Of a DNA stretch of 64,000 bases, positions 1 through 64,000 are shown piece by piece. The position numbers and the translations under genes are program-made. This stretch comes from Streptomyces pseudovenezuelae (GTDB lineage Bacteria > Actinomycetota > Actinomycetes > Streptomycetales > Streptomycetaceae), in the NCBI RefSeq assembly GCF_001513955.1, contig NZ_KQ948146.1:98476-162475 (forward strand), in the 5' to 3' direction. The first letter of the stretch is position 1, and each line of letters begins with the position of its first letter. Below the pieces are notes generated by a model, which saw nothing but the letters and a program-made list of their open reading frames with translations, was not told where the DNA came from and did no database searches.

Positions 1-1751
1 GCGTGCAGCGCGGTGTAGGCGCCGCCGCGGCGCAGGAGTTCCTCGTGGGTGCCGGTCTCCAGGATCCGGCCCTCCCCCATCACCACGATCCGGTCGGCGC
101 CCCGCACGGTCGACAGCCGGTGCGCGACCACGAAGGTCGTCCGTCCGTGCAGCAGCCGGGCCAGCGCCTGCTGGACGAGCGCCTCGGAGCGCGTGTCCAG
201 GGCCGAGGTCGCCTCGTCGAGGACCAGCACCCGCGGGTCGCGGATCAGGGCCCGGGCGATGGCCAGGCGCTGGCGCTGCCCGCCCGACAGCCGGGCCCCG
301 CGGTCGCCGACCAGGGTGTCCAGACCCTGCGGCAGCCGGTCGACGAACTCCAGCGCGTTCGCGTCGCGCAGGGCCGCGCGTACCGTCTGTTCGTCGGCGT
401 CGTCCATGCCGTAGGCGACGTTGTCGCGGATCGTGCCGTCGAACAGGACGGACTCCTGCGGGACGACGGACAGGAAGCGCCGGTAGGTGCGCAGGTCGAG
501 GGTGTTCATGTCGGCCCCGTCGAGCAGCAGCCGCCCCGATGTGGGCCGGATGAAACCGATGACGAGGTTGAGGACGGTGGACTTGCCCGCTCCGGACGCG
601 CCGACGAGGGCGACGGTCTCGCCGGGGGTGACGGACAGGGTGAAGTCCCGTACGGCGGGGCGTCCGTTGTCGTACGCGTGGCCCACGCCCCGGAACTCGA
701 CGGCGCCGCGCACCGTGTCGACCCTGGTCTTGCCCTCGTTGTCCTCCAGTTCGGGGGCCTGGAGCACCTCGCCGACGGAACGGACGGACTCCAGGCCCTT
801 GGTGATGACGGGGGCGAGCCCCGCCAGCGTGGTCGTGGAGTTGGTGAGCGTGGTCAGGAACGCGCTGAGCATCACGACGTCTCCGGGGGTGACGCCCCAG
901 ACACCGTAGTACGACACCAGGGCGGCCCCGGCGAGGACCAGCACGCCGACCACGTTGAGCACGACCCAGGACAGCGAGCCGAAGCGGCCGTTGACGAGGT
1001 CGAGGCGCATCCCGGAGGTCAGCAGCCGGTCCAGGGTGCCGTCCATGCGGCGCAGCGCCTTGCCCTCCAGGCCGTGGGCGCGGGTGACCGGGATGAGGCG
1101 GGTCATCTCCGTGACCCGGGACGACAGGGTCTCGACCTCGTGCCGGAAGTGCTCGTTGTGGGTGCGCAAGCGGGCCCTGAGGCGGGCCACGACGAGGGCG
1201 GCGGCGGGTACGACGACGAGGAAGACGGGCACGAACTCCGGTGTCCGTACGGCGATGATGGCCAGTCCGCCGATCAGCACCGTGGTGGCGCCCAGGCCGG
1301 TCTCCGCGGTCTGCTGCACCATCTGTTCGACCGTCTCGACGTCCCGCACGACCTTGGCCTGGAGCACACCGGCGCTGACCCGGGAGTGGTAGCCGATGGA
1401 CAGTTGCTGCATGCGGGTGCACAGGGCGGAGCGCAGGGTGGTGCCCATGCGGCGGACGCTGCCGTACAGGAGGCGGACGTAGAGGAGGTGCAGGGGGTAG
1501 TTGACCAGCAGGATGAACAGGATGACGCCGGTGCTCGTCCAGAGCCGGGAGATGGGCTGGTGCTGGACGACGGTGTCGATGATGGACGCGGTGATCAGGG
1601 GCAGCAGCCAGATCGGGCTGTGCTTGACGGTGAACACCGCGACGGCCCCGCCCAGGCGGCGGCGGTCTCCGCGCAGCAGATAGGCGAGCGTGCGGATCGG
1701 GTGTTCGCCCCGGTAGCGATGGTCGAGTGGTCTTTCCAGCGACGAGGCCAT
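1..1751 (-). CDS. ABC transporter, fused membrane and ATPase domains (3' end cut by window edge)
   Basis: Exporter-type half-transporter with an N-terminal membrane domain (about residues 20-310) and a C-terminal ATPase. Visible motifs are Walker A GASGAGKST near residue 384, signature LSGGQRQR near 488, Walker B VLVLDEATSALD near 508, and the switch histidine in VVAHRLSTV. It would export a lipid, drug or peptide; the substrate cannot be read. About 583 codons are present, so only the last residues are missing. Start ATG at 1751 has GGAAGG 9 nt upstream. A LacI-type operator-like site lies at 1783-1795, about 32 bp before the start, which is unusual for an exporter. Confidence 0.93.
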   Translation of the reverse strand, partial: MASSLERPLDHRYRGEHPIRTLAYLLRGDRRRLGGAVAVFTVKHSPIWLLPLITASIIDTVVQHQPISRLWTSTGVILFILLVNYPLHLLYVRLLYGSVRRMGTTLRSALCTRMQQLSIGYHSRVSAGVLQAKVVRDVETVEQMVQQTAETGLGATTVLIGGLAIIAVRTPEFVPVFLVVVPAAALVVARLRARLRTHNEHFRHEVETLSSRVTEMTRLIPVTRAHGLEGKALRRMDGTLDRLLTSGMRLDLVNGRFGSLSWVVLNVVGVLVLAGAALVSYYGVWGVTPGDVVMLSAFLTTLTNSTTTLAGLAPVITKGLESVRSVGEVLQAPELEDNEGKTRVDTVRGAVEFRGVGHAYDNGRPAVRDFTLSVTPGETVALVGASGAGKSTVLNLVIGFIRPTSGRLLLDGADMNTLDLRTYRRFLSVVPQESVLFDGTIRDNVAYGMDDADEQTVRAALRDANALEFVDRLPQGLDTLVGDRGARLSGGQRQRLAIARALIRDPRVLVLDEATSALDTRSEALVQQALARLLHGRTTFVVAHRLSTVRGADRIVVMGEGRILETGTHEELLRRGGAYTALH

Positions 1752-1782
1752 CGTCGGTGGTCCTTCCGGTTGCCGAGTCAGG

Positions 1783-1795
1783 GGCAAGCGCTTTC
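1783..1795 (-). promoter_or_regulatory. LacI-type operator-like site upstream of the ABC exporter
   Basis: The minus strand reads GAAAGCGCTTGCC, with the central CG and AAGCGCTT core typical of LacI-family operators. It is flanked by GGGGCA / TGCCCC arms (1781-1801), which could also pair. The same core recurs at 36569-36581 and 53401-53414. The binding protein is not encoded in this window. Confidence 0.55.
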
Positions 1796-1839
1796 TGCCC
1801 CTCGTCGGCCAGGACTACACCAGGTGGCGGCGCGCGCTC

Positions 1840-2382
1840 CTACTCGTCCAGGGTGCGGGCCAGCTCCGTGGTGGCGTGGGCGATCTCGCGGTCGTCGTCG
1901 GCCATCAGCCGGCTGAGCACACCGCTCTTGGCACGGACGGCCTGACGGGCCCGGCGCTCCCACACCACGGGGTTCTCACGGTGGTTGAGCAGCTTGGGGT
2001 AGACGGCCGCGGTGCTCTCCCACTGGCGGGCGCCGGCGATGCTCCTGAGCAGCTGGATGATCTCCGCCCGGCAGGTCACCTGGGGCAGTTGGGCCAGCTC
2101 CCAGAGGAAGGGGACCGTGGCGGCGGTGGCCTGCTCCACCACGAAGCCGTACTGGCAGATGCGCCTGCGCAGGTCGCCGAGTGCGGCGTCGGCGGTCTCG
2201 CGGTCCCCCCAGGCCACGCTGTTGAGGAGCAGGGGGATGGCCGAGGCGCAGCCGGTGGAGTCCTGGATCTCGCCCCAGGGCACCCGGCTCAGCGCCGCGA
2301 GGGGCGTGGTGTGCGCCACCCCGGTCGTGGGCACGGGGCAGCTGGTGCGCTCGTTGCTCGGCTGGTCCGGAGCGGTGCGCAT
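1840..2382 (-). CDS. Conserved hypothetical protein, helical (HEAT-like)
   Basis: A 180-residue protein of unknown function, rich in amphipathic helices (around EIQDSTGCASAIPLLLNSVAW and CRAEIIQLLRSIAGA), suggesting an alpha-helical repeat of the HEAT/ARM type. This kind of protein is common in Streptomyces, but I know of no assigned function. Start ATG 2382 is preceded by GGAAAGG 9 nt upstream. The next upstream in-frame ATG (2409) has no ribosome binding site. It lies 28 bp downstream of the RsbW-like ATPase on the same strand and is probably co-transcribed with it, which would place it in the same whiJ-like regulatory locus. Confidence 0.75.
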   Translation of the reverse strand: MRTAPDQPSNERTSCPVPTTGVAHTTPLAALSRVPWGEIQDSTGCASAIPLLLNSVAWGDRETADAALGDLRRRICQYGFVVEQATAATVPFLWELAQLPQVTCRAEIIQLLRSIAGARQWESTAAVYPKLLNHRENPVVWERRARQAVRAKSGVLSRLMADDDREIAHATTELARTLDE

Positions 2383-2410
2383 GGCGTGAAACCTTTCCGC
2401 GGCGGTCATG

Positions 2411-2962
2411 TCAGGGAGGAGGAGTGGTCGACAGCTTGGCCCAGACGGTCTTGCCGGCCGGGGGCCGGGAGGTCCAGCCCCACTCCTGGGCCAGGGCGTC
2501 GACGATGTACAGGCCTCGGCCGTGCTCCCGCAGGGCGGTGACATCGCCGGGCGTGTACGCGGGCGGCTCGTCACCGGGGTCGGAGACGGTCACCAGCAGA
2601 TGGGTGGGGTCGAAGGACAGGCCCAGCCACACCTCGGCGGCACCGCCCGCCGCGGGCCGGAGCACCGCGTGGGCCACGGCGTTGGCCGCGAGTTCGGTGA
2701 TCACGAGGGTGGCGTCGTCGCTGCGGTGGTCCAGGGACCAGCAGCTGAGCGTCTCGCGGGTGAAGGCGCGGGCCCGGGCGAACCCCTCCGCGCTGCAACT
2801 GACGAGCAGCGCGGCGGAGACGACCGAACCGCGCCCCGGCGGCCGCCGCTGTACGCCGACGGGCCCCGGACGCCGGAGGGTCTCACCGGCCGGGCCCGCA
2901 TCACCCACTTCCGGCACAGCCTGGCTCGGCGGCCGGAGCACATGGTTCGCAGGTGACGACAC
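2411..2962 (-). CDS. RsbW-like ATP-binding regulatory protein (histidine-kinase-type ATPase fold)
   Basis: A 183-residue single-domain GHKL ATPase of the anti-sigma-factor kinase class abundant in streptomycetes. Visible motifs are the N box ELAANAVAHA, the G1 box DPGDEPP and the G2 box EHGRGLYIVDALAQEWG. These proteins usually bind or phosphorylate sigma or anti-anti-sigma factors; no partner can be named from sequence. The GTG start at 2962 is chosen because AAGGAG lies 5 nt upstream; an in-frame TTG at 2998 has no comparable signal. It is divergent from the DUF397 and XRE genes, an arrangement seen in whiJ-type developmental loci. The shared 209-bp intergenic region carries a promoter and a perfect palindrome. 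Confidence 0.9.
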   Translation of the reverse strand: MSSPANHVLRPPSQAVPEVGDAGPAGETLRRPGPVGVQRRPPGRGSVVSAALLVSCSAEGFARARAFTRETLSCWSLDHRSDDATLVITELAANAVAHAVLRPAAGGAAEVWLGLSFDPTHLLVTVSDPGDEPPAYTPGDVTALREHGRGLYIVDALAQEWGWTSRPPAGKTVWAKLSTTPPP

Positions 2963-3021
2963 GGCATCTCCTTGATGCGACGTCAAGACGGGGCGCAACC
3001 GCAGGGGTTGACGCCGGAGCT

Positions 3022-3057
3022 ATTATCCACGCTGAAGGCGCCCGCGTGCAATTGCAC
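3022..3057 (-). promoter_or_regulatory. Promoter of the RsbW-like gene with a palindromic operator over its -35
   Basis: On the minus strand TTGCAC (3046-3051) and GATAAT (3022-3027) are separated by 18 bp, a good housekeeping-sigma promoter aimed at the gene starting at 2962. The -35 is part of the perfect 12-bp palindrome GTGCAATTGCAC (3046-3057). A further AATTGCGC half-like repeat follows 6 bp away. It is a plausible binding site for the XRE regulator encoded alongside. Confidence 0.6.
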
Positions 3058-3171
3058 GAGAAATTGCGCGAACGACGGGTGGGGCCAAGGAGGTTGCCGT
3101 TGTGCGCCCCGACCGTCCCGCACGGCCGGGCACAGGGCCCGGCACAGAACGTGAACAGCAAGGAGACTGCA

Positions 3172-3402
3172 GTGCCAGCAGTGCAGAACGGAGTGCGGGC
3201 GAGTTCGCTCGACGCCCGCTGGGTCAAGAGCCGTCACAGCAACGCCGAGGGCAACTGCGTCGAAGTGGCGTCACTCGTCGGCGGTGGCGTCGCGCTGCGC
3301 AACTCCCGTGATCCCGACGGCCCCGCGCTGGTCTACACCCCGGCCGAGGTCGCGGCCTTCCTCGCCGGCGCGAAGGACGGCGAGTTCGACCACCTGCTGT
3401 GA
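3172..3402 (+). CDS. DUF397 domain protein (whiJ-locus small protein)
   Basis: A 76-residue protein that is essentially one DUF397 domain: WVKSRHSNAEGNCVEVA, then VALRNSRDPDGPALVYT and a final AEVAAFLAGAKDGEFD segment. DUF397 proteins are small partners of XRE/DUF5753 regulators in the many whiJ-like loci of Streptomyces, where they are thought to modulate DNA binding by the regulator. The GTG start at 3172 has AAGGAG 6 nt upstream; longer upstream extensions lack a signal. The XRE gene follows 131 bp downstream on the same strand. Confidence 0.9.
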   Translation: MPAVQNGVRASSLDARWVKSRHSNAEGNCVEVASLVGGGVALRNSRDPDGPALVYTPAEVAAFLAGAKDGEFDHLL

Positions 3403-3533
3403 GGAGCCGCGGGGTCCCGGCCGACGTCGGCCTCAACTCCCGTGACGGCACCGGCATCTACGGAATGATGCGGTACGGCCACACAGCGTGCGATAGTGTG
3501 AGTCGTCTCTGTGTCGGTTTACTGGGAGTCAGG

Positions 3534-4451
3534 ATGTCCGCCGCGTCCCACCGCACCTCCCGCCTGGAACCGTATCTGGACCGGTCCGAACCGGCTCCGA
3601 CCCTGCTGAAGATGCTGGTCGGGGTCCAGTTGGCGGGATTCCGCGAGGATGCCGGGTTCGCCCAGGACCAGGCGGCGCGGGCGCTCGGGTTCAGCCCCGC
3701 CAAGCTGTCCCGCATCGAGTCGGGCAAGGGCCGCAGACCCCCGTCGGAGACCGACGTCCGCGCCCTCCTCGAGCTGTACGGCACCGAGGACTACGAGTCC
3801 TCGGTGCTCCTCAAGCTGCTCCAGCGGGCCGGTGAGCCGGGCTGGTGGCAGCGGTTCGACAAGCGGCTGATGCCCGAGTGGTTCGACCGGCTGGTCGGGC
3901 TCCAGGAGGCGGCCGCGGCCATCCGAACCTTCGAGATCCAGTACGTCCCCGGCCTGCTGCAGACCGCGGACTACACACGCGCGGTGGTGGAGCGCGGTCT
4001 GCCGTCCGCGGCGGCGAACGAGGTGGCGCGGCGCGTCGAACTGCGCATGCGGCGAGCCCAGCTGCTGATGCGTGAGGACGCCCCGCAGCTGTGGGCGGTG
4101 ATCGACGAGTCGGTGCTGCTGCGGGTGCTGGGCAGCCGGGAGGTCATGCGGGCCCAGCTGGCCCACCTCATCGAGATGGCGAAGCGCCCCAACGTGACGG
4201 TGCAGGTCATCCCGTTGGACGTGACGAACGCCTCCGCCCCGGCCATTCCGATCACGTATCTGCGCTTCGGCGGGCTCGACCTGCCGGACGTCGTCTACCT
4301 GGAGCACATCAAGAGCGCCAACTTCCTGGAGGACCGGGACGAGACGGAGGAGTACCGCCTCGCCCTCGACCGGCTGGCGGACGACGCCCTCGAACCCCGG
4401 GCCTCGCTGCAGCTGTTGGAAGAGACGATGCAGCAGCGCTACGGCGGCTGA
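3534..4451 (+). CDS. XRE-family regulator with C-terminal DUF5753 (WhiJ-like)
   Basis: A 305-residue regulator. An N-terminal helix-turn-helix (FREDAGFAQDQAARALGFSPAKLSRIESGKG, about residues 35-65) is followed by a DUF5753 ligand or partner domain containing WWQRFDKRLMPEWF and the FEIQYVPGLLQTADYTRA hallmark. WhiJ-type proteins repress development until relieved by partner proteins; the role here is inferred from family and neighbours. ATG 3534 has GGGAG 5 nt upstream; an in-frame start at 3399 would only add a poorly conserved leader. It probably acts on the palindrome between this gene pair and the RsbW-like gene. Confidence 0.9.
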   Translation: MSAASHRTSRLEPYLDRSEPAPTLLKMLVGVQLAGFREDAGFAQDQAARALGFSPAKLSRIESGKGRRPPSETDVRALLELYGTEDYESSVLLKLLQRAGEPGWWQRFDKRLMPEWFDRLVGLQEAAAAIRTFEIQYVPGLLQTADYTRAVVERGLPSAAANEVARRVELRMRRAQLLMREDAPQLWAVIDESVLLRVLGSREVMRAQLAHLIEMAKRPNVTVQVIPLDVTNASAPAIPITYLRFGGLDLPDVVYLEHIKSANFLEDRDETEEYRLALDRLADDALEPRASLQLLEETMQQRYGG

Positions 4452-5124
4452 GAGCGCCCCCGTCAGCCGTCACGGCCGCACAGACCCGTCCACGGGCAGA
4501 GTTCACCGGAGCAGACAGGTCGCGGAAGATCTGGGGCAGGGACCCGGCCGTGGGGCGAGACCGCCCGTGAGCCGCTCCTGTCGGGAGAAGTCCACGTCCG
4601 ACAGTTCGGATCCCATCGCTCCCTCGGCGCGACAGGCGATGCCGGCGCGGACCTCGGCCGCCGTCTCGTGCGCGCGCTCCCTGCCTCGGGCGGCGGCGTC
4701 GACCTCGAAACCAGGGAGGCGAGCTGCGGCGCGTCGCGGACCGGTCCGCAGCCCTCACCGCGGCGCGGCAGACCGGCGCCCCGCACGTACAGGGGGGCGA
4801 TCATCAGGGCGAAGACGAGGAGCTGCTGGAGGCCGGGCATGACGTTGCCGTTGTCCGATCGAGGGCACCGGCCGGTGATGACGAGCCCGCGGCCGAGGTA
4901 CGGCGCCAGGTTCTCGCCCGGCTTCGCCACGAAGAGGGAAACCGGCCTGGAGCGGTCCACGTAGAGGTCGTCCTGCCGGGTACCAGCGTCCTCGGTCCGG
5001 GTACCGGGGTTCTCGGTACGGCGTCTGCGGTCCGGCGATCGGCCGCGGGAGCGGAAAGCGGCCCTTCCCCAGAACGTGAATCATGTGCGCCGGCGCACGG
5101 ATGTGCGCGCTGCCGGCACGGTTG
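4452..5124. other. Gene-poor stretch with a possible gene remnant
   Basis: No complete gene is supported here. The minus strand from about 5080 to 4757 is open and has very high GC at third positions. It would encode a sensible-looking segment (LYVDRSRPVSLFVAKPGEN, then NLAPYLGRGLVITG and a hydrophobic stretch LLVFALMIAPLYV), but it has no ATG and its only candidate start (GTG 4960) lies mid-segment without a ribosome binding site. The segment loses coding character below about 4750. The word GGTACCCGG occurs twice near 4980-5005. Best read as a decayed gene fragment. Confidence 0.35.
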
Positions 5125-5163
5125 CGCCCCCGGCGCGGGACCTTCGCGGTCGCGCCGGGGGCG
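5125..5163 (-). terminator. Strong hairpin terminator after the SAM methyltransferase
   Basis: A 13-bp perfect stem (CGCCCCCGGCGCG at 5125-5137 pairing with CGCGCCGGGGGCG at 5151-5163) with a 13-nt loop, starting 13 bp past the methyltransferase stop codon. There is no U tract, as is usual in streptomycetes. Confidence 0.75.
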
Positions 5164-5175
5164 TTCGTGGCCGGG

Positions 5176-5994
5176 TCAGACGATGCGGGCGACGCCGCCG
5201 AACTCGATCCACTCGTGGGTGAGCTGGCGAGGGGCCACGTCGGTGTCGGGGCGCCAGGTGGAGACCTCCACGAGGCCCGGTTCGAGGATCTCCAGACCCT
5301 CGAACCACTCGGCGACGTCCTTCTCCTGGCGGACCCGGCCCCAGTGGCCCTGGGTCGCCTGGTCCATGAAGTCGGTGACGAAGGCGCGGACCTCGGGGTC
5401 CTCACTGACGAGCTGGCACATCACCATGAAGCTGCCGGGCGCGAGCCGCTCGCGCACCCGGCGGGCCAGGGCGGCGGGACCGTCCGTGTCACTGTCGGGG
5501 ATGCAGTGCATGACCGAGTTGAACAGCACGGCGACGGGCTGCGAGAAGTCGATCAGCCGCTGGGTGTCCGCGTGGTCGAAGATCGCGTCGGTCTCGCGCA
5601 TGTCGGCGTGGATGACGACGGTCCGCTCGTCCTGCTCCAGCAGCGCGCGGCCGTGCACGAGGACCATCGGGTCGTTGTCGACGTAGACCACGTGCGTGGT
5701 GGGGTCGATGCGCTGGGCGACCTGGTGGACGTTGTCCTGGGTGGGCAGGCCGGAGCCGTGGTCCAGGTACTGCCGGATGCCGAACTCCGTCGACAGGGTG
5801 CGCACCACCCGCTGGAGGAAGCGCCGGTTGTTGACCGCGAGCCTGCGGGTGCTCGGGACGACCTTGTCGAGCTCCTCGCAGGCCGCCCGGTCGGCCGCGT
5901 AGTTGTCCTTGCCGCCCAGGTAGTGGTCGTACATGCGCGCGGCCGTGGGTACCGAGGCGTCGATCGACGTGGACAGGTTCTTTCCGGTGCTCAT
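5176..5994 (-). CDS. SAM-dependent methyltransferase (DUF574 / Methyltransf_19 family)
   Basis: A 272-residue protein of the streptomycete methyltransferase family with the N-terminal hallmark ARMYDHYLGGKDNYAADR, the nucleotide-binding-like segment YLDHGSGLPT and VVYVDNDPMVLVHGRALL. The C terminus matches the family ending (WIEFGGVARIV). The substrate is unknown. These enzymes are numerous in Streptomyces and usually stand alone, as here. The start at 5994 is chosen because GGGGG lies 4 nt upstream; the adjacent ATG at 5997 is too close to it. It is followed by a strong hairpin terminator. Confidence 0.9.
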   Translation of the reverse strand: MSTGKNLSTSIDASVPTAARMYDHYLGGKDNYAADRAACEELDKVVPSTRRLAVNNRRFLQRVVRTLSTEFGIRQYLDHGSGLPTQDNVHQVAQRIDPTTHVVYVDNDPMVLVHGRALLEQDERTVVIHADMRETDAIFDHADTQRLIDFSQPVAVLFNSVMHCIPDSDTDGPAALARRVRERLAPGSFMVMCQLVSEDPEVRAFVTDFMDQATQGHWGRVRQEKDVAEWFEGLEILEPGLVEVSTWRPDTDVAPRQLTHEWIEFGGVARIV

Positions 5995-6096
5995 CATTCC
6001 CCCAGCTTGTGCCGCCAACTGGCCCGGCAGGACAGGGAGTCCATCCTAGGGACACCCCGATCGCCGGTGCCAGTCCGCACGTGGGCGAACGAGGCG

Positions 6097-6954
6097 TCAG
6101 GCGGCGTCCAGCTCCGCGAGTTCGTCCTCGGCGAGCACGAGATCGGCCGCGGCGAGCGAGTCGCGGATCGTCTCGGGGCGGCTCGCGCCCGGGATCGGCA
6201 CGACCACCGGCGACTTGGCGAGCATCCACGCCAGGCAGACCTGCTGCGGGCTCACCCCGTACTTCTCGGCGATCCGCGCGAACGGGGCGTGCGCCGAGCC
6301 CAGTTCACCGGCTCGGGAGATGCCTCCGAGGGGGCTCCAGGGCAGGAAGGCGATGCCGAGTTCGTCGCACAGGCGCAGTTCCGGCTCGCTGGAGCGGAAA
6401 GCCGGGGAGAACTGGTTCTGCACGGAGACCAGCCGGCCGCCCAGGACCTCGTTGGCGAGCCGGATCTGGTCGGGGTTCGCGTTGGAGATGCCCGCCTGGA
6501 GGATCTTGCCCTCGTCGAGGAGGTCGCGCACGGCGCCGACGGACTCCTCGTAGGGGACCCGGGGGTCGGGGCGGTGGAACTGGTAGAGCCCGATCGCCTC
6601 CACACCGAGCCGGCTCAGCGAGGCCTCGCAGGCCTCCTTGAGGTGGCGGGGGCTGCCGTCGAGCGTCCAGCTGCCGTCCCCCGGGCGCAGATGCCCGCCC
6701 TTCGTGGCGACGAGGACGTCACCGCCCCGGTCGTGGGAGGCGAGGGCCTTGGCGATCAGGGCCTCGTTGTGACCGACCTCGTCGGCGTCCCGGTGGTAGG
6801 CGTCGGCGGTGTCGATCAGGGTGACGCCCGCGTCGATCGCGGCGTGGATGGTGGCGATGGAGCGTGCCTCGTCCGGTCGTCCCTCGATGGACATGGGCAT
6901 CCCGCCCAGACCGATCGAGCTCACTTCGACATCACCGATGCGGCGGGTGTGCAT
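6097..6954 (-). CDS. Aldo/keto reductase
   Basis: A 285-residue NADPH-dependent oxidoreductase with a TIM-barrel AKR fold. Visible active-site elements are DTADAYHRDADEVG (Asp and Tyr of the catalytic tetrad), LVATKGG (Lys) and LYQFHRPDP (His). The cofactor-end motif VPIPGASRPETIRDSL is near residues 250-265. The physiological substrate is unknown. ATG 6954 is preceded by GAGG 8 nt upstream. It is divergently oriented to the Gfo/Idh/MocA gene at 7213 across a 258-bp intergenic region. Confidence 0.93.
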   Translation of the reverse strand: MHTRRIGDVEVSSIGLGGMPMSIEGRPDEARSIATIHAAIDAGVTLIDTADAYHRDADEVGHNEALIAKALASHDRGGDVLVATKGGHLRPGDGSWTLDGSPRHLKEACEASLSRLGVEAIGLYQFHRPDPRVPYEESVGAVRDLLDEGKILQAGISNANPDQIRLANEVLGGRLVSVQNQFSPAFRSSEPELRLCDELGIAFLPWSPLGGISRAGELGSAHAPFARIAEKYGVSPQQVCLAWMLAKSPVVVPIPGASRPETIRDSLAAADLVLAEDELAELDAA

Positions 6955-7212
6955 GACCTTGGACCTCTTTCGCCTGTCCCGCGGATCTGGGCTCCTCTCA
7001 GCCTGGCCGCCGCACGCACCGGAGGTCCAATAGAAGAAGGAGAACGCATTCAGCGACGGCAGTGCTGAATCCCGGCCGTGCCGCGTCCGCGCCGACCGGG
7101 GGGCGAGACGGGGTTGCGTGTCCGCGCTGCCGGTATGACACCCTCGCCTCGACGGGCAGATGGTCCAGTCCGGTCATCGTGAGGTTCGCGGTACGGCGAA
7201 AGAGGCAACGGC

Positions 7213-8112
7213 ATGCGTATCGGACTGCTCGGCACCGGTCCCTGGGCCAGGATGGCTCACGCCCCCGCGCTCGGCGCGCATCCGGAGCTGGACTTCGCCG
7301 GCGTGTGGGGCCGCCGCCCGGAGGCCGCCAAGGCCCTGGCCGAGGAGCACGGCACGCGCGCGTACGACGACGTCGACGCGCTGCTCGCCGACGTGGACGC
7401 CGTCGCGGTCGCCCTGCCGCCGAGTGTGCAGGCGGACCTCGCCGCCCGGGCCGCGCGAGCCGGCTGCCATCTCCTGCTGGACAAGCCCCTCGCGACGACG
7501 GTCGAGCAGGGCCGGGCTGTGGTCGAGGCCGTCCGGGAGACCGGGGTCGCCTCGGTGGTGTTCTTCACCTCGCGCTTCCTCGCCGAGACCGAAACGTGGA
7601 TCGGTGAACAGGCGGGCGTGGAGGGCTGGTTCACGGGCCGGGCCGAGTGGCTGGGGTCGGTGTTCACGGAGGACAGCCCCTTCGCCGACTCACCGTGGCG
7701 GCAGGAGAAGGGCGCCCTGTGGGACGTGGGCCCCCATGCGCTGTCGGTACTCCTGCCGGTGCTGGGCGAGGTGCGCGAGGTGGCGGCGGCCGCGCACGGT
7801 CCCGGGGACACCGTGCATCTGGTCCTGCGGCACACCGGGGGCGCGTCGAGCACGCTGACCCTGAGCCTCACGGCCCCGCCCGCGGCCGCGGGAGTCGGCG
7901 TCGAACTGCGGGGCGCGGGCGGAGTCGCCCTGCTCCCGGAGTCGACCGAGGGAGTCGTACCGGCCGTGCTCCGAGCCGCCGACGGCCTGCTCACCGCCGC
8001 CCGCACCGGACAGCCCCACCCGTGCGACGCCACGTTCGGCCTGCGCGTCACCGAGATCCTCGTCGAAGCGGAAACCCTGCTGACCAACGGCACCACGACA
8101 GGCACGCCCTAG
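7213..8112 (+). CDS. Gfo/Idh/MocA-family oxidoreductase
   Basis: A 299-residue NAD(P)-dependent dehydrogenase. The N-terminal Rossmann motif is GLLGTGPWARMAHAP and the conserved catalytic segment is LLLDKPLATTVEQG (the EKP motif in its DKP form). The C-terminal half is the alpha/beta substrate domain. Such enzymes oxidise or epimerise sugars and polyols; no substrate can be assigned. ATG 7213 follows AAAGAGG. The last 33 or so codons and the downstream sequence form the first unit of a degenerating tandem repeat (8014-8600), so the present C terminus (NGTTTGTP) may have been altered by local duplication. Confidence 0.9.
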   Translation: MRIGLLGTGPWARMAHAPALGAHPELDFAGVWGRRPEAAKALAEEHGTRAYDDVDALLADVDAVAVALPPSVQADLAARAARAGCHLLLDKPLATTVEQGRAVVEAVRETGVASVVFFTSRFLAETETWIGEQAGVEGWFTGRAEWLGSVFTEDSPFADSPWRQEKGALWDVGPHALSVLLPVLGEVREVAAAAHGPGDTVHLVLRHTGGASSTLTLSLTAPPAAAGVGVELRGAGGVALLPESTEGVVPAVLRAADGLLTAARTGQPHPCDATFGLRVTEILVEAETLLTNGTTTGTP

Positions 8113-8600
8113 CCACCCACCGCCGCGTCACCGGAAGGCTCACGGCGCCGGCCCGGACAACCCCACCCGCGCGACGGCACATTCGGCCCGCGGGTCACCA
8201 AGATCCTCATCGAAGCGGAAACCCTGCTGACCAACGGCACCACGACAGGCACGCCCTAGCCACCGACCGCCGCGTCACCGGAAGGCTCACGGCGCCGGCC
8301 CGGAGCGCCCCACCCGCGCGACACCACGGTCGGCTGCAGGAGACCAGGACACTCTTCGACGCGAAGACCCTGCCGGACCACCGGACCACCGCAAACACGG
8401 CCTAGACACCGACCGGCCCTTCGCCAGAAGGCTCACGGCGCCGGCCCGGACAACCCCACCCGCGCGACGGCACATTCGACCCGCGGGTCACCTAGATCCT
8501 CGTCGAGGCGGAGACCCCGCCGGCCGACGGGCCCACCGCAAGCACGGCCAAGAGACCCACCGACGCCCGCGCGGCGTACGTACCGACCGCCGCGCGGGGT
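8014..8600 (+). repeat. Four-copy tandem repeat (period 147/147/146 bp) of a gene 3' end
   Basis: Units begin at the shared CCCCACCC word at 8014, 8161, 8308 and 8454. Unit 1 is the end of the oxidoreductase gene, including its TAG at 8110. Unit 2 is open in the same frame between TAG 8110 and TAG 8257 and still encodes the NGTTTGTP ending. Unit 3 keeps the CTAGNCACCGACC junction but is frameshifted, and unit 4 is further degraded. The period of 49 codons preserves frame. No function is evident; it looks like serial duplication followed by decay. Confidence 0.85.
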
Positions 8601-8885
8601 CACTCAGCCGTGCCGTCCTCGACGAACGGCTCGCGCTCCAGTGGAACCAGGCCCGGTCACCGTCGATGTGCAGCAGGAACTCAGGCACCGGACCGCTCGG
8701 CGCGACGAGCCGTTCATCGTGGGCCACCTCCCGAGCTCGCCCGCGAACAGCTCGCGCACACCGGCGAATCCGGGTTCCGCGGTGGGGCGGCCCGACAGCC
8801 ACGGGAAGTCGGCGTCGTCGATCAGGAGGTCCCCGACCGGCTCGTCGACACCACGTACCTGCCAGACCTCGCCTTCGAACCCCAC
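8600..8885 (-). pseudogene. Frameshifted remnant of a conserved Streptomyces hypothetical gene
   Basis: The first part reads well in one frame from GTG 8885 (LLIDDADFPWLSGRP, PGFAGVRELFAGEL). It then continues in a second frame as APSGPVPEFLLHIDGDRAWFHW and finally in a third as LEREPFVEDGTAE with a stop at 8600-8602. Together these recall a known uncharacterised streptomycete family ending in an EFLLHIDGD segment. At least two frameshifts, and probably a small deletion near residue 50, separate the pieces. Function unknown. It abuts the decayed tandem repeat, suggesting a locally unstable region. Confidence 0.7.
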
Positions 8886-8923
8886 CTGTCTCCCGCACTT
8901 AGCCGACGATCACCTGGACGAGC

Positions 8924-9820
8924 TCAGGCGGTGCCCGTCGGCTGGTAGTTGAGACGCTCCCGTACGACGGGATAGCCCGCCTTGGTGAAGTTCGCGGCCA
9001 TGGGGAAGTTCCCCCGGTCCGTGGCGCCGGTCACGAACTCGGCGCCCCGCTCGACCAGATGGTGGGTGCACTCGGCGAGCAGGTCGTAGGCGTAGCCGTG
9101 GCCGCGGTGTTCCGGCACGACCCCGATGAACCCGACGCAGGGCCCCGACGGGTTGTGCAGCGGAATGTGGGTGCCGACCGCCTCCCCCTGCGGGGTGTAG
9201 GCGATCCGCCACCACTCGCGGGGCGAGGGGCACCAGTGGAAGAAGTCGAGTTCCTCCTGGGCGGCCAGGTCGAATCCGCCCTCCTCGATGGCCTTGAGGG
9301 AGTGCGCGTCGAGAGTGGCGGAGTGGATGCGGCGCAGCAGGTCGAAGAAGACCGCGTCGTCCGGTTCGGGGCGGAACTCCAGGCGTCCGGGCCGCTCGGG
9401 CAGTCCGTGCTCCGGCGTCCACCGGTACAGGAGCCGCTCGACCAGGAGCTCGTGTCCGGCCTTGCGCATGGCGGTGAAGCGGGCCTCGGCTGCGGCCCGC
9501 AGCCGGGGGTCCTCGCGCCAGCCCACGGGCAGGTTGATCTCCAGCTCGACCTGCCAGGGCGCGGTGCGCAGGAGTTCGGCGCCGGCCTCCTCCTCCCCCT
9601 CGGCCACGTCGAACCAGTTGATGTTGAGGGGTGCGGTGTCGTCGGGGCCGCCCCACCAGGCGCCGCGTGCCACGACCTTGCCGTCGCGCAGGGCGACGCG
9701 CTTCCAGTCGGGGCGGTGCCGGGTGAGCCGGTGGGCCTCACGGGCGGCGAGCGGGTCGGGAAGCTCGTCGAAGAGGTGTGCTGTGCGCTCGTCGAGCGCG
9801 CGGATGACCAGATCGGTCAT
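8924..9820 (-). CDS. GNAT-family N-acetyltransferase
   Basis: A 298-residue protein whose C-terminal half carries the GNAT acetyl-CoA motif A (CVGFIGVVPEHRGHGYAYDLL) and the motif B-like TDRGNFPMAANFTKAGYPVV, where an asparagine contacts the cofactor. The N-terminal half (to about residue 150) is less conserved and may bind the substrate. The acceptor is unknown. ATG 9820 has GGAGG 9 nt upstream. A short reading frame with its own strong ribosome binding site (9864-9920) lies just upstream and could serve as a leader. Confidence 0.88.
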   Translation of the reverse strand: MTDLVIRALDERTAHLFDELPDPLAAREAHRLTRHRPDWKRVALRDGKVVARGAWWGGPDDTAPLNINWFDVAEGEEEAGAELLRTAPWQVELEINLPVGWREDPRLRAAAEARFTAMRKAGHELLVERLLYRWTPEHGLPERPGRLEFRPEPDDAVFFDLLRRIHSATLDAHSLKAIEEGGFDLAAQEELDFFHWCPSPREWWRIAYTPQGEAVGTHIPLHNPSGPCVGFIGVVPEHRGHGYAYDLLAECTHHLVERGAEFVTGATDRGNFPMAANFTKAGYPVVRERLNYQPTGTA

Positions 9821-9863
9821 GGGTGGATTCCTCCGGGATGCGTACTGCGTGGAGCGCTCCCGG

Positions 9864-9920
9864 TCAGGCGAAGCACGCCGGGGCCACGGAGAGGGAGCGC
9901 TGAAGTGGGGTGAACTGCAC
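9864..9920 (-). CDS. Possible 18-residue leader peptide upstream of the GNAT gene
   Basis: GTG at 9920 is preceded by GGAAGGAGG with an 8-nt gap and opens an 18-codon frame ending in TGA at 9864. The encoded peptide ends APACFA. The strong ribosome binding site, 43 bp before the GNAT start codon, is the only evidence. The site could instead belong to an overlapping frame (GTG at 9925) that reads into the GNAT gene as an N-terminal extension. Confidence 0.3.
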   Translation of the reverse strand: MQFTPLQRSLSVAPACFA

Positions 9921-10118
9921 GGCACTCGCCTCCTTCCGCTGGTCTCGGGGCGTGGACGCTCACGTTACGGGATCTCCGTTAGTGCCGTCCATCGGTTTTC
10001 GCGAGGTTCGTTCGGTCCTCGCGCCGCTGCTTAAACGGTTCTTAAGGCCGGGTTAAAGGCCGTCAGCTTCGTATACCGCGCCGGCCGCCGTCCGTACGAT
10101 CGGGCCTCGCCCACCGTG

Positions 10119-10132
10119 TGAGAGCGCTCTCA
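10119..10132 (+). promoter_or_regulatory. CebR/LacI-type operator upstream of the GH64 glucanase
   Basis: The perfect 14-bp palindrome TGAGAGCGCTCTCA lies 32 bp before the start of the glucanase gene. It differs at one position per half from the CebR consensus TGGGAGCGCTCCCA that controls beta-glucan and cellobiose genes in streptomycetes. A similar but imperfect palindrome is at 9850-9861. Confidence 0.75.
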
Positions 10133-10163
10133 AAGCTCTCGATTCTCCGAGGAGACCCCCCAC

Positions 10164-11351
10164 ATGACCCCTCGTCACCCACGCCGGCCGGCTCGCCGCA
10201 AGGTCCTCTTCGCCCTCGGCGGAGCGCTGGCGGCCGCCCCCGCCGCCGCACTGGCCCCCCACGCCTTCGCCGACGGCCACCGCACCACGGCGGCCGGGTC
10301 GCTGCCGTTGACCGTCGTCAACAACACCGGCGCCTTCGACAACGCGAACGTCCACGTCTACATCGTGGGCAACCAGGACGGCAGGCAGGTCCGTGTCACC
10401 CCGGACGGCACCCTCGCTCCGATCGCCCTCTCCGACAACGGCGCCGACGGTTACACCGACTACGCGATAGGCCTGGCCGCGAGCGGCGAGACCGATCTGG
10501 TCCTCCCCTACCTGTCCGGCCGTATCTACGTCTCCCTGGGCGCGAAGCTCAAGTTCAAGGTCGTCACCGACGGCAACGGCAACCCGGCCCTCCAGTACCC
10601 GGCCGGCTGGGTGGCCTCGGATCCCAACTACCCGGTGCTGCACGACTGCGCAGAGTTCACGTACAACGCGGCGGGCATGTTCTGCAACACGACCATGGTG
10701 GACATGTTCAGCGTGCCGCTGAGCATCCGGCTGACCGGCGCCCAGGACCAGACGACGGGCACCCTGCGCGCCGCCGGGCGGGCCGACGCCTTCGCCGCCG
10801 TGCGCCAGGTCGAGGAGTTCGCGCCGCTCGTCGTGGACGACACGCGTGTCATAGCGCCCGGTCACGGTCTGGACGCCGGCCTGTTCCCGGCGGACCATCT
10901 CGCGCCGTACATCGACGAGGTGTGGAGCACGTACACCGGCAAGGACCTGACCGTCACCACGAACGCCGGCACCTTCACCGGCCGGGTGCGCGGCGGGCAG
11001 CTGGTGTTCACCGGGCCCGCGCAGGTCTCTTTCACCCGGCCGTCGACCCGTGACGTGCTCTTCTGCGACGGCACGCTCGCCGCTCCCAACGACGGCACGA
11101 CAGGGCCGGTCGCCGCGGTGCTCGGGGCCGGGTTCAACCGCTCGACACTGGTGAGCTCCTCCGCGCAGCCGACCACCGACCCCGCCTCCTTCTACCGGGA
11201 CACGCTCACCAACCACTACGCCAAGGCCATGCACGAGGCCACGGCCGACGGCAAGGCGTACGGCTTCGCCTTCGACGACGTGGCCGACTTCGCCTCCTAC
11301 GTCCAGGACACCGCACCGACCGGGATCCGGCTGACGCTCACCCCGTTCTAG
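10164..11351 (+). CDS. Secreted beta-1,3-glucanase, glycoside hydrolase family 64
   Basis: A 395-residue enzyme of the GH64 laminaripentaose-producing type, which cleaves beta-1,3-glucan. The N terminus is a Tat signal (RRKVLF followed by ALGGALAAAPAAAL and cleavage near AFA-DG). The family core begins with LPLTVVNNTGAFDNANVHVY, and conserved segments such as CAEFTYNAAGMFCNTTMVDMF and YTGKDLTVTT follow. There is no carbohydrate-binding module. ATG 10164 follows a GAGGAGA ribosome binding site. A CebR-type operator 32 bp upstream indicates induction by a glucan-derived oligosaccharide. Confidence 0.92.
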   Translation: MTPRHPRRPARRKVLFALGGALAAAPAAALAPHAFADGHRTTAAGSLPLTVVNNTGAFDNANVHVYIVGNQDGRQVRVTPDGTLAPIALSDNGADGYTDYAIGLAASGETDLVLPYLSGRIYVSLGAKLKFKVVTDGNGNPALQYPAGWVASDPNYPVLHDCAEFTYNAAGMFCNTTMVDMFSVPLSIRLTGAQDQTTGTLRAAGRADAFAAVRQVEEFAPLVVDDTRVIAPGHGLDAGLFPADHLAPYIDEVWSTYTGKDLTVTTNAGTFTGRVRGGQLVFTGPAQVSFTRPSTRDVLFCDGTLAAPNDGTTGPVAAVLGAGFNRSTLVSSSAQPTTDPASFYRDTLTNHYAKAMHEATADGKAYGFAFDDVADFASYVQDTAPTGIRLTLTPF

Positions 11352-11398
11352 CCGCGGCTCGGGGTGCGGGGCCGGGCGGGTCGTAGCAGCGTGGTGGT

Positions 11399-12487
11399 GT
11401 GAGCGGAGTGCGCGACCGAAACCGGCGGAGCTGGCTGCGGGGCGCGCCGCCGCCCGGCTGGGTGCGGGTGCTGCCCGCCGCGATGCTGGCGGGGGTGTGC
11501 GCGGCCACCCTCGCGAGCCCGGATCCGCTCGACATCGGGTTCCTGCTCGGGGCCATCCCACCGCTGGCCGTGCTGTCGTACGGACCGCTGGCGACCGCCG
11601 TGCTCGGCGCGCTCGTCCTGGTCGTGCTGAACGTGCCCGCGTTCCGGCTGAACGATCCGGGCAGCACCGACCTGCTGACCGTCGGCTTCGTCGCGGCGCT
11701 GAGTGTGATCGTGTCGTTCGTGCGGAGCCGCCGGGACGCCCAGCTGGTGACCGAGCGGGCGGTCGCGGAGGCCGCGCAACGCGCCGTCGTGCCGCCGCTG
11801 CCCGAGCGGGTGGCGGCGGTGCGGTGTTCGGGGCTGTACCGGGCGGCGCAGAGCGGGACGCTGGTCGGGGGCGACTTCTTCGATGTGCGGGAGGGGCCCT
11901 GCGGGGTGCGGGCGGTGATGGGTGACGTGCAGGGGCACGGGCTGTCGGCCGTCGCCACCGTCGCCTCCCTGCTGGGAGCCTTCCGGGAGGCGGTGCTGGA
12001 CCGGCCGGATCCCGAGTCGGTGGTCGCGCGACTGGACCGCCGGCTGGTGGTGGACTCCGCGGCCGTACGGCACTCGGAGCTGTTCGCGACGGCGGTGGTG
12101 CTGGAGTTCGGCGCCGACGCGACGGCGGTGCGGATCGTCGCCTGCGGGCAGCCAGGCCCGGTCCTGCTGCGCGACGGTCTGGCCGTGGCACTCGACGTCC
12201 CGGTGGGCACCCCGCTGGGCCTGGGCCTGGCCGACGCCTCACCACCGGCCGGGGTCACGGTCCCGCTGCGGGCCGGTGACCGGCTCTTCCTGGCCTCGGA
12301 CGGCGTCTGGGAGGCACGCGACGCCTCCGGGGCCTTCTATCCGCTGCTCGACCGGATCACCGGGTTCCCGGGTGACCTCCCGGAGCTCGTCGAGCGGGTG
12401 TGGTCCGACCTCGTGCGCTACGCCCCGGAGCTCCAGGACGACGTCACGATGCTCGTTCTCGCGCCGGCCGTCCCGGAGTCCCGCTGA
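11399..12487 (+). CDS. Membrane PP2C/SpoIIE-type serine phosphatase
   Basis: A 362-residue protein with several N-terminal transmembrane segments (about residues 20-105). These are followed by a short cytoplasmic linker and a SpoIIE phosphatase domain: [11 protein letters not shown] and [16 protein letters not shown] supply the metal-binding aspartates, and [13 protein letters not shown] and [10 protein letters not shown] follow. These phosphatases typically dephosphorylate anti-sigma-factor antagonists. GTG 11399 is the best start. It ends inside the 3' end of the convergent MMPL gene, a 44-bp overlap. Confidence 0.9.
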
Positions 12488-14693
12488 CCGACTCGTCCGC
12501 GTCCTGCTCCCCCTCGGCGTCGATGTGCGGCAGGATCCGGTCGAGCCACCGGGGTGTCCACCAGGCGTGCGGGCCCAGCAGGGTCATCACCGCCGGGACC
12601 ATGAGCAGCCGTACGACGGTCGCGTCGATCAGCACGCTCACCGCGAGGCCCAGTCCGAGCATCTTGACCACAATGTTGTCGCTGACGATGAACGCGGCGA
12701 AGACGCTCACCATGATCAGGGCCGCGCAGGTGATGACCCGGGCGGTGATCTCCAGGGCGTGGGCCACGGAGGCCTTGGCGTCCCCGGTGCGCAGCCAGGC
12801 CTCGTGCACCCGGGAGAGCAGGAAGATCTCGTAGTCCATGCTCAGGCCGAAGATGATCGCGAACATCATCATCGGCACATAGCTCTCGATGGGCACCTTG
12901 CCGGAGACGCCGAGCGCGGGACCGCCCCAGCCCCACTGGAAGACGGCGACCACCACGCCGTAGGAGGCCGCGATCGACAGGATGTTGAGGACGGCCGCCT
13001 TCACCGCGACGAGCAGGCCGCGGAAGACCGCGAGGATGATCAGGAAGGCCAGGGCGACGACCACGCCGATGATCAGGGGCAGCCGGCTGGAGACGATGTC
13101 CCGGAAGTCGACCTGGGCGGCCGTCGTGCCGGTGACGTATCCCTTGGCGTCGGTGCCGGCGACCGCGGCGGGCAGTGTGGTGTCGACCAGTCGGTTGGTG
13201 AGGTCCGTCGTGGTGGCGCTCTGCGGGGACTGCTTGGAGTAGACGGTGGCGATCAGGACGTCCCCGTCCTTGGTGGGCGTCAGCTGGGTCACCACGGCCG
13301 CGCCGGACACGCCGTCGAGGGTCTTCTGCGCGGTGGAGGACAGCGCCGAGCGCTGGGAGGACGACACGGACGTCTGGTCGATGACGACGGTGAGCGGGCC
13401 GTTGGAGCCGGGGCCGAAGGCGTCGGTCATCAGGTCGTAGGCCCGCCGGTCGGTGAAGGAGGTGGGGTCGGCGCCGTCGCCGATGTGGCCCAGCTGGAGG
13501 GAGAAGACCGGGATGGCGAGGACGACGACGGCCGTCACGCCCGCCGCCAGGTAGCGCCACGGCCGTCGCTCGACCCGCTGGGCGTACCGGTGCCAGGTCC
13601 CCTGCGCGGTCTCGCCCCCGGCCGCGCCGGTCTCGGCGACCGGCTCGCGCACCCGGTAGCGGTCGATCCGCTTGCCGATCAGGCCCAGCAGGGCCGGGAC
13701 CAGGGTGAGGGCGCCCAGGACGGCGGAGACGACCGTCACGGCGGCGGCGAGACCGAGTTTCCCGATGAACGACACCCCGGACGCGGACAGCCCGGCCAGG
13801 GCGATGATCACTGTGCAGCCGGAGACCAGGACGGCCCGCCCGCTGGTGGCGGTGGCCCCGCCCGCCGCGCTCACCGGGTCCTTCCCGTCCATCAGGCTCT
13901 GCCGGTGGCGGGTGATCTGGAAGAGCGCGTAGTCGATCCCGACGCCCAGTCCGATCATCGTGGCCAGCGTGGGCGAGACGGTGGCGAACGTGAACGCCGA
14001 GGCCAGCAGCCCCAGGCACGCGAGCCCCCCGATCACGCTGATCAGCGCGGTGACCAGGGGGATTCCGGCGGCGATGACACTGCCGAAGCCCACCAGCAGC
14101 ACGACGATCGCCACGGCGAAGCCGATCAGTTCGCTCACCCGGTCGTCGGCGGCGGGCCGTGCGAGTTCGCCGAGGGGTCCGCCGTACTCCACGTCGGCCC
14201 CGGCCGCGCGCAGCGGGTGCACGGCGTTGTCGACGCCGTGCAGGTAGCCGTCACCCAGGGTCGAGGGCTGGACGTCGAAGCGGACCGTGATGTACGCCGT
14301 CTTGCCGTCCGAGGACAGCGGACCGACCTTCGAGGCGGGCGTGGACAGCGGGTTCTGCGCCGACAGGACGTGCGGCAGCTTCTGGAGATCGGTGACGGCC
14401 GTGGACATCTGCGAGCTGAGCGAGGAGAGCGCCTTGTCACCGTCGTGCAGCACGATCTGGCTGCTGTAGCCGCCGGCGGCCGGATCGTGCTTCTTCAGCA
14501 CGTCGAGGCCTTCCTGCGACTGGACTCCGGGCAGGGAGAAGTTGTCGGAGTAGTCCCCGCCGAAGGAACGGTTCAGGGTCTGCAGGGCGACCAGCGCCAC
14601 GAGCCAGGCCACCAGCACGATCACGAAGTGCCGGGCGCACCACTCCCCCAGCCTGCGCAGACCACCCTTGGGACTGTTTCGCGTACTGGCCAT
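12444..14693 (-). CDS. MMPL/RND-family membrane transporter
   Basis: A 749-residue transporter with the MmpL layout: an N-terminal helix ([16 protein letters not shown]), a large external loop (residues about 45-190), a block of helices including the [19 protein letters not shown] proton-relay segment, a second external loop and a second helix block with [19 protein letters not shown]. Members export lipids, siderophores or drugs using the proton gradient. ATG 14693 is preceded by GGGAAG. The 3' end overlaps the convergent phosphatase gene by 44 bp. No regulator is adjacent. Confidence 0.93.
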
Positions 14694-14873
14694 GGCATCG
14701 TCTTCCCTGCCGTACCCGGGAAAGCAGTACTCCCATTACACGCCTTTCCGATCATCCAGGCATCCCGGATATATCCAGCCCTTCGGGATGCAGGGTCGGC
14801 CCGGGCGTTGAATGGTGATATCGGACCCGTTGACACCACCGGGACCACAGCGATCCGGATCCGAGGAGCACTC

Positions 14874-15080
14874 ATGCCGACGTCACAGCCCGACGTGTCC
14901 GGGCCGTCCGAGGACCGCGCCACCCCGGACGACCTGCTCCACGCCCGTACCGGCACCGAAGTGTCGCCGGAGGACGTCGTCCTTGCCTCGGGCAAGGACA
15001 TCACCCCGCACAGCCTCGAATGGGCCCGGCGCAAGCTGGCCGCGGAGGGCCCGGCAGCGCTCGACAAGCTGCTTCCCTAG
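14874..15080 (+). CDS. Small conserved hypothetical protein
   Basis: A 68-residue soluble protein with the segment DDLLHARTGTEVSPEDVVLASGKDI, then ITPHSLEWARRKLAAEG. It is small, acidic at its N terminus and predicted helical at its C terminus. Function unknown; similar short proteins occur widely in Streptomyces as far as I recall. ATG 14874 follows GAGGAG with a 6-nt gap. It is divergent from the MMPL gene and convergent with the sulfite-oxidase-like gene, from which it is separated by a strong hairpin. Confidence 0.75.
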   Translation: MPTSQPDVSGPSEDRATPDDLLHARTGTEVSPEDVVLASGKDITPHSLEWARRKLAAEGPAALDKLLP

Positions 15081-15092
15081 CCACGACCGGGT

Positions 15093-15118
15093 GCTCGGCT
15101 GCCCCCGGGCAGCCGAGC
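15093..15118. terminator. Bidirectional hairpin terminator
   Basis: A perfect inverted repeat, GCTCGGCTGCCC (15093-15104) pairing with GGGCAGCCGAGC (15107-15118), lies between two convergent genes ending at 15080 and 15150. Confidence 0.85.
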
Positions 15119-15149
15119 GCGCACGGCGACGACGGCGTCGTGCGGTTCC

Positions 15150-16289
15150 TCAGCGCCCCGGTTGGGTGAACTCCTCGTCCAGGCAGAGCACATCGACCCG
15201 CTGCACGAGGTTGTTGGCGAAGCCGCCCCGGTTCCAGGGCTGTTCCAGCGGCTGGGTGTGCCCCTCGGCGTCGGTGGCCCGCGCGCTGAGCACGAACTCC
15301 CCCGGTTCCGCACGCCAGTTGAAGCGCCAGCGCCGCCATGCCCACGGGTGACCGGTGTCCGGTTCGAGGTCCGCCCGGTGCCAGGAGCGTCCCGCGTCCG
15401 TGCTGACCTCGGCCCGGGTCACCGGCGCACGCCCCGACCAGGCACGCCCCTCCAGTGTCACCGTGCCGGGCCGGACCACGCGGGTCCGCGACATGAAGTC
15501 CGGGAATCCGGGCGGGACGAGCAGGGCGCGCGGCGCGATCCGGGTGACCGGCTCGCCCTCGTCCCCCGCGTCCTGGCGGAGCCGGTAGGCGACGGCCTGC
15601 TGGAACCCGGTGAACGGCGTGTCGGTGACGGTGATCTCGCGCAGCCACTTCACCTGGGCCATGCCGTACCAGCCGGGCACGACGAGCCGGAACGGCCGGC
15701 CGTGCTGCGGCGGCAGCGGGACGCCGTTCATCTCGTAGGCCACCAGCACCTCGGGGTCGGTGCCGGTGGCCACGTCGAGGGGCAGGGCCCGCTGGTAGTC
15801 CTGTTCGACACCGCGCTCCACCCCGTGGTCGGCGCCGGTGCACACCACGTCGACGGCATCGGGCTCCGCTCCGGCCGCGGCGAGCAGCAGTCGCAGCGGC
15901 ACTCCGGTCCACTCGGCGGTGCCGACGGCCTCGACCAGCCAGGGCTGGCTGACCGGGCGGGGCGCGAGCAGGGCCCGGCCGTTGCCCGCACACTCCAGCG
16001 TGACCCGCGTGGTGACCTGGGGAAGGGCCCGCAGGTCGGCCAGGGTCAGGGTGAGCGGACGGCGGACCCGGCCGCCGAGGGCCAGTTGCCAGGGGGCGTC
16101 CTCGGGGACGTACGGGATGTCGTAGTGCGTGAGGACGTAGTGCAGACCCGGCGGGGTGAGGTCGTGGCGCATCGCTTCGAGCGGCAGGCCGTGGTTGCGG
16201 GTGGCGAGCGCCAGTTCGTCCCGGCCGATGCCCTCGTCGGGGGCGGCGATCCGGGCCGGGGTGCTGGTGTCGGCGAGTCGGTGACCCAT
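15150..16289 (-). CDS. Sulfite-oxidase-like molybdopterin oxidoreductase
   Basis: A 379-residue enzyme of the sulfite oxidase superfamily. The molybdopterin domain carries the Mo-ligand cysteine in TLECAGNGR (Cys100), with cofactor-binding segments such as [12 protein letters not shown] and [21 protein letters not shown]. The C-terminal dimerisation domain (about residues 250-375) contains [19 protein letters not shown] and [12 protein letters not shown]. No signal peptide or haem domain is seen, so it is probably cytoplasmic. The physiological substrate is unknown. ATG 16289 was used as the start. Confidence 0.9.
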
Positions 16290-16444
16290 GGCCGTATTGT
16301 CCCGCGGTCCGCCGGGGCTGTCGCGGTCTGCGGCACATTTCCGGCAGGCGGCGGCAACTCCCCGCGTCCTGTGCCGATACGGAGTTCGAACGGATTGCCG
16401 CCCGCCCTATCGGAAGGGGCCCCGCGACTGCCAGACTTCCGAGG

Positions 16445-17848
16445 GTGCCCGACTTCGACATGCTTGTCATCGGATCAGGTCCGGGTGGCCAGAAGGCCGC
16501 CATCGCCGCGGCCAAGCTGGGCCGCCGGGTCGCCGTCGTCGACCGCCCCGACATGGTCGGCGGGGTCTCCATCCACACCGGCACCATCCCCTCCAAGACC
16601 CTGCGCGAGGCGGTGCTGTACCTGACCGGCCTCACCCAGCGCGATCTGTACGGCCAGAGCTACCGGCTCAAGGAGGACATCACCGTCTCCGACCTGACCG
16701 CGCGCACCCAGCACGTGGTCGGCCGCGAGGTCGACGTGATCCGCAGCCAGCTCTCCCGCAACCACATCGCCCTCCACGCCGGCACCGGCCGTTTCGTGGA
16801 CCCGCACACCGTCGCCCTGCGCGAGGTCACCGGTCACGAACGGCTGCTCAGCGCGGAGAACATCATCATCGCCACCGGTACCCGCCCGGCACGGCCGGAC
16901 AGTGTCGAGTTCGACGGCCGCACGATCATGGACTCCGACAACGTCCTCGCTCTCGAACGCGTCCCGCGCTCCATGGTCATCGTCGGCGCCGGGGTCATCG
17001 GGATGGAGTACGCCTCCATGTTCGCCGCGCTCGGCAGCAAGGTGACGGTCGTCGAGAAGCGGCCCGGAATGCTCGACATCTGTGACGTCGAGGTCATCGA
17101 GGCGCTGAAGTACCACCTGCGGGACCTCGCGGTGACGTTCCGGTTCGGTGAGACCGTCGCCGCGGTCGAGCGCCACCCGCGGGGCACGCTGACCATCCTG
17201 GAGAGCGGCAAGAAGATCCCGGCCGACGCCGTGATGTACTCCGCCGGCCGGCAGGGCCTGACCGACGAACTCGATCTGGACAAGGCCGGGTTGACCGCCG
17301 ACCGGCGCGGCCGGATCACGGTCGACGAGCACTACCGCACCGAGGTGCCGCACATCTACGCCGTGGGGGACGTGATCGGCTTCCCGGCGCTGGCGGCGAC
17401 CGCCATGGAACAGGGCAGGTCGGCCGCCTACCACGCCTTCGGCGAACCGGTCGGGCAGATGCAACGCCTGCAGCCCATCGGCATCTACACCATCCCCGAG
17501 ATCAGCTTCGTCGGGCGCACCGAGGACCAGCTCACCGAGGACAGCGTGCCCTTCGAGGTCGGCATCTCCCGGTACCGCGAGCTCGCCCGCGGCCAGATCA
17601 TCGGGGACTCCCACGGCATGCTGAAACTGCTGGTCTCCCCCGAGGACCGCACCTTGCTGGGGGTGCACTGCTTCGGCACCGGGGCCACCGAGCTGATCCA
17701 CATCGGTCAGACCGTGATGGGCTGCGGCGGCACGGTCGACTACCTGGTCGACGCGGTGTTCAACTACCCGACGCTGGCGGAGTCCTACAAGGTCGCGGCC
17801 CTGGACGCCACCAACAAACTCCGCCAGATCGACCGCATCGGGGACTGA
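16445..17848 (+). CDS. sthA: Si-specific NAD(P)+ transhydrogenase (soluble pyridine nucleotide transhydrogenase)
   Basis: A 467-residue flavoprotein that moves hydride between NADPH and NAD+ in the cytoplasm. The FAD-binding [17 protein letters not shown] is at residues 10-26. The region of the redox disulfide in related enzymes reads [17 protein letters not shown], with no cysteine pair, which is diagnostic of SthA rather than lipoamide dehydrogenase. The NAD(P)-binding motif is [20 protein letters not shown], and the second FAD motif is [14 protein letters not shown]. The C-terminal dimerisation domain is complete. GTG 16445 is the start. Confidence 0.92.
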
Positions 17849-17853
17849 CCCCG

Positions 17854-18336
17854 TCAGAGGTCCGCGGGGTCCTCGACCACGTGCACGGCGGCCTCCTCGG
17901 CGCCGGCCGCGCCCGCGTCGATGCCCACGTCGGTGGCCACCTCGTCCTTCGTGGTGGTCGGGTGGGCGCCCTCGTCGGGGGCGACGAGGCGTCCGGCGCG
18001 GTCGGCTCCGGCCTGCGGGTCGACCGGTTCGCCCTCCCCGCCGGGCACGTCGCCGATCTCGTCGCCGAGGGGCGCGGCCGCCTCGGGGAGCTCCTGGGCG
18101 AGGCGTTCGTCGAGGGTCTCGCCCTCGTGCTGTTCGGCGGCGGTGGTGCCGTGCCGGGTGACGCCGAGGGGCTTCTCCGGCGGCGAGTAGCCCTCGTCGA
18201 GGGTGTCGTCGTAGGTCCGTTCGTCGACGGCGTCCTGGAGGTCCAGCGGCGCCGCGTCCTCCTGCTCCTCGTTGGTTCCGGTGGGCTGGTAGGCGTCGTC
18301 GGCCATCGGCTCGGCAGGTGTCGGTTCGGTGCCCAT
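17854..18336 (-). CDS. DUF5709 family acidic hypothetical protein
   Basis: A 160-residue, strongly acidic, low-complexity protein containing the DUF5709 hallmark YDDTLDEGYSPPEKPLGVTR followed by ETLDERLAQELPE. It is probably largely disordered and cytoplasmic. The family is widespread in actinobacteria without known function. ATG 18336 has GGGAGG 7 nt upstream. It converges on the sthA gene with only 5 bp between stop codons, and the short GACCCCG / CGGGGTC inverted repeat across the junction may act as a terminator. Confidence 0.82.
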   Translation of the reverse strand: MGTEPTPAEPMADDAYQPTGTNEEQEDAAPLDLQDAVDERTYDDTLDEGYSPPEKPLGVTRHGTTAAEQHEGETLDERLAQELPEAAAPLGDEIGDVPGGEGEPVDPQAGADRAGRLVAPDEGAHPTTTKDEVATDVGIDAGAAGAEEAAVHVVEDPADL

Positions 18337-18695
18337 GGGCTGCCTCCCTCGCGCGTCGCGTACGGTTCCGTGCGGTGTCCCGATCCGCGTTTCCCCGTAT
18401 GCGCTCCCCAACCTCAAAAGGCTGCCGGAGTAAGGCATTCCACAGCCGGAAGGTTACCCCCCAGTTAATCTTGAAGGGTCAAGGAATAGGGCTATCATCA
18501 CTCGCACACACGGAGTGACCGGCCGTCCACGCAGCGGTCGTACGGTCGTCCGCGCCCCCTTAATCCCTCCCTTCACGCCGCCCCTGCCCGAGGCCATCCC
18601 TCTCGAGGTCCGGAGCGGAGCCACCCCCCCCACCTCCTTTTGCGCCGTACGGTCCCCTCCGCCGTGCGTCGTGCCCTACGGAAAGCAGCACAACC
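18337..18695. other. Intergenic region carrying the permease promoter
   Basis: A 359-bp divergent region. The minus-strand part supplies the DUF5709 gene. The only clear promoter is for the plus strand at 18471-18498. The remaining roughly 200-bp leader before the permease start has no recognised structure. Confidence 0.5.
18471..18498 (+). promoter_or_regulatory. Candidate promoter for the permease operon
   Basis: TTGAAG (18471-18476) and TATCAT (18493-18498) are separated by 16 bp in a locally AT-rich stretch, about 190 bp upstream of the permease start. Confidence 0.5.
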
Positions 18696-20168
18696 ATGAG
18701 CATCAGCAGGGGCAGAGGGCTGCAGGCCAACGCCCTCGGAACCTTCGACACGGTGGTGATGGCCGTCGCGGGCAGCGCGCCGGCGTACTCGATCGCCGCG
18801 ACCACCGCGGTGCTGGTCGGCTCGGTGGGCCTGGCCAGTCCGGCGGCTCTGCTGTACTGCGCGATACCCATGCTGGGCATCGCCCTCGCGTTCAGCTATC
18901 TCAGCCGGATCGACGTGAACGCGGGCGCCAGTTACTCCTGGGTGGGCCGGACGCTCCATCCCTTTCTCGGCTTCGTCTCCGGCTGGGCGCTGGTGATCTC
19001 GGCGACCATCTTCATGGTGGCCGGTTCGCTGCCCGCCGGTTCGATGACGCTGGCCCTCTTCGACGAGGGCCTCGCGGACAACACCGCCCTGTCGACGGTC
19101 GTGGGCGCGGCCTGGTTCGTGCTGATGCTGCTCGTGGTGCTCGGCGGCGCCCGGCTCACCGTGCGCGCCCAGCTCGTCATGTCGGGTGTGGAGCTGGCGA
19201 TACTGGCCCTGTTCGCGGTCCTCGCCTTCTTCCACACGGGCAACGCGCGCTCCTTCGAGTGGTCCTGGCTGGGCTTCGGCCACTTCGACGGCATGCAGGG
19301 CTTCGCCTCGGGCGCGCTGATCGCCGCGTTCTACTACTGGGGCTGGGACGTCACCAGCAACCTGAGCGAGGAGACCCGCAACAGCCGCCGTACGACCGGA
19401 CTCGCGGGGCTCATCGGGGTCGGCATCGTCTTCCTGCTGTTCGAGGTGTTCACCATCGCGGTGAACGTCATCCTCACCTCGAAGCAGATCGAGGAGAACG
19501 ACGCCAACGTGCTGGCCGTGCTCGGCGAGGAGGTCTGGCCGGGCTGGGGCGGCAAGCTGCTGATCGTCGCGGTGATGCTGTCGACCATCGCCACCCTGGA
19601 GACCACCCTGATCCAGGTCACGCGCTCGCTCTTCGCGATGGGCCGGGACCGCACGATGCCGTCCGCACTGGGCCGGGTGCACCGCCGCTGGAACACCCCG
19701 TGGGTGGCGATCGTGGTGGTCGGCGCGGTGGCGCTGCTGATGTTCATCGCCTCCAACGCGCTGGGCTCGGTGGGCGACATCCTCTCCGACGCGATCTCGG
19801 CGATCGGTCTGCAGATCGCCGTCTACTACGGCCTCAGCGGGCTCGCGGTCGTCGTGGCGTACCGCAGGATGCTGCTGAAGTCCCCGGCCGACTTCCTGCT
19901 CGGCGGGCTGTGGCCGCTGCTGGGCGCCTTGTTCATGTTCTGGATCTTCGTCGAGTCGCTGGGCGAGCTGAGCACCGCCGCGATCACGATCGGGGTCGGC
20001 GGGCTGGCCGTGGGGCTGGTCCCGATGCTCTGGTACTGGCGGCGGGGCAGCGACTACTACCGTCCGGCGCGGCTCGACGCGAGCCGTACCGTCGAGACGG
20101 ACTACCTGCCCGACGGCGCGACGGCCGGGCCCTCGCTCGTCCACGAGGGTCTCCCCACCGACTTCTGA
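18696..20168 (+). CDS. APC-family amino acid permease
   Basis: A 490-residue integral membrane protein of the amino acid-polyamine-organocation superfamily with about 12 hydrophobic segments. The first helix has the family signature GTFDTVVMAVAGSAPAYSIA, followed by NAGASYSWVGRTLHPFLGF and the helix 6/8 regions (GWDVTSNLSEETRN, TRSLFAMGRDRTMP). It would import an amino acid or amine; the substrate is not readable. The hypothetical protein gene at 20180 starts 11 bp after its stop, so the two are probably co-transcribed. Confidence 0.92.
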   Translation: MSISRGRGLQANALGTFDTVVMAVAGSAPAYSIAATTAVLVGSVGLASPAALLYCAIPMLGIALAFSYLSRIDVNAGASYSWVGRTLHPFLGFVSGWALVISATIFMVAGSLPAGSMTLALFDEGLADNTALSTVVGAAWFVLMLLVVLGGARLTVRAQLVMSGVELAILALFAVLAFFHTGNARSFEWSWLGFGHFDGMQGFASGALIAAFYYWGWDVTSNLSEETRNSRRTTGLAGLIGVGIVFLLFEVFTIAVNVILTSKQIEENDANVLAVLGEEVWPGWGGKLLIVAVMLSTIATLETTLIQVTRSLFAMGRDRTMPSALGRVHRRWNTPWVAIVVVGAVALLMFIASNALGSVGDILSDAISAIGLQIAVYYGLSGLAVVVAYRRMLLKSPADFLLGGLWPLLGALFMFWIFVESLGELSTAAITIGVGGLAVGLVPMLWYWRRGSDYYRPARLDASRTVETDYLPDGATAGPSLVHEGLPTDF

Positions 20169-20179
20169 GGGGTTGTGCG

Positions 20180-21139
20180 ATGGCGAGAGACCGTTTCGCC
20201 CCCGAGTTCGATCCCGACTGCGGGGACGTGCCGCTCACCAGCGCCCGCCAGGACATCGTCATCGGCCGCTGGCAGGGTCTGCGTGAACTGCTGCGTGCCA
20301 CCGGGCCCGACTGGCTCTCGCGGGGCCACCGGGTGCGGATGCTCGCCCAGGCCTGCGCGGGCAGTTCCACGGTCGAGTCGTGGCTGGCGGCCGAGCCGCA
20401 CAACGGGGACGCCCTCGTGCTGCGGGCGGCCACCGAGACGGCCAGGGCGTTCAACATGGCCATCGCCGCGGGCCGGGGCGTGCCGATCGACCAGCGTCGC
20501 GTCGACGCCGCGGTGATGGCCTGTCTCCAGGCGTCGGAGGCGTTCGTGGACGATCCCACGCCGTGGATCTCCCTGATCTCGGTGGCACGGCTGTACCCGG
20601 CCGGGGTGCGGCGGCAGGAACTGGGGCGCTGGTGGGACGAGTTGCACGGGCGTGACCCGTACAGCGTCGAGGGCCACCTGCAGGTGCTGCACTACTACTC
20701 GGCCCGCTGGCACGGGTCGAACGGCCTGATGTACGACTTCGCCCGCGACGCGGCCGGCGTGGCACCGCCGGGTTCGGCGCTGCCGGTGCTGGTGCAGTAC
20801 GCGCGGGTCGAGGAGTACCGCACCGCGACGGACGCCGCCGAGGACAGACGCACGTCCGTGGGGCTCGGACAGCACTGGAAGAACGACGGGGCCATCAGTG
20901 ACACCCGGCGCACCTGGCAGCGCTGGATCGTGGGCCGCGCCGACCCCACGGTGGCTCCCGGCGAGCTCCGTGACCTCAACTACCTGACCCACGCGGCCTG
21001 CCACGCGGGCCTGGCGGAGGTCGCGGTCCCCCTCCTGCAACTGCTGGACCGCCGGGGCACCCGCACGCCGTGGTCGTACACCGGGGAACCGGAGCATGAG
21101 TTCACCAAGTGGCGAAAGGAGTTCCGGGTGCGGGCCTGA
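20180..21139 (+). CDS. Conserved hypothetical protein, co-transcribed with the permease
   Basis: A 319-residue soluble protein of unknown function, without signal peptide or membrane helix. It is mostly helical and tryptophan-rich (WQGLRELLRATGPDWLSRGH, VLHYYSARWHGSNGLMYDFA, FTKWRKEFRVRA). I recognise it only as a streptomycete hypothetical type. ATG 20180 follows GAGGGG and lies 11 bp past the permease stop, so a role linked to the transported compound is possible but unproven. Confidence 0.8.
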   Translation: MARDRFAPEFDPDCGDVPLTSARQDIVIGRWQGLRELLRATGPDWLSRGHRVRMLAQACAGSSTVESWLAAEPHNGDALVLRAATETARAFNMAIAAGRGVPIDQRRVDAAVMACLQASEAFVDDPTPWISLISVARLYPAGVRRQELGRWWDELHGRDPYSVEGHLQVLHYYSARWHGSNGLMYDFARDAAGVAPPGSALPVLVQYARVEEYRTATDAAEDRRTSVGLGQHWKNDGAISDTRRTWQRWIVGRADPTVAPGELRDLNYLTHAACHAGLAEVAVPLLQLLDRRGTRTPWSYTGEPEHEFTKWRKEFRVRA

Positions 21140-21207
21140 GCCGACGCGCACGGACGGGCACGGCTCAGGGTGATCGCGGTCGACGTGCTCGGCGCCGGCG
21201 CGGTTGT

Positions 21208-22365
21208 CTATTTCGTCGCTGTCTCGCCCGCCAGCCCCGCGGTCCACTTCTCCTCGATCCGGCCGACCTTCCACACCAGCAGGGCGATGATCCATGTGGC
21301 GAAGAAGAGGCCCACGATGGCGAAGCCGAGGAGGTTGAGGTCGAGGCCGCTGATCCAGTCCCAGAAGAGGCCGTGGAGGGCGAGCCTGTCGGCGAGCAGG
21401 CCGAGGAGCTCGGCCGTGCCGATGAGGAGGGCCACCGCGACCGACAGACCGGTGATCGTGAGGTTGTAGTAGACCTTGCGGACCGGCTTCGAGAACGCCC
21501 AGCCGTAGGCGAAGTTCATGAAGGAGCCGTCGATCGTGTCGAGCAGGGACATGCCGGCGGCGAAGAGGACGGGCAGGGTGAGGATCGCGTACCAGGGCAG
21601 TCCCGAGGCCGCGCCCGACCCGGCCAGGACCAGCAGCGCGATCTCCGTGGCCGTGTCGAAGCCCAGGCCGAACAGGAGGCCCAGCGGGTACATCTGCCAG
21701 GACTTGGTGATCGACTTCATGACCCGGCCGAGCAGGCGGTTCATGAACCCGCGGTGGTTCAGCTGCTCCTCCAGGGCCGCCTCGTCGTAGCGGCCGGAGC
21801 GCATCCGCCGGAACACCTTCCAGATGCCCCCCAGGACGACCAGGTTGACCGCGGCGATCAGATAGAGGAACGCGCCCGAGACGGTCGTACCGATCAACGC
21901 GGTCACGTCGTGCAGGCGGGAGTCGCCGTCGCGGACCGGTCCCGCGAGGGCCTTCACCCCGAGCGAGAGCAGCAGAGCCAGGACGAAGACCACGCTGGAG
22001 TGGCCGAGCGAGAACCAGAAGCCCACCGACAGCGGCCGCTGCCCCTCCCCCATCAGCTTGCGCGTGGTGTTGTCGATGGCCGCGATGTGGTCGGCGTCGA
22101 AGGCGTGCCGCATCCCGAGGGTGTAGGCGGTCACGCCGATGCCGATGCCGAAGGACTTCTCGCCGACGCCGTAGTGGTGCGGGGCGACGATCGCGACGAG
22201 GACGAACCAGCCGATCACGTGCAGGGCCACCACGACCGCGGCCATGCCGCCCGCCCTGACCCACTCCTGCCGCGTCATGGAGCCACGGACGCGGTGCCAT
22301 ACCGAGCCCCTCGCGGGGGCGGTGGCGGGGAGGAGGGGCGGAGCGGAGTCAGGGGCGGCCGTCAT
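21208..22365 (-). CDS. NiCoT-family nickel/cobalt transporter (HoxN/NixA type)
   Basis: A 385-residue integral membrane permease for Ni2+ or Co2+. The NiCoT signature RHAFDADHIAAIDNTTRKLM in helix 2 contains the metal-binding His and Asp residues; GFWFSLGHSSVVF, LGLLFGLGFDTATEIALL and LLDTIDGSFMNFAYGWAF are the other three family motifs. The N-terminal 35 residues are a soluble extension. ATG 22365 is preceded by GGAGA-like sequence. A Nur-box-like element 66-82 bp upstream suggests nickel-dependent repression, which would fit uptake of Ni for NiSOD or urease. Confidence 0.93.
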   Translation of the reverse strand: MTAAPDSAPPLLPATAPARGSVWHRVRGSMTRQEWVRAGGMAAVVVALHVIGWFVLVAIVAPHHYGVGEKSFGIGIGVTAYTLGMRHAFDADHIAAIDNTTRKLMGEGQRPLSVGFWFSLGHSSVVFVLALLLSLGVKALAGPVRDGDSRLHDVTALIGTTVSGAFLYLIAAVNLVVLGGIWKVFRRMRSGRYDEAALEEQLNHRGFMNRLLGRVMKSITKSWQMYPLGLLFGLGFDTATEIALLVLAGSGAASGLPWYAILTLPVLFAAGMSLLDTIDGSFMNFAYGWAFSKPVRKVYYNLTITGLSVAVALLIGTAELLGLLADRLALHGLFWDWISGLDLNLLGFAIVGLFFATWIIALLVWKVGRIEEKWTAGLAGETATK

Positions 22366-22430
22366 CGGGCGGAGATTCCTTCTGCAGGGGCTACGGCCGC
22401 GATCAGCAGCCTCGTGCCATCCTGCGGTAC

Positions 22431-22447
22431 CTGCAAGTCATGTGCAG
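22431..22447 (-). promoter_or_regulatory. Candidate Nur (nickel uptake regulator) box
   Basis: The minus strand reads CTGCACATGACTTGCAG. This fits the described Nur box layout, tTGCaa-N5-ttGCAA, with both TGC/GCA cores at the right spacing. It lies 66 bp upstream of a nickel/cobalt permease gene. Confidence 0.5.
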
Positions 22448-22456
22448 TAAAGGCCG

Positions 22457-22495
22457 TGACAGGTCTTTCCCACGACTGGGGAAAACACCCTGTCA
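22457..22495 (-). terminator. Two-tier hairpin, likely terminator of the flippase operon
   Basis: TGACAGG (22457-22463) pairs with CCTGTCA (22489-22495), enclosing TTTCCC (22466-22471) pairing with GGGAAA (22479-22484) and a 7-nt loop. It lies after the stop of the flippase-like gene (22637) and before the nickel transporter promoter, so termination is the simplest reading; a regulatory leader role is not excluded. Confidence 0.5.
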
Positions 22496-22636
22496 GGGCG
22501 TCGCGGCCGGGCCGTCCGGACGGTCGCGACGCCGCTCGACCGTCTCGCGGCTGAGCGCCTCCATCTCACCGCCCTCGCCGTCGCGCCGACCTCCGAGTCC
22601 TACCAGGAGTGCCGGCGCCGGAGACGCCGGTCGCGC

Positions 22637-23578
22637 TCAGAGCGCCTTGCGGCGGACGAGGAGGGCGAGCACCAACAGGCCCGGCAGCAGGGGCAGCCAC
22701 ACGGTCAGCAGCCGGTAGCCCAGCACCGCGGAGGCGGCCGTCACGGCGGGCGCTCCCCCGGCGGTGAGGGCGAGGGCGAGCGCCGCGTCGAGGGAGCCGA
22801 TGCCGGCCGGGGTGGGCAGCAGGGCGGCCGCGCAGCTCGCGGCGAGGTAGAGCAGGGCCACCAGGGTCGGGGCCAGCGGGAGGGCGACGGCCCGGGTGAC
22901 GGCGATCAGGACGAGCGCGTGCAGTACGGCGAAGCCCAGGGAGCCGCCCCACAGGGCCGCCGCCCGGTGCGGGTGCGCGTGGACGGCCCTGAGGTCGGTC
23001 AGCACGAGGGCCAGGGCCCGTCGGCAGTGCGGCCACAGCGCGGTGCCCAGGAGCAGGACGAGCGCGACGGCGGCGACGGCGAGCCCCGGCCACACCGCCG
23101 GCAGGCGTGGCAGGACGAGGACCCCGGGGCAGGCCGTCGCGAGGACGACGATGAGGACGGCCCGCACCAGCCCGCCCGTCGTGGCCTTCACCGCGAGCGC
23201 GGTCGCGGCGCGTCCCGCCGACAGTCCGCAGCGCATGAGGAAACGGAGGTTGACCGCGCCTGAGCCGAGTCCCGCGGGCAGCAACTGGCCGGCGGCGGAG
23301 GCGGCGAACTGTGCGGCCACCAGATGCCTGGGCGGCAGGGGCCGCAGCACCGCGCCCTGCTGGGCGAGCGCCGAGCACGCCCAGGTCGCGGAGGCTGCCG
23401 CGGCGGCGACGAGCAACCAGCCCTGGTCGGCGACGGCGAGCCTGAGGGCACCGGTCTCCAGCACGGGCCAGTGGCGCCGGACCAGCCAGCCGGCGGCGGC
23501 CAGCACGGCGAGGGTCAGGGCGAGTTGCCCGCAGGCGCGTCGCCGGCCGGCCGTGACGGCGATGTGCCCGGACGTCAT
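22637..23578 (-). CDS. Flippase-like membrane protein (lysylphosphatidylglycerol synthase TM / UPF0104 type)
   Basis: A 313-residue protein with about eight hydrophobic segments, matching the AglD/LPG-synthase membrane domain (ALAQQGAVLRPLPPRHLVAAQ, QLLPAGLGSGAVNLRFLMRCG, LLPTPAGIGSLDAALALAL). The LPTPAGIGSLDA loop is characteristic of the family. Members are thought to help move or modify lipids or lipid-linked sugars. Its ATG (23578) overlaps the stop of the upstream glycosyltransferase gene in an ATGA arrangement, indicating translational coupling and a joint role in making or exporting a glycan or glycolipid. Confidence 0.85.
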   Translation of the reverse strand: MTSGHIAVTAGRRRACGQLALTLAVLAAAGWLVRRHWPVLETGALRLAVADQGWLLVAAAAASATWACSALAQQGAVLRPLPPRHLVAAQFAASAAGQLLPAGLGSGAVNLRFLMRCGLSAGRAATALAVKATTGGLVRAVLIVVLATACPGVLVLPRLPAVWPGLAVAAVALVLLLGTALWPHCRRALALVLTDLRAVHAHPHRAAALWGGSLGFAVLHALVLIAVTRAVALPLAPTLVALLYLAASCAAALLPTPAGIGSLDAALALALTAGGAPAVTAASAVLGYRLLTVWLPLLPGLLVLALLVRRKAL

Positions 23579-25062
23579 GTCGGCCCGGGTCCGCGCACGG
23601 TCGGTGCGACGTGGAGGTCCATCCCGGCGGCCGGCACGGTGTGCCAGTCGCGCGCGTAGGCGGGTGGCGCACCGCCGGGCCGGGTGAGGACGGCGACGGG
23701 CATACGGCGGGACGCACCGACGATCCCGGACTCGGTGCTGTTGGTGTTGTGGCCCCATGCCGCCGCGGAGGTGCACCCGGCGTAGTACGCGACGGGGACC
23801 GACAGCCGGCCGGTGAGCAGACAGGGCGGGCGCACCCCGAGACGGTTCAGTTCGGCCGCGGTGCGGGCCCAGTCGCGGTGATGGCCCGTGGTGCGGTCCA
23901 CCGTGCGCTCCAGCACCACGTACTGCACCGCCAGGTGACCCGTCACCCCGATCGCGAGCAGCACCGCCGCCACCGGACGCCACCGGCCGGCCGGGGTGGT
24001 CGCGAGGTGGAACAGCGCGTCGGCGACCGGGATCGCCAGCAGGGCGTAGGCGGGCAGCAGGAAGCGCGGAGCCGCGTACCCGATCAGGAAGAGGTAGGGC
24101 ACGGCGGCCGTGGTGGCGCAGGCCAGCGGGACGAGGGTGGTCCGGGTGCGCCCGGCCCGGACGGCGACCACCAGCCCGACGGCGGCCAGCAGCGGGAGGA
24201 CGGCCCACCAGGCCATGACCGCGGGGTCCGGCAGCGGCCCGGTGCAGGGGCGGCACAGGGACCGGCCGCCCAGACTGCGCAGTTGGTCGTCGACGGCGAA
24301 CTGCGGGCCGAGGCCGCCCTGGATCCGGGAGCCCTCATGCAGCCGTTCGACCAGACCGCCGTAGCTGAGGTACGCCTCGATCACCCACTGCGCGCCGCCC
24401 GCGACGAGTCCGGCCACGAGGGCGAGGGCGGAGCGTGGACAGCGGCGGACCGCGGCGGCCGCGAGGAGCGGGAGGGTGACCCACACGGCGTCGGTGGGCC
24501 GCATCCACGCCATGAGCGCGGCACCCGCCACGACCCCCCACAGGGCCTTCGGGTTCTCGCGGGCCCGTAAGAAGCAGCCGACGGCACCCAGCCCGCCGAC
24601 GGCGACCCAGTAGTTGGGCATGGCCTGCGGGCCGTAGAACAGAGTGATCCACAGGGAAGCGAACAGGGCACCGCCGACGGCGAGGACGCGGGCCGGGAAG
24701 AGGCCGCGCCAGGCGCGCAGGGCCAGGTAGAGGCCGAGGCCGGACAGCACGGCGAGATAGACGCGCAGGAGTTCCGTCGAGGTCGACCAGCTCGCGACCG
24801 GCGCCACCAGCAACGACACACCGCGGGCGCGCGGGGCGCTGAAGAACGCGGCCGGGGCCTGGGCACCTACCTGGCTGACGTACACGGTCTCGTCCCAGCC
24901 GAGGCCCATGCCGGGGCGGACGAGGACGAGTTGGGCCAGGGTGAAGGCGGCGGCCACGACCGCCGACGGCCAGTGGCCTCTGGCTCGCCCGGAGGTGTCG
25001 GGGGTGACCGGCGGCGTCCGCCGGTCACCCCCGACGAGCAGAGCACTGTCGCCGTGGCCCAT
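23575..25062 (-). CDS. GT-C type membrane glycosyltransferase
   Basis: A 495-residue polytopic protein resembling GT39/GT83-like glycosyltransferases that use polyprenyl-phosphate sugars. After the first helix the catalytic acidic pair appears in GMGLGWDETVYVSQVG, and a run of about ten hydrophobic segments follows. The C-terminal external domain contains PVAYYAGCTSAAAWGHN. Donor and acceptor are unknown. ATG 25062 follows GAGGGG with a suitable gap; in-frame sequence further upstream has no signal peptide character. It overlaps the flippase-like gene by 4 bp. Confidence 0.82.
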   Translation of the reverse strand: MGHGDSALLVGGDRRTPPVTPDTSGRARGHWPSAVVAAAFTLAQLVLVRPGMGLGWDETVYVSQVGAQAPAAFFSAPRARGVSLLVAPVASWSTSTELLRVYLAVLSGLGLYLALRAWRGLFPARVLAVGGALFASLWITLFYGPQAMPNYWVAVGGLGAVGCFLRARENPKALWGVVAGAALMAWMRPTDAVWVTLPLLAAAAVRRCPRSALALVAGLVAGGAQWVIEAYLSYGGLVERLHEGSRIQGGLGPQFAVDDQLRSLGGRSLCRPCTGPLPDPAVMAWWAVLPLLAAVGLVVAVRAGRTRTTLVPLACATTAAVPYLFLIGYAAPRFLLPAYALLAIPVADALFHLATTPAGRWRPVAAVLLAIGVTGHLAVQYVVLERTVDRTTGHHRDWARTAAELNRLGVRPPCLLTGRLSVPVAYYAGCTSAAAWGHNTNSTESGIVGASRRMPVAVLTRPGGAPPAYARDWHTVPAAGMDLHVAPTVRGPGPT

Positions 25063-25194
25063 CGTCCACCCCTCACCCCGTATGCCGCGGGAACCTGGTC
25101 CGATCCACAAAGGCCTGGACAAGGTAACCCGCGGCAGCAGGGGGTGCAGGGCGGAGTTCGGCCAAGCGGTGCCTGTCCGGCTCGCCCGTCGGGG

Positions 25195-27549
25195 TCAGCG
25201 GGCGTGCGGGGCGCGGTGCGGGGGCTGGCTCGGGGCCGGGCGGTCCCTCGGTGCCGGGACGGGGCGGACGACGGGCCCGTCCCCGTTCACGGTGAGCGGC
25301 GTGCCGTGATGGCGGATCGTCAGGGGAGCGCCCGCCATCAGGGTGTACGTCGCCTTGTCCGGGCCGATCTCGACCCGCAGGCAGCGGCCCATGAGCTGCA
25401 GGTTGAAGGCGAGGCGGCTGAACCGCTCGGGCAGGCGGGGTGCGAACCGCAGGGACTCACCGTCGCGGCGCAGACCGCCGAACCCGGCGACGAGGGCCGT
25501 CCAGGTGCCGGCGAGGGAGGCGATGTGCAGGCCGTCGCGGGTGTTGTTCTCCAGGTCGGCGAGGTCCATCAACGCCGCCTCGGCCGTGTAGGCGTAGGCG
25601 AGGTTCAGGTGTCCCGCGCGGGCGGCGACGACCGCCTGGACGCAGGCCGACAGGGAGGAGTCGCGTACGGTCAGGGGCTCGTAGTAGGCGAAGTTGCGGG
25701 CGATCTGCTCGTCGTCGTGGAACTCCTCGAACCAGCCGCTGCACAGGTACATCGCCAGCACCAGGTCAGCCTGCTTGACGACCTGCTTGCGGTAGATGTC
25801 GAAGTAGGGGAAGTGCAGCATCAGCGGGTACTGGTCGGCGCGGGTGCCGGCGAAGTCCCACTGCTGGTAGCGGGTGAAGCCCGCGTGCTGCTCGTGCACG
25901 CCGAGGTCGTCGTTGTACGGGATGTGCACGGCCTCGGCGGCGTCCCGCCAGGCGGCGCTCTCCTCGTCGTCGACGCCGAGCGCTGCGGCCCGCTGCGGAT
26001 GCCGGGCGCAGACGTCGGCGGCCGCGAGGAGGTTCGCGCGGGCCATGAGGTTGGTGTACGTGTTGTCGTCGGCGACCGCGCTGTACTCGTCGGGGCCGGT
26101 GACACCGTCGATGTGGAAGACGCCGTGATGGTCGTGGTGGCCCAGCGAGCGCCACAACCGGGCCGTCTCCACGAGGAGTTCGACGCCGGTGTCCCGTTCG
26201 AAGTCCGTGTCGCCGGTGGCCTCGGTGTAGCGCACCACGGCGTCCGCGACGGCGGCGTTGACGTGGAAGGCGGCGGTGCCGGCGGGCCAGTACGCCGAGC
26301 CCTCCGAGCCCTCGATGGTTCGCCACGGGAACGCGGCGCCGTTCAGACCGAGTTGCACGGCGCGCTCTCGGGCGGCGGGCAGTGTCGTCTGCCGCCAGCG
26401 CAGGGCCTCGGCCACGGCACGCGGCTCGGTGTAGGTGAGCAGGGGCAGCACGAAGGTCTCGGTGTCCCAGAAGGCGTGCCCGTCATATCCGGAACCGGTC
26501 AGTCCCTTGGCGGGAATGGCCCGTTGCTCCGCACGGGCGCCCGCCTGGAGGACGTGGAAGAGGGCGAAGCGGACGGCCTGCTGGATCTCCTCGTCGCCGT
26601 CGACCTCGACGTCGGCGCGGGCCCAGAAGTCGTCGAGATAGCCGCGCTGTTCGTCCAGGAGTCCGTCCCAGCCGCTGTGGGCGGCGGCCGCCAGGGCCGC
26701 GTCGACCTGGTCGCTCATCGCGGGCCGGGAGCGGGTGCCGGACCAGCCGTGCGCGACCAGTTTCTCCACCCGCAGCCGCTGCCCCGGCTCCAGGACGGAG
26801 GTGACGGTCAGCCGGGCCAGGTCCACCGTCTCCTCGCTGCTCGTGGTGGTGCGTTCGGGCCCCTCGATCACGTGGTCGGCGGCCACGGCGACCCGCAGTC
26901 CGCTGTGCCGGGTGCGGTGCACCAGCCGCAGCCGGGTGCCGTCGGCGAAGCCCTCCTCGTGCTCCAGCGGGGACTTCAGGACCTTGGAGGCGCGCGGGTC
27001 GCCGTTCGCCCCGGGCAGACTCTCGTTGGTGACGAGTTCGGACTGGATCACCACACGGGTGCGGCTGTCGACGGGCTCCACCTCGTAGGCCACCGCGGCG
27101 ACGGCCCGCTGGGCGAGCGAGACGAGCCGGGTCGAGCGCACCCTTATCCGCGAGCCGGCCGGCGAGATCCACTCGCAGGACCGCTCCAGGACGCCCCGGC
27201 GCAGGTCGAGGCAGCGTTCGTGGGCCACCAGACGGCCGTAGCGCAGGTCGAAGGGCTCGTCGTCGACGAGGAGCCGCACGATCTTGCCGTTGGTGACGTC
27301 GATGACGGTCTGACCGGACTCCGGATAGCCGTAACCGGCCTCGGCGTACGGCAGCGGGTGCAGTTCGTGGACGCCGTTGAGGTAGGAGCCGGGCAGGCCG
27401 TGCGGCTCGCCCTCGTCGAGGTTGCCGCGCCAGCCGACATGGCCGTTGGACAGGGCGAACACGGACTCGCTCTGGGCCAGGACATCGAGGTTGAGAGAGG
27501 TCTCGCGGACGGCCCAGGGCTCGACGGTGTAGGAGCGGTGGGTGATCAC
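25195..27549 (-). CDS. Glycoside hydrolase family 65 disaccharide phosphorylase
   Basis: A 784-residue enzyme of the GH65 type (maltose, trehalose or kojibiose phosphorylases), which splits an alpha-glucoside with phosphate to beta-glucose 1-phosphate. The layout is an N-terminal beta-sandwich (to about 270), an (alpha/alpha)6 catalytic barrel and a C-terminal beta-sheet. Seen are GYDGHAFWDTETFVLPLL, the general-acid Glu in GVTGPDEYS (about residue 487) and KQADLVLAMYL. The GTG start overlaps the stop of the phosphoglucomutase gene (GTGA), so the product would be passed directly to that enzyme. The exact disaccharide cannot be assigned from sequence. Confidence 0.92.
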   Translation of the reverse strand: MITHRSYTVEPWAVRETSLNLDVLAQSESVFALSNGHVGWRGNLDEGEPHGLPGSYLNGVHELHPLPYAEAGYGYPESGQTVIDVTNGKIVRLLVDDEPFDLRYGRLVAHERCLDLRRGVLERSCEWISPAGSRIRVRSTRLVSLAQRAVAAVAYEVEPVDSRTRVVIQSELVTNESLPGANGDPRASKVLKSPLEHEEGFADGTRLRLVHRTRHSGLRVAVAADHVIEGPERTTTSSEETVDLARLTVTSVLEPGQRLRVEKLVAHGWSGTRSRPAMSDQVDAALAAAAHSGWDGLLDEQRGYLDDFWARADVEVDGDEEIQQAVRFALFHVLQAGARAEQRAIPAKGLTGSGYDGHAFWDTETFVLPLLTYTEPRAVAEALRWRQTTLPAARERAVQLGLNGAAFPWRTIEGSEGSAYWPAGTAAFHVNAAVADAVVRYTEATGDTDFERDTGVELLVETARLWRSLGHHDHHGVFHIDGVTGPDEYSAVADDNTYTNLMARANLLAAADVCARHPQRAAALGVDDEESAAWRDAAEAVHIPYNDDLGVHEQHAGFTRYQQWDFAGTRADQYPLMLHFPYFDIYRKQVVKQADLVLAMYLCSGWFEEFHDDEQIARNFAYYEPLTVRDSSLSACVQAVVAARAGHLNLAYAYTAEAALMDLADLENNTRDGLHIASLAGTWTALVAGFGGLRRDGESLRFAPRLPERFSRLAFNLQLMGRCLRVEIGPDKATYTLMAGAPLTIRHHGTPLTVNGDGPVVRPVPAPRDRPAPSQPPHRAPHAR

Positions 27550-28283
27550 GCCTCCCCTCCCAGCTCGGCGAGGCCCTTCACGACGATGTCCGCGCCGTGC
27601 TCGTACAGGGCGTCGGCCTGTCCGACGCGGTCGAGGCCGACGACGAACCCGAAGCCTCCCGCGCGGCCGGCGTCCATGCCGGCGAGGGCGTCCTCGAAGA
27701 CGGCGGAGCGGGGGGCGTCCAGGCCCAGGTCGTGGGCGGCGGCGAGGAAGGTGTCGGGGTGGGGCTTGCCGGGCAGCTTGCGCTCCGCCGCGACCACGCC
27801 GTCGATGCGTACGTCGAAGAGGTCCTCGGCGTCGATCGCGCGCAGTACGTCACGGCAGTTGGCGCTGGAGGAGACGATCGCGGTGCGCAGCCCCTGGGCG
27901 CGGGCCGCGCGGATGTAGGTCAGGGTGTCGTCGTAGGCCTCGACGCCGTCCGTGCGGATCTTCTCCAGCACGAGAGCGTTCTTGCGGTTGCCGAGGCCGT
28001 GGACCGTCTCCGCGCCCGGGGGGTCCTCCGGCTTCCCGTCCGGCAGTCCGATGCCGCGGGAGGCGAGGAAGGTGCGCACACCGTCGGCCCGCGGCAGGCC
28101 GTCGACGTACTCGTCGTAGTCGTGGTCGTCGAAAGGCCGGAAGTGTTCGCCCTCGCGTTCACGCAGGAACGCGTCGAACATCTCCTTCCACGCGGCCGCG
28201 TGTACGACGGCCGTCCTGGTGACGACCCCGTCGAGGTCGAACAGGCAGGCCTTGATCTCTTCTGGCAGACCGAGCTCCGTCAT
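27546..28283 (-). CDS. Beta-phosphoglucomutase-like HAD hydrolase
   Basis: A 245-residue HAD-superfamily protein that would convert beta-glucose 1-phosphate to glucose 6-phosphate. HAD motif I is FDLDGVVTRTA, where the catalytic Asp pair is present. Motif II is AIVSSSANC, motif III includes KLPGKPHPDTFL, and motif IV is AVFEDALAGMDAGRAGGFGFV. A cap domain lies between motifs I and II, as in PgmB. ATG 28283 is chosen by alignment of the N terminus; the ribosome binding site is weak. It is coupled to the GH65 gene by a 4-bp overlap, which is the usual pairing for these two enzymes. Confidence 0.9.
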   Translation of the reverse strand: MTELGLPEEIKACLFDLDGVVTRTAVVHAAAWKEMFDAFLREREGEHFRPFDDHDYDEYVDGLPRADGVRTFLASRGIGLPDGKPEDPPGAETVHGLGNRKNALVLEKIRTDGVEAYDDTLTYIRAARAQGLRTAIVSSSANCRDVLRAIDAEDLFDVRIDGVVAAERKLPGKPHPDTFLAAAHDLGLDAPRSAVFEDALAGMDAGRAGGFGFVVGLDRVGQADALYEHGADIVVKGLAELGGEA

Positions 28284-28325
28284 ACACAACCCGTTCCCTG
28301 CGAGGCGCGGTGTCAACAGACGGAT

Positions 28326-28766
28326 TCAGTCGTGCGGGAAGGAGTGGTGCTCGTGGGCCACCAGCCAGCGGCCGCGCTCCTTGCGCAGGCCGAAGGTGAG
28401 CCTGAGCCGGAAACCGGGGTGGGCGGCGAGTTCCTCCGGGGTGGCACAGCGCACCAGGGCGTGTGCGTAGGCGACGTCGGTCCCGGCGGTGATGTGGAGG
28501 GACTCGATGTCGAAGCAGGCGCCCTGGGCCTGCCACGCGAAGAACGGGGGCCAGGCCGCGCGGTAGGCGGCGAGGCCCCGGATGCCGTGGTGGGGCGGCG
28601 GCACGTCGAACATCACGAGGTCCTGGGCGTGGTCGGCGATCACGCCCGCGAGGTCGCCGCGGTGCACGGCCGCGGCCCAGCCGGTGATGAGGGCGCGGAT
28701 CTGCGCCTCGTCGTCGCCCGTGCCGGAGGTGTCCGAGGCGTCGGACTCGTCGGAGTACTGGGGCAC
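28326..28766 (-). CDS. NTF2/SnoaL-like protein
   Basis: A 146-residue single-domain protein with the SnoaL-like cone fold (IRALITGWAAAVHRGDLAGVIADHA, DVPPPHHGIRGLAAYRAAWPPFF). GTG 28766 has AAGGAG 8 nt upstream. It lies 42 bp upstream of the phosphoglucomutase gene on the same strand and may share its transcript. Proteins of this fold can be isomerases, hydrolases or ligand binders; no activity can be assigned. It is divergent from the kinase at 28844. Confidence 0.82.
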   Translation of the reverse strand: MPQYSDESDASDTSGTGDDEAQIRALITGWAAAVHRGDLAGVIADHAQDLVMFDVPPPHHGIRGLAAYRAAWPPFFAWQAQGACFDIESLHITAGTDVAYAHALVRCATPEELAAHPGFRLRLTFGLRKERGRWLVAHEHHSFPHD

Positions 28767-28843
28767 GACCGGGCTCCTTTCTCCCCCTTCCGCTCTCCAG
28801 GGTGCCTCGCCGGCCTGAAGTCCTCGAATGACACACTCGGCGT

Positions 28844-29500
28844 GTGCCGCTGACCTTCGACGACCTCGTGACCCGCGCGCGTTCCCTCGCCGAGCCCGGA
28901 GGGCGGGCCGTTCTCGGTGTCGCCGGCTCCCCCGGCGCGGGCAAGACGACCCTGGCCGAGCACTTGGTGCGGGCGCTCAACGGCTCCGGGGACCCCTGGG
29001 TGGCGCACGTCCCGATGGACGGCTTCCATCTGGCGGACGTGGAGCTGGACCGGCTCGGGCTGCGCGACCGCAAGGGGGCGCCCGAGACCTTCGACGCGGC
29101 GGGGTACGCGGCGCTGCTGCGGCGGCTGCGCGAGGAGACGGACGGGGACACCGTGTACGCGCCGGGCTTCGAGCGGGTCCTGGAGCAGCCGATCGCCGGG
29201 GCGATCCCGGTGCCGCCGACGGCCCGTCTGGTCGTCACCGAGGGGAACTACCTGCTGCTCGACACCGGGGCCTGGAGGCGCGTCCGGCCGGCCCTGGACG
29301 AGGTGTGGTTCTGCGCGCCGGACGAGGACGAGCGGGTGCGCCGGCTGGTCGCCCGGCACGAGGAGTTCGGCAAGACCCACGAGGAGGCGGTGGCGTGGGT
29401 GCGGCGCTCGGACCAGCGCAACGCGGAGCTGGTGGCGGCGACCCGGGACCGGGCCGACCTCGTGGTGCCGGTGTCGGCCCTGCCGCGCGTGGACGTGTGA
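28844..29500 (+). CDS. P-loop nucleoside/nucleotide kinase family protein
   Basis: A 218-residue kinase of the uridine-kinase/pantothenate-kinase fold. Walker A is GVAGSPGAGKTTLAEHL (about residues 26-42), the substrate segment is VPMDGFHLADVELDRLG, and a Walker B-like strand reads LVVTEGNYLLLD. RRLVARHEEFGKTHEEA forms the lid. Relatives are annotated as nucleoside kinases, and some act on sugars such as fructose, so a sugar-kinase role near the GH65 and uptake genes is possible. GTG 28844 is the start. A perfect hairpin follows the stop immediately. Confidence 0.85.
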   Translation: MPLTFDDLVTRARSLAEPGGRAVLGVAGSPGAGKTTLAEHLVRALNGSGDPWVAHVPMDGFHLADVELDRLGLRDRKGAPETFDAAGYAALLRRLREETDGDTVYAPGFERVLEQPIAGAIPVPPTARLVVTEGNYLLLDTGAWRRVRPALDEVWFCAPDEDERVRRLVARHEEFGKTHEEAVAWVRRSDQRNAELVAATRDRADLVVPVSALPRVDV

Positions 29501-29520
29501 GGGAGGGGGCGCCCCCTCCC
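29501..29520. terminator. Palindromic terminator between convergent genes
   Basis: A perfect 20-nt palindrome, GGGAGGGGGCGCCCCCTCCC, begins right after the kinase stop codon and 8 bp before the convergent gene's stop. It can form an 8-bp GC stem with a 4-nt loop. Confidence 0.8.
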
Positions 29521-29527
29521 CCGGGTG

Positions 29528-31360
29528 TCAGCAGGCGGACAGCGTCAGTTCCGGCTCGCCGTGGGCGTCGCCCGCCGGGTCGCCGATCCACGCCGTGAAC
29601 GCCTCGGTGCGTACCGTCAGTCCGGCCCCGTCGCGTGCGAAGGCCGCCGTCAGGACCGCGCCGGGGCCGTAGCGCACGGCGAAGGCGTGCAGGTCGTGCG
29701 GGGTGTCCGGGACGGGGCCGGCCTCCAGGGCCGTGGAGCTGACCAGGTGGCGCCAGCCCTCGTCGGGGTTGCCGTAGCCGCGGGGGTCGGCGGCCAGCGC
29801 GAAGGCGGCCTGCTCCTGGGTCGCCTCCGAGCGGGCGTCGAAGTGGTCGGTGCCCTCCGCCGCGGGGTGCGTCAGCCGCAGCGCGCCCACGGAGGTCACC
29901 TCGCCCTCGGCCGTGCGGCGCACCCGGTCGCCGTCGTCCTCGGCGTACGGCAGCCCGGCCAGGAGGTAGGGGGTGCCGGGGAGGCGTTCCACGGTGACCG
30001 TGGTCCACAGGCTGGTGCCGTCCGTGACGTACAGGGACTGCAGATGGCGCAGCACATGGTCGCGGCCGACGACCGGCTTGGTGACCAGCTTGGCCGCGAG
30101 GCCGTCGGTGCGCACGTCACGGACCCGGACCTCGCCCATGGGACGGCACAACAGGAAGCCGTCGACGACCGGGCCGAAGCCGTGCTGGCGGTTGACGGCG
30201 GCGGGCAGGTAGTAGGTGCCCGCGGCCTCGACGAGCGCCGGGGTCATCGCGGAGTCGAAGGCCACCGAGACCGTGCCCGCGCGCAGTTGGTGGCGGGCGG
30301 TCGTGGTGGACGGCTCCCGGTGCCAGCGTGTGGTGTCCTGGATCTGCCAGACCAGCATCCAGGCGAAGTGGCCGTCCACCCCGCCGTCCTCCTTGACCGC
30401 GTGCCGGGCCCAGCGGCTGTCGCCCCGGTAGCGGCCGAGGTCGGCGCCGACACGGGCGCCGAAGTAGCGCAGGCCGAGGACCGACTCGAAGGCGGAGTGC
30501 TGCTCGCTGTAGCGCGGACCGCCGTTGTCGAAGCCGCCGTTGGTCAGGCGGGCGTCGAGGTAGCGGGCCAGGGTGTCGCCGTCCTCGGCGAAGATCTCCT
30601 CGCCGCTGACCCGGTGGGCCTGGGCGAGGAAGGACAGGGAGATCGGGCCGTAGTTGTTGTCGTAGGCGCCGCCGTGCTCGGGGGGCAGGGCCGCGCCGCG
30701 GTCCACGACGCGGTGGGCGCGGATCTCGTCGCGGTACAGGCGCAGGGCCCGCGCGCGCACCGACTCCGCCTCCGGGCCCGGCAGATGGGCGGCCAGCATC
30801 AGGCCGCCGACCACACAGCCGATCGCCTGGTTGCCCGCCTCCTGCGGGTTGAAGAAGGTCGCCTCGGTCAGCCAGCGCCAGTATCCGCGGGCCACGTCGA
30901 GGAGTTCGGCCCGCGGGCCGTCGTCGACGAGCCCGTCCGCCGCGTCCAGCACGTTGACCGCCTGGAGCAGCGCCCACACCGTGCTCGGCCAGTCGCCGAT
31001 GGGGTGCGCGCCCGCCGCCAGGGTGTAACGGGCGTACGGCAGACCGGAGTTGCGCAGCTTCAGGTTCGGGTAGCCGGGATTGTCGTCCCGGTGGACCCGC
31101 TCGCGCAGATGGAAGGCGAGGCTGCGGGCGACCGCCTCCGGCAGTCTCGGGTCCTTGCCGCGCTGCCAGGCGAACGCGAGCAGGGAGGTGATGCCGAGCG
31201 AGGTGTCCCCGATGTCGTCGACGCAGTCGGGGTGTTCGAGGTTGCCCTCGGGCGTGAGGCGCGCGAGGGCCTGCTCGGTGACGTCGGCGAGGACGGCGTC
31301 GTACGCCTCCGGGCTGTCCGGCAGGTCGTGCAGCGGCGCGAGCTGGCGTGGGAGGTGCAA
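29528..31360 (-). CDS. Uncharacterised glycan-active-like protein, second of a pair
   Basis: About 610 residues, cytoplasmic (no signal peptide). The N-terminal half is helical, with aromatic motifs recalling an (alpha/alpha) toroid (DIGDTSLGITSLLAFAWQRG, YDNNYGPISLSFLAQAHRVSG, FDNGGPRYSEQHSAFESVLG). The C-terminal half (about 340 on) is beta-rich with GFGPVVDGFLLCRPMGEVRV. This architecture is shared by polysaccharide lyases and some glycosidases, but I cannot assign a family. TTG 31360 is preferred because GAAGGG lies 9 nt upstream; GTG 31393 would overlap the preceding gene and lacks a signal. It follows that gene by 13 bp and is the last gene of the uptake operon. Confidence 0.65.
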   Translation of the reverse strand: MHLPRQLAPLHDLPDSPEAYDAVLADVTEQALARLTPEGNLEHPDCVDDIGDTSLGITSLLAFAWQRGKDPRLPEAVARSLAFHLRERVHRDDNPGYPNLKLRNSGLPYARYTLAAGAHPIGDWPSTVWALLQAVNVLDAADGLVDDGPRAELLDVARGYWRWLTEATFFNPQEAGNQAIGCVVGGLMLAAHLPGPEAESVRARALRLYRDEIRAHRVVDRGAALPPEHGGAYDNNYGPISLSFLAQAHRVSGEEIFAEDGDTLARYLDARLTNGGFDNGGPRYSEQHSAFESVLGLRYFGARVGADLGRYRGDSRWARHAVKEDGGVDGHFAWMLVWQIQDTTRWHREPSTTTARHQLRAGTVSVAFDSAMTPALVEAAGTYYLPAAVNRQHGFGPVVDGFLLCRPMGEVRVRDVRTDGLAAKLVTKPVVGRDHVLRHLQSLYVTDGTSLWTTVTVERLPGTPYLLAGLPYAEDDGDRVRRTAEGEVTSVGALRLTHPAAEGTDHFDARSEATQEQAAFALAADPRGYGNPDEGWRHLVSSTALEAGPVPDTPHDLHAFAVRYGPGAVLTAAFARDGAGLTVRTEAFTAWIGDPAGDAHGEPELTLSAC

Positions 31361-31373
31361 GGAGATCAGCCCT

Positions 31374-33065
31374 TCATGCCGGGGAGCCGGCACGCAGTGT
31401 GAGAGTCAGTGTCTGCGGTCCGTGCCCGCCGAGGTGGACGCGGTTCCCGGTCGTCGCGTCGGTGCCGCCGGCCACGGTGTAGTCCTGCCCGGGGTCGTAG
31501 CGCAGCACCTCGCTCCGGTCCGGGCCGACGAGCGGTTCGCCCGTCTCGACGACGGCCTCGACCCGGATCTCGTCGTCGCCGACGCGGTAGGTCAGGGGCT
31601 CGGTCGTCATGCACCAGCGTCCGTCGCCGAGCGGTACGGCGCCCTGCGGCTCGCCGCCCGGCCGGAAGGTCAGTTCGAGGGACCACGGCACCGACGGGCC
31701 GCTGATGTCGATCCGCAGGTCGGCCCCGTCGTCCCGCAGGTCGACCTCGACCCGCGTGGTGTGGGAGACCTCGTCCTGGGGGCGGTTGGGGAAGTCCATC
31801 GCCGCGGAGAAACGGCCCTCGTCCACCAGACGGTAGGTGCCGTCGTCGCGCCTGCGGTCCTTCGGGAGCGGCTGGTAGTAGGCGCTGGTGAGGGTCTGGG
31901 TGAGCCGGTACCGGTGGTCGGCGAGCCGTTCCGTCTCGGCGGCGCGGAACGGGCCCAGGTCGAAGAAGCCGCGGGAGAGCCGGACCGCGTCGAGGACCGC
32001 GGCACCGGCGAACAGGCGCAGGAAGGTGGGGTTGCAGGCCAGGCCCGAGCGGATGCGCCGGTGCTCGGGCACGTCTGAACCGCCGTACACGACGGTGTGC
32101 GCGGTCTCCGAGACGTGGGCGGCGAGGCGTGCGGTGGGGAGGTACCGGTCGCGCGGGAGTTCCTCCGGGTCCGGAGCGGGCAGGGCGCGTGCCAGATCCG
32201 GGGTGAGGAGGGTCTGGGCGAGCAGGTCGGGATCGTGGATGCCGTCGGCGGCCGCCAGACGGGCCGCGCGGGCGAAGTCGCCCCGGCCGGTGCGGATCGC
32301 GAGCAGCCGGTAGTGCGGCAGGTAGGGCCACAGCGCGAACGACTGCCTCTGGTCCTGGCGGCGCGAGTGGACGGTCTCCACCGTGCCGTCCGGCCTGATC
32401 AGGTCCAGGGTCGCGGTGAGGTTGCGTTCGACGGCGTCCACCAGCTCGGGACGCCCGAGCACCTCGGCCAGCAGCAGCAGCGCCGGGTTGGTCACGATGG
32501 ACGCGTAGACGGCGCTGCGTTCCGAGTACAGGCCGTCGGCGTCGATGTCGACGCCCTCGGCGAGCCACTCCTCGGCGCGGGCGAGCAGCCGGTGGTCGGG
32601 GAACGAGCGGTGCAGCCGGGCCAGCGCCGCGGACAGCTCCCAGCGGTGGTTGGGGGTGTGCACCCCACCGGTCAGGAGGCTCGCGGTGGCGGCGCCGGCG
32701 ATCTCGGCGAGCGCGGCCGTGACGTCGGCGAGTTCGGGCCCCGCGGCCGCCGCCAGGACGTGCGCGTCGCACACGTCGTTGACGGTGAACGCGGAGTCCG
32801 GCGGCGACTGGACGTTGTCGCCGCCCGCGAAGAGGCCGGAGGGCGTCTGCACGGACCGCAGGGCACGCAGGTGGGTCAGCGCGCCGGCGACGGCCCGCTC
32901 GCTGCCGTGCAGGGCCGACTCCGGCGAGCGGTACGCCGCGACCAGGGTCTTCACCCGCCGGGCCAGGGCGCGGTGCGGCTCGATGAACTCCGCCGACGGG
33001 TCGGCCGACCCGTCGGCTGCGAGCGCTGCCGCGCGGACGAACTCGTGGTCGAGCGGGAACGGCAA
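31374..33065 (-). CDS. Uncharacterised toroid-plus-beta-sandwich protein, candidate glycan lyase or hydrolase
   Basis: About 563 residues, no signal peptide. The helical N-terminal part (to about 370) contains DSAFTVNDVCDAHVLAAAAG and GGVHTPNHRWELSAALARLH; an NHRW motif of this kind occurs in heparinase-like and related polysaccharide lyases. SRRQDQRQSFALWPYLPHY and RSGLACNPTFLRLF follow. The rest is a beta-sandwich (WSLELTFRPGGEPQG, HGPQTLTLTLRAG). I read it as an intracellular oligosaccharide lyase or hydrolase of unknown family. TTG 33065 has AAGGA 7 nt upstream and begins 2 bp after the permease stop, so it is tightly coupled to uptake. Confidence 0.65.
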   Translation of the reverse strand: MPFPLDHEFVRAAALAADGSADPSAEFIEPHRALARRVKTLVAAYRSPESALHGSERAVAGALTHLRALRSVQTPSGLFAGGDNVQSPPDSAFTVNDVCDAHVLAAAAGPELADVTAALAEIAGAATASLLTGGVHTPNHRWELSAALARLHRSFPDHRLLARAEEWLAEGVDIDADGLYSERSAVYASIVTNPALLLLAEVLGRPELVDAVERNLTATLDLIRPDGTVETVHSRRQDQRQSFALWPYLPHYRLLAIRTGRGDFARAARLAAADGIHDPDLLAQTLLTPDLARALPAPDPEELPRDRYLPTARLAAHVSETAHTVVYGGSDVPEHRRIRSGLACNPTFLRLFAGAAVLDAVRLSRGFFDLGPFRAAETERLADHRYRLTQTLTSAYYQPLPKDRRRDDGTYRLVDEGRFSAAMDFPNRPQDEVSHTTRVEVDLRDDGADLRIDISGPSVPWSLELTFRPGGEPQGAVPLGDGRWCMTTEPLTYRVGDDEIRVEAVVETGEPLVGPDRSEVLRYDPGQDYTVAGGTDATTGNRVHLGGHGPQTLTLTLRAGSPA

Positions 33066-33067
33066 GG

Positions 33068-33970
33068 TCAGTCCTTCAGTCCGGCGTTGATGTCGGCACC
33101 CATGACGTACTTCTGGAAGACCAGGAAGATCGCGATCAGCGGGATCATCGAGATGACCGACGCGCCCAGCAGGACCGACCAGTTGATGTTCTGCGCGCCG
33201 ACGATGCTCTGGATGCCGATCTGGACGGTGAACTTGTTGGGGTCGTTCAGCATCAGCAGCGGCCAGATGTAGTCGTTCCAGCGCCACTGGAAGGACAGGA
33301 TGGCGAGGGTCAGCATGATGGGCCGGGAGAGCGGCACCATGATCCGCAGGAAGATCGACAGCTCCTTGGCGCCGTCGATGCGCGCGGCTTCCACGAGTTC
33401 GTCGGGGACCGTCAGGAAGAACTGGCGGAACATGAAGCAGCCGGTCGCCGTGAGCACGGCCGGGAGGATGATGCCGGCGAACGAGTTGTAGAGGCCGAGG
33501 TTGCGGACCACCAGGAACTCCGGGGCGAGCATGACCTCGCCCGGCAGCATCGTGGTGGCCAGGATGCAGATGAAGAACGCCTTGAGCCATCTGTTGTCGT
33601 ACTTGGCCAGCGCGTATCCGGTGCAGCAGCTGACCCCCACCGTGAGGATCGTCGTGATCACACACACGAGGGCCGTGTTGATGAAGTACTGGGAGAAGTT
33701 GGCGCTGTCCCACGCCGCTCTGAACCCGGACAGGGTGGGGTTGTGCGGGACCAGCGTCAGCGGATAGGAGAACAGGTCGCTGGCCGGCTTGAAGGAGCTG
33801 AGGACGAACCACAGCACCGGGAAGCCGTACAGGCACGCCATGATCCACAGCAGTGTCGTCGCGGACACCGCCTGCCGGAGCCCACCACTGGCCGTCTTGC
33901 GGGGACGCTTCCCGGGGACTCGCCGTCCGGAGCCGACGTCGGCCGGGCGCGGGATGTCTGTGGTTGTCAT
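33068..33970 (-). CDS. Sugar ABC transporter permease (MalG type)
   Basis: A 300-residue inner-membrane permease with six hydrophobic segments after a basic N-terminal tail. The EAA loop that contacts the ATPase is EAARIDGAKELSIFLRIMVPLSRP (in the segment near residue 195-220). The N-terminal end of the periplasmic loop (LSGFRAAWDSANFSQYFINT) is typical of the CUT1 MalG class. ATG 33970 overlaps the stop of the partner permease gene (ATGA). Together with that partner and the lipoprotein it imports an oligosaccharide; no ATPase gene is present in the operon. Confidence 0.93.
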   Translation of the reverse strand: MTTTDIPRPADVGSGRRVPGKRPRKTASGGLRQAVSATTLLWIMACLYGFPVLWFVLSSFKPASDLFSYPLTLVPHNPTLSGFRAAWDSANFSQYFINTALVCVITTILTVGVSCCTGYALAKYDNRWLKAFFICILATTMLPGEVMLAPEFLVVRNLGLYNSFAGIILPAVLTATGCFMFRQFFLTVPDELVEAARIDGAKELSIFLRIMVPLSRPIMLTLAILSFQWRWNDYIWPLLMLNDPNKFTVQIGIQSIVGAQNINWSVLLGASVISMIPLIAIFLVFQKYVMGADINAGLKD

Positions 33971-34887
33971 CGGTTCTCCACCCGCCGGTTGACGATCAGC
34001 TGGACGACCGCGACGGCCATCAGGATGAGCATGAGCACGAAGGACGCGGCGCTCGCGTAGCCGATCTGGCCCCGTTTGAAGCCGGTCTCGTAGATGTACT
34101 GGACGAGCAGGTTGTTCGAGGTGCCGGGTCCGCCGTTGTTGAGGGCGACGAACACCGGGTACTCCTTCATCGAGTTGATCGTGTTGAGCAGGATCACGAT
34201 GAACGAGGTGGGCGCGATGCTCGGCAGCGTGATGCTGAAGAACTGGCGCCAGGGGCCGGCGCCGTCGAGCGAGGCGGCCTCGTAGTACGACACCGGCACG
34301 TTCTTGATCGCCGCGATGAACAGCAGCATGGTGAAACCGGTCCAGGCCCAGGCCGCCGCCATCACCACCACGAGCAACGAGAGGTCCGCGTTGGACTGCC
34401 ACGGAACGGCGTCCCCGCCGAACTTCTCGATGATGTAGTTCACCAGGCCGAAGTTCTCGCCGAACATCCACCGCCACAGGACACCCACGACGATGGGCGA
34501 CAGCAGCCACGGGATGAAGAAGAGGACACGGGCGACCGACCCGCCCTTGGCGTGCTTGCTCACCACCAGGTTGGCGGCGAGCAGGGAGACCACGAAGTTC
34601 AGCGGGACGAAGAGGACGGTGTACAGCAGCGTCCGGGTCAGCGCGTCGTAGAACGTGGAGTCCCCGAACAGGTTCTGGTAGTTGTCCAGCCCGACCCACT
34701 GGAACACCCCCACGCCCGTGTAGTTCGTGAAGGAGTAGATGAGCCCGATCACCGCCGGCCAGACGAAGAACAGCGCGAAGAGCACGACGTTGGCCGCGAT
34801 GAGGACGAGCGGCGCAAGGGTGTACTTACTGCGTCTCCTGGGCGGACTCGGCGGGCTCACAGACACGTCCGAGGCGCGTTTTGTCAT
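33967..34887 (-). CDS. Sugar ABC transporter permease (MalF type)
   Basis: A 306-residue permease with six transmembrane segments. The EAA motif reads EAASLDGAGPWRQFFSITLPSI and the following FIVILLNTINSMKEYPVFVALNNGGPG is typical of CUT1 MalF proteins. ATG 34887 has an AGGAAG element close upstream. It lies 125 bp after the solute-binding protein gene and overlaps the MalG-type gene by 4 bp. Confidence 0.93.
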   Translation of the reverse strand: MTKRASDVSVSPPSPPRRRSKYTLAPLVLIAANVVLFALFFVWPAVIGLIYSFTNYTGVGVFQWVGLDNYQNLFGDSTFYDALTRTLLYTVLFVPLNFVVSLLAANLVVSKHAKGGSVARVLFFIPWLLSPIVVGVLWRWMFGENFGLVNYIIEKFGGDAVPWQSNADLSLLVVVMAAAWAWTGFTMLLFIAAIKNVPVSYYEAASLDGAGPWRQFFSITLPSIAPTSFIVILLNTINSMKEYPVFVALNNGGPGTSNNLLVQYIYETGFKRGQIGYASAASFVLMLILMAVAVVQLIVNRRVENR

Positions 34888-35012
34888 CTTCCTGACTCCG
34901 TGCTGGTGGAAGGGGATTGCGGTGGGCTCGGGCCGTGAGCCCTGCGACACGTGGGCGGCCGGGCCGGGCGGCGGGGTCGGGACACCGCCGCCCGGGCGCT
35001 GGTGGCCTGTGA

Positions 35013-36335
35013 TCAGCCGCCGACCTGCTGGTTGTAGCCGTCCACGATGTTCTGCAGGGCCTTGTCGGCCGACTGCTGGCCGTTGATCGCCTTGCCGAGC
35101 TCCGTCTTGGTCGGGTCCTCGGTGATGCTCTTGCCCTTCAGCACCCAGTTCGTCTGCGCGCTGTTGAAGTAGCCGGAGATCGGGGCGTAGAGCGGGATCT
35201 CCTCGTTGTAGAGCTTGAACGCCGCCTGCGCCGCATCGGACTTGAAGGGGTACGTCGGGTTCAGACCGCTCTCGACCGGCAGGAAGCCGGACGCCTCGCA
35301 CAGGGCCTTGTAGTGGGCCGGCTCGTACAGCCAGGACAGGAACTTCGTCGCGGCCTTGGACGCGTCGCCGTTGTTGTTGAAGCCGACCACCATGCCGCCG
35401 CTGTTGACGTCACTGGCCTGCACCGGCTGGGCGGGGGTCGGGACGCTGGCCCACTCGAACTTCTTGATGCTGTCCGCGAAGGAGGCGACCTGCCACACGC
35501 CGGACCAGTAGGCGACCACGTCACCGCTCTGGAACATGGCGGACGGGTCGGCGCCGCTGGTCCACACCGACTTCGGCATGGTCTTGTCGTCGTTCCATCC
35601 GACGAAGGTGTTCACGGCCTTCTTGGTCGCCGCGTCCACCGAGAACTTGCCGGAGTCGTCGGCGTGGACGTACTTGCCGCCCATCTCGTACACCATGGCG
35701 CGCAGCCGCGAGGGCGACTGGTCGAAGGTCAGGGAGTACTTGGCGCCGGTCTTCTCGCGGACCTTGTTGGCCGCGGCGATGAAGTCGGTCCAGGTCCAGG
35801 TCTTCGACGGCTCGGTCGGGAAGGAGACGCCCGCCTTCTCGAACAGCGACTTGTTGATGAACAGGCCGGACGCGGTGACGTCCGAGGGGATGGACAGCAC
35901 CTTCCCGGACGAGTCCTTCGCGAGGAAGTTCTGGTTGATGTTGTTGCTCTTCTTGTTGGCGATGGAGCTGAGGTCGATCAGCTTGCTCGACCAGATCGGG
36001 TCCAGCGCCGGCACGGCCGCCACGTCGGGCAGGGAGTTCGCCTGCGCGGCGTTGTGCAGCTTCGTGGTGTAGCCGTCGTAGGGAATGTTGACGAGCTTGA
36101 GGTTGACGCCGGTTTCCTTCTTGTACTGCGCCACCATCTTCTTCCAGCCCGCGTCCTGCCCCGGAACCGTGGAGATCCAGAACGTCAGCGACTTGGAAGT
36201 GCCGCCGGAGCCGGAGTCCCCGCCACAGGCGGTGAGCGTCAGGGCACCTGCCGTGAGAGCGGCAGCGAGGGAAACCAGGCGGCGCGTGCCGCCGCGGCCG
36301 AGTCGGCGAGAGCGCCGCACACCCACAGTGGTCAT
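35013..36335 (-). CDS. Sugar ABC transporter solute-binding lipoprotein
   Basis: A 440-residue extracytoplasmic binding protein with an arginine-rich N-region and a lipobox ending LTLTAC (lipidated Cys37). The mature protein has the CUT1 family-1 fold: KSLTFWISTVPGQDAGWKKMV, NSLPDVAAVPALDPIW, the hinge FINKSLFEKAGVSFP and VAYWSGVWQVASF. It should capture an oligosaccharide and deliver it to the two permeases downstream. ATG 36335 has AAGGGA 7 nt upstream. The promoter region carries a LacI-type operator at 36569-36581. Confidence 0.93.
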   Translation of the reverse strand: MTTVGVRRSRRLGRGGTRRLVSLAAALTAGALTLTACGGDSGSGGTSKSLTFWISTVPGQDAGWKKMVAQYKKETGVNLKLVNIPYDGYTTKLHNAAQANSLPDVAAVPALDPIWSSKLIDLSSIANKKSNNINQNFLAKDSSGKVLSIPSDVTASGLFINKSLFEKAGVSFPTEPSKTWTWTDFIAAANKVREKTGAKYSLTFDQSPSRLRAMVYEMGGKYVHADDSGKFSVDAATKKAVNTFVGWNDDKTMPKSVWTSGADPSAMFQSGDVVAYWSGVWQVASFADSIKKFEWASVPTPAQPVQASDVNSGGMVVGFNNNGDASKAATKFLSWLYEPAHYKALCEASGFLPVESGLNPTYPFKSDAAQAAFKLYNEEIPLYAPISGYFNSAQTNWVLKGKSITEDPTKTELGKAINGQQSADKALQNIVDGYNQQVGG

Positions 36336-36568
36336 CTTCGATCCCTTTTTTTCGTCGTAGGGGACGGAGCACGGCGCCGACGGAGGCGGCACTGGTGCAG
36401 TTTGCAGGAGGTTTGCTTTCCGAGGGCGCGGCCTCGCCCGGCCGCGTCATCCTGACGGACAAGGGTCCCCGGCCGCTGTGGCCGCCACCGCACGGGCACG
36501 CCCTCGTGCGGTTGCCGTACGTCGAGTACGGGCGGGACGCTCGCCCAAGCCGGCGTCCCGGCCGACTT

Positions 36569-36615
36569 AGAAAGCGCTTGTCCGGACATTGGCAGACCGA
36601 GTCCGAAACCGTCAA
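36569..36615 (-). promoter_or_regulatory. LacI-type operator and candidate promoter of the sugar-uptake operon
   Basis: The minus strand carries ACAAGCGCTTTCT (36569-36581), the plus strand reading AGAAAGCGCTTGT, with a LacI-type AAGCGCTT core. A TTGACG (minus strand, 36610-36615) lies upstream as a possible -35, inside the 3' end of the ROK gene. The operator is about 235 bp before the lipoprotein start, so the leader would be long. Confidence 0.6.
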
Positions 36616-37745
36616 TCCTTCTTCCGCGCCGCCTCGGTCACGGTTTGGACTCCTCGGGCGACCGCGAGGCGGGCGGCGCCCACGACGGTGCCGAGATCGC
36701 CCACCTGACTGCTGACCACCTCGGTGGGCCAGCTCAGTCGCTCCAGCTCGGCCCGCACACCGGGCAGGAGCTGCGGAAACGAGCCCGTGCTGCCGCCCAG
36801 CACGAGCAGTCCCGGGTCCAGGACGGCGGTCACGGCGGCGGCCAGCCGGCCCACGTCCACGGCATGTCGGTCGACGACCGCGCGGGCCGCGTCGCTGCCC
36901 CGCTGGGCGAGGGCGAAGAGCTGCTCGGCCGTGCGGGGGCGTGCGCCGTCGGATTCCGGCCAGGCCGCCCCGGCCCGGCGCAGCAGGGACCGGGACCCGA
37001 TGTACTCCTCCAGGGCCTCGTGGCGGGGCTCCAGGCCGTCGTCCCAGGGGTAGGGCAGTCTGGCGAGCTCTCCGGCGGCGCCGTTGGCACCGGCCAGCAC
37101 CTGGCCGCCCACGACGATGCCGAGACCGATACCGACGCCGATCCGCAGGTAGCCGAAGGTGTGACGGCCGCGGGCCGCGCCCTCGTGCAGCTCGGCGAGG
37201 GCGGCGCAGTTGACGTTGTTCTCCAGGTGGACGGGCACGCCGGGCGGCAGCGCGACGGCCACCGCGTCGAAGACGGGGCCGGCCTTGGCGGTGGCGGGGC
37301 GCATCTTCTGCGGCGCGGTGACGTCACCGACGGCCACCACGATGGTGCGCAGCGGAGCGTCGGCGGGCAGCGCGGAGAGCGCCTCCCGTACGACGTCGGC
37401 GGCGTCCTCCCGGGGGCCGGTGGCCTCGGCGAGCAGGGTGCCGTCCAGGGCGCAGCCGCGGACCCGGGTGAGGGCGGGGCCGAGGTCGACGGCGAGCACC
37501 GCGCCCGCGGCCGGGCCGAGGCGGTAGACGGCGGCGCTGCGGCCGGTGGCGCCGGAGGAGGTGCCCGAGTGGGCGGCGAGGTGCACGCCCTCCAGTTCGG
37601 CGACGGCGGAGGAGACCGTCGGCTTGGACAGCCGCGCGAGGCTCGCCAGCTGCGGCCGCGTCGCGGTGCCCGCCTGGGCAAGCACGGCGAAGACCGCGCT
37701 CGCGCTTTCGGTCAGACGGGGGGCTCTCACCACGTCGTATTCCAC
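36612..37745 (-). CDS. ROK-family transcriptional regulator
   Basis: A 377-residue regulator with an N-terminal winged helix-turn-helix (TRPQLASLARLSKPTVSSAVAELE, about residues 29-52) and a C-terminal ROK sugar-kinase-like domain (VLAVDLGPALTRVRG, VHLENNVNCAALAE, YLRIGVGIGLGIVVGGQ). The zinc-binding CxCGxxGC cluster of classical ROK proteins is absent; the equivalent stretch reads PRHEALEEYIGSRSLL. GTG 37745 follows GGGGG 4 nt upstream. It is divergent from the BadF-type kinase across a strong inverted repeat and is likely to control that gene and perhaps the uptake operon downstream. Confidence 0.9.
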   Translation of the reverse strand: MEYDVVRAPRLTESASAVFAVLAQAGTATRPQLASLARLSKPTVSSAVAELEGVHLAAHSGTSSGATGRSAAVYRLGPAAGAVLAVDLGPALTRVRGCALDGTLLAEATGPREDAADVVREALSALPADAPLRTIVVAVGDVTAPQKMRPATAKAGPVFDAVAVALPPGVPVHLENNVNCAALAELHEGAARGRHTFGYLRIGVGIGLGIVVGGQVLAGANGAAGELARLPYPWDDGLEPRHEALEEYIGSRSLLRRAGAAWPESDGARPRTAEQLFALAQRGSDAARAVVDRHAVDVGRLAAAVTAVLDPGLLVLGGSTGSFPQLLPGVRAELERLSWPTEVVSSQVGDLGTVVGAARLAVARGVQTVTEAARKKD

Positions 37746-37872
37746 AGTACCCCCAGGTCACAGGCCGCTCTCCAGAGCCGAGCGGCTCGGCGGGAGGCGG
37801 CGATGGGTTGCTCCGGCGTCGCACGTTCCGACCCCGGGCGAAAGGCTCGGGAAGCCGACCGCGCGACGGCTA

Positions 37873-37912
37873 TTGACACGCACTGTACTTCGTTAGTTAA
37901 CTTCCTAACGAA
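37873..37912 (+). promoter_or_regulatory. ROK-type inverted-repeat operator with overlapping promoter
   Basis: The inverted repeat TTCGTTAG-N8-CTAACGAA occupies 37889-37912 in the 297-bp divergent region. TTGACA (37873-37878) upstream could be the -35 of the plus-strand promoter, whose -10 would fall inside the repeat. AT-rich repeats of this style (TTAG...CTAA) are typical of ROK/NagC-class operators. Confidence 0.7.
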
Positions 37913-38042
37913 CGTCACGGTACTCGCCTGCCGTGGTCCGTCAGAGGCCCGTCCCGGGGCTTCGCTAGTTCTTCAACCGCCTTGCCCTCAGACACGGTTC
38001 GCCCACCGTCGCAGCACACAGCGCAACGACGAAAGAGGTTCC

Positions 38043-38942
38043 GTGCAGGACACCGCACCCCTGGTTGTCGGCATAGACGTGGGCGGCACCAAGACACAGC
38101 TCCGTGCCCTCGTCGGCGACACCCTTGTCGCCGACCACGTCCGCTCCAGCAGCGGCTGGCGGCCCCACGACCCGGTGGCCGCCGCCGGCTGGCTGGCCGC
38201 GCTGACCGCCGACGCGCTTCCGGCGGGCACCCGCCCGTCCTCCCTCGCCGTCGGCGGTCACGCCTGCGAGACCCCGCGCCAGTGCGCGCAGATCCGCACC
38301 GCCCTCCAACTCCACTTCGACGCGCCCGCGCTGGTCGTGGGAGACGCCGAACTCCTGGTCCCCGCGGCGGGACTGGACAAGGGGGTCGGCCTGGTCGCCG
38401 GCACCGGCTCGGTCGCCGTGGGCCGGTTCCCCGACGGCACACCGGTCCAGGTCGGCGGCTGGGGCGCGCTCCTCGGCGACGAGGGCGGTGCCGCCGGTCT
38501 GGTCCGCGAGGCCGTACGGGCCGTCTGGGGCGCGCACGACCGCGGCGAGGAGCCCGACGCGCTGGCACTCGGTCTGCTGTCCGGGTTCGACGTCCCGGAC
38601 GTACCCGCGCTCGGTGCCGCGCTGGAACACGCCACGGCCGCCTCCGCCGACTGGGGCCGGCACGCCCCGGCCGTCTTCGCCGCCGCCGAGGCCGGGTCCC
38701 CGCTCGCCCGCACCGTGATCGCCGAGGCGGGCCGCGCCCTGGCCGCGCTCGTCGAACGGCTCGCCGCCCGCGGGGTGGTGGTCGACGACGTCGTGGTCGC
38801 GGGCAGTACCGTCCTCGCCCAGCCGTCGCTGTACGACGCGTTCGCGTCGGCGCTCGCGGACGGCGTGCCGACGGCACGGCCGCGCCCCCTGCGGGCACCT
38901 CCGGTGGACGGCGCGGTGGCGATGGCCCGTTCACTTCTGTGA
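38043..38942 (+). CDS. BadF/BadG-type ATPase, N-acetylglucosamine-kinase-like
   Basis: A 299-residue protein of the ASKHA superfamily. The phosphate-1 motif is GIDVGGTKTQLRAL, the adenosine side has DDVVVAGSTVLAQ, and the family segment is LVAGTGSVAVGRF with GGWGALLGDEGGAAGLVREAV. It resembles eukaryotic-type N-acetylglucosamine kinase, so phosphorylation of an amino sugar or hexose is likely, but the substrate is not proven. GTG 38043 follows GAAAGAGG. It is divergent from the ROK regulator and shares the inverted-repeat operator. Confidence 0.87.
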   Translation: MQDTAPLVVGIDVGGTKTQLRALVGDTLVADHVRSSSGWRPHDPVAAAGWLAALTADALPAGTRPSSLAVGGHACETPRQCAQIRTALQLHFDAPALVVGDAELLVPAAGLDKGVGLVAGTGSVAVGRFPDGTPVQVGGWGALLGDEGGAAGLVREAVRAVWGAHDRGEEPDALALGLLSGFDVPDVPALGAALEHATAASADWGRHAPAVFAAAEAGSPLARTVIAEAGRALAALVERLAARGVVVDDVVVAGSTVLAQPSLYDAFASALADGVPTARPRPLRAPPVDGAVAMARSLL

Positions 38943-39113
38943 CATCCGCCGGACGCCGAGTCTCCTCCGGTCCGCCATGACCCGCCCGTAGATCTTCGCT
39001 CGTACGACTTCAGAAAGCGCGTTCGGCGCACCCGTCGTCCGGCGCATCATGAGTCGCGTCCGCACCACCTCCCCGGCCGCACGGCCGCAGAACTCCAGAG
39101 AGAGGCCCACTCC

Positions 39114-41045
39114 ATGCCGTCATCCGCCGGGCAGCACTCCCCCGCGCCGCTCACCGAACGCGCCATGAGGCGAAGGGGATTCCTCAAGACGTCCCTGGGC
39201 GCCTCGGCCGGCGTCCTGGCCGCGCCCACCTTCGCCTCCTGGCTTGGCGCCGCGGACGCCAAGGCCGCCACCGCCGCGCTCGCCTTCGTGGACGACTACA
39301 AGTCCAACGTCATGGCGAACCTGACGCCCGAGACGAACGCGGTGGTGCGCGCCCTCGGCGGCTTCGCCCGCATATGGAAGACCGGCGCCGCCTGGAACAC
39401 CGGCACCCCGCTGCGGCCCGAGATCCTGCGCGCCAACATGCGCTACTGCGCCCGCGTCACCAAGGCGCGCACCCAGGCGGAGGCCAAGGACGCCTTCCTC
39501 TACGACCGCCAGCACCAGAGCTACGCCATGATCGGCGGCCTCGGCCCGCTCGCCGGCCTCTACCGGTCCGGCGCCAAGGCGGTCACCTCGATCACCAGCG
39601 CGCCCGACACCACCCCGGCGACGACGATCAGCGACGCCGTCCCGGCCGACGCCCCCGCGGGCTCCGCGCTCGGCGCCGGCTCCTACGACTCCTCGCTCGG
39701 CCTGGTGGCCAAGCTGGTCGACACCGTGCGCGGCCCGTACGCCTCCGGCAACCCGGGCAAGTACGCCTTCCAGTACCCGCGCCCGTGGCGCATGAACGAG
39801 GACAGCCAGGTCGTCGACACCGGCGCCAAGGACGCGCTCGGCTTCCCGGTCTACGACTCCGAGGTGATCGTCGCCCCCCAGCTGCTGCGCCAGCGCAACA
39901 CCTCCCCGGTGGACGACGGCGGCTTCCCCAGCGGCCACACCAACGCCTTCCACCTGGCGGGCCTCGCGTTCGCGTACGCCGTGCCCGAGCGCTTCCAGGA
40001 ACTGGTGACCCGCGCGTTCGAGCTGAGCCACACCCGGATCATGTCCGGCATGCACTCGACGGTCGACGTCATGGGCGGCCGCATCATGGCCACCGCGCTG
40101 GCCGCCGCCACCCTGGCCGACTCCGCGAACGCCGACCTCAAGGCCGCGGCGCGGGCCCAGGCGCTGCAGTACTTCACCGAGCGGACCGGCACCACGGCCG
40201 ACACCCTCTTCGCCTACGCCCACTCGGACACCGCCGACGCGTACGCGGACCGGGACGCCAACGCCCGCTCCGTCAAGCCCCGCCTGACCTACGTACTGCA
40301 CCGGGAGGGCGGCAACGAGCCGTTCACCGTGCCCAAGGGGGCCGAGGTGCTGCTGGAGACGCGTCAGCCCTACCTGGACGCGGGACAGCGCCGTGAGGTG
40401 CTGCGGACCACCGGGCTGCCCTCGGGCTATGTCCTGCTGGACGGCTTCGAGCAGTGGGGCCGGCTCGACCTGTTCACCGCGGCGGACGGTTACGGCTCCT
40501 TCGACTCCGACGTCACCGTCACCCTGGACGCGGCCGCGGGCGGCTTCCACGCGGCCGACGCCTGGCGCAACGACATCGACGGCTGCGGCGGCCTGACCAA
40601 GAAGGGCAGCGGCACGCTCACCCTGACGGGACACAACCGCTACACCGGCGGGACCGTGCTCAAGGAAGGTGCGCTGGTCGCCGGCTCGGCGCACGCACTC
40701 GGCCACGGCGACGTGCGGGTACAGGGCGGCAAGCTGACGCTGGGCAGCACCTCGCTCCAGGTCCACGGCACGTACAGCCAGGAGTCCGGCGCGCTGGAGC
40801 TGACCCTGCGCTCGGGCCAGGAGCCGGTCCTGGAGGTCACCCGGCGCGCGGTGCTGGGCGCCGGCAGCGTGCTCTCGCTGCAGCTCGACGCGCACAGGCC
40901 GCCGAAGGCCGGACACACGGTCCGGGTGCTCGGCTGTCACGGACTGCGCGGCCAGTTCGACCGCGTCGAACTGAACTCCGACAGCCTGCGGGCCGTACCC
41001 GTCTACACGACGGACGGTCTGTCGGTACGACTCCTGAAGCGGTGA
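39114..41045 (+). CDS. Tat-exported PAP2 acid phosphatase with autotransporter-type repeat
   Basis: A 643-residue secreted protein. Tat signal RRRGFLK is near residue 20, and a second in-frame ATG at 39165 would start just before it. The PAP2 catalytic triad motifs are all present: KYAFQYPRP (about residue 215), PSGHTNAFH (about 272) and TRIMSGMHSTVD (about 303-316). The region from about 480 carries GGLTKKGSGTLTLTGHNRYT followed by GGTVLKEGALV, which matches the autotransporter-associated beta-strand repeat, and the rest is beta-rich. It should hydrolyse phosphomonoesters outside the cell. The repeat is unusual in a Gram-positive protein. Confidence 0.88.
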   Translation: MPSSAGQHSPAPLTERAMRRRGFLKTSLGASAGVLAAPTFASWLGAADAKAATAALAFVDDYKSNVMANLTPETNAVVRALGGFARIWKTGAAWNTGTPLRPEILRANMRYCARVTKARTQAEAKDAFLYDRQHQSYAMIGGLGPLAGLYRSGAKAVTSITSAPDTTPATTISDAVPADAPAGSALGAGSYDSSLGLVAKLVDTVRGPYASGNPGKYAFQYPRPWRMNEDSQVVDTGAKDALGFPVYDSEVIVAPQLLRQRNTSPVDDGGFPSGHTNAFHLAGLAFAYAVPERFQELVTRAFELSHTRIMSGMHSTVDVMGGRIMATALAAATLADSANADLKAAARAQALQYFTERTGTTADTLFAYAHSDTADAYADRDANARSVKPRLTYVLHREGGNEPFTVPKGAEVLLETRQPYLDAGQRREVLRTTGLPSGYVLLDGFEQWGRLDLFTAADGYGSFDSDVTVTLDAAAGGFHAADAWRNDIDGCGGLTKKGSGTLTLTGHNRYTGGTVLKEGALVAGSAHALGHGDVRVQGGKLTLGSTSLQVHGTYSQESGALELTLRSGQEPVLEVTRRAVLGAGSVLSLQLDAHRPPKAGHTVRVLGCHGLRGQFDRVELNSDSLRAVPVYTTDGLSVRLLKR

Positions 41046-41139
41046 CGCCCGCGGGGCGGGAGCCTGATGCGAGAGTGGCCCTCATGAGGTGGCTCCGGAT
41101 CGCTCCCGCCACCGCCCGGCCGGTCCCACCGCGGGGCGG

Positions 41140-42819
41140 ATGATGGCGAACGAGCAGCAGACGGTCCTGGCCCCGGTCCCCGGGTCCGGGGCCCACGACG
41201 ACGAGGTGCGGCGGCCGCGACCGGTCCGGCGGTGGCTGGTGCCGCTCCTCGTCGTCGTGCTGCTCGCGCAGATGGCGGCCGCCATGGTGACGACCGCCGT
41301 CCAGCAGACGCCCACGATCGACGAACCGGTCTACGTGGCCACGGCCGCCGAGTACCTCCACGGTCAGGGCATCCGCTACAACCCCGAGCACCCGCCCCTC
41401 GGCAAACTGGTGATCGCCGTCGGGGTGGCGATCGCCGACCCGCACGTGGACACGGCGTTCGACGGGCCCCAGATCGCCCTCGGCCCCCATCTGCTGTACG
41501 AGTCGGGCAACGACCCCTGGCGGCTGATGTTCTGGGCCCGGCTCCCGGTGATCGTGCTGACGCTGCTGTTCGGGCTGGTCGTGTTCGCCTTCGCCCGGGA
41601 ACTCGCCGGACGCGCGGCGGGCCTCACGGCACTCGCCCTGTACGCCTTCTCCCCCGACGTCGTCGCCCACGGCGCGCTGGCCACGCTCGACGTGCCCATG
41701 GCGGGTTTCCTGCTCACCTCGGTGTGGCTGCTGTGGCGGGCCCGCGTACGGCCACGGCTGTACGTGCCGCTCGCCGGCCTTGCTCTCGGGGCGGCCCTGG
41801 CGACCAAGATGAGCGCGCTGCCGGCCGTGCCGGTCCTGCTGGGGCTGGCCGCCCTCTCGGTGTGGACCGCGTGTCACGGTGACGGGACGCGCCGACGGCT
41901 GCTGCGCGTGCTCGCCGGGGCCGCGGTCCTGACCCTGGTCGCCGTCGCCGTCGTATGGGCGTCGTATCTCGTCGTCGATCCACGGCTGCGGTGGACGTCC
42001 CGGGACCAGGTACCGGTGGTGCACGGGCTGCGCGGGATCCTCGTCGACCTGCTGCCGTTCCCGCAGGCCTACGCGGACGGGATGCGGATCCAGTTCCATT
42101 TCGAGAACTACCCGTGGGAGGGCTTCCTGTTCGGGCGGGTCTACACCGGGCACCTCTGGTACTACCTGCCCGCCGCCATCCTGGTGAAGACCCCGCTGGG
42201 CCTGCTCGCGCTGTGGGCCGCGGGTGCCGTCGTGCTGGTGGCGGTACGGCGGCTGCGGCCCGCCGCGCCGTATCTGCTGGTGCCCGCCGGGGTACTGCTC
42301 GCCTCGGCCATGACGGGCTCACGCGACTTCGGCACCCGGTACGCGCTCTTCCTGCCCCTGTTCCTGACGGTGGCCGCCGGCTGTGTCCTCGCGGTGCGCC
42401 GGCGCTGGGCGGCGATCGCGACCGGGGCGCTGGTCCTGTTCGTCGCGGTCAGCTCGGTGCGGGCCTTTCCCTACTATCTGCCGTACTCCAACGAGGCGTT
42501 CGGCGGACCGGCCCGCACCCATCTGCGGCTGCACGACTCCAACGTCGACTGGGGCCAGGACCTCGGCCGGCTCGCCGACCGGCTGCGCGAGCGTTACCCG
42601 GGCGAGCGGATCTGGCTCGTCTACAAGGGCAGCGGAGTGCCGTCCGCCTACGGCATCGAGGCCTCCGATCCGCGCGGGGTACCGGCGGCCGACGTGCGCG
42701 GACTGCTGGTGGTGTCGGACTCGTCGGTCGCCAAGGCGAAGGGCCGGCTGGCCGAGTTGATCGACAGCAGCCGTCCGGTCGACGAGGTCGGCCACTCGAT
42801 CACGATCTACCGCCGATGA
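41140..42819 (+). CDS. GT39-type membrane mannosyltransferase
   Basis: A 559-residue polytopic glycosyltransferase similar to protein O-mannosyltransferases. The first external loop has the catalytic TIDEPVYVATAAEYL and then YNPEHPPLGKLV. Around ten hydrophobic segments follow, and the C-terminal soluble part contains LHDSNVDWGQDLGRLADRLRE. It would transfer a sugar from a polyprenyl phosphate at the outer membrane face. Two adjacent ATGs (41140, 41143) follow GCGGGGCGG. It is 94 bp after the PAP2 gene in the same direction. The fold overlaps with the GT-C protein at 23.6 kb, but they are not close paralogues by eye. Confidence 0.87.
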   Translation: MMANEQQTVLAPVPGSGAHDDEVRRPRPVRRWLVPLLVVVLLAQMAAAMVTTAVQQTPTIDEPVYVATAAEYLHGQGIRYNPEHPPLGKLVIAVGVAIADPHVDTAFDGPQIALGPHLLYESGNDPWRLMFWARLPVIVLTLLFGLVVFAFARELAGRAAGLTALALYAFSPDVVAHGALATLDVPMAGFLLTSVWLLWRARVRPRLYVPLAGLALGAALATKMSALPAVPVLLGLAALSVWTACHGDGTRRRLLRVLAGAAVLTLVAVAVVWASYLVVDPRLRWTSRDQVPVVHGLRGILVDLLPFPQAYADGMRIQFHFENYPWEGFLFGRVYTGHLWYYLPAAILVKTPLGLLALWAAGAVVLVAVRRLRPAAPYLLVPAGVLLASAMTGSRDFGTRYALFLPLFLTVAAGCVLAVRRRWAAIATGALVLFVAVSSVRAFPYYLPYSNEAFGGPARTHLRLHDSNVDWGQDLGRLADRLRERYPGERIWLVYKGSGVPSAYGIEASDPRGVPAADVRGLLVVSDSSVAKAKGRLAELIDSSRPVDEVGHSITIYRR

Positions 42820-42848
42820 CCATCGCCGCGCGCCTGGGGCGGCCGCGC

Positions 42849-43250
42849 TCAGCGGACCGCCTGCTGGAACCCCTCGGCGCTCACATGCGGCATCGCCCCG
42901 CTCGTCACGCGGTAGCGGCCGTTGGGCACCTGGCCGGACCTGGAGATGTGCACGGTGAGCGGGCCCGCCCACTCGTAGCCCTGGCGCTCGCCGTGGCGGG
43001 CCAGACTGTCCGTCAGTTCCTGGCCCACATCGCTGCCCCGGCGCACCAGTTCGTCGTAGGCGAAGTCGGCGAGCTCGACGTCGTACGCGTTCGGGACCAC
43101 CACCCTGCTCTCGCTGCACACCACCACGTTGCTGTCGCACTCACGGCGCAGCGCGTCGAGGAGTTCGACCGGCTCCCGGCCGACGACCCGCGCCCACAGC
43201 GCCTCCCACCCGTGCTCCATTGCCTGTTCCAGCGCGCTCAGCGCACCCAT
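42849..43250 (-). CDS. Stand-alone DUF3662 protein (FhaA N-terminal domain only)
   Basis: A 133-residue protein that matches the N-terminal domain of FhaA from end to end: ALEQAMEHGWEALWARVVGREP, then VELLDALRRECDSNVVVCSES, RVVVPNAYDVELADFAYDEL and GPLTVHISRSG with a final RYRVTSG. In FhaA this domain precedes a linker and a phosphothreonine-binding FHA domain; here there is no FHA domain. The role could be as a partner or antagonist of FhaA in cell-wall or division control. ATG 43250 has an AGGTGAG element upstream. The small gene at 43291-43455 lies 40 bp upstream on the same strand. Confidence 0.87.
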   Translation of the reverse strand: MGALSALEQAMEHGWEALWARVVGREPVELLDALRRECDSNVVVCSESRVVVPNAYDVELADFAYDELVRRGSDVGQELTDSLARHGERQGYEWAGPLTVHISRSGQVPNGRYRVTSGAMPHVSAEGFQQAVR

Positions 43251-43290
43251 TGCGTCTCACCTGCCGATAGCTCTGGTTTCGCGTGCGGTG

Positions 43291-43455
43291 TCATTCCTGG
43301 GCGAAGTCGTCGGGTTCCACCCGCGCTTCCTCGAACGCCTCGCGCAGGGTGCGTCCGCTGCCACCGGGGGCGGGGGCCTCGCCCTCCTCGTGGTGGTGCG
43401 CCGAAAGGCCGTCGGTGGTGCCGGTCTTGCGCCGGTTCTCCTCGGGGGCCGTCAT
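43291..43455 (-). CDS. Small hypothetical protein, probable partner in the DUF3662 transcript
   Basis: A 54-residue acidic, hydrophilic protein ending GGSGRTLREAFEEARVEPDD. No family recognised. ATG 43455 has GAGGAG with a 10-nt gap, which is the main reason to accept it. It runs in the same direction as the DUF3662 gene 40 bp downstream. Confidence 0.55.
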   Translation of the reverse strand: MTAPEENRRKTGTTDGLSAHHHEEGEAPAPGGSGRTLREAFEEARVEPDDFAQE

Positions 43456-43624
43456 ACGGGGCTGCTCCTCAGATGTCGTCGAAGGTCCTGCCCAGCGGCG
43501 GGTGCCCGTTCGGGCGCGGCGTACCCGTCCCGATCGGAGGTGGCCGGACGCCTGCGTACAAGCGCTGGTCACCGGGGGGTGTGAGCTATGTTGACTCCCC
43601 GTGGCAGACAAAGGAGGCGTCCCG

Positions 43625-44548
43625 GTGTCATCGCCGCAGCAGGCACGCGCACAGGCATCCGCGATCACCTCGGGCAAGACCGCACCGGAGGCGGAGGCCG
43701 CCCCGGCCTCCCAGCTCAGGACACTCTTCGACCGGCCCCGGCTCTCCCCCGGGCAGCGGCGCATCGCGCAGTACCTGATCGAGCACATCACCGAGGCGGC
43801 GTTCCTCTCCATCACCGATCTGGCGGAGCGGGTGGGCGTGAGCCAGCCCTCGGTGACGCGGTTCGCCGCGGCCGTGGGCTTCAGCGGCTACCCCGCCCTG
43901 CGGGAGAAGCTCCAGGCCATCGCGCTCGGCACGCTCGCCGGCGGACCGGTCGCCGACGACGAGTCGCGCGGCAACGAGCTCCAGGCCGCGGTCGACGCGG
44001 AGATCGAGAACCTGGAGAACCTCCGCCGCGACTTCGCCGACCCCGACGAGATGATCGAACTCGGCCGCAAGCTGTCCGAGTCGACCCCGCTGACCATTCT
44101 GGGCCTGCGCATCTCGGCGTCCCTGGCCGAGTACTTCGCCTACGCGGCACGCCGTATCCATCCCGACGTACGGCTGGTCACGCGCGGGGGCAGCGTCGCC
44201 TACGACGCCCTCCTCCAGTCTCGCGAGGCGGGCGGCACCTGGGTGCTCGCGTTCTCGATGCCCCGGCATGCCCAGGAGACCCTCACCGCCCTGCGGGTCG
44301 CCCGCAGCGCCGGACTGAAGATCGCCCTCGTCACGGACCTGGCGCTCGGGCACGTGGCCGACGAGGCCGACGTCCTCTTCTCCACCGGCACGGGGTCCCG
44401 GCTGGTCTTCGACACCTACGCCGCGCCCGGCGTGATCGCCGCCGCCCTGCTCCAGGCCATGACCGACGCCGACCCCGAGCGGACCCAGGCGCGGCTGGAG
44501 GAGTACGAGCAGATCTCCGACCAGCACCAGTTCTTCCTCAGGGACTGA
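43625..44548 (+). CDS. MurR/RpiR-family transcriptional regulator
   Basis: A 307-residue regulator with an N-terminal HTH_6 domain (RIAQYLIEHITEAAFLSITDL, AERVGVSQPSVTRFAAAVGF) and a C-terminal SIS sugar-phosphate-binding domain (LTILGLRISASLAEYFAY, WVLAFSMPRHAQETLTALRV, KIALVTDLALGHVA). Such proteins sense sugar phosphates and control amino-sugar or pentose genes. GTG 43625 is chosen because AAAGGAGG lies 7 nt upstream; GTG 43601 would include that site in the coding sequence. No sugar enzyme is adjacent, so the target is unknown. Confidence 0.9.
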   Translation: MSSPQQARAQASAITSGKTAPEAEAAPASQLRTLFDRPRLSPGQRRIAQYLIEHITEAAFLSITDLAERVGVSQPSVTRFAAAVGFSGYPALREKLQAIALGTLAGGPVADDESRGNELQAAVDAEIENLENLRRDFADPDEMIELGRKLSESTPLTILGLRISASLAEYFAYAARRIHPDVRLVTRGGSVAYDALLQSREAGGTWVLAFSMPRHAQETLTALRVARSAGLKIALVTDLALGHVADEADVLFSTGTGSRLVFDTYAAPGVIAAALLQAMTDADPERTQARLEEYEQISDQHQFFLRD

Positions 44549-44902
44549 CCCCCGCCACCCCGGCCATACGGCTTCACAACGGGACCATCCGCAATAAATC
44601 GCGCATGAATGTTTTCATACTCCTTGCCAAGCGGACGGCATATATAAATACTTCTCACGGATCACCCCCGGACCGCTCGGGGACCGTCCGCACCCCTGTC
44701 CCCGTCACCCACCCCCACGACGCCCGAAAGGGCTCCTTCACGGACATCCCGTGCCGTCGTCACCTACCCGCGTCGGCGCCCGGGATGTTCGGTAGGGCCT
44801 CGCCTGCACGCGAGCCCATGGCGGCCCCGGTCATCCCCTAGGCCGGGGCCGCCCAAACCGTCGGAACACCCACACGACGCCGCACACCCGGAAGCGATCA
44901 CC
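44549..44902. other. Intergenic region with an AT-rich island
   Basis: A 354-bp gene-free region. Positions 44590-44655 are strikingly AT-rich for this genome (AATAAATC, TATATAAATACTTC) and include the palindrome ATGAATGTTTTCAT at 44605-44618, which could be a regulator site. The remainder is ordinary and leads to the hypothetical gene at 44903. Confidence 0.6.
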
Positions 44903-45289
44903 ATGCCCCTGACGACCACGCGCACCTCGACCCGTCCCGGCCCGGACTGGCCGTGCCAGGTCAAGACCCCCGGCAGCTACGACTGGGAGCGCTCGGCGGC
45001 CAAGTGGCTGCGCGAGCTGGTGCCGGCGCGGTACGCGAGTTATCCGGCCCTGATGCGGCACACCGTCCTCCTCGCCCGGCACGCGCAGATCCAGGTCCAG
45101 CACGAGATCCGGGTCGCCCGCACCGCGCTGCAGACCGCCCGGGCGGATCTGCCGGCGCTCGGCCTGCCGGAGTCGGTCATCGAGCACACGATCAAGCTGT
45201 ACGCGGCCGAGGTACTCCAGCTCCAGCACATCGCCCGCAGCATCCGCGCGGTCACCGAGGCCCTGGTCGGCCACCACCACGGCCGCTGA
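44903..45289 (+). CDS. Conserved hypothetical protein
   Basis: A 128-residue soluble protein, predicted mostly helical (SAAKWLRELVPARYASYPAL, IQVQHEIRVARTALQTARAD, HTIKLYAAEVLQLQHIARS). No family with known function recognised. It is basic in its middle part and has no signal peptide. ATG 44903 is the only reasonable start, though the ribosome binding site is weak. It precedes the ABM-domain gene by 48 bp in the same direction and may share its transcript. Confidence 0.75.
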   Translation: MPLTTTRTSTRPGPDWPCQVKTPGSYDWERSAAKWLRELVPARYASYPALMRHTVLLARHAQIQVQHEIRVARTALQTARADLPALGLPESVIEHTIKLYAAEVLQLQHIARSIRAVTEALVGHHHGR

Positions 45290-45337
45290 CCCCCGGGCGG
45301 GGCATGACCCACGCCCTACGTGGGACCCGTGGTGACC

Positions 45338-45904
45338 ATGAGCACCACCGAAGTACGACGCGGCGATCCGGTCACCACGGTCCTCACCTGGGAGGTGCGC
45401 CCCGGCCGGGAGCAGGAGTTCGAGCGCTGGACGCTCGGGATCACCCGCTGCGCCAGACGGTTCCCCGGCAACGAGGGCGTCTCCTGGCTGCGCCCCGAGG
45501 ACGGCCACCGCTTCCACGCGGTGCTGCGCTGGTCCGACGCGCACCGGCTGACCGCCTGGCTGGAGTCGGACGAGCGGGCGGCCTGGCACGCGCGGATCGA
45601 CGACATCGCCACGGAACTCGGCAGCGAACGGCAGTCGACGACCGGGCTCGAGACCTGGTTCAGCCTGCCCGGCACCACGGTGCGGCCCCCGGTGCGCTGG
45701 AAGATGGTGCTCACCACGTTCCTCGGCGCCTTCCCCTGCACACTGCTGATCCAGTGGCTGGTGGCGCCCCGCACCGCCGCCTGGCCGCTGCCGCTGCGGG
45801 CCGCGGTCTTCCCGGTGATGCTGCTGCCGGTACTCACCTATCTGGTGATGCCGCTGCTGAGCCGGCTGCTGCGACGGTGGCTGTACCCCCCGCCCGACCA
45901 CTGA
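45338..45904 (+). CDS. Membrane-anchored antibiotic-biosynthesis-monooxygenase (ABM) domain protein
   Basis: A 188-residue protein: an ABM-type dimeric alpha/beta barrel (VTTVLTWEVRPGREQEFERW, FHAVLRWSDAHRLTAWLES, LETWFSLPG) in residues 10-115, followed by two hydrophobic segments (VLTTFLGAFPCTLLIQWLVA, FPVMLLPVLTYLVMPLLS). This matches the two-domain ABM membrane proteins of unknown function seen in many bacteria. ATG 45338 is used; an in-frame GTG at 45320 is possible. Confidence 0.83.
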   Translation: MSTTEVRRGDPVTTVLTWEVRPGREQEFERWTLGITRCARRFPGNEGVSWLRPEDGHRFHAVLRWSDAHRLTAWLESDERAAWHARIDDIATELGSERQSTTGLETWFSLPGTTVRPPVRWKMVLTTFLGAFPCTLLIQWLVAPRTAAWPLPLRAAVFPVMLLPVLTYLVMPLLSRLLRRWLYPPPDH

Positions 45905-46018
45905 CCCGCCGCGAACGGGGGGCCCGGCCGGTTTCGTCAACCACCGGTGTCACCGGTGTGTGGGATGCGTGTTCACAAGAGCGCGATCGGCACCTGACGC
46001 ATGTGCGATGCTCAACGC

Positions 46019-48478
46019 GTGACGAGCGAGCCGACCGGCCCCGCGCACGCCGGTGCCGCGCCCGACATGGCCGCGCTGGCCAAGGTCGTGGCCAGGCAAC
46101 GTGCCGAAATGGACCGATTGCGGGACCAGGCCGCCACCTCGGCCGTCGTGGAGCGTGCCAAGGGCGCGATCATGGCGCTGACCGGGTGCACCCCGGACGC
46201 CGCCGGCGAGGATCTGCTGCAACGCGCCAAGGCCGGCAACCGCACGCTGCTGGAGGAGTGCTGGATCACCCTCGGCTCCCTGCGCCCGCTCGGCACCCCC
46301 ACCGAACCCCTCGGCACCCCCACGGAACCCCGCGTCGGCGACAGCCCTCACGGCGCCACCCTGTCCGCGATTCCGGCACCGACCGGTCCTCGCTCCGTCC
46401 GGCCGGGTACCGCCATGCCCGCCGGGCGGGACACCAGCGACTTGGACGACGGTTTCACGGCGCTCGGCCGGCTCGGCAAGGCCCTCGTCCATGTGGCCAC
46501 TCCCCAGGACCTGGCCGGCTGTCTCCTGGAGGAGCTCAGGGCGGACGTCGACGCCGACGCGCTGCTGCTGTTCCGTTCCCTACGGACCGGAGGGCTCGAA
46601 CTGATCGGCCATGCCGGCGTCGACGCCACGCTGGCCGCCCAGTGGGCGCAGGTTCCGCCGCTGAACGGCATCGCCGCCCTTGAGGCGCTGCGGGCCCGGG
46701 AGCCGCGCTGGCTGGAGGACTTCGCGACGGACCGGGACCGCCACCTGCTGATAGGGGACCCGCCCGAGCGCTGGCTGTCCCGCGCCTGGCTGCCGGTGCC
46801 GAGCGGCGACGAGGCCGAGGTCTGCATCGGGATCATGCGCGCGCGGAGCGGGACGTTCTCGTCGCAGGACCGGCAGCTCCTGCGGGCCGTCGTCCGGCTG
46901 TGCGCGGGCTGGCTGCGGTCCTTCGGCGCCCGGCCGGAGCACAGCACCGCCGAAGCGGCCGCCGCCGCCCAGCCCGTGTTCGACGCGCTGCCGGGCTCGG
47001 CGATGCTGCTCACGCCGCTGCGCGGCCCCTCCGGAGAGGTCGCGGACTACCGCATCGACGCCGCCACCCAGCACGCCGTCGACGTCGCGGGCCGCACCGG
47101 CAGCGAGCTGCTCGGCCGGCGGATCCTGGAGTGCTTCCCGAGCATGGCGGACGACGTCGTGTGGCACGGCTGTCTGCGCACACTGACCACCGGCGAGCCG
47201 TTCGAGGGCGAGCCGTTCGCCTACCAGGAGGTCGTGGACGGCGCCGCCGAACTGTCCACCTACGCCCTGCACGCGGCCCGTCTCGGCGGCGCCCTGGTCG
47301 TCACCTGGGTCCGCCACGACTCCTCCGACCGGCAGGAACAGCGCCTGGCGGACGTACAGCGGCTGGGGAACCTGGGCTGGGCGAACTGGAACCTGGTCAC
47401 CGGCGAGGGCAGCTGGTCCTCGCAGACCTTCCTCGTCATGAACCGGGACCCCGAGCTCGGGCCGGTCCGGCTGGCCGACCTTCCGGGGCTCGCGCTGCCC
47501 GAGGACACCGCGGTGCTGGCCCACGCCGTGCGGCAACTCGTGCGCTCGGGAGTCCAGTTCGACGTCCCGTTCCGGATCCGGGCCGGGAGCGAGGTCCGCC
47601 ATCTGCGGATGGTCGCCGAAGTGGTGACGGACACCGAGAACGAACCCGTGGAGGTGCACGGCTTCGTCCAGGACCTCACCGCACAGCGCAACGCCGAACT
47701 GGCGCTCGTCCAGAGCGAGCAGGAGATCGTGACGCAGCACGGGGTGCTGCACGCCGAGCGGACCCTGGCCGCCCGTCTCCAGCACGCGCTGCTGCCGCTG
47801 CCCACCCGGCCGGTCAGCCTCGCCGGCCTGCGCGTCGAAGTGGCCTATCTGCCCGCCCAGTCGGGGATCCATGTCAGCGGCGACTGGTTCAGCGCCATCG
47901 AACTGCCCTACGGCGACGCCCTGTTCGTGGTCGGTGACGTCGCCGGGCACGGCATCGACGCCGTGGCCACGATGGCGCAACTGCGCTTCACCGCCAAGGG
48001 CATGGTCATCACGGGCTCGTCGCTGACCGGGGCGCTCACCCGTCTCAACACCCTGCTGCTGCACTCGCGCGACTCCCACGGCACCGCGACGATGGTCCTG
48101 GCCCGCTACGACCCCGTCGAGCGCTGCCTGGAGTGGGCGCAGGCCGGCCATCCGCCCCCGCTGCTGGTGCGCGAGGGACAGGTGCGCTATCTGGAGCGCC
48201 CGCTCGGCATGCTGCTGGGGGCGTGCTCCGATCCGGACTTCCAGGAGGCACGCTGCGTCCTGGAGCCGGGTGACCGCGTCCTCTTCTACACCGACGGCCT
48301 GGTCGAGCGGCCCTCGGAGGGCATCGACCACGGGCTGGACCGGCTCGCGGCGGCCGTCGCGGTCCACCACGCGGACGAGCCCGGCTCGCTGGCCCCGCTG
48401 CTGGCCTCGGTGCTGGAGGGCGAGCGGCGCGACGACGTCTGCGTGGTGGACATCCGGGTGCCGTCCGAAGCGGAGTGA
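46019..48478 (+). CDS. ANTAR-GAF-PAS-SpoIIE multidomain phosphatase
   Basis: About 819 residues. An N-terminal ANTAR-like helical domain (RAKGAIMALTGCTPDAAGED) is followed by a linker with the tandem repeat PLGTPTEPLGTPTEP. A GAF-like domain (LGKALVHVATPQDLAGCLLE) and one or two PAS-like domains (LGNLGWANWNLVTGEGSWS) come next. The C-terminal SpoIIE phosphatase has HVSGDWFSAIELPYGDALF, VVGDVAGHGIDAVATMAQLR and GDRVLFYTDGLVERPSEG. It is a cytoplasmic sensor-phosphatase that likely acts on an anti-sigma antagonist. An ANTAR domain normally binds nascent RNA, so its presence with a phosphatase is notable. GTG 46019 is used; ATG 46001 is possible. Confidence 0.87.
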   Translation: MTSEPTGPAHAGAAPDMAALAKVVARQRAEMDRLRDQAATSAVVERAKGAIMALTGCTPDAAGEDLLQRAKAGNRTLLEECWITLGSLRPLGTPTEPLGTPTEPRVGDSPHGATLSAIPAPTGPRSVRPGTAMPAGRDTSDLDDGFTALGRLGKALVHVATPQDLAGCLLEELRADVDADALLLFRSLRTGGLELIGHAGVDATLAAQWAQVPPLNGIAALEALRAREPRWLEDFATDRDRHLLIGDPPERWLSRAWLPVPSGDEAEVCIGIMRARSGTFSSQDRQLLRAVVRLCAGWLRSFGARPEHSTAEAAAAAQPVFDALPGSAMLLTPLRGPSGEVADYRIDAATQHAVDVAGRTGSELLGRRILECFPSMADDVVWHGCLRTLTTGEPFEGEPFAYQEVVDGAAELSTYALHAARLGGALVVTWVRHDSSDRQEQRLADVQRLGNLGWANWNLVTGEGSWSSQTFLVMNRDPELGPVRLADLPGLALPEDTAVLAHAVRQLVRSGVQFDVPFRIRAGSEVRHLRMVAEVVTDTENEPVEVHGFVQDLTAQRNAELALVQSEQEIVTQHGVLHAERTLAARLQHALLPLPTRPVSLAGLRVEVAYLPAQSGIHVSGDWFSAIELPYGDALFVVGDVAGHGIDAVATMAQLRFTAKGMVITGSSLTGALTRLNTLLLHSRDSHGTATMVLARYDPVERCLEWAQAGHPPPLLVREGQVRYLERPLGMLLGACSDPDFQEARCVLEPGDRVLFYTDGLVERPSEGIDHGLDRLAAAVAVHHADEPGSLAPLLASVLEGERRDDVCVVDIRVPSEAE

Positions 48479-48512
48479 GCCGCCGGGCCGTCCGCGGTAC
48501 GGGCGTGCGGGC

Positions 48513-48995
48513 TCAGTCCGCCGGGTGGCCGGGCGAGATGGAGGTCGCGTCCGACAGCCGCAGCAGATCGGCGCCCTCGGTGCCCGCACGCCCGCCCCAC
48601 GTCTCCGGTTCCAGGACGAACCCCTCGTGGTCACCGCCCTCGACCCGCTGTACGACCCTGCCCACGAACCAGGCCGCCGCCTCGTCCAGCACGACGGCCC
48701 CACCGGCCTCCTCCCGCCAGCGGACCCGGGCGAACTTGTCCGTGCGGTCCCCCGTCTCCCCGCCGAACAGCTCGGCGAGGCCCCGCTGTTCGCGGGTGAG
48801 CAGATGGACGGCGAGGCGGTGCGCGGTACGGGCCACCCGGTAGGTGCGGTTGGCCTTCGACAGCCACACCGCGTACCGCACGGGCTCGATCGAGCACTGT
48901 GAGGCGAACCCGACGAGACAACCCGCGCGGTCGCCGCCGGCAGCGGCGGTCACGACACACATGTCGGGGTCGAGCCGGTCGGTGAAGACGTCCAT
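48513..48995 (-). CDS. Flavin reductase family protein
   Basis: A 160-residue FMN-binding split-barrel protein: MCVVTAAAGGDRAGCLVGFAS, VRYAVWLSKANRTYRVARTA, LAVHLLTREQRGLAELFG. Family members reduce flavin with NAD(P)H or bind it. ATG 48995 has GAGGAAG 7 nt upstream. It lies 17 bp after the gene at 49013-49675, so the two are probably co-transcribed. Note the C-terminal substitutions, with no clear oxidoreductase partner nearby. Confidence 0.87.
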   Translation of the reverse strand: MDVFTDRLDPDMCVVTAAAGGDRAGCLVGFASQCSIEPVRYAVWLSKANRTYRVARTAHRLAVHLLTREQRGLAELFGGETGDRTDKFARVRWREEAGGAVVLDEAAAWFVGRVVQRVEGGDHEGFVLEPETWGGRAGTEGADLLRLSDATSISPGHPAD

Positions 48996-49012
48996 GCCGC
49001 CATCTTCCTCGC

Positions 49013-49675
49013 TCAGCCGCCCGTACGGGACTCCAGGTCCCGCCTCGTGTCGTCGCCGTAGACACCGTCCTCGTCGCCGCGGATGCCGTACCAGAGCTGG
49101 AAGCGGGCCACGGCCTCGGTCAGGGTCGTGTCGTAGGTGCCGTCGGTGGAGCCGTTGTCGTAGACGTTCGGGATGTGCCGCAGGCGTTCCTGGAGGTCGC
49201 TCACCTCGGGGCCGCTGTCTCCCTGGCGGAGGGTGCCGGGTCCGTCGGGGTCGGTGGCGCCGGAGGCCGTGGGAGTGGGGGTGGGGGCCTCCGACACGGT
49301 CGCGCTCGGCCGCGGGGCCGCCGCTGCGGCGCTCTCCCCACGATCGGCGAGCAGAAGAGCGCAGCCGAAGCCGATCACGGCGGCCGCGGTCACGGCCGCC
49401 GCGACCGCCGCGCGGGGCAGTCCCGGCATCCGTCCCCGAGGGAGATCACGGGAGCGCCGGGCGCGGTCGTCCCTGACGGGGGGCAGTTCCTCGGTCGCGT
49501 CCTCGGTCGCCGCCTGCGGGCCGGGCAGCGCGAAGGACTCGTATCCGACGGCCGCTCGGGGCGGCAGGTCCTTCATCAGTTCGGCGAGCGCGTCGGTGCG
49601 GCGCGGACGCAGTACCCGGATGGGTTCGATGGGCGGCCCGTCCGGCGGCACCCCTCGGTCGGACGGTGTCGGCAT
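49013..49675 (-). CDS. Membrane-anchored peptidoglycan-binding protein
   Basis: A 220-residue protein with a cytoplasmic N-terminal tail, one transmembrane helix (AVAAAVTAAAVIGFGCALLL, about residues 90-110), a Ser/Thr/Pro-rich external linker and a C-terminal PG_binding_1 domain (LRQGDSGPEVSDLQERLRHI, TEAVARFQLWYGIRGDEDGVYG). It should bind cell-wall peptidoglycan or a similar glycan. ATG 49675 has AAGGAG 7 nt upstream. The gene precedes the flavin reductase gene by 17 bp. Confidence 0.88.
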   Translation of the reverse strand: MPTPSDRGVPPDGPPIEPIRVLRPRRTDALAELMKDLPPRAAVGYESFALPGPQAATEDATEELPPVRDDRARRSRDLPRGRMPGLPRAAVAAAVTAAAVIGFGCALLLADRGESAAAAAPRPSATVSEAPTPTPTASGATDPDGPGTLRQGDSGPEVSDLQERLRHIPNVYDNGSTDGTYDTTLTEAVARFQLWYGIRGDEDGVYGDDTRRDLESRTGG

Positions 49676-49784
49676 CCTGGTCTCCTTCCGTCCCGCGCAC
49701 ACGGGTCTGGGCCGTCCCCCGGCAAGTGATACGGCGCCGCGGGCCCGGGAGTTCAGTGCGTGCGCGCTCTCCCCCGCCTGCCGC

Positions 49785-50618
49785 TCATCGGCGAGGGGCG
49801 GCCAGGAACCCGTGCAGGGATGTCTTCATGGCCGCGACGAAGGCGTCCCTGCCCTCGTCGTCCAGGGCGTCCAGGGAGAGATACGGATTGAGGTCCTCCA
49901 GCTCCACCAGGAGGAGTCCGCCGTCGGGGGCCCGGCAGGCGTCCACGCGCTGGATGCCGTGGCCGAGGGCGTTCCAGTCGATGAAGCGCCGGGCGAACTC
50001 CAGGTCGTCGGAGGTGGGCCGGTACGGCTCCAGGGCCCAGCGCCGCTCCACGTGCGGGGCGTACAGGGCGTACTGGAAGTCGTGGTCGACGAAGTAGAAG
50101 GACACCTCGTAAACGAAGTCGACGCACGGCTGGACGAGGACCTGTCCGTCGAGGTGGCCGCGCACGTCGGCGGCCGACACGATCCGCAGGCCTATGGAGT
50201 CGGCGCCGAGCCGGGGCTTGACGACGTACCGGTCCGCGGCCGGCAGCCGGTGCAGGTCCTCGGCACGGTCGGCGGTCGGGATGACGGGGTACCCCGCGGC
50301 CGTGAGGTCGAGCAGGTACTGCTTGCCCGCCATGTCGGCCTTGCCGGACAAGGGGTTGTACACGCGCGTGCCGTTGCGCAGCGCCCCCTCGCGGAACGCG
50401 TCGTAGGCCTCCTGGTAGGCCAGGACCGGCCCGCTGTTGCGGACGACGACCGCGTCGAAGCCGTCCGCCAGCGCGGCGGCGTCCCGGGGATGGCACAGGG
50501 CGAGGTCGAAGTCCTCCCGCAGGCGCGAGGTGAGATGGATGTCCTCGTCGCAGTAGCGGCGCCCGCGGGCCCGGTAGGCGAGGTCGGTGACGTACAGGAG
50601 GGCGGGGCGGCGGGGCAT
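49785..50618 (-). CDS. ATP-grasp domain protein (RimK/glutathione-synthase-like)
   Basis: A 277-residue ATP-grasp enzyme. The N-terminal part has DFDLALCHPRDAAALADGFDAVVVRNSGPVL, the ATP-grasp core has LPAADRYVVKPRLGADSIGL, VLVQPCVDFVYEVSFYF and the Mg2+ site DGGLLLVELEDLNPYLSLD. It would join a carboxylate to an amine or thiol; no substrate is readable. ATG 50618 has GAGGAG 6 nt upstream. It is divergent from the TetR gene across 135 bp containing two copies of the TetR-type operator, so it may belong to that regulon. Confidence 0.87.
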   Translation of the reverse strand: MPRRPALLYVTDLAYRARGRRYCDEDIHLTSRLREDFDLALCHPRDAAALADGFDAVVVRNSGPVLAYQEAYDAFREGALRNGTRVYNPLSGKADMAGKQYLLDLTAAGYPVIPTADRAEDLHRLPAADRYVVKPRLGADSIGLRIVSAADVRGHLDGQVLVQPCVDFVYEVSFYFVDHDFQYALYAPHVERRWALEPYRPTSDDLEFARRFIDWNALGHGIQRVDACRAPDGGLLLVELEDLNPYLSLDALDDEGRDAFVAAMKTSLHGFLAAPRR

Positions 50619-50685
50619 GCGGGACTCCTCGGCGGGCGGGCGCCGATATTACGCGGCGGAGCAGTCGACCGACAACGCACATGAC

Positions 50686-50722
50686 TGCACTCAGTTCCCT
50701 CACAAAGCTGCACCCAGTGCCA
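50686..50722. promoter_or_regulatory. TetR-family operator pair in the ATP-grasp/TetR intergenic region
   Basis: TGCACTCAGTTCC (50686-50698) and TGCACCCAGTGCCA (50709-50722) are two copies of a CACT-C-AGTG style dyad. A third copy, TGACACTCAGTGCCA, precedes the DUF35 gene. The dyad is of the kind recognised by TetR proteins, including the one encoded at 50754. Confidence 0.65.
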
Positions 50723-50753
50723 TATCGATGGTTCAGGTGCTACGTTCGCGACC

Positions 50754-51443
50754 ATGAGCTCCACCAAGCCCGCCATGCGGGACGCGCTGGTCGCGGCCGC
50801 CTTCCAGTTGTTCCTGGAACGGGGTTACGAGCAGACCACCGTCGACGACATCGTCGCGCTCGCCGGAGTCGGGCGCCGGTCGTTCTTCCGGTACTTCCCG
50901 TCCAAGGAGGACGTGGTCTTCCCCGACCACGAGCGGTGCCTGACCGACATGACCGCCTTCCTGGCCGCTAGCGACCCCGGGTGCGACCCGCTGGAACGGG
51001 TCTGCGAGGCGGTGCGGCTGGTGCTGCGCATGTACACCGAGAACCCGACCTTCTCGGTGCAGCGCTACCGCCTCACCAAGCAGGTGCCGGGGCTGCGCGC
51101 CTACGAGCTGTCCGTGGTGTGGCGTTACGAGCGCGCCTTCGCCGAGTATCTGCGCGGGCGCCTGAAAGGGCTGCACGACGGGACGCTGCGGGCCGACGTG
51201 ATCGCCGCCGCCGTGGCCGCGGCGCACAACAACGCCCTGCGCTCCTGGCTGCGCTCGGACGGGCACGGCGACGCCGAGCAGGCGGTGGAGCACGCGCTCG
51301 GCTATGTCCAGGCCGCCTTCGGCTCGGCCGGCGCCCCGGCCGCCGACGCACCGCCCGAGGACGTGGTGGTGATCGTCTCCCGCCGCGGCGCCCCGCTGTG
51401 GCGGGTGGTCCAGGAGATCGAGTCCACGCTCGAACGGGACTGA
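50754..51443 (+). CDS. TetR-family transcriptional regulator
   Basis: A 229-residue repressor. The N-terminal HTH is DALVAAAFQLFLERGYEQTT, then VDDIVALAGVGRRSFFRYFPSKEDVVF, the characteristic SFFRYFPSKE form. The C-terminal ligand domain is helical with a conserved FSVQRYRLTKQVPGLRAYE segment. Ligand unknown; acyl-CoA-like molecules are plausible given the DUF35 neighbour. ATG 50754 is the start. Two operator-like dyads lie just upstream, suggesting autorepression. Confidence 0.92.
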   Translation: MSSTKPAMRDALVAAAFQLFLERGYEQTTVDDIVALAGVGRRSFFRYFPSKEDVVFPDHERCLTDMTAFLAASDPGCDPLERVCEAVRLVLRMYTENPTFSVQRYRLTKQVPGLRAYELSVVWRYERAFAEYLRGRLKGLHDGTLRADVIAAAVAAAHNNALRSWLRSDGHGDAEQAVEHALGYVQAAFGSAGAPAADAPPEDVVVIVSRRGAPLWRVVQEIESTLERD

Positions 51444-51502
51444 GCCGCACGACCCCCGACTTCTTTTCCGCGCAAGTTGAGGGTACGCAGTACCTTTACG
51501 GC

Positions 51503-51517
51503 TGACACTCAGTGCCA
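51503..51517 (+). promoter_or_regulatory. TetR-type operator upstream of the DUF35 gene
   Basis: TGACACTCAGTGCCA, containing the dyad CACT-C-AGTG, lies 99 bp before the DUF35 start and 60 bp past the TetR stop. It repeats the sites at 50686-50722. Confidence 0.65.
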
Positions 51518-51615
51518 TACGCTGACGGTGTGCACGGCGGCACGGGAGCCGCGCACGTCCGTGCACGGTTACCCGGGCACGTGGGATTCCGGCCGAGCGC
51601 AGGGAGTTGACCAGC

Positions 51616-52026
51616 GTGTACCACCACTCAGGCATTGCTCGTCAGGCAGCCGGCTTCGGCACGGGCGTACTCGAGCCCGCCGCTCCGGCCACGGACGCGA
51701 TCCTCTTCCAGCGCTGCACCTGGTGCGGCACGACCATGTACCACCGGCTGCTGTGTCCGGTCTGCCAGGGCGGTGACCTGCGCACCGAGCGCAGCGAGGG
51801 GGTGGGCACGGTCCGCCACTCCACCGTGGTCCACCGCAACACGCCCGCCGCCCGCAATGTGTCGCTGATCGAGCTGGCCGAGGGATTCGTCGTCCGGGGC
51901 CGGGTCATGGGCCCGCCCGCCGTGATCCACAGCGGTGACCGGGTGCGGATGTCGACGGCCAAGGACCCGGTCCGCGGCGAGCCGGTCTTCCAGCTGCTCG
52001 ACGAGCCCTACCGCGCCTGGAGCTGA
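51616..52026 (+). CDS. DUF35 zinc-ribbon/OB-fold protein
   Basis: A 136-residue protein. The N-terminal zinc ribbon has the pairs CTWC and CPVC (around residues 33-48), followed by an OB-fold (GTVRHSTVVHRNTPAARNVS, VVRGRVMGPPAVIHSGDRV). DUF35 proteins are partners of thiolase-like enzymes and help acyl-CoA channelling; here there is no thiolase beside it. GTG 51616 has GGGAG 10 nt upstream; TTG 51607 is too close to that site. A TetR-type operator is upstream. Confidence 0.85.
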   Translation: MYHHSGIARQAAGFGTGVLEPAAPATDAILFQRCTWCGTTMYHRLLCPVCQGGDLRTERSEGVGTVRHSTVVHRNTPAARNVSLIELAEGFVVRGRVMGPPAVIHSGDRVRMSTAKDPVRGEPVFQLLDEPYRAWS

Positions 52027-52047
52027 CACCTCGACAGCCCCCGGGCC

Positions 52048-53400
52048 TCACCACGCCCCCGGGATCAGGTCTCGTACCCGCACCGGCCGCCCCGTCTCGA
52101 AGCAACGGTTGGCGGCGATGCCCACGCCCAGCGCCAGGGCACCGTCCCGTTCGGTGGCCGTCGGATGCGTCGCGGCACCGGTGTCCTCGCCCGCGGGTCC
52201 CGCCCCGGGGTCCACCGGCCCGAAGAGCGCGTCGAGCATGCGCGGGTCTCCCCCGCCGTGCGCCTCGTGGGCGGTCACGAGCGGTACCTCGACCGGGGGC
52301 TGCCACAGCGGCCGCAGGGTCAGACGCGCGCCGCCCGCGTGGTCGGCCGCGGTGTCCCCGTGCAGTGCGCCGCTCGCCGAGGTGATCCTGGTCCGTGGCT
52401 CCTGCCAGCGGCTCTCCTCGACCTCCAGTTCCAGCCGGCCCCCGCTGCCGTTGAACATCACCCGGTAGCCCTCCCACGGGGAGTAGGCGGTGAGGTGGTA
52501 CGTCATCGTCGCGCCCCGGGCGTGGCGGACCACGAGTGCCATGTCGTCCTCGATGGTGACGGGCCCGTCGAAGACATTGCGGTCGCGCAGGTAACCGTCG
52601 TCCCGCTCCGCGTCGAGGTACAGGGAACGCAGCGTGTCGTCGGCCGCGAGGTCGAGGGCGAAGGGGTCGTCGGCCGCCGGGTCGGCCCCGTGGGCCCGGG
52701 TGTAGTCGCGGCGCAGTCCGTGGCGGGCGCCCGCCTCAGGGCCGTAGAAGCCGAGCCGCCCGTACCCGAAGACCTCCTGCGGTTCGTCGGCGAGCCACCA
52801 GTTGACCAGGTCGAAGTGGTGGCTCGCCTTGTGGACCATCAGGCCGCCGCTGTGCCGCTTCTCGCGGTGCCAGCGGCGGAAGTAGTCGGCTCCGTGCCGG
52901 GTGTCGAGGAGCCATTCGAAGTGCACGGAGAGGATCTCGCCGACGGCGCCGTCGGCGAGCAGGGCCCGGACCTTCTCGTGCACGGGGTTGAAGCGGTAGT
53001 TGAAGGCGACGGTGAGGGAGTTGCCGGTGGCCCGGACCGTGTCGAGGATGCGGGCGCAGCGGTCGGCGTCGACGGTCATCGGCTTCTCGGTGACCACCCG
53101 GCAGCCGGCCCGGAGCGCGGGGACGATGTAGCGGTCGTGGGCGGCGTCGACGGTGGTGACGACGACCTCGTCGATGTCCTCCTCGGCGAGCAGGCGGGCG
53201 AAGTGGTCGGGGTCCCCCTGGACGGCGGCGGGTTCGCCGGCCTCGGCGAGCAGACGGTTGTGGAAGGCCATGCGGGTGGGGCTGGGATCGCACAGGGCGG
53301 CGACCCGGTGGCCGGGTCGTGCGGCGAGGGCCCGGGTGAACAGCTGGGCGCGGTGGCCGGTGCCGACGACGGCCGCGCGGAGGTGGGGAGTTCGGCTCAT
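52048..53400 (-). CDS. Gfo/Idh/MocA-family oxidoreductase (large form)
   Basis: A 450-residue NAD(P)-dependent dehydrogenase, longer than usual for the family (about 330-390). The Rossmann motif is AAVVGTGHRAQLFTRALAA, the catalytic-site segment is RVVTEKPMTVDADRC (EKP), and the active-site histidine region is SGGLMVHKASHHFDLVNWWL. The likely substrates are sugars or glycosides. A LacI-type operator (53401-53414) lies immediately next to its ATG, overlapping the ribosome binding site region. This suggests tight sugar-dependent control shared with the uptake operon at 33-36 kb. Confidence 0.9.
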   Translation of the reverse strand: MSRTPHLRAAVVGTGHRAQLFTRALAARPGHRVAALCDPSPTRMAFHNRLLAEAGEPAAVQGDPDHFARLLAEEDIDEVVVTTVDAAHDRYIVPALRAGCRVVTEKPMTVDADRCARILDTVRATGNSLTVAFNYRFNPVHEKVRALLADGAVGEILSVHFEWLLDTRHGADYFRRWHREKRHSGGLMVHKASHHFDLVNWWLADEPQEVFGYGRLGFYGPEAGARHGLRRDYTRAHGADPAADDPFALDLAADDTLRSLYLDAERDDGYLRDRNVFDGPVTIEDDMALVVRHARGATMTYHLTAYSPWEGYRVMFNGSGGRLELEVEESRWQEPRTRITSASGALHGDTAADHAGGARLTLRPLWQPPVEVPLVTAHEAHGGGDPRMLDALFGPVDPGAGPAGEDTGAATHPTATERDGALALGVGIAANRCFETGRPVRVRDLIPGAW

Positions 53401-53414
53401 GGCAAGCGCTTCCC
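53401..53414 (-). promoter_or_regulatory. LacI-type operator adjoining the start codon of the oxidoreductase
   Basis: The minus strand reads GGGAAGCGCTTGCC directly before ATG 53400, so the operator core occupies the space between ribosome binding site (GGGGGAAG) and start codon. The core AAGCGCTTG matches 1783-1795 and 36569-36581. Confidence 0.6.
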
Positions 53415-53585
53415 CCGTCCGGTGATCCGCTAGTCCCCACGAGGTCGTTGGCTTGATCGCGTCGCCGGGCCGCGATCCACGGCCGCGCACAGACAACCCA
53501 CAGACGGCCCTGCCCCGTCCTACGTGACGCGAGAGGCGCCCGGGACCGACGGGACGTCTGCGCACGGGGTTTTGAGGAGAGACCA

Positions 53586-56354
53586 TTGAACCCTGCCCGG
53601 CGAATATGTGTGACCGCCGTGGCGGTACTGGCGGCCCTGGCGGGATCGCCCGGACTGGCACAGGCTCAACAGCCTTCCCACGCGGGATCGTTGAGCGCGA
53701 CGAACGACGACGGACTGCCGCCGGGGTGGCGGATCGACGGGGAGCGCGGGGCACGTGAGCTGGTGTGGCGCGCGCCGAAGACCGTGCCCATGGGGGACGC
53801 ACGCGTCGAGTTCCGCACCGGGAACCGGCTGCTCGGAGTGCCGAGACCGGCGAAGGACGGGCGGACCTTCCGGCTCGCCCTCGACAAGGCCGCCGCGACC
53901 GGACTGACGGATCTGCAGGTCACCGCGGCGGGACGCCGGTTGGACGCGGCGGCCGAGGAGCCGCGCGAGACCGACGCACAGGGGGTGCGGCTCCCCGCGC
54001 AGGCACCGGCAAACGGTGTCGATCCCGGGAAGCCCGGTTCGTACCGCACGGTCACCGGCGAGTACGACCTCCCCCCGGTACGTCTGCCGGGATTCGCCAC
54101 CCCGGTCGAGATGCGCGCCCAGGTGGTGGCGCCGAAGGGTGCCACCGGCAGCCGGCCGCTCGCGCTGTTCCTGCACGGCCGTCACGCGACCTGCTACAAG
54201 CCGGGCAGCGAGGACGACGTGACCATCGACTGGCCCTGCGCCGAGGGCTACAAGCCGATCCCCAGCGACAAGGGCTATCTGCGCGACCAGAAACTCCTGG
54301 CCTCCCAGGGCTATGTGACCGTCTCGATCTCGGCCAACGGCATCAACGCCCAGGACTGGCAGGCCGAGGACGCCGGCGCACAGGCGCGCTCCTCGCTGGT
54401 ACGGCAGCATCTCGCCCGCTGGGCCGACTGGACCGCCCACCGCTCCACCGCCCCGGCGGTCGTACGCGAGGCACCGAAGGCGGATCTCTCCCGGGTCCTG
54501 CTCGTCGGCCACTCGCGCGGCGGCGAGGGCGTCAACCGGGCCGCCATGGACAGCCTCTACCCGCCGCCGGCAGCCGAGGACGGCTACCGGGGGCCGGTGC
54601 GCTGGAAGGTGCGCGGGACCGTGCTCATCGGACCGACGATCTTCGGCCAGAATCCGGTCGCCGACGTGCCGTCCGTGACCCTGCTGCCCGGCTGCGACGG
54701 CGATGTGTCGGACCTGCAGGGCGAGGACTTCGTCGACGGCACCCGCGGCGTCAGCAAGGGCACCGCGCTGCACAGCGCGGTCTACGTGGTCGGCGCCAAC
54801 CACAACTTCTTCAACAGCGAGTGGACCCCGGGCCAGGCCGAGGCGCCGGCCGACGACGACTTCGGGACCGACCCCGACCAGCGGGACCCGGTGTGCTCGC
54901 CGGGCGCCGCGACCCGGCTGACCGCCGCCCAGCAGCACAAGGCGGGCTCCACCTACATCGCCGCGGCGGCCCGGCTCTTCGTCGCCGGGGACAACCGGGT
55001 GCTTCCGCTGCTCGACGGTTCCGGCAGGCGGGCCCCCTCCGCCGACCCGGCACGGGTGCTGACCCACGCGGTCGGCGGCCGTCGTGTCGGCGGCTTCCTG
55101 CCCGACGCCGGTGCCAAGGTGACCGGAGCCCGGCTGTGCGCCGCGGTCGACCCGGACCCGGCGGCTGCCTGTCTGGCCCCGGACACCCCCGGCTCGTCCC
55201 CGCACTTCGCGTGGTGGGAGACGGAGAAGGAGACCGGCCGCGGCGCGGTGGACCTGAAGTGGTCCGCACCGGGCAGGGCCGCACGCGTCACCCCTGCCAA
55301 GCCGGTCTCCCTCCATGGCTCGCAGAAACTCGCGCTGCGGGTCTTCGTACCGCCGAACACCACCGGCACGACCTTCGACGTGTCCGTCACCGACTCCGCG
55401 AACCGCCGGGCCACGCTGGGCCGGGCCAGGGTGGCGGGCCTGCCGGGTTCCGAGCGGACCGCGTCCTACTGGGCGCAGGAGCTGCGGGTCCCGCTGACGG
55501 CGGCGACCAGGGCCGGGCTCGATCTCCGGCACGTCAAGTCCCTTGAGCTGACGCCCCGTTCGCGGTCCGGGCGGGCGTGGCTGATGGACGCCTGGGGTTG
55601 GGCGCCGGGTACGCCCGCGGTCAGGGCGGCCGCGATGCCCCGCGTCGACGTGGGCCGCACGGTCGTCAAGGAGGGCGACTCGGGCACCCGCACCTACCGG
55701 ATCCCGGTCAAGATCTCCGGGCACGGCAGCGGCAAGGTCCGGGTGTACGTCCTCGCCCCGGACAGCGGCCGGGCCGAGAGCAGGCTGGTCACCGTGCGGC
55801 CGGGCAGCAACGCGATCGACGTGCCGGTCGAGGTGAAGGGCGACACGGCCTACGGCGAGGACGTGCAGCACGACATCGCGGTCAAGGCCGTGCACAACGC
55901 CGTGGTCGGCGCGCACCGGGGCGGGCTCACCGCCCAGAACGACGACCCCGAGCCGGTGATCACCCTGTCGCCGGTCGCGGACCGGGTGACCGAGGGAGAG
56001 ACGCTGACCTGGCGGCTCTCCATCGACGCGCCCGTGACGGTGGACCTCTGGGAGCCGGTCCGGGTGCTTCCGGTCACCGAGGGCACCGAACTGTCCACCA
56101 AGGACGTGGACCCGCAGTGGCTCAAGGACTGGTCCGGTGACGTGCCCGACCCCGAGCGCCGGCTGTCCGACGCGAACCTGTGGGTGTGGCTGAACATCCC
56201 GCCCGGGAGCACCAGCGTGGACTTCGTCACGCCGACCGTCCGGGACCAGCTGGCCGAGCCGACCGAGTCGATGCGGGTCGCGCTGACCGACCGCAACGCC
56301 GAGCCGCTGCCCGACAGGCCGGCGCTGACCGGGACGGTGCTCGACAGGCCGTGA
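53586..56354 (+). CDS. Large secreted alpha/beta-hydrolase-like protein with C-terminal Calx-beta-like domains
   Basis: A 922-residue exported protein with a Sec signal peptide (VAVLAALAGSPGLAQAQ). The central part (about 130-480) is an alpha/beta-hydrolase: LALFLHGRHATCYK, then VTVSISANGINAQDWQAEDA and the nucleophile elbow VLLVGHSRGGEGVNRAA (Ser about 309). The C-terminal part (about 690-920) has beta-strand repeats typical of Calx-beta-like modules (VVKEGDSGTRTYRIPVKISG, VTEGETLTWRLSIDAPVTVD). Substrate unknown. TTG 53586 is chosen because GAGGAGAG precedes it. It is followed by a strong bidirectional hairpin. Confidence 0.82.
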   Translation: MNPARRICVTAVAVLAALAGSPGLAQAQQPSHAGSLSATNDDGLPPGWRIDGERGARELVWRAPKTVPMGDARVEFRTGNRLLGVPRPAKDGRTFRLALDKAAATGLTDLQVTAAGRRLDAAAEEPRETDAQGVRLPAQAPANGVDPGKPGSYRTVTGEYDLPPVRLPGFATPVEMRAQVVAPKGATGSRPLALFLHGRHATCYKPGSEDDVTIDWPCAEGYKPIPSDKGYLRDQKLLASQGYVTVSISANGINAQDWQAEDAGAQARSSLVRQHLARWADWTAHRSTAPAVVREAPKADLSRVLLVGHSRGGEGVNRAAMDSLYPPPAAEDGYRGPVRWKVRGTVLIGPTIFGQNPVADVPSVTLLPGCDGDVSDLQGEDFVDGTRGVSKGTALHSAVYVVGANHNFFNSEWTPGQAEAPADDDFGTDPDQRDPVCSPGAATRLTAAQQHKAGSTYIAAAARLFVAGDNRVLPLLDGSGRRAPSADPARVLTHAVGGRRVGGFLPDAGAKVTGARLCAAVDPDPAAACLAPDTPGSSPHFAWWETEKETGRGAVDLKWSAPGRAARVTPAKPVSLHGSQKLALRVFVPPNTTGTTFDVSVTDSANRRATLGRARVAGLPGSERTASYWAQELRVPLTAATRAGLDLRHVKSLELTPRSRSGRAWLMDAWGWAPGTPAVRAAAMPRVDVGRTVVKEGDSGTRTYRIPVKISGHGSGKVRVYVLAPDSGRAESRLVTVRPGSNAIDVPVEVKGDTAYGEDVQHDIAVKAVHNAVVGAHRGGLTAQNDDPEPVITLSPVADRVTEGETLTWRLSIDAPVTVDLWEPVRVLPVTEGTELSTKDVDPQWLKDWSGDVPDPERRLSDANLWVWLNIPPGSTSVDFVTPTVRDQLAEPTESMRVALTDRNAEPLPDRPALTGTVLDRP

Positions 56355-56391
56355 GCACACTGTCCTACGACAGCGTGAGGTGACCTTCGCT

Positions 56392-56418
56392 ACGGGGCCC
56401 GGTCCGACCGGGCCCCGT
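56392..56418. terminator. Bidirectional hairpin terminator
   Basis: ACGGGGCCCGGT (56392-56403) pairs perfectly with ACCGGGCCCCGT (56407-56418) around a 3-nt loop, between convergent genes ending at 56354 and 56425. Confidence 0.85.
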
Positions 56419-56424
56419 TCGTCA

Positions 56425-56805
56425 TCACAGGGTCACGCGGATCCCGACCGTGCCGTCTGCTCCCCGGCGCAGCTTGCTGCCGAGGAGCGTGACCCGGCCG
56501 AGAACGCCGTACTTCCGGGCCAGGAGCTTGCGGTAGCGGGCGGTGGTCGCCGCGTCACAGATCTCCGCGGTGGCCGGCATCTGGTCGCCGGTCGGGTTGC
56601 CCCGCAGGTCGCAGGGGCCGACGAGGACGTCCGCGCGGGCCCTGATCCGTTTCACCTTCCCCGCGTCGGCGACCGTCCACACGCCGAGCGTGTCCCCGTC
56701 GCGGACCACCCAGACGGGGGTGGCGACCGGCGTGCCGTTCTTGCGGAAGCTGGTGAGCAGCAGGTACTTGCCCTTGCCGAGCCGTTCAAGCTGCGTGTCG
56801 TCCAT
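56425..56805 (-). CDS. PPOX-class F420-dependent oxidoreductase-like protein
   Basis: A 126-residue split-barrel protein: LGKGKYLLLTSFRKNGTPVAT, then PVWVVRDGDTLGVWTVADAGKVKRIR and VLVGPCDLRGNP. Family members bind F420 or flavin and act as small reductases. ATG 56805 has no ribosome binding site. Instead a TAGACT element (minus strand, 56812-56817) lies 6 nt upstream, so the message is probably leaderless. Confidence 0.85.
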   Translation of the reverse strand: MDDTQLERLGKGKYLLLTSFRKNGTPVATPVWVVRDGDTLGVWTVADAGKVKRIRARADVLVGPCDLRGNPTGDQMPATAEICDAATTARYRKLLARKYGVLGRVTLLGSKLRRGADGTVGIRVTL

Positions 56806-56811
56806 GTCGCA

Positions 56812-56817
56812 AGTCTA
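56812..56817 (-). promoter_or_regulatory. Candidate -10 for a leaderless transcript of the PPOX gene
   Basis: TAGACT on the minus strand ends 6 nt before ATG 56805, which would place the transcription start at or next to the start codon. No convincing -35 is visible. Confidence 0.4.
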
Positions 56818-57124
56818 GGCAAACATGTTCGACCGGCGCAGGTGCGGCGCACGCTTCGGGGCTCGGGCCAGGGCTCGGGCTCGGCCCCGCACGAGCGGAG
56901 ACCCCTGTGCGCGAGGACCACTGTGCACGGAGACTCGCATGCACGGAGATCCGGCCAACACGCTTTGGGGTATGGCTGGTTGAGGCGCCTCGGCGGGATT
57001 TCGGCGCACAGGATCACCGGCTGTCGTGAACGCGCCCGGCCCGGGGCGCGTATGCAAGGAGGGTGCTCAACGACCGGAGGGCCCCGCGGTGCAGACACCG
57101 CTTGTTCTGGTTCGGGAGCCACGC

Positions 57125-58492
57125 ATGAGGCACGCACGACGACGGGTCGTCCGGCGAGTGACACGGCTGGCGGCAGTCGGCGGACTCCTCCTGGGAGGTG
57201 CGATGGTCACGCGAGCCGTGGCGAGCGAGCCTCCCGCGACCACCGCCGTGCCCCGCACCTACGCCATGAAGGCGGGGCAGACGGGAACGGATCTCGTGTC
57301 GCAACTCGGCAGCTCCCGTACCGCCGGCACCTGGATCGGCGCCGACGGCAAGCCGGTTGTCGCGGTCACCGACGAGCAGGCGGCCGCCGAGGTGCGCAAG
57401 GCCGGTGCGAAGGCGAAGGTCGTCGGGCACAGCATGGACGAGCTCAAGTCGGCGGCGAAGACCCTGCGTTCCGCGCCCCGGGTCGCCGGGACCGCGTGGT
57501 CCATGGACTACCGGACCAACGAGGTGGTGGTGCAGGGTGACAGCACCGTCTCGGCGTCCGACTGGGCCGCGATGGGGAAGGTCGCCCACGGGATCGGCGG
57601 TTTCGTCCGCATGGAGCGCACCGAGGGCAGCTTCACGCCCCGCCTGAACGGGGCCCAGCCGATCCTGTCGACCGGCGGACGCTGTTCGGCCGGCTTCAAC
57701 GTGACCAACGGTCAGAGCGACTTCATCCTCACGGCCGGGCACTGCGGACCCACCGGCTCCGTCTGGTTCGCGGACACCGGGGGCACCAACCAGCTCGGCA
57801 AGACGGTCAGCCAGAGCTTCCCCGGCAACGACTTCTCGCTGGTGCAGTACGCCAACGGGAAGGCGGGCGACGGCGCCGGTGTGGTGTTCATCGGCAACGG
57901 CAAGGGCGTGCAGATCACCGGCGCGGGCGATCCGTCCATCGGGCAGCGGGTGTTCCGCAGCGGCAGCACCAGCGGGCTGCGCGACGGTCAGGTGACGGGG
58001 GTCAACTCGACGGTGAACTACCCGGAGGGCACGGTCACCGGACTGATCGAGACGAACGTCTGCGCGGAGCCCGGGGACAGCGGCGGCCCGATGTTCTCCG
58101 AGGGGATCGCGCTCGGCATCACCTCGGGCGGCAGCGGTGACTGCACCCAGGGCGGTACGACGTTCTTCCAGCCGGTGACGAAGGCCCTGTCCGAGCTCGG
58201 CATGCAGCTGATCGTCTCGAACCCGGCCGCCGCGGGCGGCGCCTCTCCCGCGCCGTCGGCCACCTCCGCCCAGGGCTCGATCGCTCCGGGTGCCGCCTCT
58301 CCCGGCTCCTCGGCGGCGGTACAGGGGGCACAGGGGACGCCCCTGCTGAGCCGGCTCACGGACACCCGGAACGTCGGGCCCGGCCTGCTGGTCCTCGGAG
58401 GGAGCCTGATCGCGCTGGTGGCCACCCGGTACATCCGCTCGGAACAGGACCGCAAGGCGTATCAGCGGTACTACTCGGCGACGTGGGGCTGA
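57125..58492 (+). CDS. Streptogrisin-type S1 serine protease with C-terminal membrane anchor
   Basis: A 455-residue secreted protease. A signal peptide (RRVTRLAAVGGLLLGGAMVT) precedes a prodomain, then a chymotrypsin-fold catalytic domain with His in LTAGHC (about 205), Asp in NDFSLVQY (about 235) and Ser in EPGDSGGPM (about 318). The C terminus has a Ser/Ala/Pro-rich linker and a hydrophobic helix (GPGLLVLGGSLIALVATRYI) with a basic tail, which should tether the enzyme to the membrane. ATG 57125 has GGGAG 7 nt upstream; GTG 57089 with GGAGGG is a credible alternative. Confidence 0.9.
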   Translation: MRHARRRVVRRVTRLAAVGGLLLGGAMVTRAVASEPPATTAVPRTYAMKAGQTGTDLVSQLGSSRTAGTWIGADGKPVVAVTDEQAAAEVRKAGAKAKVVGHSMDELKSAAKTLRSAPRVAGTAWSMDYRTNEVVVQGDSTVSASDWAAMGKVAHGIGGFVRMERTEGSFTPRLNGAQPILSTGGRCSAGFNVTNGQSDFILTAGHCGPTGSVWFADTGGTNQLGKTVSQSFPGNDFSLVQYANGKAGDGAGVVFIGNGKGVQITGAGDPSIGQRVFRSGSTSGLRDGQVTGVNSTVNYPEGTVTGLIETNVCAEPGDSGGPMFSEGIALGITSGGSGDCTQGGTTFFQPVTKALSELGMQLIVSNPAAAGGASPAPSATSAQGSIAPGAASPGSSAAVQGAQGTPLLSRLTDTRNVGPGLLVLGGSLIALVATRYIRSEQDRKAYQRYYSATWG

Positions 58493-58701
58493 GACCCGGC
58501 CGTCCCGCCAGGCCGCGAGGTCGGCCGGCGGCACCCCGCACACCACGGGGACGCCGCCGCCGGTCCGGCCGAGGAAGGTGAGGGCGGCGAAGTGGGCAGG
58601 GCGGGGCGGGGCGGCGGACCGCCGAGGTCGATACGAGGAGAGGGCCCATCCCGTACGGGGGCCCGGAGGCGGGGCGGTGACGCCCCGCGGGGTCCGTCGG
58701 G

Positions 58702-58875
58702 TCAGGCCGCCCGGACCGGCTGCGGAGCGGCGGCGGCCCACTCCAGGACGAGGCGCTGATACTCCTCGCGCTGCTCGCCGCTCAGTGTCCCGCCCGCCCG
58801 GCGCCACAGGGCCCGGATCTCCTCGTTGACCTCGTCGGCCGATCGATCGGTCACGGGTTCAACAGTGGTGGACAT
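58702..58875 (-). CDS. Small hypothetical protein
   Basis: A 57-residue protein with the helical segment DEVNEEIRALWRRAGGTLSG followed by EEYQRLVLEWAAA. No known family. ATG 58875 lacks a ribosome binding site. A TATGCT element on the minus strand (58883-58888) ends 7 nt before it, consistent with a leaderless transcript. An in-frame ATG at 58887 would overlap that element. Confidence 0.7.
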   Translation of the reverse strand: MSTTVEPVTDRSADEVNEEIRALWRRAGGTLSGEQREEYQRLVLEWAAAAPQPVRAA

Positions 58876-58882
58876 GGTGTGA

Positions 58883-58888
58883 AGCATA
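58883..58888 (-). promoter_or_regulatory. Candidate -10 for a leaderless transcript
   Basis: TATGCT on the minus strand ends 7 nt upstream of ATG 58875, placing the transcription start at the start codon. The -35 region is not convincing. Confidence 0.4.
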
Positions 58889-59000
58889 CGGCTCCGGAAG
58901 TGAAGGCGCCGTGAGTAATCACACCAGAAACCGTCATATCGGACAGTGTTACTGATCACGCCCGGGTGCTGGCGCCCCCTGTCAAGACCTGTGGCCCGCT

Positions 59001-60161
59001 TCACACTTCGGCCGCACCGAGGACCAGCACCTGGATCGCCAGCACGGCGGCCCCCCGGGCCCAGTCGTGGAAGTCGGACACTCTCGTCTCCAGGTCGATC
59101 GGGGTGGCCAGGGGGTGGCGGTGGGAGCGGATCGCGTCCTCGACCGTCCTGCCCGCCACGTCCATCAGGCCGACGCCTTCTCCGGCCAGCATGATCTTCT
59201 GCGGCATGGCGAAGTTGGCGATCTGGGCGACCAGGACACCGAGGGCGCGCCCGGCCTCGTCGATGACGCGGGCGGGCATGGCGTCGCCGGCCGCGGCGAG
59301 GGCGAGGATCTCCTCGTAGGTGTGGTCGCGGCCGGTGGCGGCCTGCACCTGATAGCGGATGTTGGGAATGGTGAGCAGGGAGACCGCGCTGCCGCGGTTG
59401 CCGTCGGGCGTGAGGGGCCCATGGGGGTCGATGATCCAGTGCCGCCCGAAGCCGCGGTCCTCCTCGGCGTAGGGGACGCGCCGGCCGCCGATGACCAGGC
59501 CGTAGCCGATGCCGGCACCGATGGTGAGGACGACGAAGCGGTCGAGGCCGCGACCCGCGCCGAACCATGTCTCCGCCTCGACGAGGGCGGCCACGTCGTT
59601 CTCGACGACCACCGGCAACCCCGTGCGCTCCTCGACGAGTTCACCGAGGGGGACGTCCCGCCAGTGCAGGAAGGGGGACTCGCCGACCACGGCACGTTCC
59701 TGGACGAAGCCGCCGACCCCGATGCCAATGCCGGCGAGCCGTGGGTACGAGCGGGCCAGTTCGCGCGTCATCTCCGCGAGCAGGTCGGCGACTTCGGCGG
59801 GGTCGTGGCTTGCGAGGGGCCGGTCGTGGCGGGCGACGATCTCGCTCCGGAGGGTGGTGACGACGCCGTAGACCATGTCCTCGGTGATCTTGAAGCCGAT
59901 GAAGGACCGGGACTCGGCGACGACGTCGAGGGGTTGCGAGGGGCGCCCCTGGCGCACCTCGGCCGGGGCGCCCGCCTCGGGGACCTCGATCAGCAGACCC
60001 GACTCGATGAGCGGTTTGGTCAGCCGGGTGAGGCTGCCCGCGGAGAGGTCGAGCCGGTGGGCGAGTTCGGTGCGCGACAGCGGGCCGTGGACGAGCACCT
60101 CGATCGCCACCGAGCGCTCACCGGCGCTCAGGGGTAGCCAGCTGGCGGCAACTGCGGTCAT
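59001..60161 (-). CDS. ROK-family transcriptional regulator
   Basis: A 386-residue regulator. The winged HTH is SRTELAHRLDLSAGSLTRLTKPLIESGLL (about residues 32-60). The ROK domain has GIGIGVGGFVQER, VVVENDVAALVEAETWFGAG and VVLTIGAGIGYGLVIGGR. The zinc-site cysteines of classical ROK proteins are missing; the equivalent stretch is HWIIDPHGPLTPDGNRGSAV. ATG 60161 has GGGAG 10 nt upstream. It is divergent from the second sugar ABC operon and probably controls it through the two TTCTTTCG-containing sites in between. Confidence 0.9.
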   Translation of the reverse strand: MTAVAASWLPLSAGERSVAIEVLVHGPLSRTELAHRLDLSAGSLTRLTKPLIESGLLIEVPEAGAPAEVRQGRPSQPLDVVAESRSFIGFKITEDMVYGVVTTLRSEIVARHDRPLASHDPAEVADLLAEMTRELARSYPRLAGIGIGVGGFVQERAVVGESPFLHWRDVPLGELVEERTGLPVVVENDVAALVEAETWFGAGRGLDRFVVLTIGAGIGYGLVIGGRRVPYAEEDRGFGRHWIIDPHGPLTPDGNRGSAVSLLTIPNIRYQVQAATGRDHTYEEILALAAAGDAMPARVIDEAGRALGVLVAQIANFAMPQKIMLAGEGVGLMDVAGRTVEDAIRSHRHPLATPIDLETRVSDFHDWARGAAVLAIQVLVLGAAEV

Positions 60162-60183
60162 GAAGGTCAGACTCCCACATGAT

Positions 60184-60287
60184 TTCTTTCGACGTAAAAA
60201 CAACATGCCCAGATTAAGGCGGCGAGGCGGTACTGAAAAGATGTTGACCGACCTCTTGACGGGTGGATTCTTTCGCAACAAAAGTAA
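60184..60287. promoter_or_regulatory. Paired ROK operators in a divergent promoter region
   Basis: Two 20-bp sites with the same orientation and the pattern TTCTTTCG-N4-AAAA-N2-AA lie at 60184-60203 and 60268-60287, exactly 84 bp apart (about eight helical turns). One is close to each divergent start (60161 and 60331). Each is an imperfect dyad around the N4. Confidence 0.7.
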
Positions 60288-60330
60288 GTGGCCGAGGACG
60301 AGCCGCCACCGCAGACGAGGGAGTCTCCCG

Positions 60331-61296
60331 ATGACCATCGCCTCCAGCAGCCCTCCGTCGCGGCTGCCGCTCAGCGGCGCCGAAGGGGCACGGACCGAAC
60401 CGGGCACGGACCGGGCCTCCAGGCGGTCGAACGGGGGCGACGGGCGTCTGGCCGCGGTGTTCATCGCCCCGGCCCTCATCGGTTTCGTGGTCTTCCTGCT
60501 CTGGCCGACGCTGCGGGGCATCTATCTCAGCTTCACCCGCTTCAATCTGCTGACCCCCGCGGAGTGGGTCGGGTTCGCCAACTACGACCGGATGATCCAC
60601 GACCCCATCTTCTGGGAGTCGCTGAAGGTCACCGTGGAGTACGTGGTCATCAACATCGGCGTCCAGACGGTCTCCGCCCTCGCCATCGCCGTGCTCCTGC
60701 AGCGTCTGACACAGTCCCCGGTGCTGCGCGGGATCGTGCTGACGCCGTATCTGATGTCGAACGTCGTCGCGGGTCTGGTCTGGCTGTGGATCCTCGACAA
60801 CCAGCTCGGCATCGGCAACGAGATCATCGCCGGGCTCGGCTTCGACCGCGTCCCCTTCCTCGCCGACGAGACCTGGGCGATCCCGACGATCGCCCTGATC
60901 AACGTGTGGCGGCATGTCGGCTACACCGCGCTGCTGCTGTTCGCGGGCCTCATGGCCATCCCGAACGACATGTACGAGGCGGCGAAGGTGGACGGCGCGA
61001 GCGAGTGGCGGATGTTCTGGCGGATCACCATGCCCCTGCTGCGACCGGTGCTGGCGGTGGTTCTGATCATGACGGTGATCGGTTCGTTCCAGGTGTTCGA
61101 CACCGTCGCCGTGACGACCGCGGGCGGTCCGGCGAACGCGACCAACGTGCTCCAGTTCTACATCTACCAATCGGCCTTCGGCCGCTTCCAGTTCGGCTAC
61201 GCGTCCGCCATGTCCGTCGCCCTCCTGGTCGTGCTGAGCGCGATCACCGTCCTGCAGTACCGGCTCACCCGGGCCGGCCAGACCGATCTCGGCTGA
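60331..61296 (+). CDS. Sugar ABC transporter permease (MalF type), second system
   Basis: A 321-residue permease with six transmembrane segments after a hydrophilic tail. The EAA loop is EAAKVDGASEWRMFWRITMPLLRP, and SFQVFDTVAVTTAGGPANAT is the typical CUT1 segment. ATG 60331 has GAGGGAG 8 nt upstream. It is the first gene of the operon that continues with a second permease, binding protein and dehydrogenase, and is divergent from the ROK regulator. Confidence 0.93.
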   Translation: MTIASSSPPSRLPLSGAEGARTEPGTDRASRRSNGGDGRLAAVFIAPALIGFVVFLLWPTLRGIYLSFTRFNLLTPAEWVGFANYDRMIHDPIFWESLKVTVEYVVINIGVQTVSALAIAVLLQRLTQSPVLRGIVLTPYLMSNVVAGLVWLWILDNQLGIGNEIIAGLGFDRVPFLADETWAIPTIALINVWRHVGYTALLLFAGLMAIPNDMYEAAKVDGASEWRMFWRITMPLLRPVLAVVLIMTVIGSFQVFDTVAVTTAGGPANATNVLQFYIYQSAFGRFQFGYASAMSVALLVVLSAITVLQYRLTRAGQTDLG

Positions 61297-61312
61297 CCCG
61301 GAAGGACTCGAC

Positions 61313-62245
61313 ATGGCTGCCGTGACCAGCACCGCGACCACGACGACACGTGTACGGCCCACCGGGCGCCGCCCCCTCACCCCCGGCCGGGTCCTGGCCT
61401 GGACGGCGATGGGCGCGATCGTGCTCGTGACCCTGCTGCCCTTCTACTGGATCCTGCGCACCGCGCTGTCCTCCAACTCCGGGCTCGCCGCCCACGCCTC
61501 CGACCCGCTGCCGGTGGACCCGACCGGCACCGGATTCGCCCGCGCCCTGGGCCTGGAGTCCACGAAGGACGCGATCGCCCAGGGCGGCGCGGGCGGCGGG
61601 CTGAAGTTCTGGCGGTACCTGCTCAACTCGGTGGTCGTCTCGACCCTGGTGACGGTCTGCCAGATCTTCTTCTCCGCGATGGCCGCGTACGCCTTCGCCC
61701 GGCTGCGCTGGCGGGGCCGCGACCAGGTGTTCGCGCTGTTCCTGGCCGGGCTGATGGTGCCGACCATCTTCACCCTGCTGCCCAACTTCGTGCTCATCAA
61801 GGAACTCGGCCTGATCGACAACCTGTTGGGCATCGCGCTGCCCACGATGTTCATGACGCCGTTCGCGGTGTTCTTCCTGAGGCAGTTCTTCATGAACGTG
61901 CCCCGCGAGGTCGAGGAGGCGGCCCTGCTGGACGGTGCCGGAAAGGTGCGGATCTTCTTCCGGGTGCTGCTGCCGATGGCGTCCGCGCCGGTTCTCACCC
62001 TGGCCGTGCTGACGTACATCACGTCCTGGAACGACTACTTCTGGCCGCTGATGGTGTCCTACAGCGACAGCTCCCGCGTCCTGACCGTCGCGCTGGCCAT
62101 CTTCCGCGCCCAGACCCCGCAGTCGGGTGTCGACTGGTCGGGCCTCATGGCGGCGACGCTCATCGCCGCGCTGCCGATGCTGGTGCTGTTCGGGTTCTTC
62201 GCCCGCCGCATCGTGTCCACCATCAGCTTCACCGGGATCAAGTGA
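61313..62245 (+). CDS. Sugar ABC transporter permease (MalG type), second system
   Basis: A 310-residue permease. Seen are VLVTLLPFYWILRTALSSNSG, the EAA loop VEEAALLDGAGKVRIFFRVLLPMASAP and YITSWNDYFWPLMVSYSD. It begins 16 bp after its partner and ends 10 bp before the binding protein start. No ATPase gene follows, as is usual for MsiK-served systems of Streptomyces. Confidence 0.93.
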   Translation: MAAVTSTATTTTRVRPTGRRPLTPGRVLAWTAMGAIVLVTLLPFYWILRTALSSNSGLAAHASDPLPVDPTGTGFARALGLESTKDAIAQGGAGGGLKFWRYLLNSVVVSTLVTVCQIFFSAMAAYAFARLRWRGRDQVFALFLAGLMVPTIFTLLPNFVLIKELGLIDNLLGIALPTMFMTPFAVFFLRQFFMNVPREVEEAALLDGAGKVRIFFRVLLPMASAPVLTLAVLTYITSWNDYFWPLMVSYSDSSRVLTVALAIFRAQTPQSGVDWSGLMAATLIAALPMLVLFGFFARRIVSTISFTGIK

Positions 62246-62255
62246 GGGACTCCTG

Positions 62256-63596
62256 ATGCGACTTCGTACGCTGACCGCACTGGCCGGCGCACTGGCCCTG
62301 TGTCTGACGGGGTGTGCGCGGAGCGGCTCCGCGGGGTCCTCCTCGCACACCGTGACGTACTGGCTGTGGGACTCCAACCAGCAGCCCGCCTACCAGGCCT
62401 GCGCCAAGGACTTCGAGCAGCGCAACCCCGGACTGCACGTGAAAATAACCCAGTTGGGCTGGGACGACTACTGGACCAAGCTCACCGCGAGCTTCATCGC
62501 GGGCACCGAGCCGGACGTGTTCACCGACCACATCCAGAAGTTCGGCCAGTTCGCCGACCTGAAGGTCCTCGAACCGCTCGACGACCTGGGCATCGACGAG
62601 TCCGCCTACCAGCCCGGGCTCGCGGCCAACTGGATGGGCCAGGACGGCCACCGCTACGGCTCCCCCAAGGACTGGGACACCGTCGCCCTCTTCTACAACA
62701 AGAAGATGACCGACGCGGCCGGGCTCACGGCGGCCCAGCTGAACGACCTCGCCTGGAACCCCGGGGACGGCGGCAGCTTCGAGAAGGCCGTCGCCCACCT
62801 CACCGTCGACAGGAACGGCAAGCGGGGCGACGAGCCGGGCTTCGACAAGAACCACGTCAAGGTGTACGGCCTCGCCACCAACGGCGGCGGGGACGGCGAC
62901 GGCCAGACCCAGTGGAGCACCTTCACCGCCTCCGCCGGCTGGAGCTACACGGACAAGAAGCGGTGGGGCACGAAGTACAAGTACGACAGCCCCGCCTACC
63001 AGTCCGCCGTCAAGTGGTACTTCGGGCTGGCGAAGAAGGGCTACATGGCGCCCTTCACCGACTACAACTCCCAGTCCAACCAGGCCAACACCCAGATCGC
63101 GGCCGGCAAGGCGGCGACCGCCTTCGACGGCGCCTGGATGATCTCGACGTACGCCGGGTTCAAGGGCCTGGACATGCGTACCGCGGTCACGCCCGAGGGC
63201 CCCACCGGCAAGCGGGCCACCATGATGAACGGTCTCGCCGACTCCATCACCAAGAACGCCCGCAACAAGGAGGGCGCCCGCAAGTGGGTGAAGTACCTGG
63301 CGTCGGACGAGTGCCAGAGGACGGTGGGCGGCTACGGCATCGTGTTCCCCGCCACCCCTGACGGCACCGCGGCCGCCGTGGCCGCCTACCGGAAGAAGGG
63401 GATCGACGTCACGGCCTTCACCGAGCCGGTCGCCGACAAGAAGGACTTCACGACCTTCTCCTACCCCATCACCAACTACGCCGCGGACGTGTACGCGTTG
63501 ATGCATCCCGCCATGCAGGACATCTTCGGCAACGGCCGGTCCGTGACCAGCCTCGACCAGACCAACGACCAGATCAACCTGATCCTCTCGCAGTGA
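62256..63596 (+). CDS. Sugar ABC transporter solute-binding lipoprotein, second system
   Basis: A 446-residue lipoprotein with the lipobox LCLTGC (lipidated Cys20). Mature-protein features are HTVTYWLWDSNQQPAYQACA, FIAGTEPDVFTDHIQKFGQF, the hinge WDTVALFYNKKMTDAAGLT and TAFDGAWMISTYAGFKGL. The fold is CUT1 family 1, with aromatic residues suited to a sugar site. ATG 62256 has GAGGGA 6 nt upstream and lies 10 bp after the permease stop. Its paralogue at 35 kb is not close enough by eye to share a substrate with confidence. Confidence 0.92.
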   Translation: MRLRTLTALAGALALCLTGCARSGSAGSSSHTVTYWLWDSNQQPAYQACAKDFEQRNPGLHVKITQLGWDDYWTKLTASFIAGTEPDVFTDHIQKFGQFADLKVLEPLDDLGIDESAYQPGLAANWMGQDGHRYGSPKDWDTVALFYNKKMTDAAGLTAAQLNDLAWNPGDGGSFEKAVAHLTVDRNGKRGDEPGFDKNHVKVYGLATNGGGDGDGQTQWSTFTASAGWSYTDKKRWGTKYKYDSPAYQSAVKWYFGLAKKGYMAPFTDYNSQSNQANTQIAAGKAATAFDGAWMISTYAGFKGLDMRTAVTPEGPTGKRATMMNGLADSITKNARNKEGARKWVKYLASDECQRTVGGYGIVFPATPDGTAAAVAAYRKKGIDVTAFTEPVADKKDFTTFSYPITNYAADVYALMHPAMQDIFGNGRSVTSLDQTNDQINLILSQ

Positions 63597-63625
63597 TCCC
63601 GCGACCAGTGAAGGGCACGCACTTC

Positions 63626-64000
63626 ATGACGTTCTCCCTCGGCATCGTCGGCGCCGGCCAGTTCTCCGGCCAGTTCGCGACGCTGTTCCAGGCCCACCCC
63701 GGCGTCGGCGACGTGTACGTCACCGATCTGCTGCCCGAACGCGCCGAGCAGCTCGCCTCGGCGCAGGGACTGGCCGGCACCTTCCCCACCTACGAGGCCA
63801 TGCTGGAGTCGAAGGAGGTCGACGCGGTCGCGATCTTCACCCAGCGCTGGACGCACGGCCCCCTGGTGCTCCAGGGCCTGAACGCCGGCAAGCACGTGTA
63901 CTCCGCGGTCCCCATGGCCATCACCACCGAGGAGATAGCGGCGATCATCGACGCGGTCCGGGCGACCGGGCTGACGTACATGATGGGCGAGACCAGCCAG
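63626..64000 (+). CDS. Gfo/Idh/MocA-family oxidoreductase (3' end cut by window edge)
   Basis: The first 125 residues of a dehydrogenase. The Rossmann motif is FSLGIVGAGQFSGQFATLF, followed by VYVTDLLPERAEQLASAQGL and VDAVAIFTQRWTHGPLVLQG. The usual catalytic EKP motif is replaced, the segment reading HVYSAVPMAITTEE, a variant seen in some family members. ATG 63626 follows GAAGGG. It starts 29 bp after the binding protein stop in the same operon, so it probably acts on the imported sugar or its acid. Confidence 0.85.
   Translation, partial: MTFSLGIVGAGQFSGQFATLFQAHPGVGDVYVTDLLPERAEQLASAQGLAGTFPTYEAMLESKEVDAVAIFTQRWTHGPLVLQGLNAGKHVYSAVPMAITTEEIAAIIDAVRATGLTYMMGETSQ

Follow-up and report, generated by a model that had tools for sequence, protein, structure and literature searches.

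Operon layout and gene neighbourhood

The window, meaning the whole 64,000-nucleotide stretch of Streptomyces DNA analysed here, carries on its minus strand, at 29528-36392, an operon in the order solute-binding protein (SBP), two CUT1 permeases, P2 and P1 (Table 1). Intergenic gaps in this order are 68, 8, 2 and 13 nt, computed with one choice of permease starts. In Pfam, the SBP matches SBP_bac_1 and SBP_bac_8, and both permeases match BPD_transp_1. The preliminary description of this DNA had reported a CUT1 lipoprotein and two permeases tightly preceding two large proteins, and this arrangement is confirmed, with all five genes on one strand. A scan for promoters and terminators gave no signal above chance.

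Table 1. Genes of the operon and its surroundings, with the matches or residues that characterise them
Feature	Position	Strand	Evidence
SBP_A, CUT1 solute-binding lipoprotein	35013..36392	-	SBP_bac_8 4.9e-33; lipobox-like LTACGGD in translation
CUT1 permease 1	33967..34944	-	BPD_transp_1 3.3e-20
CUT1 permease 2	33068..33958	-	BPD_transp_1 3.2e-18
P2, toroid + beta-sandwich lyase-like (predicted)	31374..33065	-	N139-H140-R-W142, Y187, R236; no evident signal
P1, toroid + beta-sandwich lyase-like (predicted)	29528..31360	-	N177, H229, Y233, Y237, R283; no evident signal
ROK-family regulator, head of conserved block	36612..37745	-	ROK 2.7e-26; MarR-like HTH 0.0037; matched in 75/80 loci
BadF-type sugar kinase, divergent from ROK gene	38079..38942	+	BcrAD_BadFG 2.4e-14; matched in 74/80 loci
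Nucleoside/nucleotide kinase family gene, converging on P1	28844..29500	+	NF006743 1.9e-98
Beta-phosphoglucomutase-like, optional neighbour outside unit	27546..28316	-	TIGR02009 4.1e-48; 36/80 loci, always with GH65
GH65 phosphorylase-like, optional neighbour outside unit	25195..27549	-	Glyco_hydro_65m 7.9e-138; PDB maltose/kojibiose phosphorylase; 36/80 loci

P1 and P2 are real genes, because their reading frames stay open among relatives, that of P2 in all 80 related loci and that of P1 in 65 of the 70 loci having a P1 match. Start codons among these relatives are TTG (63) and GTG (17) for P2, and GTG (43), TTG (17) and ATG (5) for P1. Beyond P1, the GH65 and beta-phosphoglucomutase genes overlap by 4 nt and form a separate, optional module. 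The plus-strand kinase family gene lies between this module and P1, converging on P1 and ending 27 nt from it, and the minus-strand operon cannot pass this position without an intervening gene.

Sequence families and predicted structures of P1 and P2

Neither P1 nor P2 matched a family of Pfam or NCBIfam at E<=0.1 or a sequence of PDB at E<=10, and none of the PL35 chains in PDB was matched. When 10 P2 and 59 P1 family members were searched against families at E<=1, PF07940 did not come up, and Lyase_8 (PF02278) was matched neither by the two proteins nor by their family members. The earlier statement that neither protein fits a nameable family therefore stands. Close paralogy between P1 and P2 was considered and rejected, and because profile similarity between them is undetectable by hhalign (E 0.16 and 0.2), they share at most a fold. 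By sequence comparison, P1 and P2 are two undescribed families, although the type of system is itself already known. Literature searches, which cannot prove absence from print, recognised no description of the P1/P2 locus.

In a crude check of export signals, a twin-Arg or lipobox pattern was found in 0/73 P1 and 4/89 P2 sequences (the distant loci L034 and L036, and the close loci L066 and L090). N-terminal hydrophobicity separates these poorly, with 1.74 and 1.66 for the distant P2 of L036 and L034 versus 1.55 and 1.53 for the close L046 and L048. On this crude check, both proteins of the window lack an evident signal, as the preliminary description had it, and are apparently cytoplasmic.

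The AlphaFold model of P1 has pLDDT 67.6 and pTM 0.67, and its best Foldseek matches in PDB are lyases of PL39, PL21, PL17, PL15 and PL35 (E 1.3e-8 to 4.5e-7); chondroitinase and human dermatan sulfate epimerase are also among the best. VIA aligns PL35, 9o3q and PL17 with Z 16-17, taking in 435-469 of the 610 residues of P1. The Foldseek superpositions on lyases are loose (TM-scores 0.30-0.45, rmsd 11-15 A). The model of P2 is poor (pLDDT 57.5, pTM 0.46). Its best Foldseek match is GAGase II of PL35 (2.4e-6), and PL8 (1e-5) and PL15 (1.4e-5) are also found, with TM-scores mostly of 0.2-0.36 at 16-25 A; the best VIA Z, 14.3, is at a level that VIA itself calls common for helical folds. From these models, P1 is predicted to have the fold of lyases that combine a toroid with an antiparallel beta-sandwich, and P2 probably has the same fold, less firmly than P1. 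Structure search against PL and GH folds, the check proposed in the preliminary description, thus led for P1 to two-domain lyases with E down to 1.3e-8. The helical-barrel-like and beta-sandwich parts proposed there are predicted for P1, and the poor model of P2 points to them too. In size and predicted two-domain fold, both proteins are comparable to PL35 GAG lyases (GAGase II and VII; PMC12088678), and GAGase VII is among the full-length matches of P1.

The same fold could also serve an enzyme that is not a lyase. P1 and/or P2 may be a uronosyl C5-epimerase like dermatan sulfate epimerase, or a sugar 2-epimerase, since human DSE1 ranks 13 among the Foldseek matches of P1 (1.8e-7), and N-acylglucosamine and cellobiose 2-epimerases, aligned by the toroid only, give the best VIA Z for both models (19.7 for P1, 14.3 for P2). 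However, 2-epimerase matches are confined to roughly residues 14-346 in P1 and 6-294 in P2, whereas lyases align both domains, and the operon would be left without any other cleaving enzyme. We therefore regard an epimerase as unlikely.

Candidate catalytic residues

Profile comparison with hhalign against a 15-protein PF07940 set gave scores of 32.7 for P1 and 28.1 for P2, with E of 0.0046 and 0.024 in single comparisons of shallow profiles. The known fold pair PL8-PF07940 scores 25.2 in this comparison, controls (GH65, SBP and reversed profiles) reach at most 22.8, and 60 column shuffles each at most 22.7. In the weak alignment of P2, to which the NHRW motif was not supplied as input, N139-H140 coincides with the Asn-His pair presumed to be catalytic in heparinase II/III relatives, and Y187 with their Tyr. 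The likeness of NHRW to polysaccharide lyases, pointed out in the preliminary description, was hence recovered unprompted. In P1, N177 falls over the Asn of PF07940 relatives and is followed by Gln.

NHRW is present in 89/89 P2 sequences, including that of the window, at identities down to 26-28%, and it belongs to a small set of invariant positions (34/563). The relatives L034-L036, L125-L127, L129 and L130 are 26-52% identical. The spacing from N139 to Y187 is 48 residues, and Table 4 of PMC12088678 places the Tyr of heparinase II/III-type lyases about 53-57 residues past the catalytic Asn/His. The Tyr column is kept in 87/89 sequences, and two Subdoligranulum relatives have Tyr one residue later. 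H136 and H140 are the only invariant His among the 89 sequences. An invariant beta-domain His, sought about 130-166 residues past the Tyr as a feature of the heparinase II/III superfamily, was not found in them, unlike in PL12, PL15, PL17, PL21, PL35 and PL39; for PL35, PMC12088678 gives Asn, Tyr and the beta-domain His, and PL35 enzymes are further marked by a Mn site.

These residues also bear on whether P1 and P2 could represent a new toroid-fold glycoside hydrolase family, with the fold of GH88 or GH127, acting on the oligosaccharide. GH127 and GH88 structures are among the matches of both models (GH127 HypBA1 has rank 5 for P2, 2.8e-5), and six acids are invariant in P2 (D90, E170, D173, E182, D238 and E464). 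However, the motif-free alignment picks out the Asn-His and Tyr of lyases, and we consider a hydrolase improbable.

For P1, Y233 lies 56 residues past N177, and a second pattern, N177-52-H229-8-Y237, has each residue in 73/73 sequences. Candidates in P1 for the beta-domain His of the heparinase II/III superfamily are H357 and H498, each present in 73/73 sequences, and H393, in 72/73. Conservation says little here, because 247 of the 610 positions of P1 are invariant. Order and spacing of Asn, His and Tyr (52+8) resemble those given in PMC12088678 for PL8 (50+9) and PL23 (55+8), and the PL8 of the same genome has H-x4-Y-x3-Y-G where P1 has H-x3-Y-x3-Y-G. This pattern was spotted by eye after reading that PL8 and is a lead, no test; hhalign did not align this stretch with PL8. 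Assignment of P1 to PL8 by sequence was rejected, with an hhalign score of 22.1 inside its own shuffles (maximum 29.8), and the score between P2 and PL8 is 24.0 versus a shuffle maximum of 23.3. Unlike PL8 and PL23 enzymes, P1 is shorter, has no evident signal and gives no PF02278 match.

Distribution, substrate clues and proposed route

SBP_A (E<=1e-60) occurs in 16 of 101 Streptomyces genomes, every one of which has P2 and/or P1: 11 have both, three have P2 without an intact P1 and two have P1 only. In five further genomes, P1 lies at the same locus beside an unrelated importer. In another genus, a similar importer precedes a P2 relative at L126 and L127, with the SBP 38-44% and the permeases 56-59% and 63% alike. 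Because each protein occurs alone behind the same importer, either P1 or P2 may be enough for the step, and the earlier claim that both must act on the imported oligosaccharide was too strong.

Among PDB proteins, the BadF-type kinase resembles MurNAc/GlcNAc kinase (3e-12) and human NAGK (2e-10), and a neighbour of this HexNAc-kinase-like kind gives a hint that the substrate contains an amino sugar. GH88 (E<=0.001) is found in 12/21 genomes with the locus versus 9/80 without (p=2.9e-5). It is absent from the window (contig C3), and the single match of the same genome is on contig C6. A secreted PL8 was considered as a possible supplier of substrate: in 3/21 genomes with the locus, a PL8 is encoded some 12-13 kb away from P1, yet PL8 is rarer overall in genomes with the locus (13/21 versus 67/80 without, p=0.037). 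The sampled genomes are related to one another, so that these p-values overstate. PDB relatives of the SBP carry mixed names of oligosaccharide binders (best 3.2e-17) and give no substrate call. PMC13118837 mentions a ROK cluster with ngcEFG/xylose transport.

On balance, we slightly favour an intracellular step in the use of a uronic-acid-containing glycan, with CUT1 import followed by predicted beta-elimination by P2/P1. An importer putatively regulated by the ROK protein would take up a uronate-containing oligosaccharide, perhaps also with N-acetylhexosamine. P2 and P1, as at most distantly related toroid-fold lyases, would then cut it by beta-elimination in the cytoplasm. In P2, neutralisation of the carboxylate would fall to Asn139 (with Arg236), and His140 and Tyr187 would serve as base and acid. 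The counterparts in P1 would be Asn177 for neutralisation and His229 and Tyr237 for base and acid, as in PL8 and PL23. The BadF kinase may phosphorylate the released HexNAc. Should P1 and P2 be lyases, an importer found in 16/101 sampled genomes would acquire a function that can be assayed by UV absorbance near 235 nm, and the known lyases would be joined by two families that show no evident export.

Systems of this type have been described. For the GAG cluster Smon0115-0128 of Streptobacillus moniliformis, PMC5430744 describes an SBP-dependent ABC importer encoded together with lyases of PL8 and of PL12 (heparinase II/III family), splitting of imported disaccharides by a GH88 hydrolase (UGL), and KduD, KdgK, KdgA and a sulfatase. 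The present locus likewise encodes an SBP-dependent ABC importer with lyase-like proteins, and the substrate proposed here would also contain uronate, perhaps with an amino sugar; unlike that cluster, the window has no GH88, and its lyase-like proteins belong to undescribed families without evident signals. The alginate pit of Sphingomonas sp. A1, as outlined in the review PMC8286568, similarly joins an ABC importer to cytoplasmic alginate lyases, including a PL5 toroid lyase; the cytoplasmic location would be the same here. It differs in its Gram-negative superchannel and alginate polymer, and no sequence relationship was found.

A broader reading is possible but doubtful: P2 and P1 may found two new intracellular, interchangeable PL families. 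Streptomyces would exchange these enzymes, one or both, and also the importer at a single locus, so as to live on an unrecognised uronate/amino-sugar polymer of soil. An example would be an exopolysaccharide of bacterial or fungal origin, as opposed to an animal GAG. Since P1, P2 and the importer are exchanged at this locus, comparing its versions would naturally test which component determines substrate specificity.

Quite unlikely, in our judgement, is that P2 eliminates on an oxidised (3-keto) sugar during oxidoreductase-assisted glycoside breakdown. P2 relatives at L034 (same genus) and L125 (other genus) lie beside a Gfo/Idh dehydrogenase, DUF993 and a xylose-isomerase-like barrel (Pfam), and L036 carries genes of similar size. 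The L034 dehydrogenase is weakly like levoglucosan dehydrogenase (8e-17) and disaccharide 3-dehydrogenase (6e-7), far below curated cut-offs. However, the operon of the window has no gene of these kinds; the 80 close loci were compared with window genes only. Least probable is that products of P1 and P2 feed the adjoining GH65 phosphorylase and beta-phosphoglucomutase from an alpha-glucoside: the module is physically close and its GH65 resembles maltose/kojibiose phosphorylase, but this route is rejected because of gene order and distribution, with an opposite-strand gene between, presence in 36/80 loci, and no positive association with intact P1, the trend being negative (24/63 loci with versus 8/12 without, Fisher p=0.11; loci with >7.5 kb downstream, which five of the 80 lack, L077 counted as intact P1). 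Of the breakdown route in the preliminary description, two uncharacterised, apparently intracellular toroid and beta-sandwich proteins tied to an importer are therefore retained, and the GH65/beta-phosphoglucomutase part is dropped.

Relatives of P2 were confirmed in 329 stretches of one genome-collection scan. Among 396 genomes of the phylum, the P2 profile gave five matches, of which two fall in a single other genus, and the P1 profile three, every one in the genus of the window and one a fragment. No relative of P1 or P2 was confirmed in viral contigs. Plasmids gave one Streptomyces record each for P1 and P2 and two Subdoligranulum records for P2, and P2-type enzymes reach a Firmicute (Subdoligranulum).

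Operon layout and family searches

The five genes of the operon are co-directional, with intergenic gaps of 68, 8, 2 and 13 nt calculated from the gene coordinates, and the products of the last two, P2 and P1, gave no hit in Pfam-A or NCBIfam (E ≤ 0.1) or among PDB sequences (E ≤ 10). The importer operon with two uncharacterised proteins proposed in the preliminary description is real. Profiles of the P2 family retrieved a sole PDB chain, the repeat protein 7rdr (E 6.7e-7 and 5.5e-5), on a 25–26-residue helix repeat, a match that we distrust; the best PDB match of the P1 family profile (E 0.15) is not trusted.

The same description suggested a possible intracellular glycan route of both proteins with a GH65 phosphorylase and beta-phosphoglucomutase (beta-PGM). 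The core of this reading, uncharacterised lyase-like proteins behind an importer, holds, and we lean slightly towards intracellular beta-elimination of a uronate oligosaccharide. However, the GH65/beta-PGM part was abandoned, since these two genes, which co-occur without exception, are present in 36 of 80 compared loci (32/75 among those with >7.5 kb downstream), and an opposite-strand gene converges on P1. Because precedents for such systems exist in PMC5430744 (Streptobacillus moniliformis) and PMC8286568 (Sphingomonas sp. A1), the system type is not new; the novelty is two undescribed enzyme families.

Features of the window discussed in the text
Feature	Position	Strand	Remark
P2	31374-33065	-	no family match
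P1	29528-31360	-	no family match
Plus-strand gene	28844-29500	+	converges on P1, 27 nt apart
Small optional protein	28326-28766		matched in 36/80 loci; NTF2-like at a guess
BadF	38079-38942	+	divergent from ROK
PAP2-type phosphatase	39114-41045		PATR/autotransporter-type beta repeats; matched in 77/80 loci
Second importer cluster	59001-64000		UgpA/GlcT-like permease, SBP

Predicted folds and candidate active sites

The P1 model (59 alignment rows, pLDDT 67.6, pTM 0.67) places a beta-sandwich after a helical toroid. Its best Foldseek PDB matches were two-domain lyases, namely PL39, PL21, PL17, chondroitinase 9o3q, PL15, human DSE1 and PL35, at E 1.3e-8 to 4.5e-7 with loose superposition (TM 0.30–0.45, rmsd 11–15 Å); family numbers were taken in part from titles and PMC12088678. 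By VIA, sugar epimerases ranked higher (Z 19.7, 295 residues, rmsd 3.5) but only on the toroid, whereas PL35 GAGase VII reached a Z of 17.4 over 440 residues at rmsd 6.6 and chondroitinase 9o3q a Z of 16.9 over 435 residues at rmsd 5.3. The P2 model was poor (58 rows, pLDDT 57.5, pTM 0.46), and its Foldseek list was led by lyases of PL35, PL8 and PL15 (2.4e-6 to 1.4e-5); 9o3q and GH127 (2.8e-5) came next, and TM was mostly 0.2–0.36. Its top VIA match was an epimerase on the toroid, at a Z of 14.3 that the tool rates common for helical folds. A toroid plus sandwich fold is very probable for P1 and probable for P2.

Against a profile of 15 heparinase II/III (PF07940) proteins, P1 scored 32.7 (E 0.0046) and P2 28.1 (E 0.024), compared with 25.2 for the known fold pair PL8–PF07940, 20.3 for GH65, 12.6 for the SBP, and 19.5, 15.6 and 22.8 for reversed P1, P2 and GH65. 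The maxima of 60 column shuffles were 22.7 (P1) and 22.2 (P2), a lenient control since shuffling destroys helix periodicity. Against the PL8 profile (28/30 proteins), P1 scored 22.1, inside its shuffles (maximum 29.8), and P2 24.0, barely over its shuffle maximum of 23.3.

In PF07940 alignments made with no motif input, P2 N139-H140 fell on the family N-H and Y187 on the family Tyr, and P1 N177 on the family Asn; by analogy with PL15 and PL39, these Asn, His and Tyr positions are presumed catalytic in those uncharacterised PF07940 proteins. Among 89 P2 sequences, window included, with identity down to 25.7%, 34 positions are invariant, including H136-T-P-N139-H140-R-W142, E182-R-S and R236-Q-D; no His other than H136 and H140 is invariant. 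P1 N177, H229, Y233, Y237 and R283 are present in 73/73 sequences, which is weak evidence because 247 of 610 positions are invariant. The N177-H229-Y237 spacing (52+8) resembles those of PL23 (55+8) and PL8 (50+9), and N177-Y233-H393 (56+160), an alternative candidate set, likewise fits PL17 and PL39, by residue numbers in PMC12088678.

Distribution and exchange of locus parts

Scanning a genome collection with P2 gave 329 confirmed stretches, and the best 80, all titled Streptomyces but one 'Actinobacteria bacterium', were compared by tblastn (E ≤ 1e-15) with the window genes. ROK was matched in 75, the SBP in 77, permeases 1 and 2 in 79 and 80, P2 in 80 (its frame always open) and BadF in 74. 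Contig ends truncate L042, L089 and L091; despite long flanks, L045 and L104 matched neither ROK nor BadF, and L096 lacked a BadF match. P1 was open in a single frame in 65 loci, frameshifted in L077, fragmentary in 4 and without match in 10. Among P2-keeping genomes, P1 fragmentation was seen at L008 (G091), L020 (G287), L076, L078, L079 and L095.

Across 101 genomes of the genus, the operon's SBP (SBP_A, E ≤ 1e-60) occurs in 16, close P2 in 14 (three 43% relatives counted apart), and near-full-length P1 in 18, with fragmentary P1 in two more. All 14 close-P2 genomes carry SBP_A, the remaining two SBP_A genomes (G026, G033) carry P1, and none of the 16 lacks both. Eleven SBP_A genomes have P2 and P1 together; G013, G091 (degraded P1) and G099 have P2 without intact P1. 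In L037 (G067), L187 (G040), L190 (G014), L192 (G062) and L193 (G063) the importer is swapped in place, P2 missing and P1 kept, with a different importer between ROK and P1. The SBP and permeases of L037 are <37% identical to the window's, and those of the other four 82–99% identical to L037's. Given these P2-only, P1-only and other-importer loci, the importer, P2 and P1 appear to be exchangeable units at a single locus, and in the 101 genomes sampled the importer always had a lyase-like partner.

Distant relatives and substrate clues

In L126 and L127, from another genus, the SBP-permeases-P2 order is as in the window. Identity to the window's proteins is 44% and 38% for the SBPs, 56–59% and 63% for the permeases, and 51% and 39% for the P2 relatives. 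P2 relatives neighbour GH35 in L125, GH2 and melibiase in L126, GH95 in L127, and Gfo/Idh dehydrogenase, DUF993 and TIM-barrel (xylose-isomerase-like) genes in L034 and L125; with neighbours so varied, the family overall may serve several glycans. The L034 relative starts Tat-like. Of two Subdoligranulum relatives (26–28% identical), L129 has a GH2 and a sub-threshold Hepar_II_III_C match (0.0022) nearby, and L130 shares its stretch with a GH3.

BadF resembles MurNAc/GlcNAc kinase and human NAGK. In L127, ROK, a BadF kinase (36% identical), a GlmS/NagB-II-like SIS-domain gene (called as a fusion with an MFS part) and NagB run opposite the importer and P2 relative, a gene set that points to an amino sugar. 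The sampled species are kin, and p-values are a rough guide only: among these related genomes, GH88 (E ≤ 0.001) is enriched with the locus (12/21 vs 9/80, p=2.9e-5; strong matches only, 8/21 vs 5/80, p=6.6e-4). PL8 lies ~12–13 kb from P1 in G033, G040 and G067, three genomes against ~0.08 expected by a rough estimate assuming 1.5 copies, and the G040 enzyme is closest to S. coelicolor lyase 2wco (3.2e-232). As counter-evidence to this proximity, PL8 overall is rarer with the locus (13/21 vs 67/80, p=0.037). A GAG-like substrate (uronate + HexNAc) is a rather unlikely candidate. The window's second importer cluster, which follows a regulator-like gene, extends into a dehydrogenase-like gene at the window edge.
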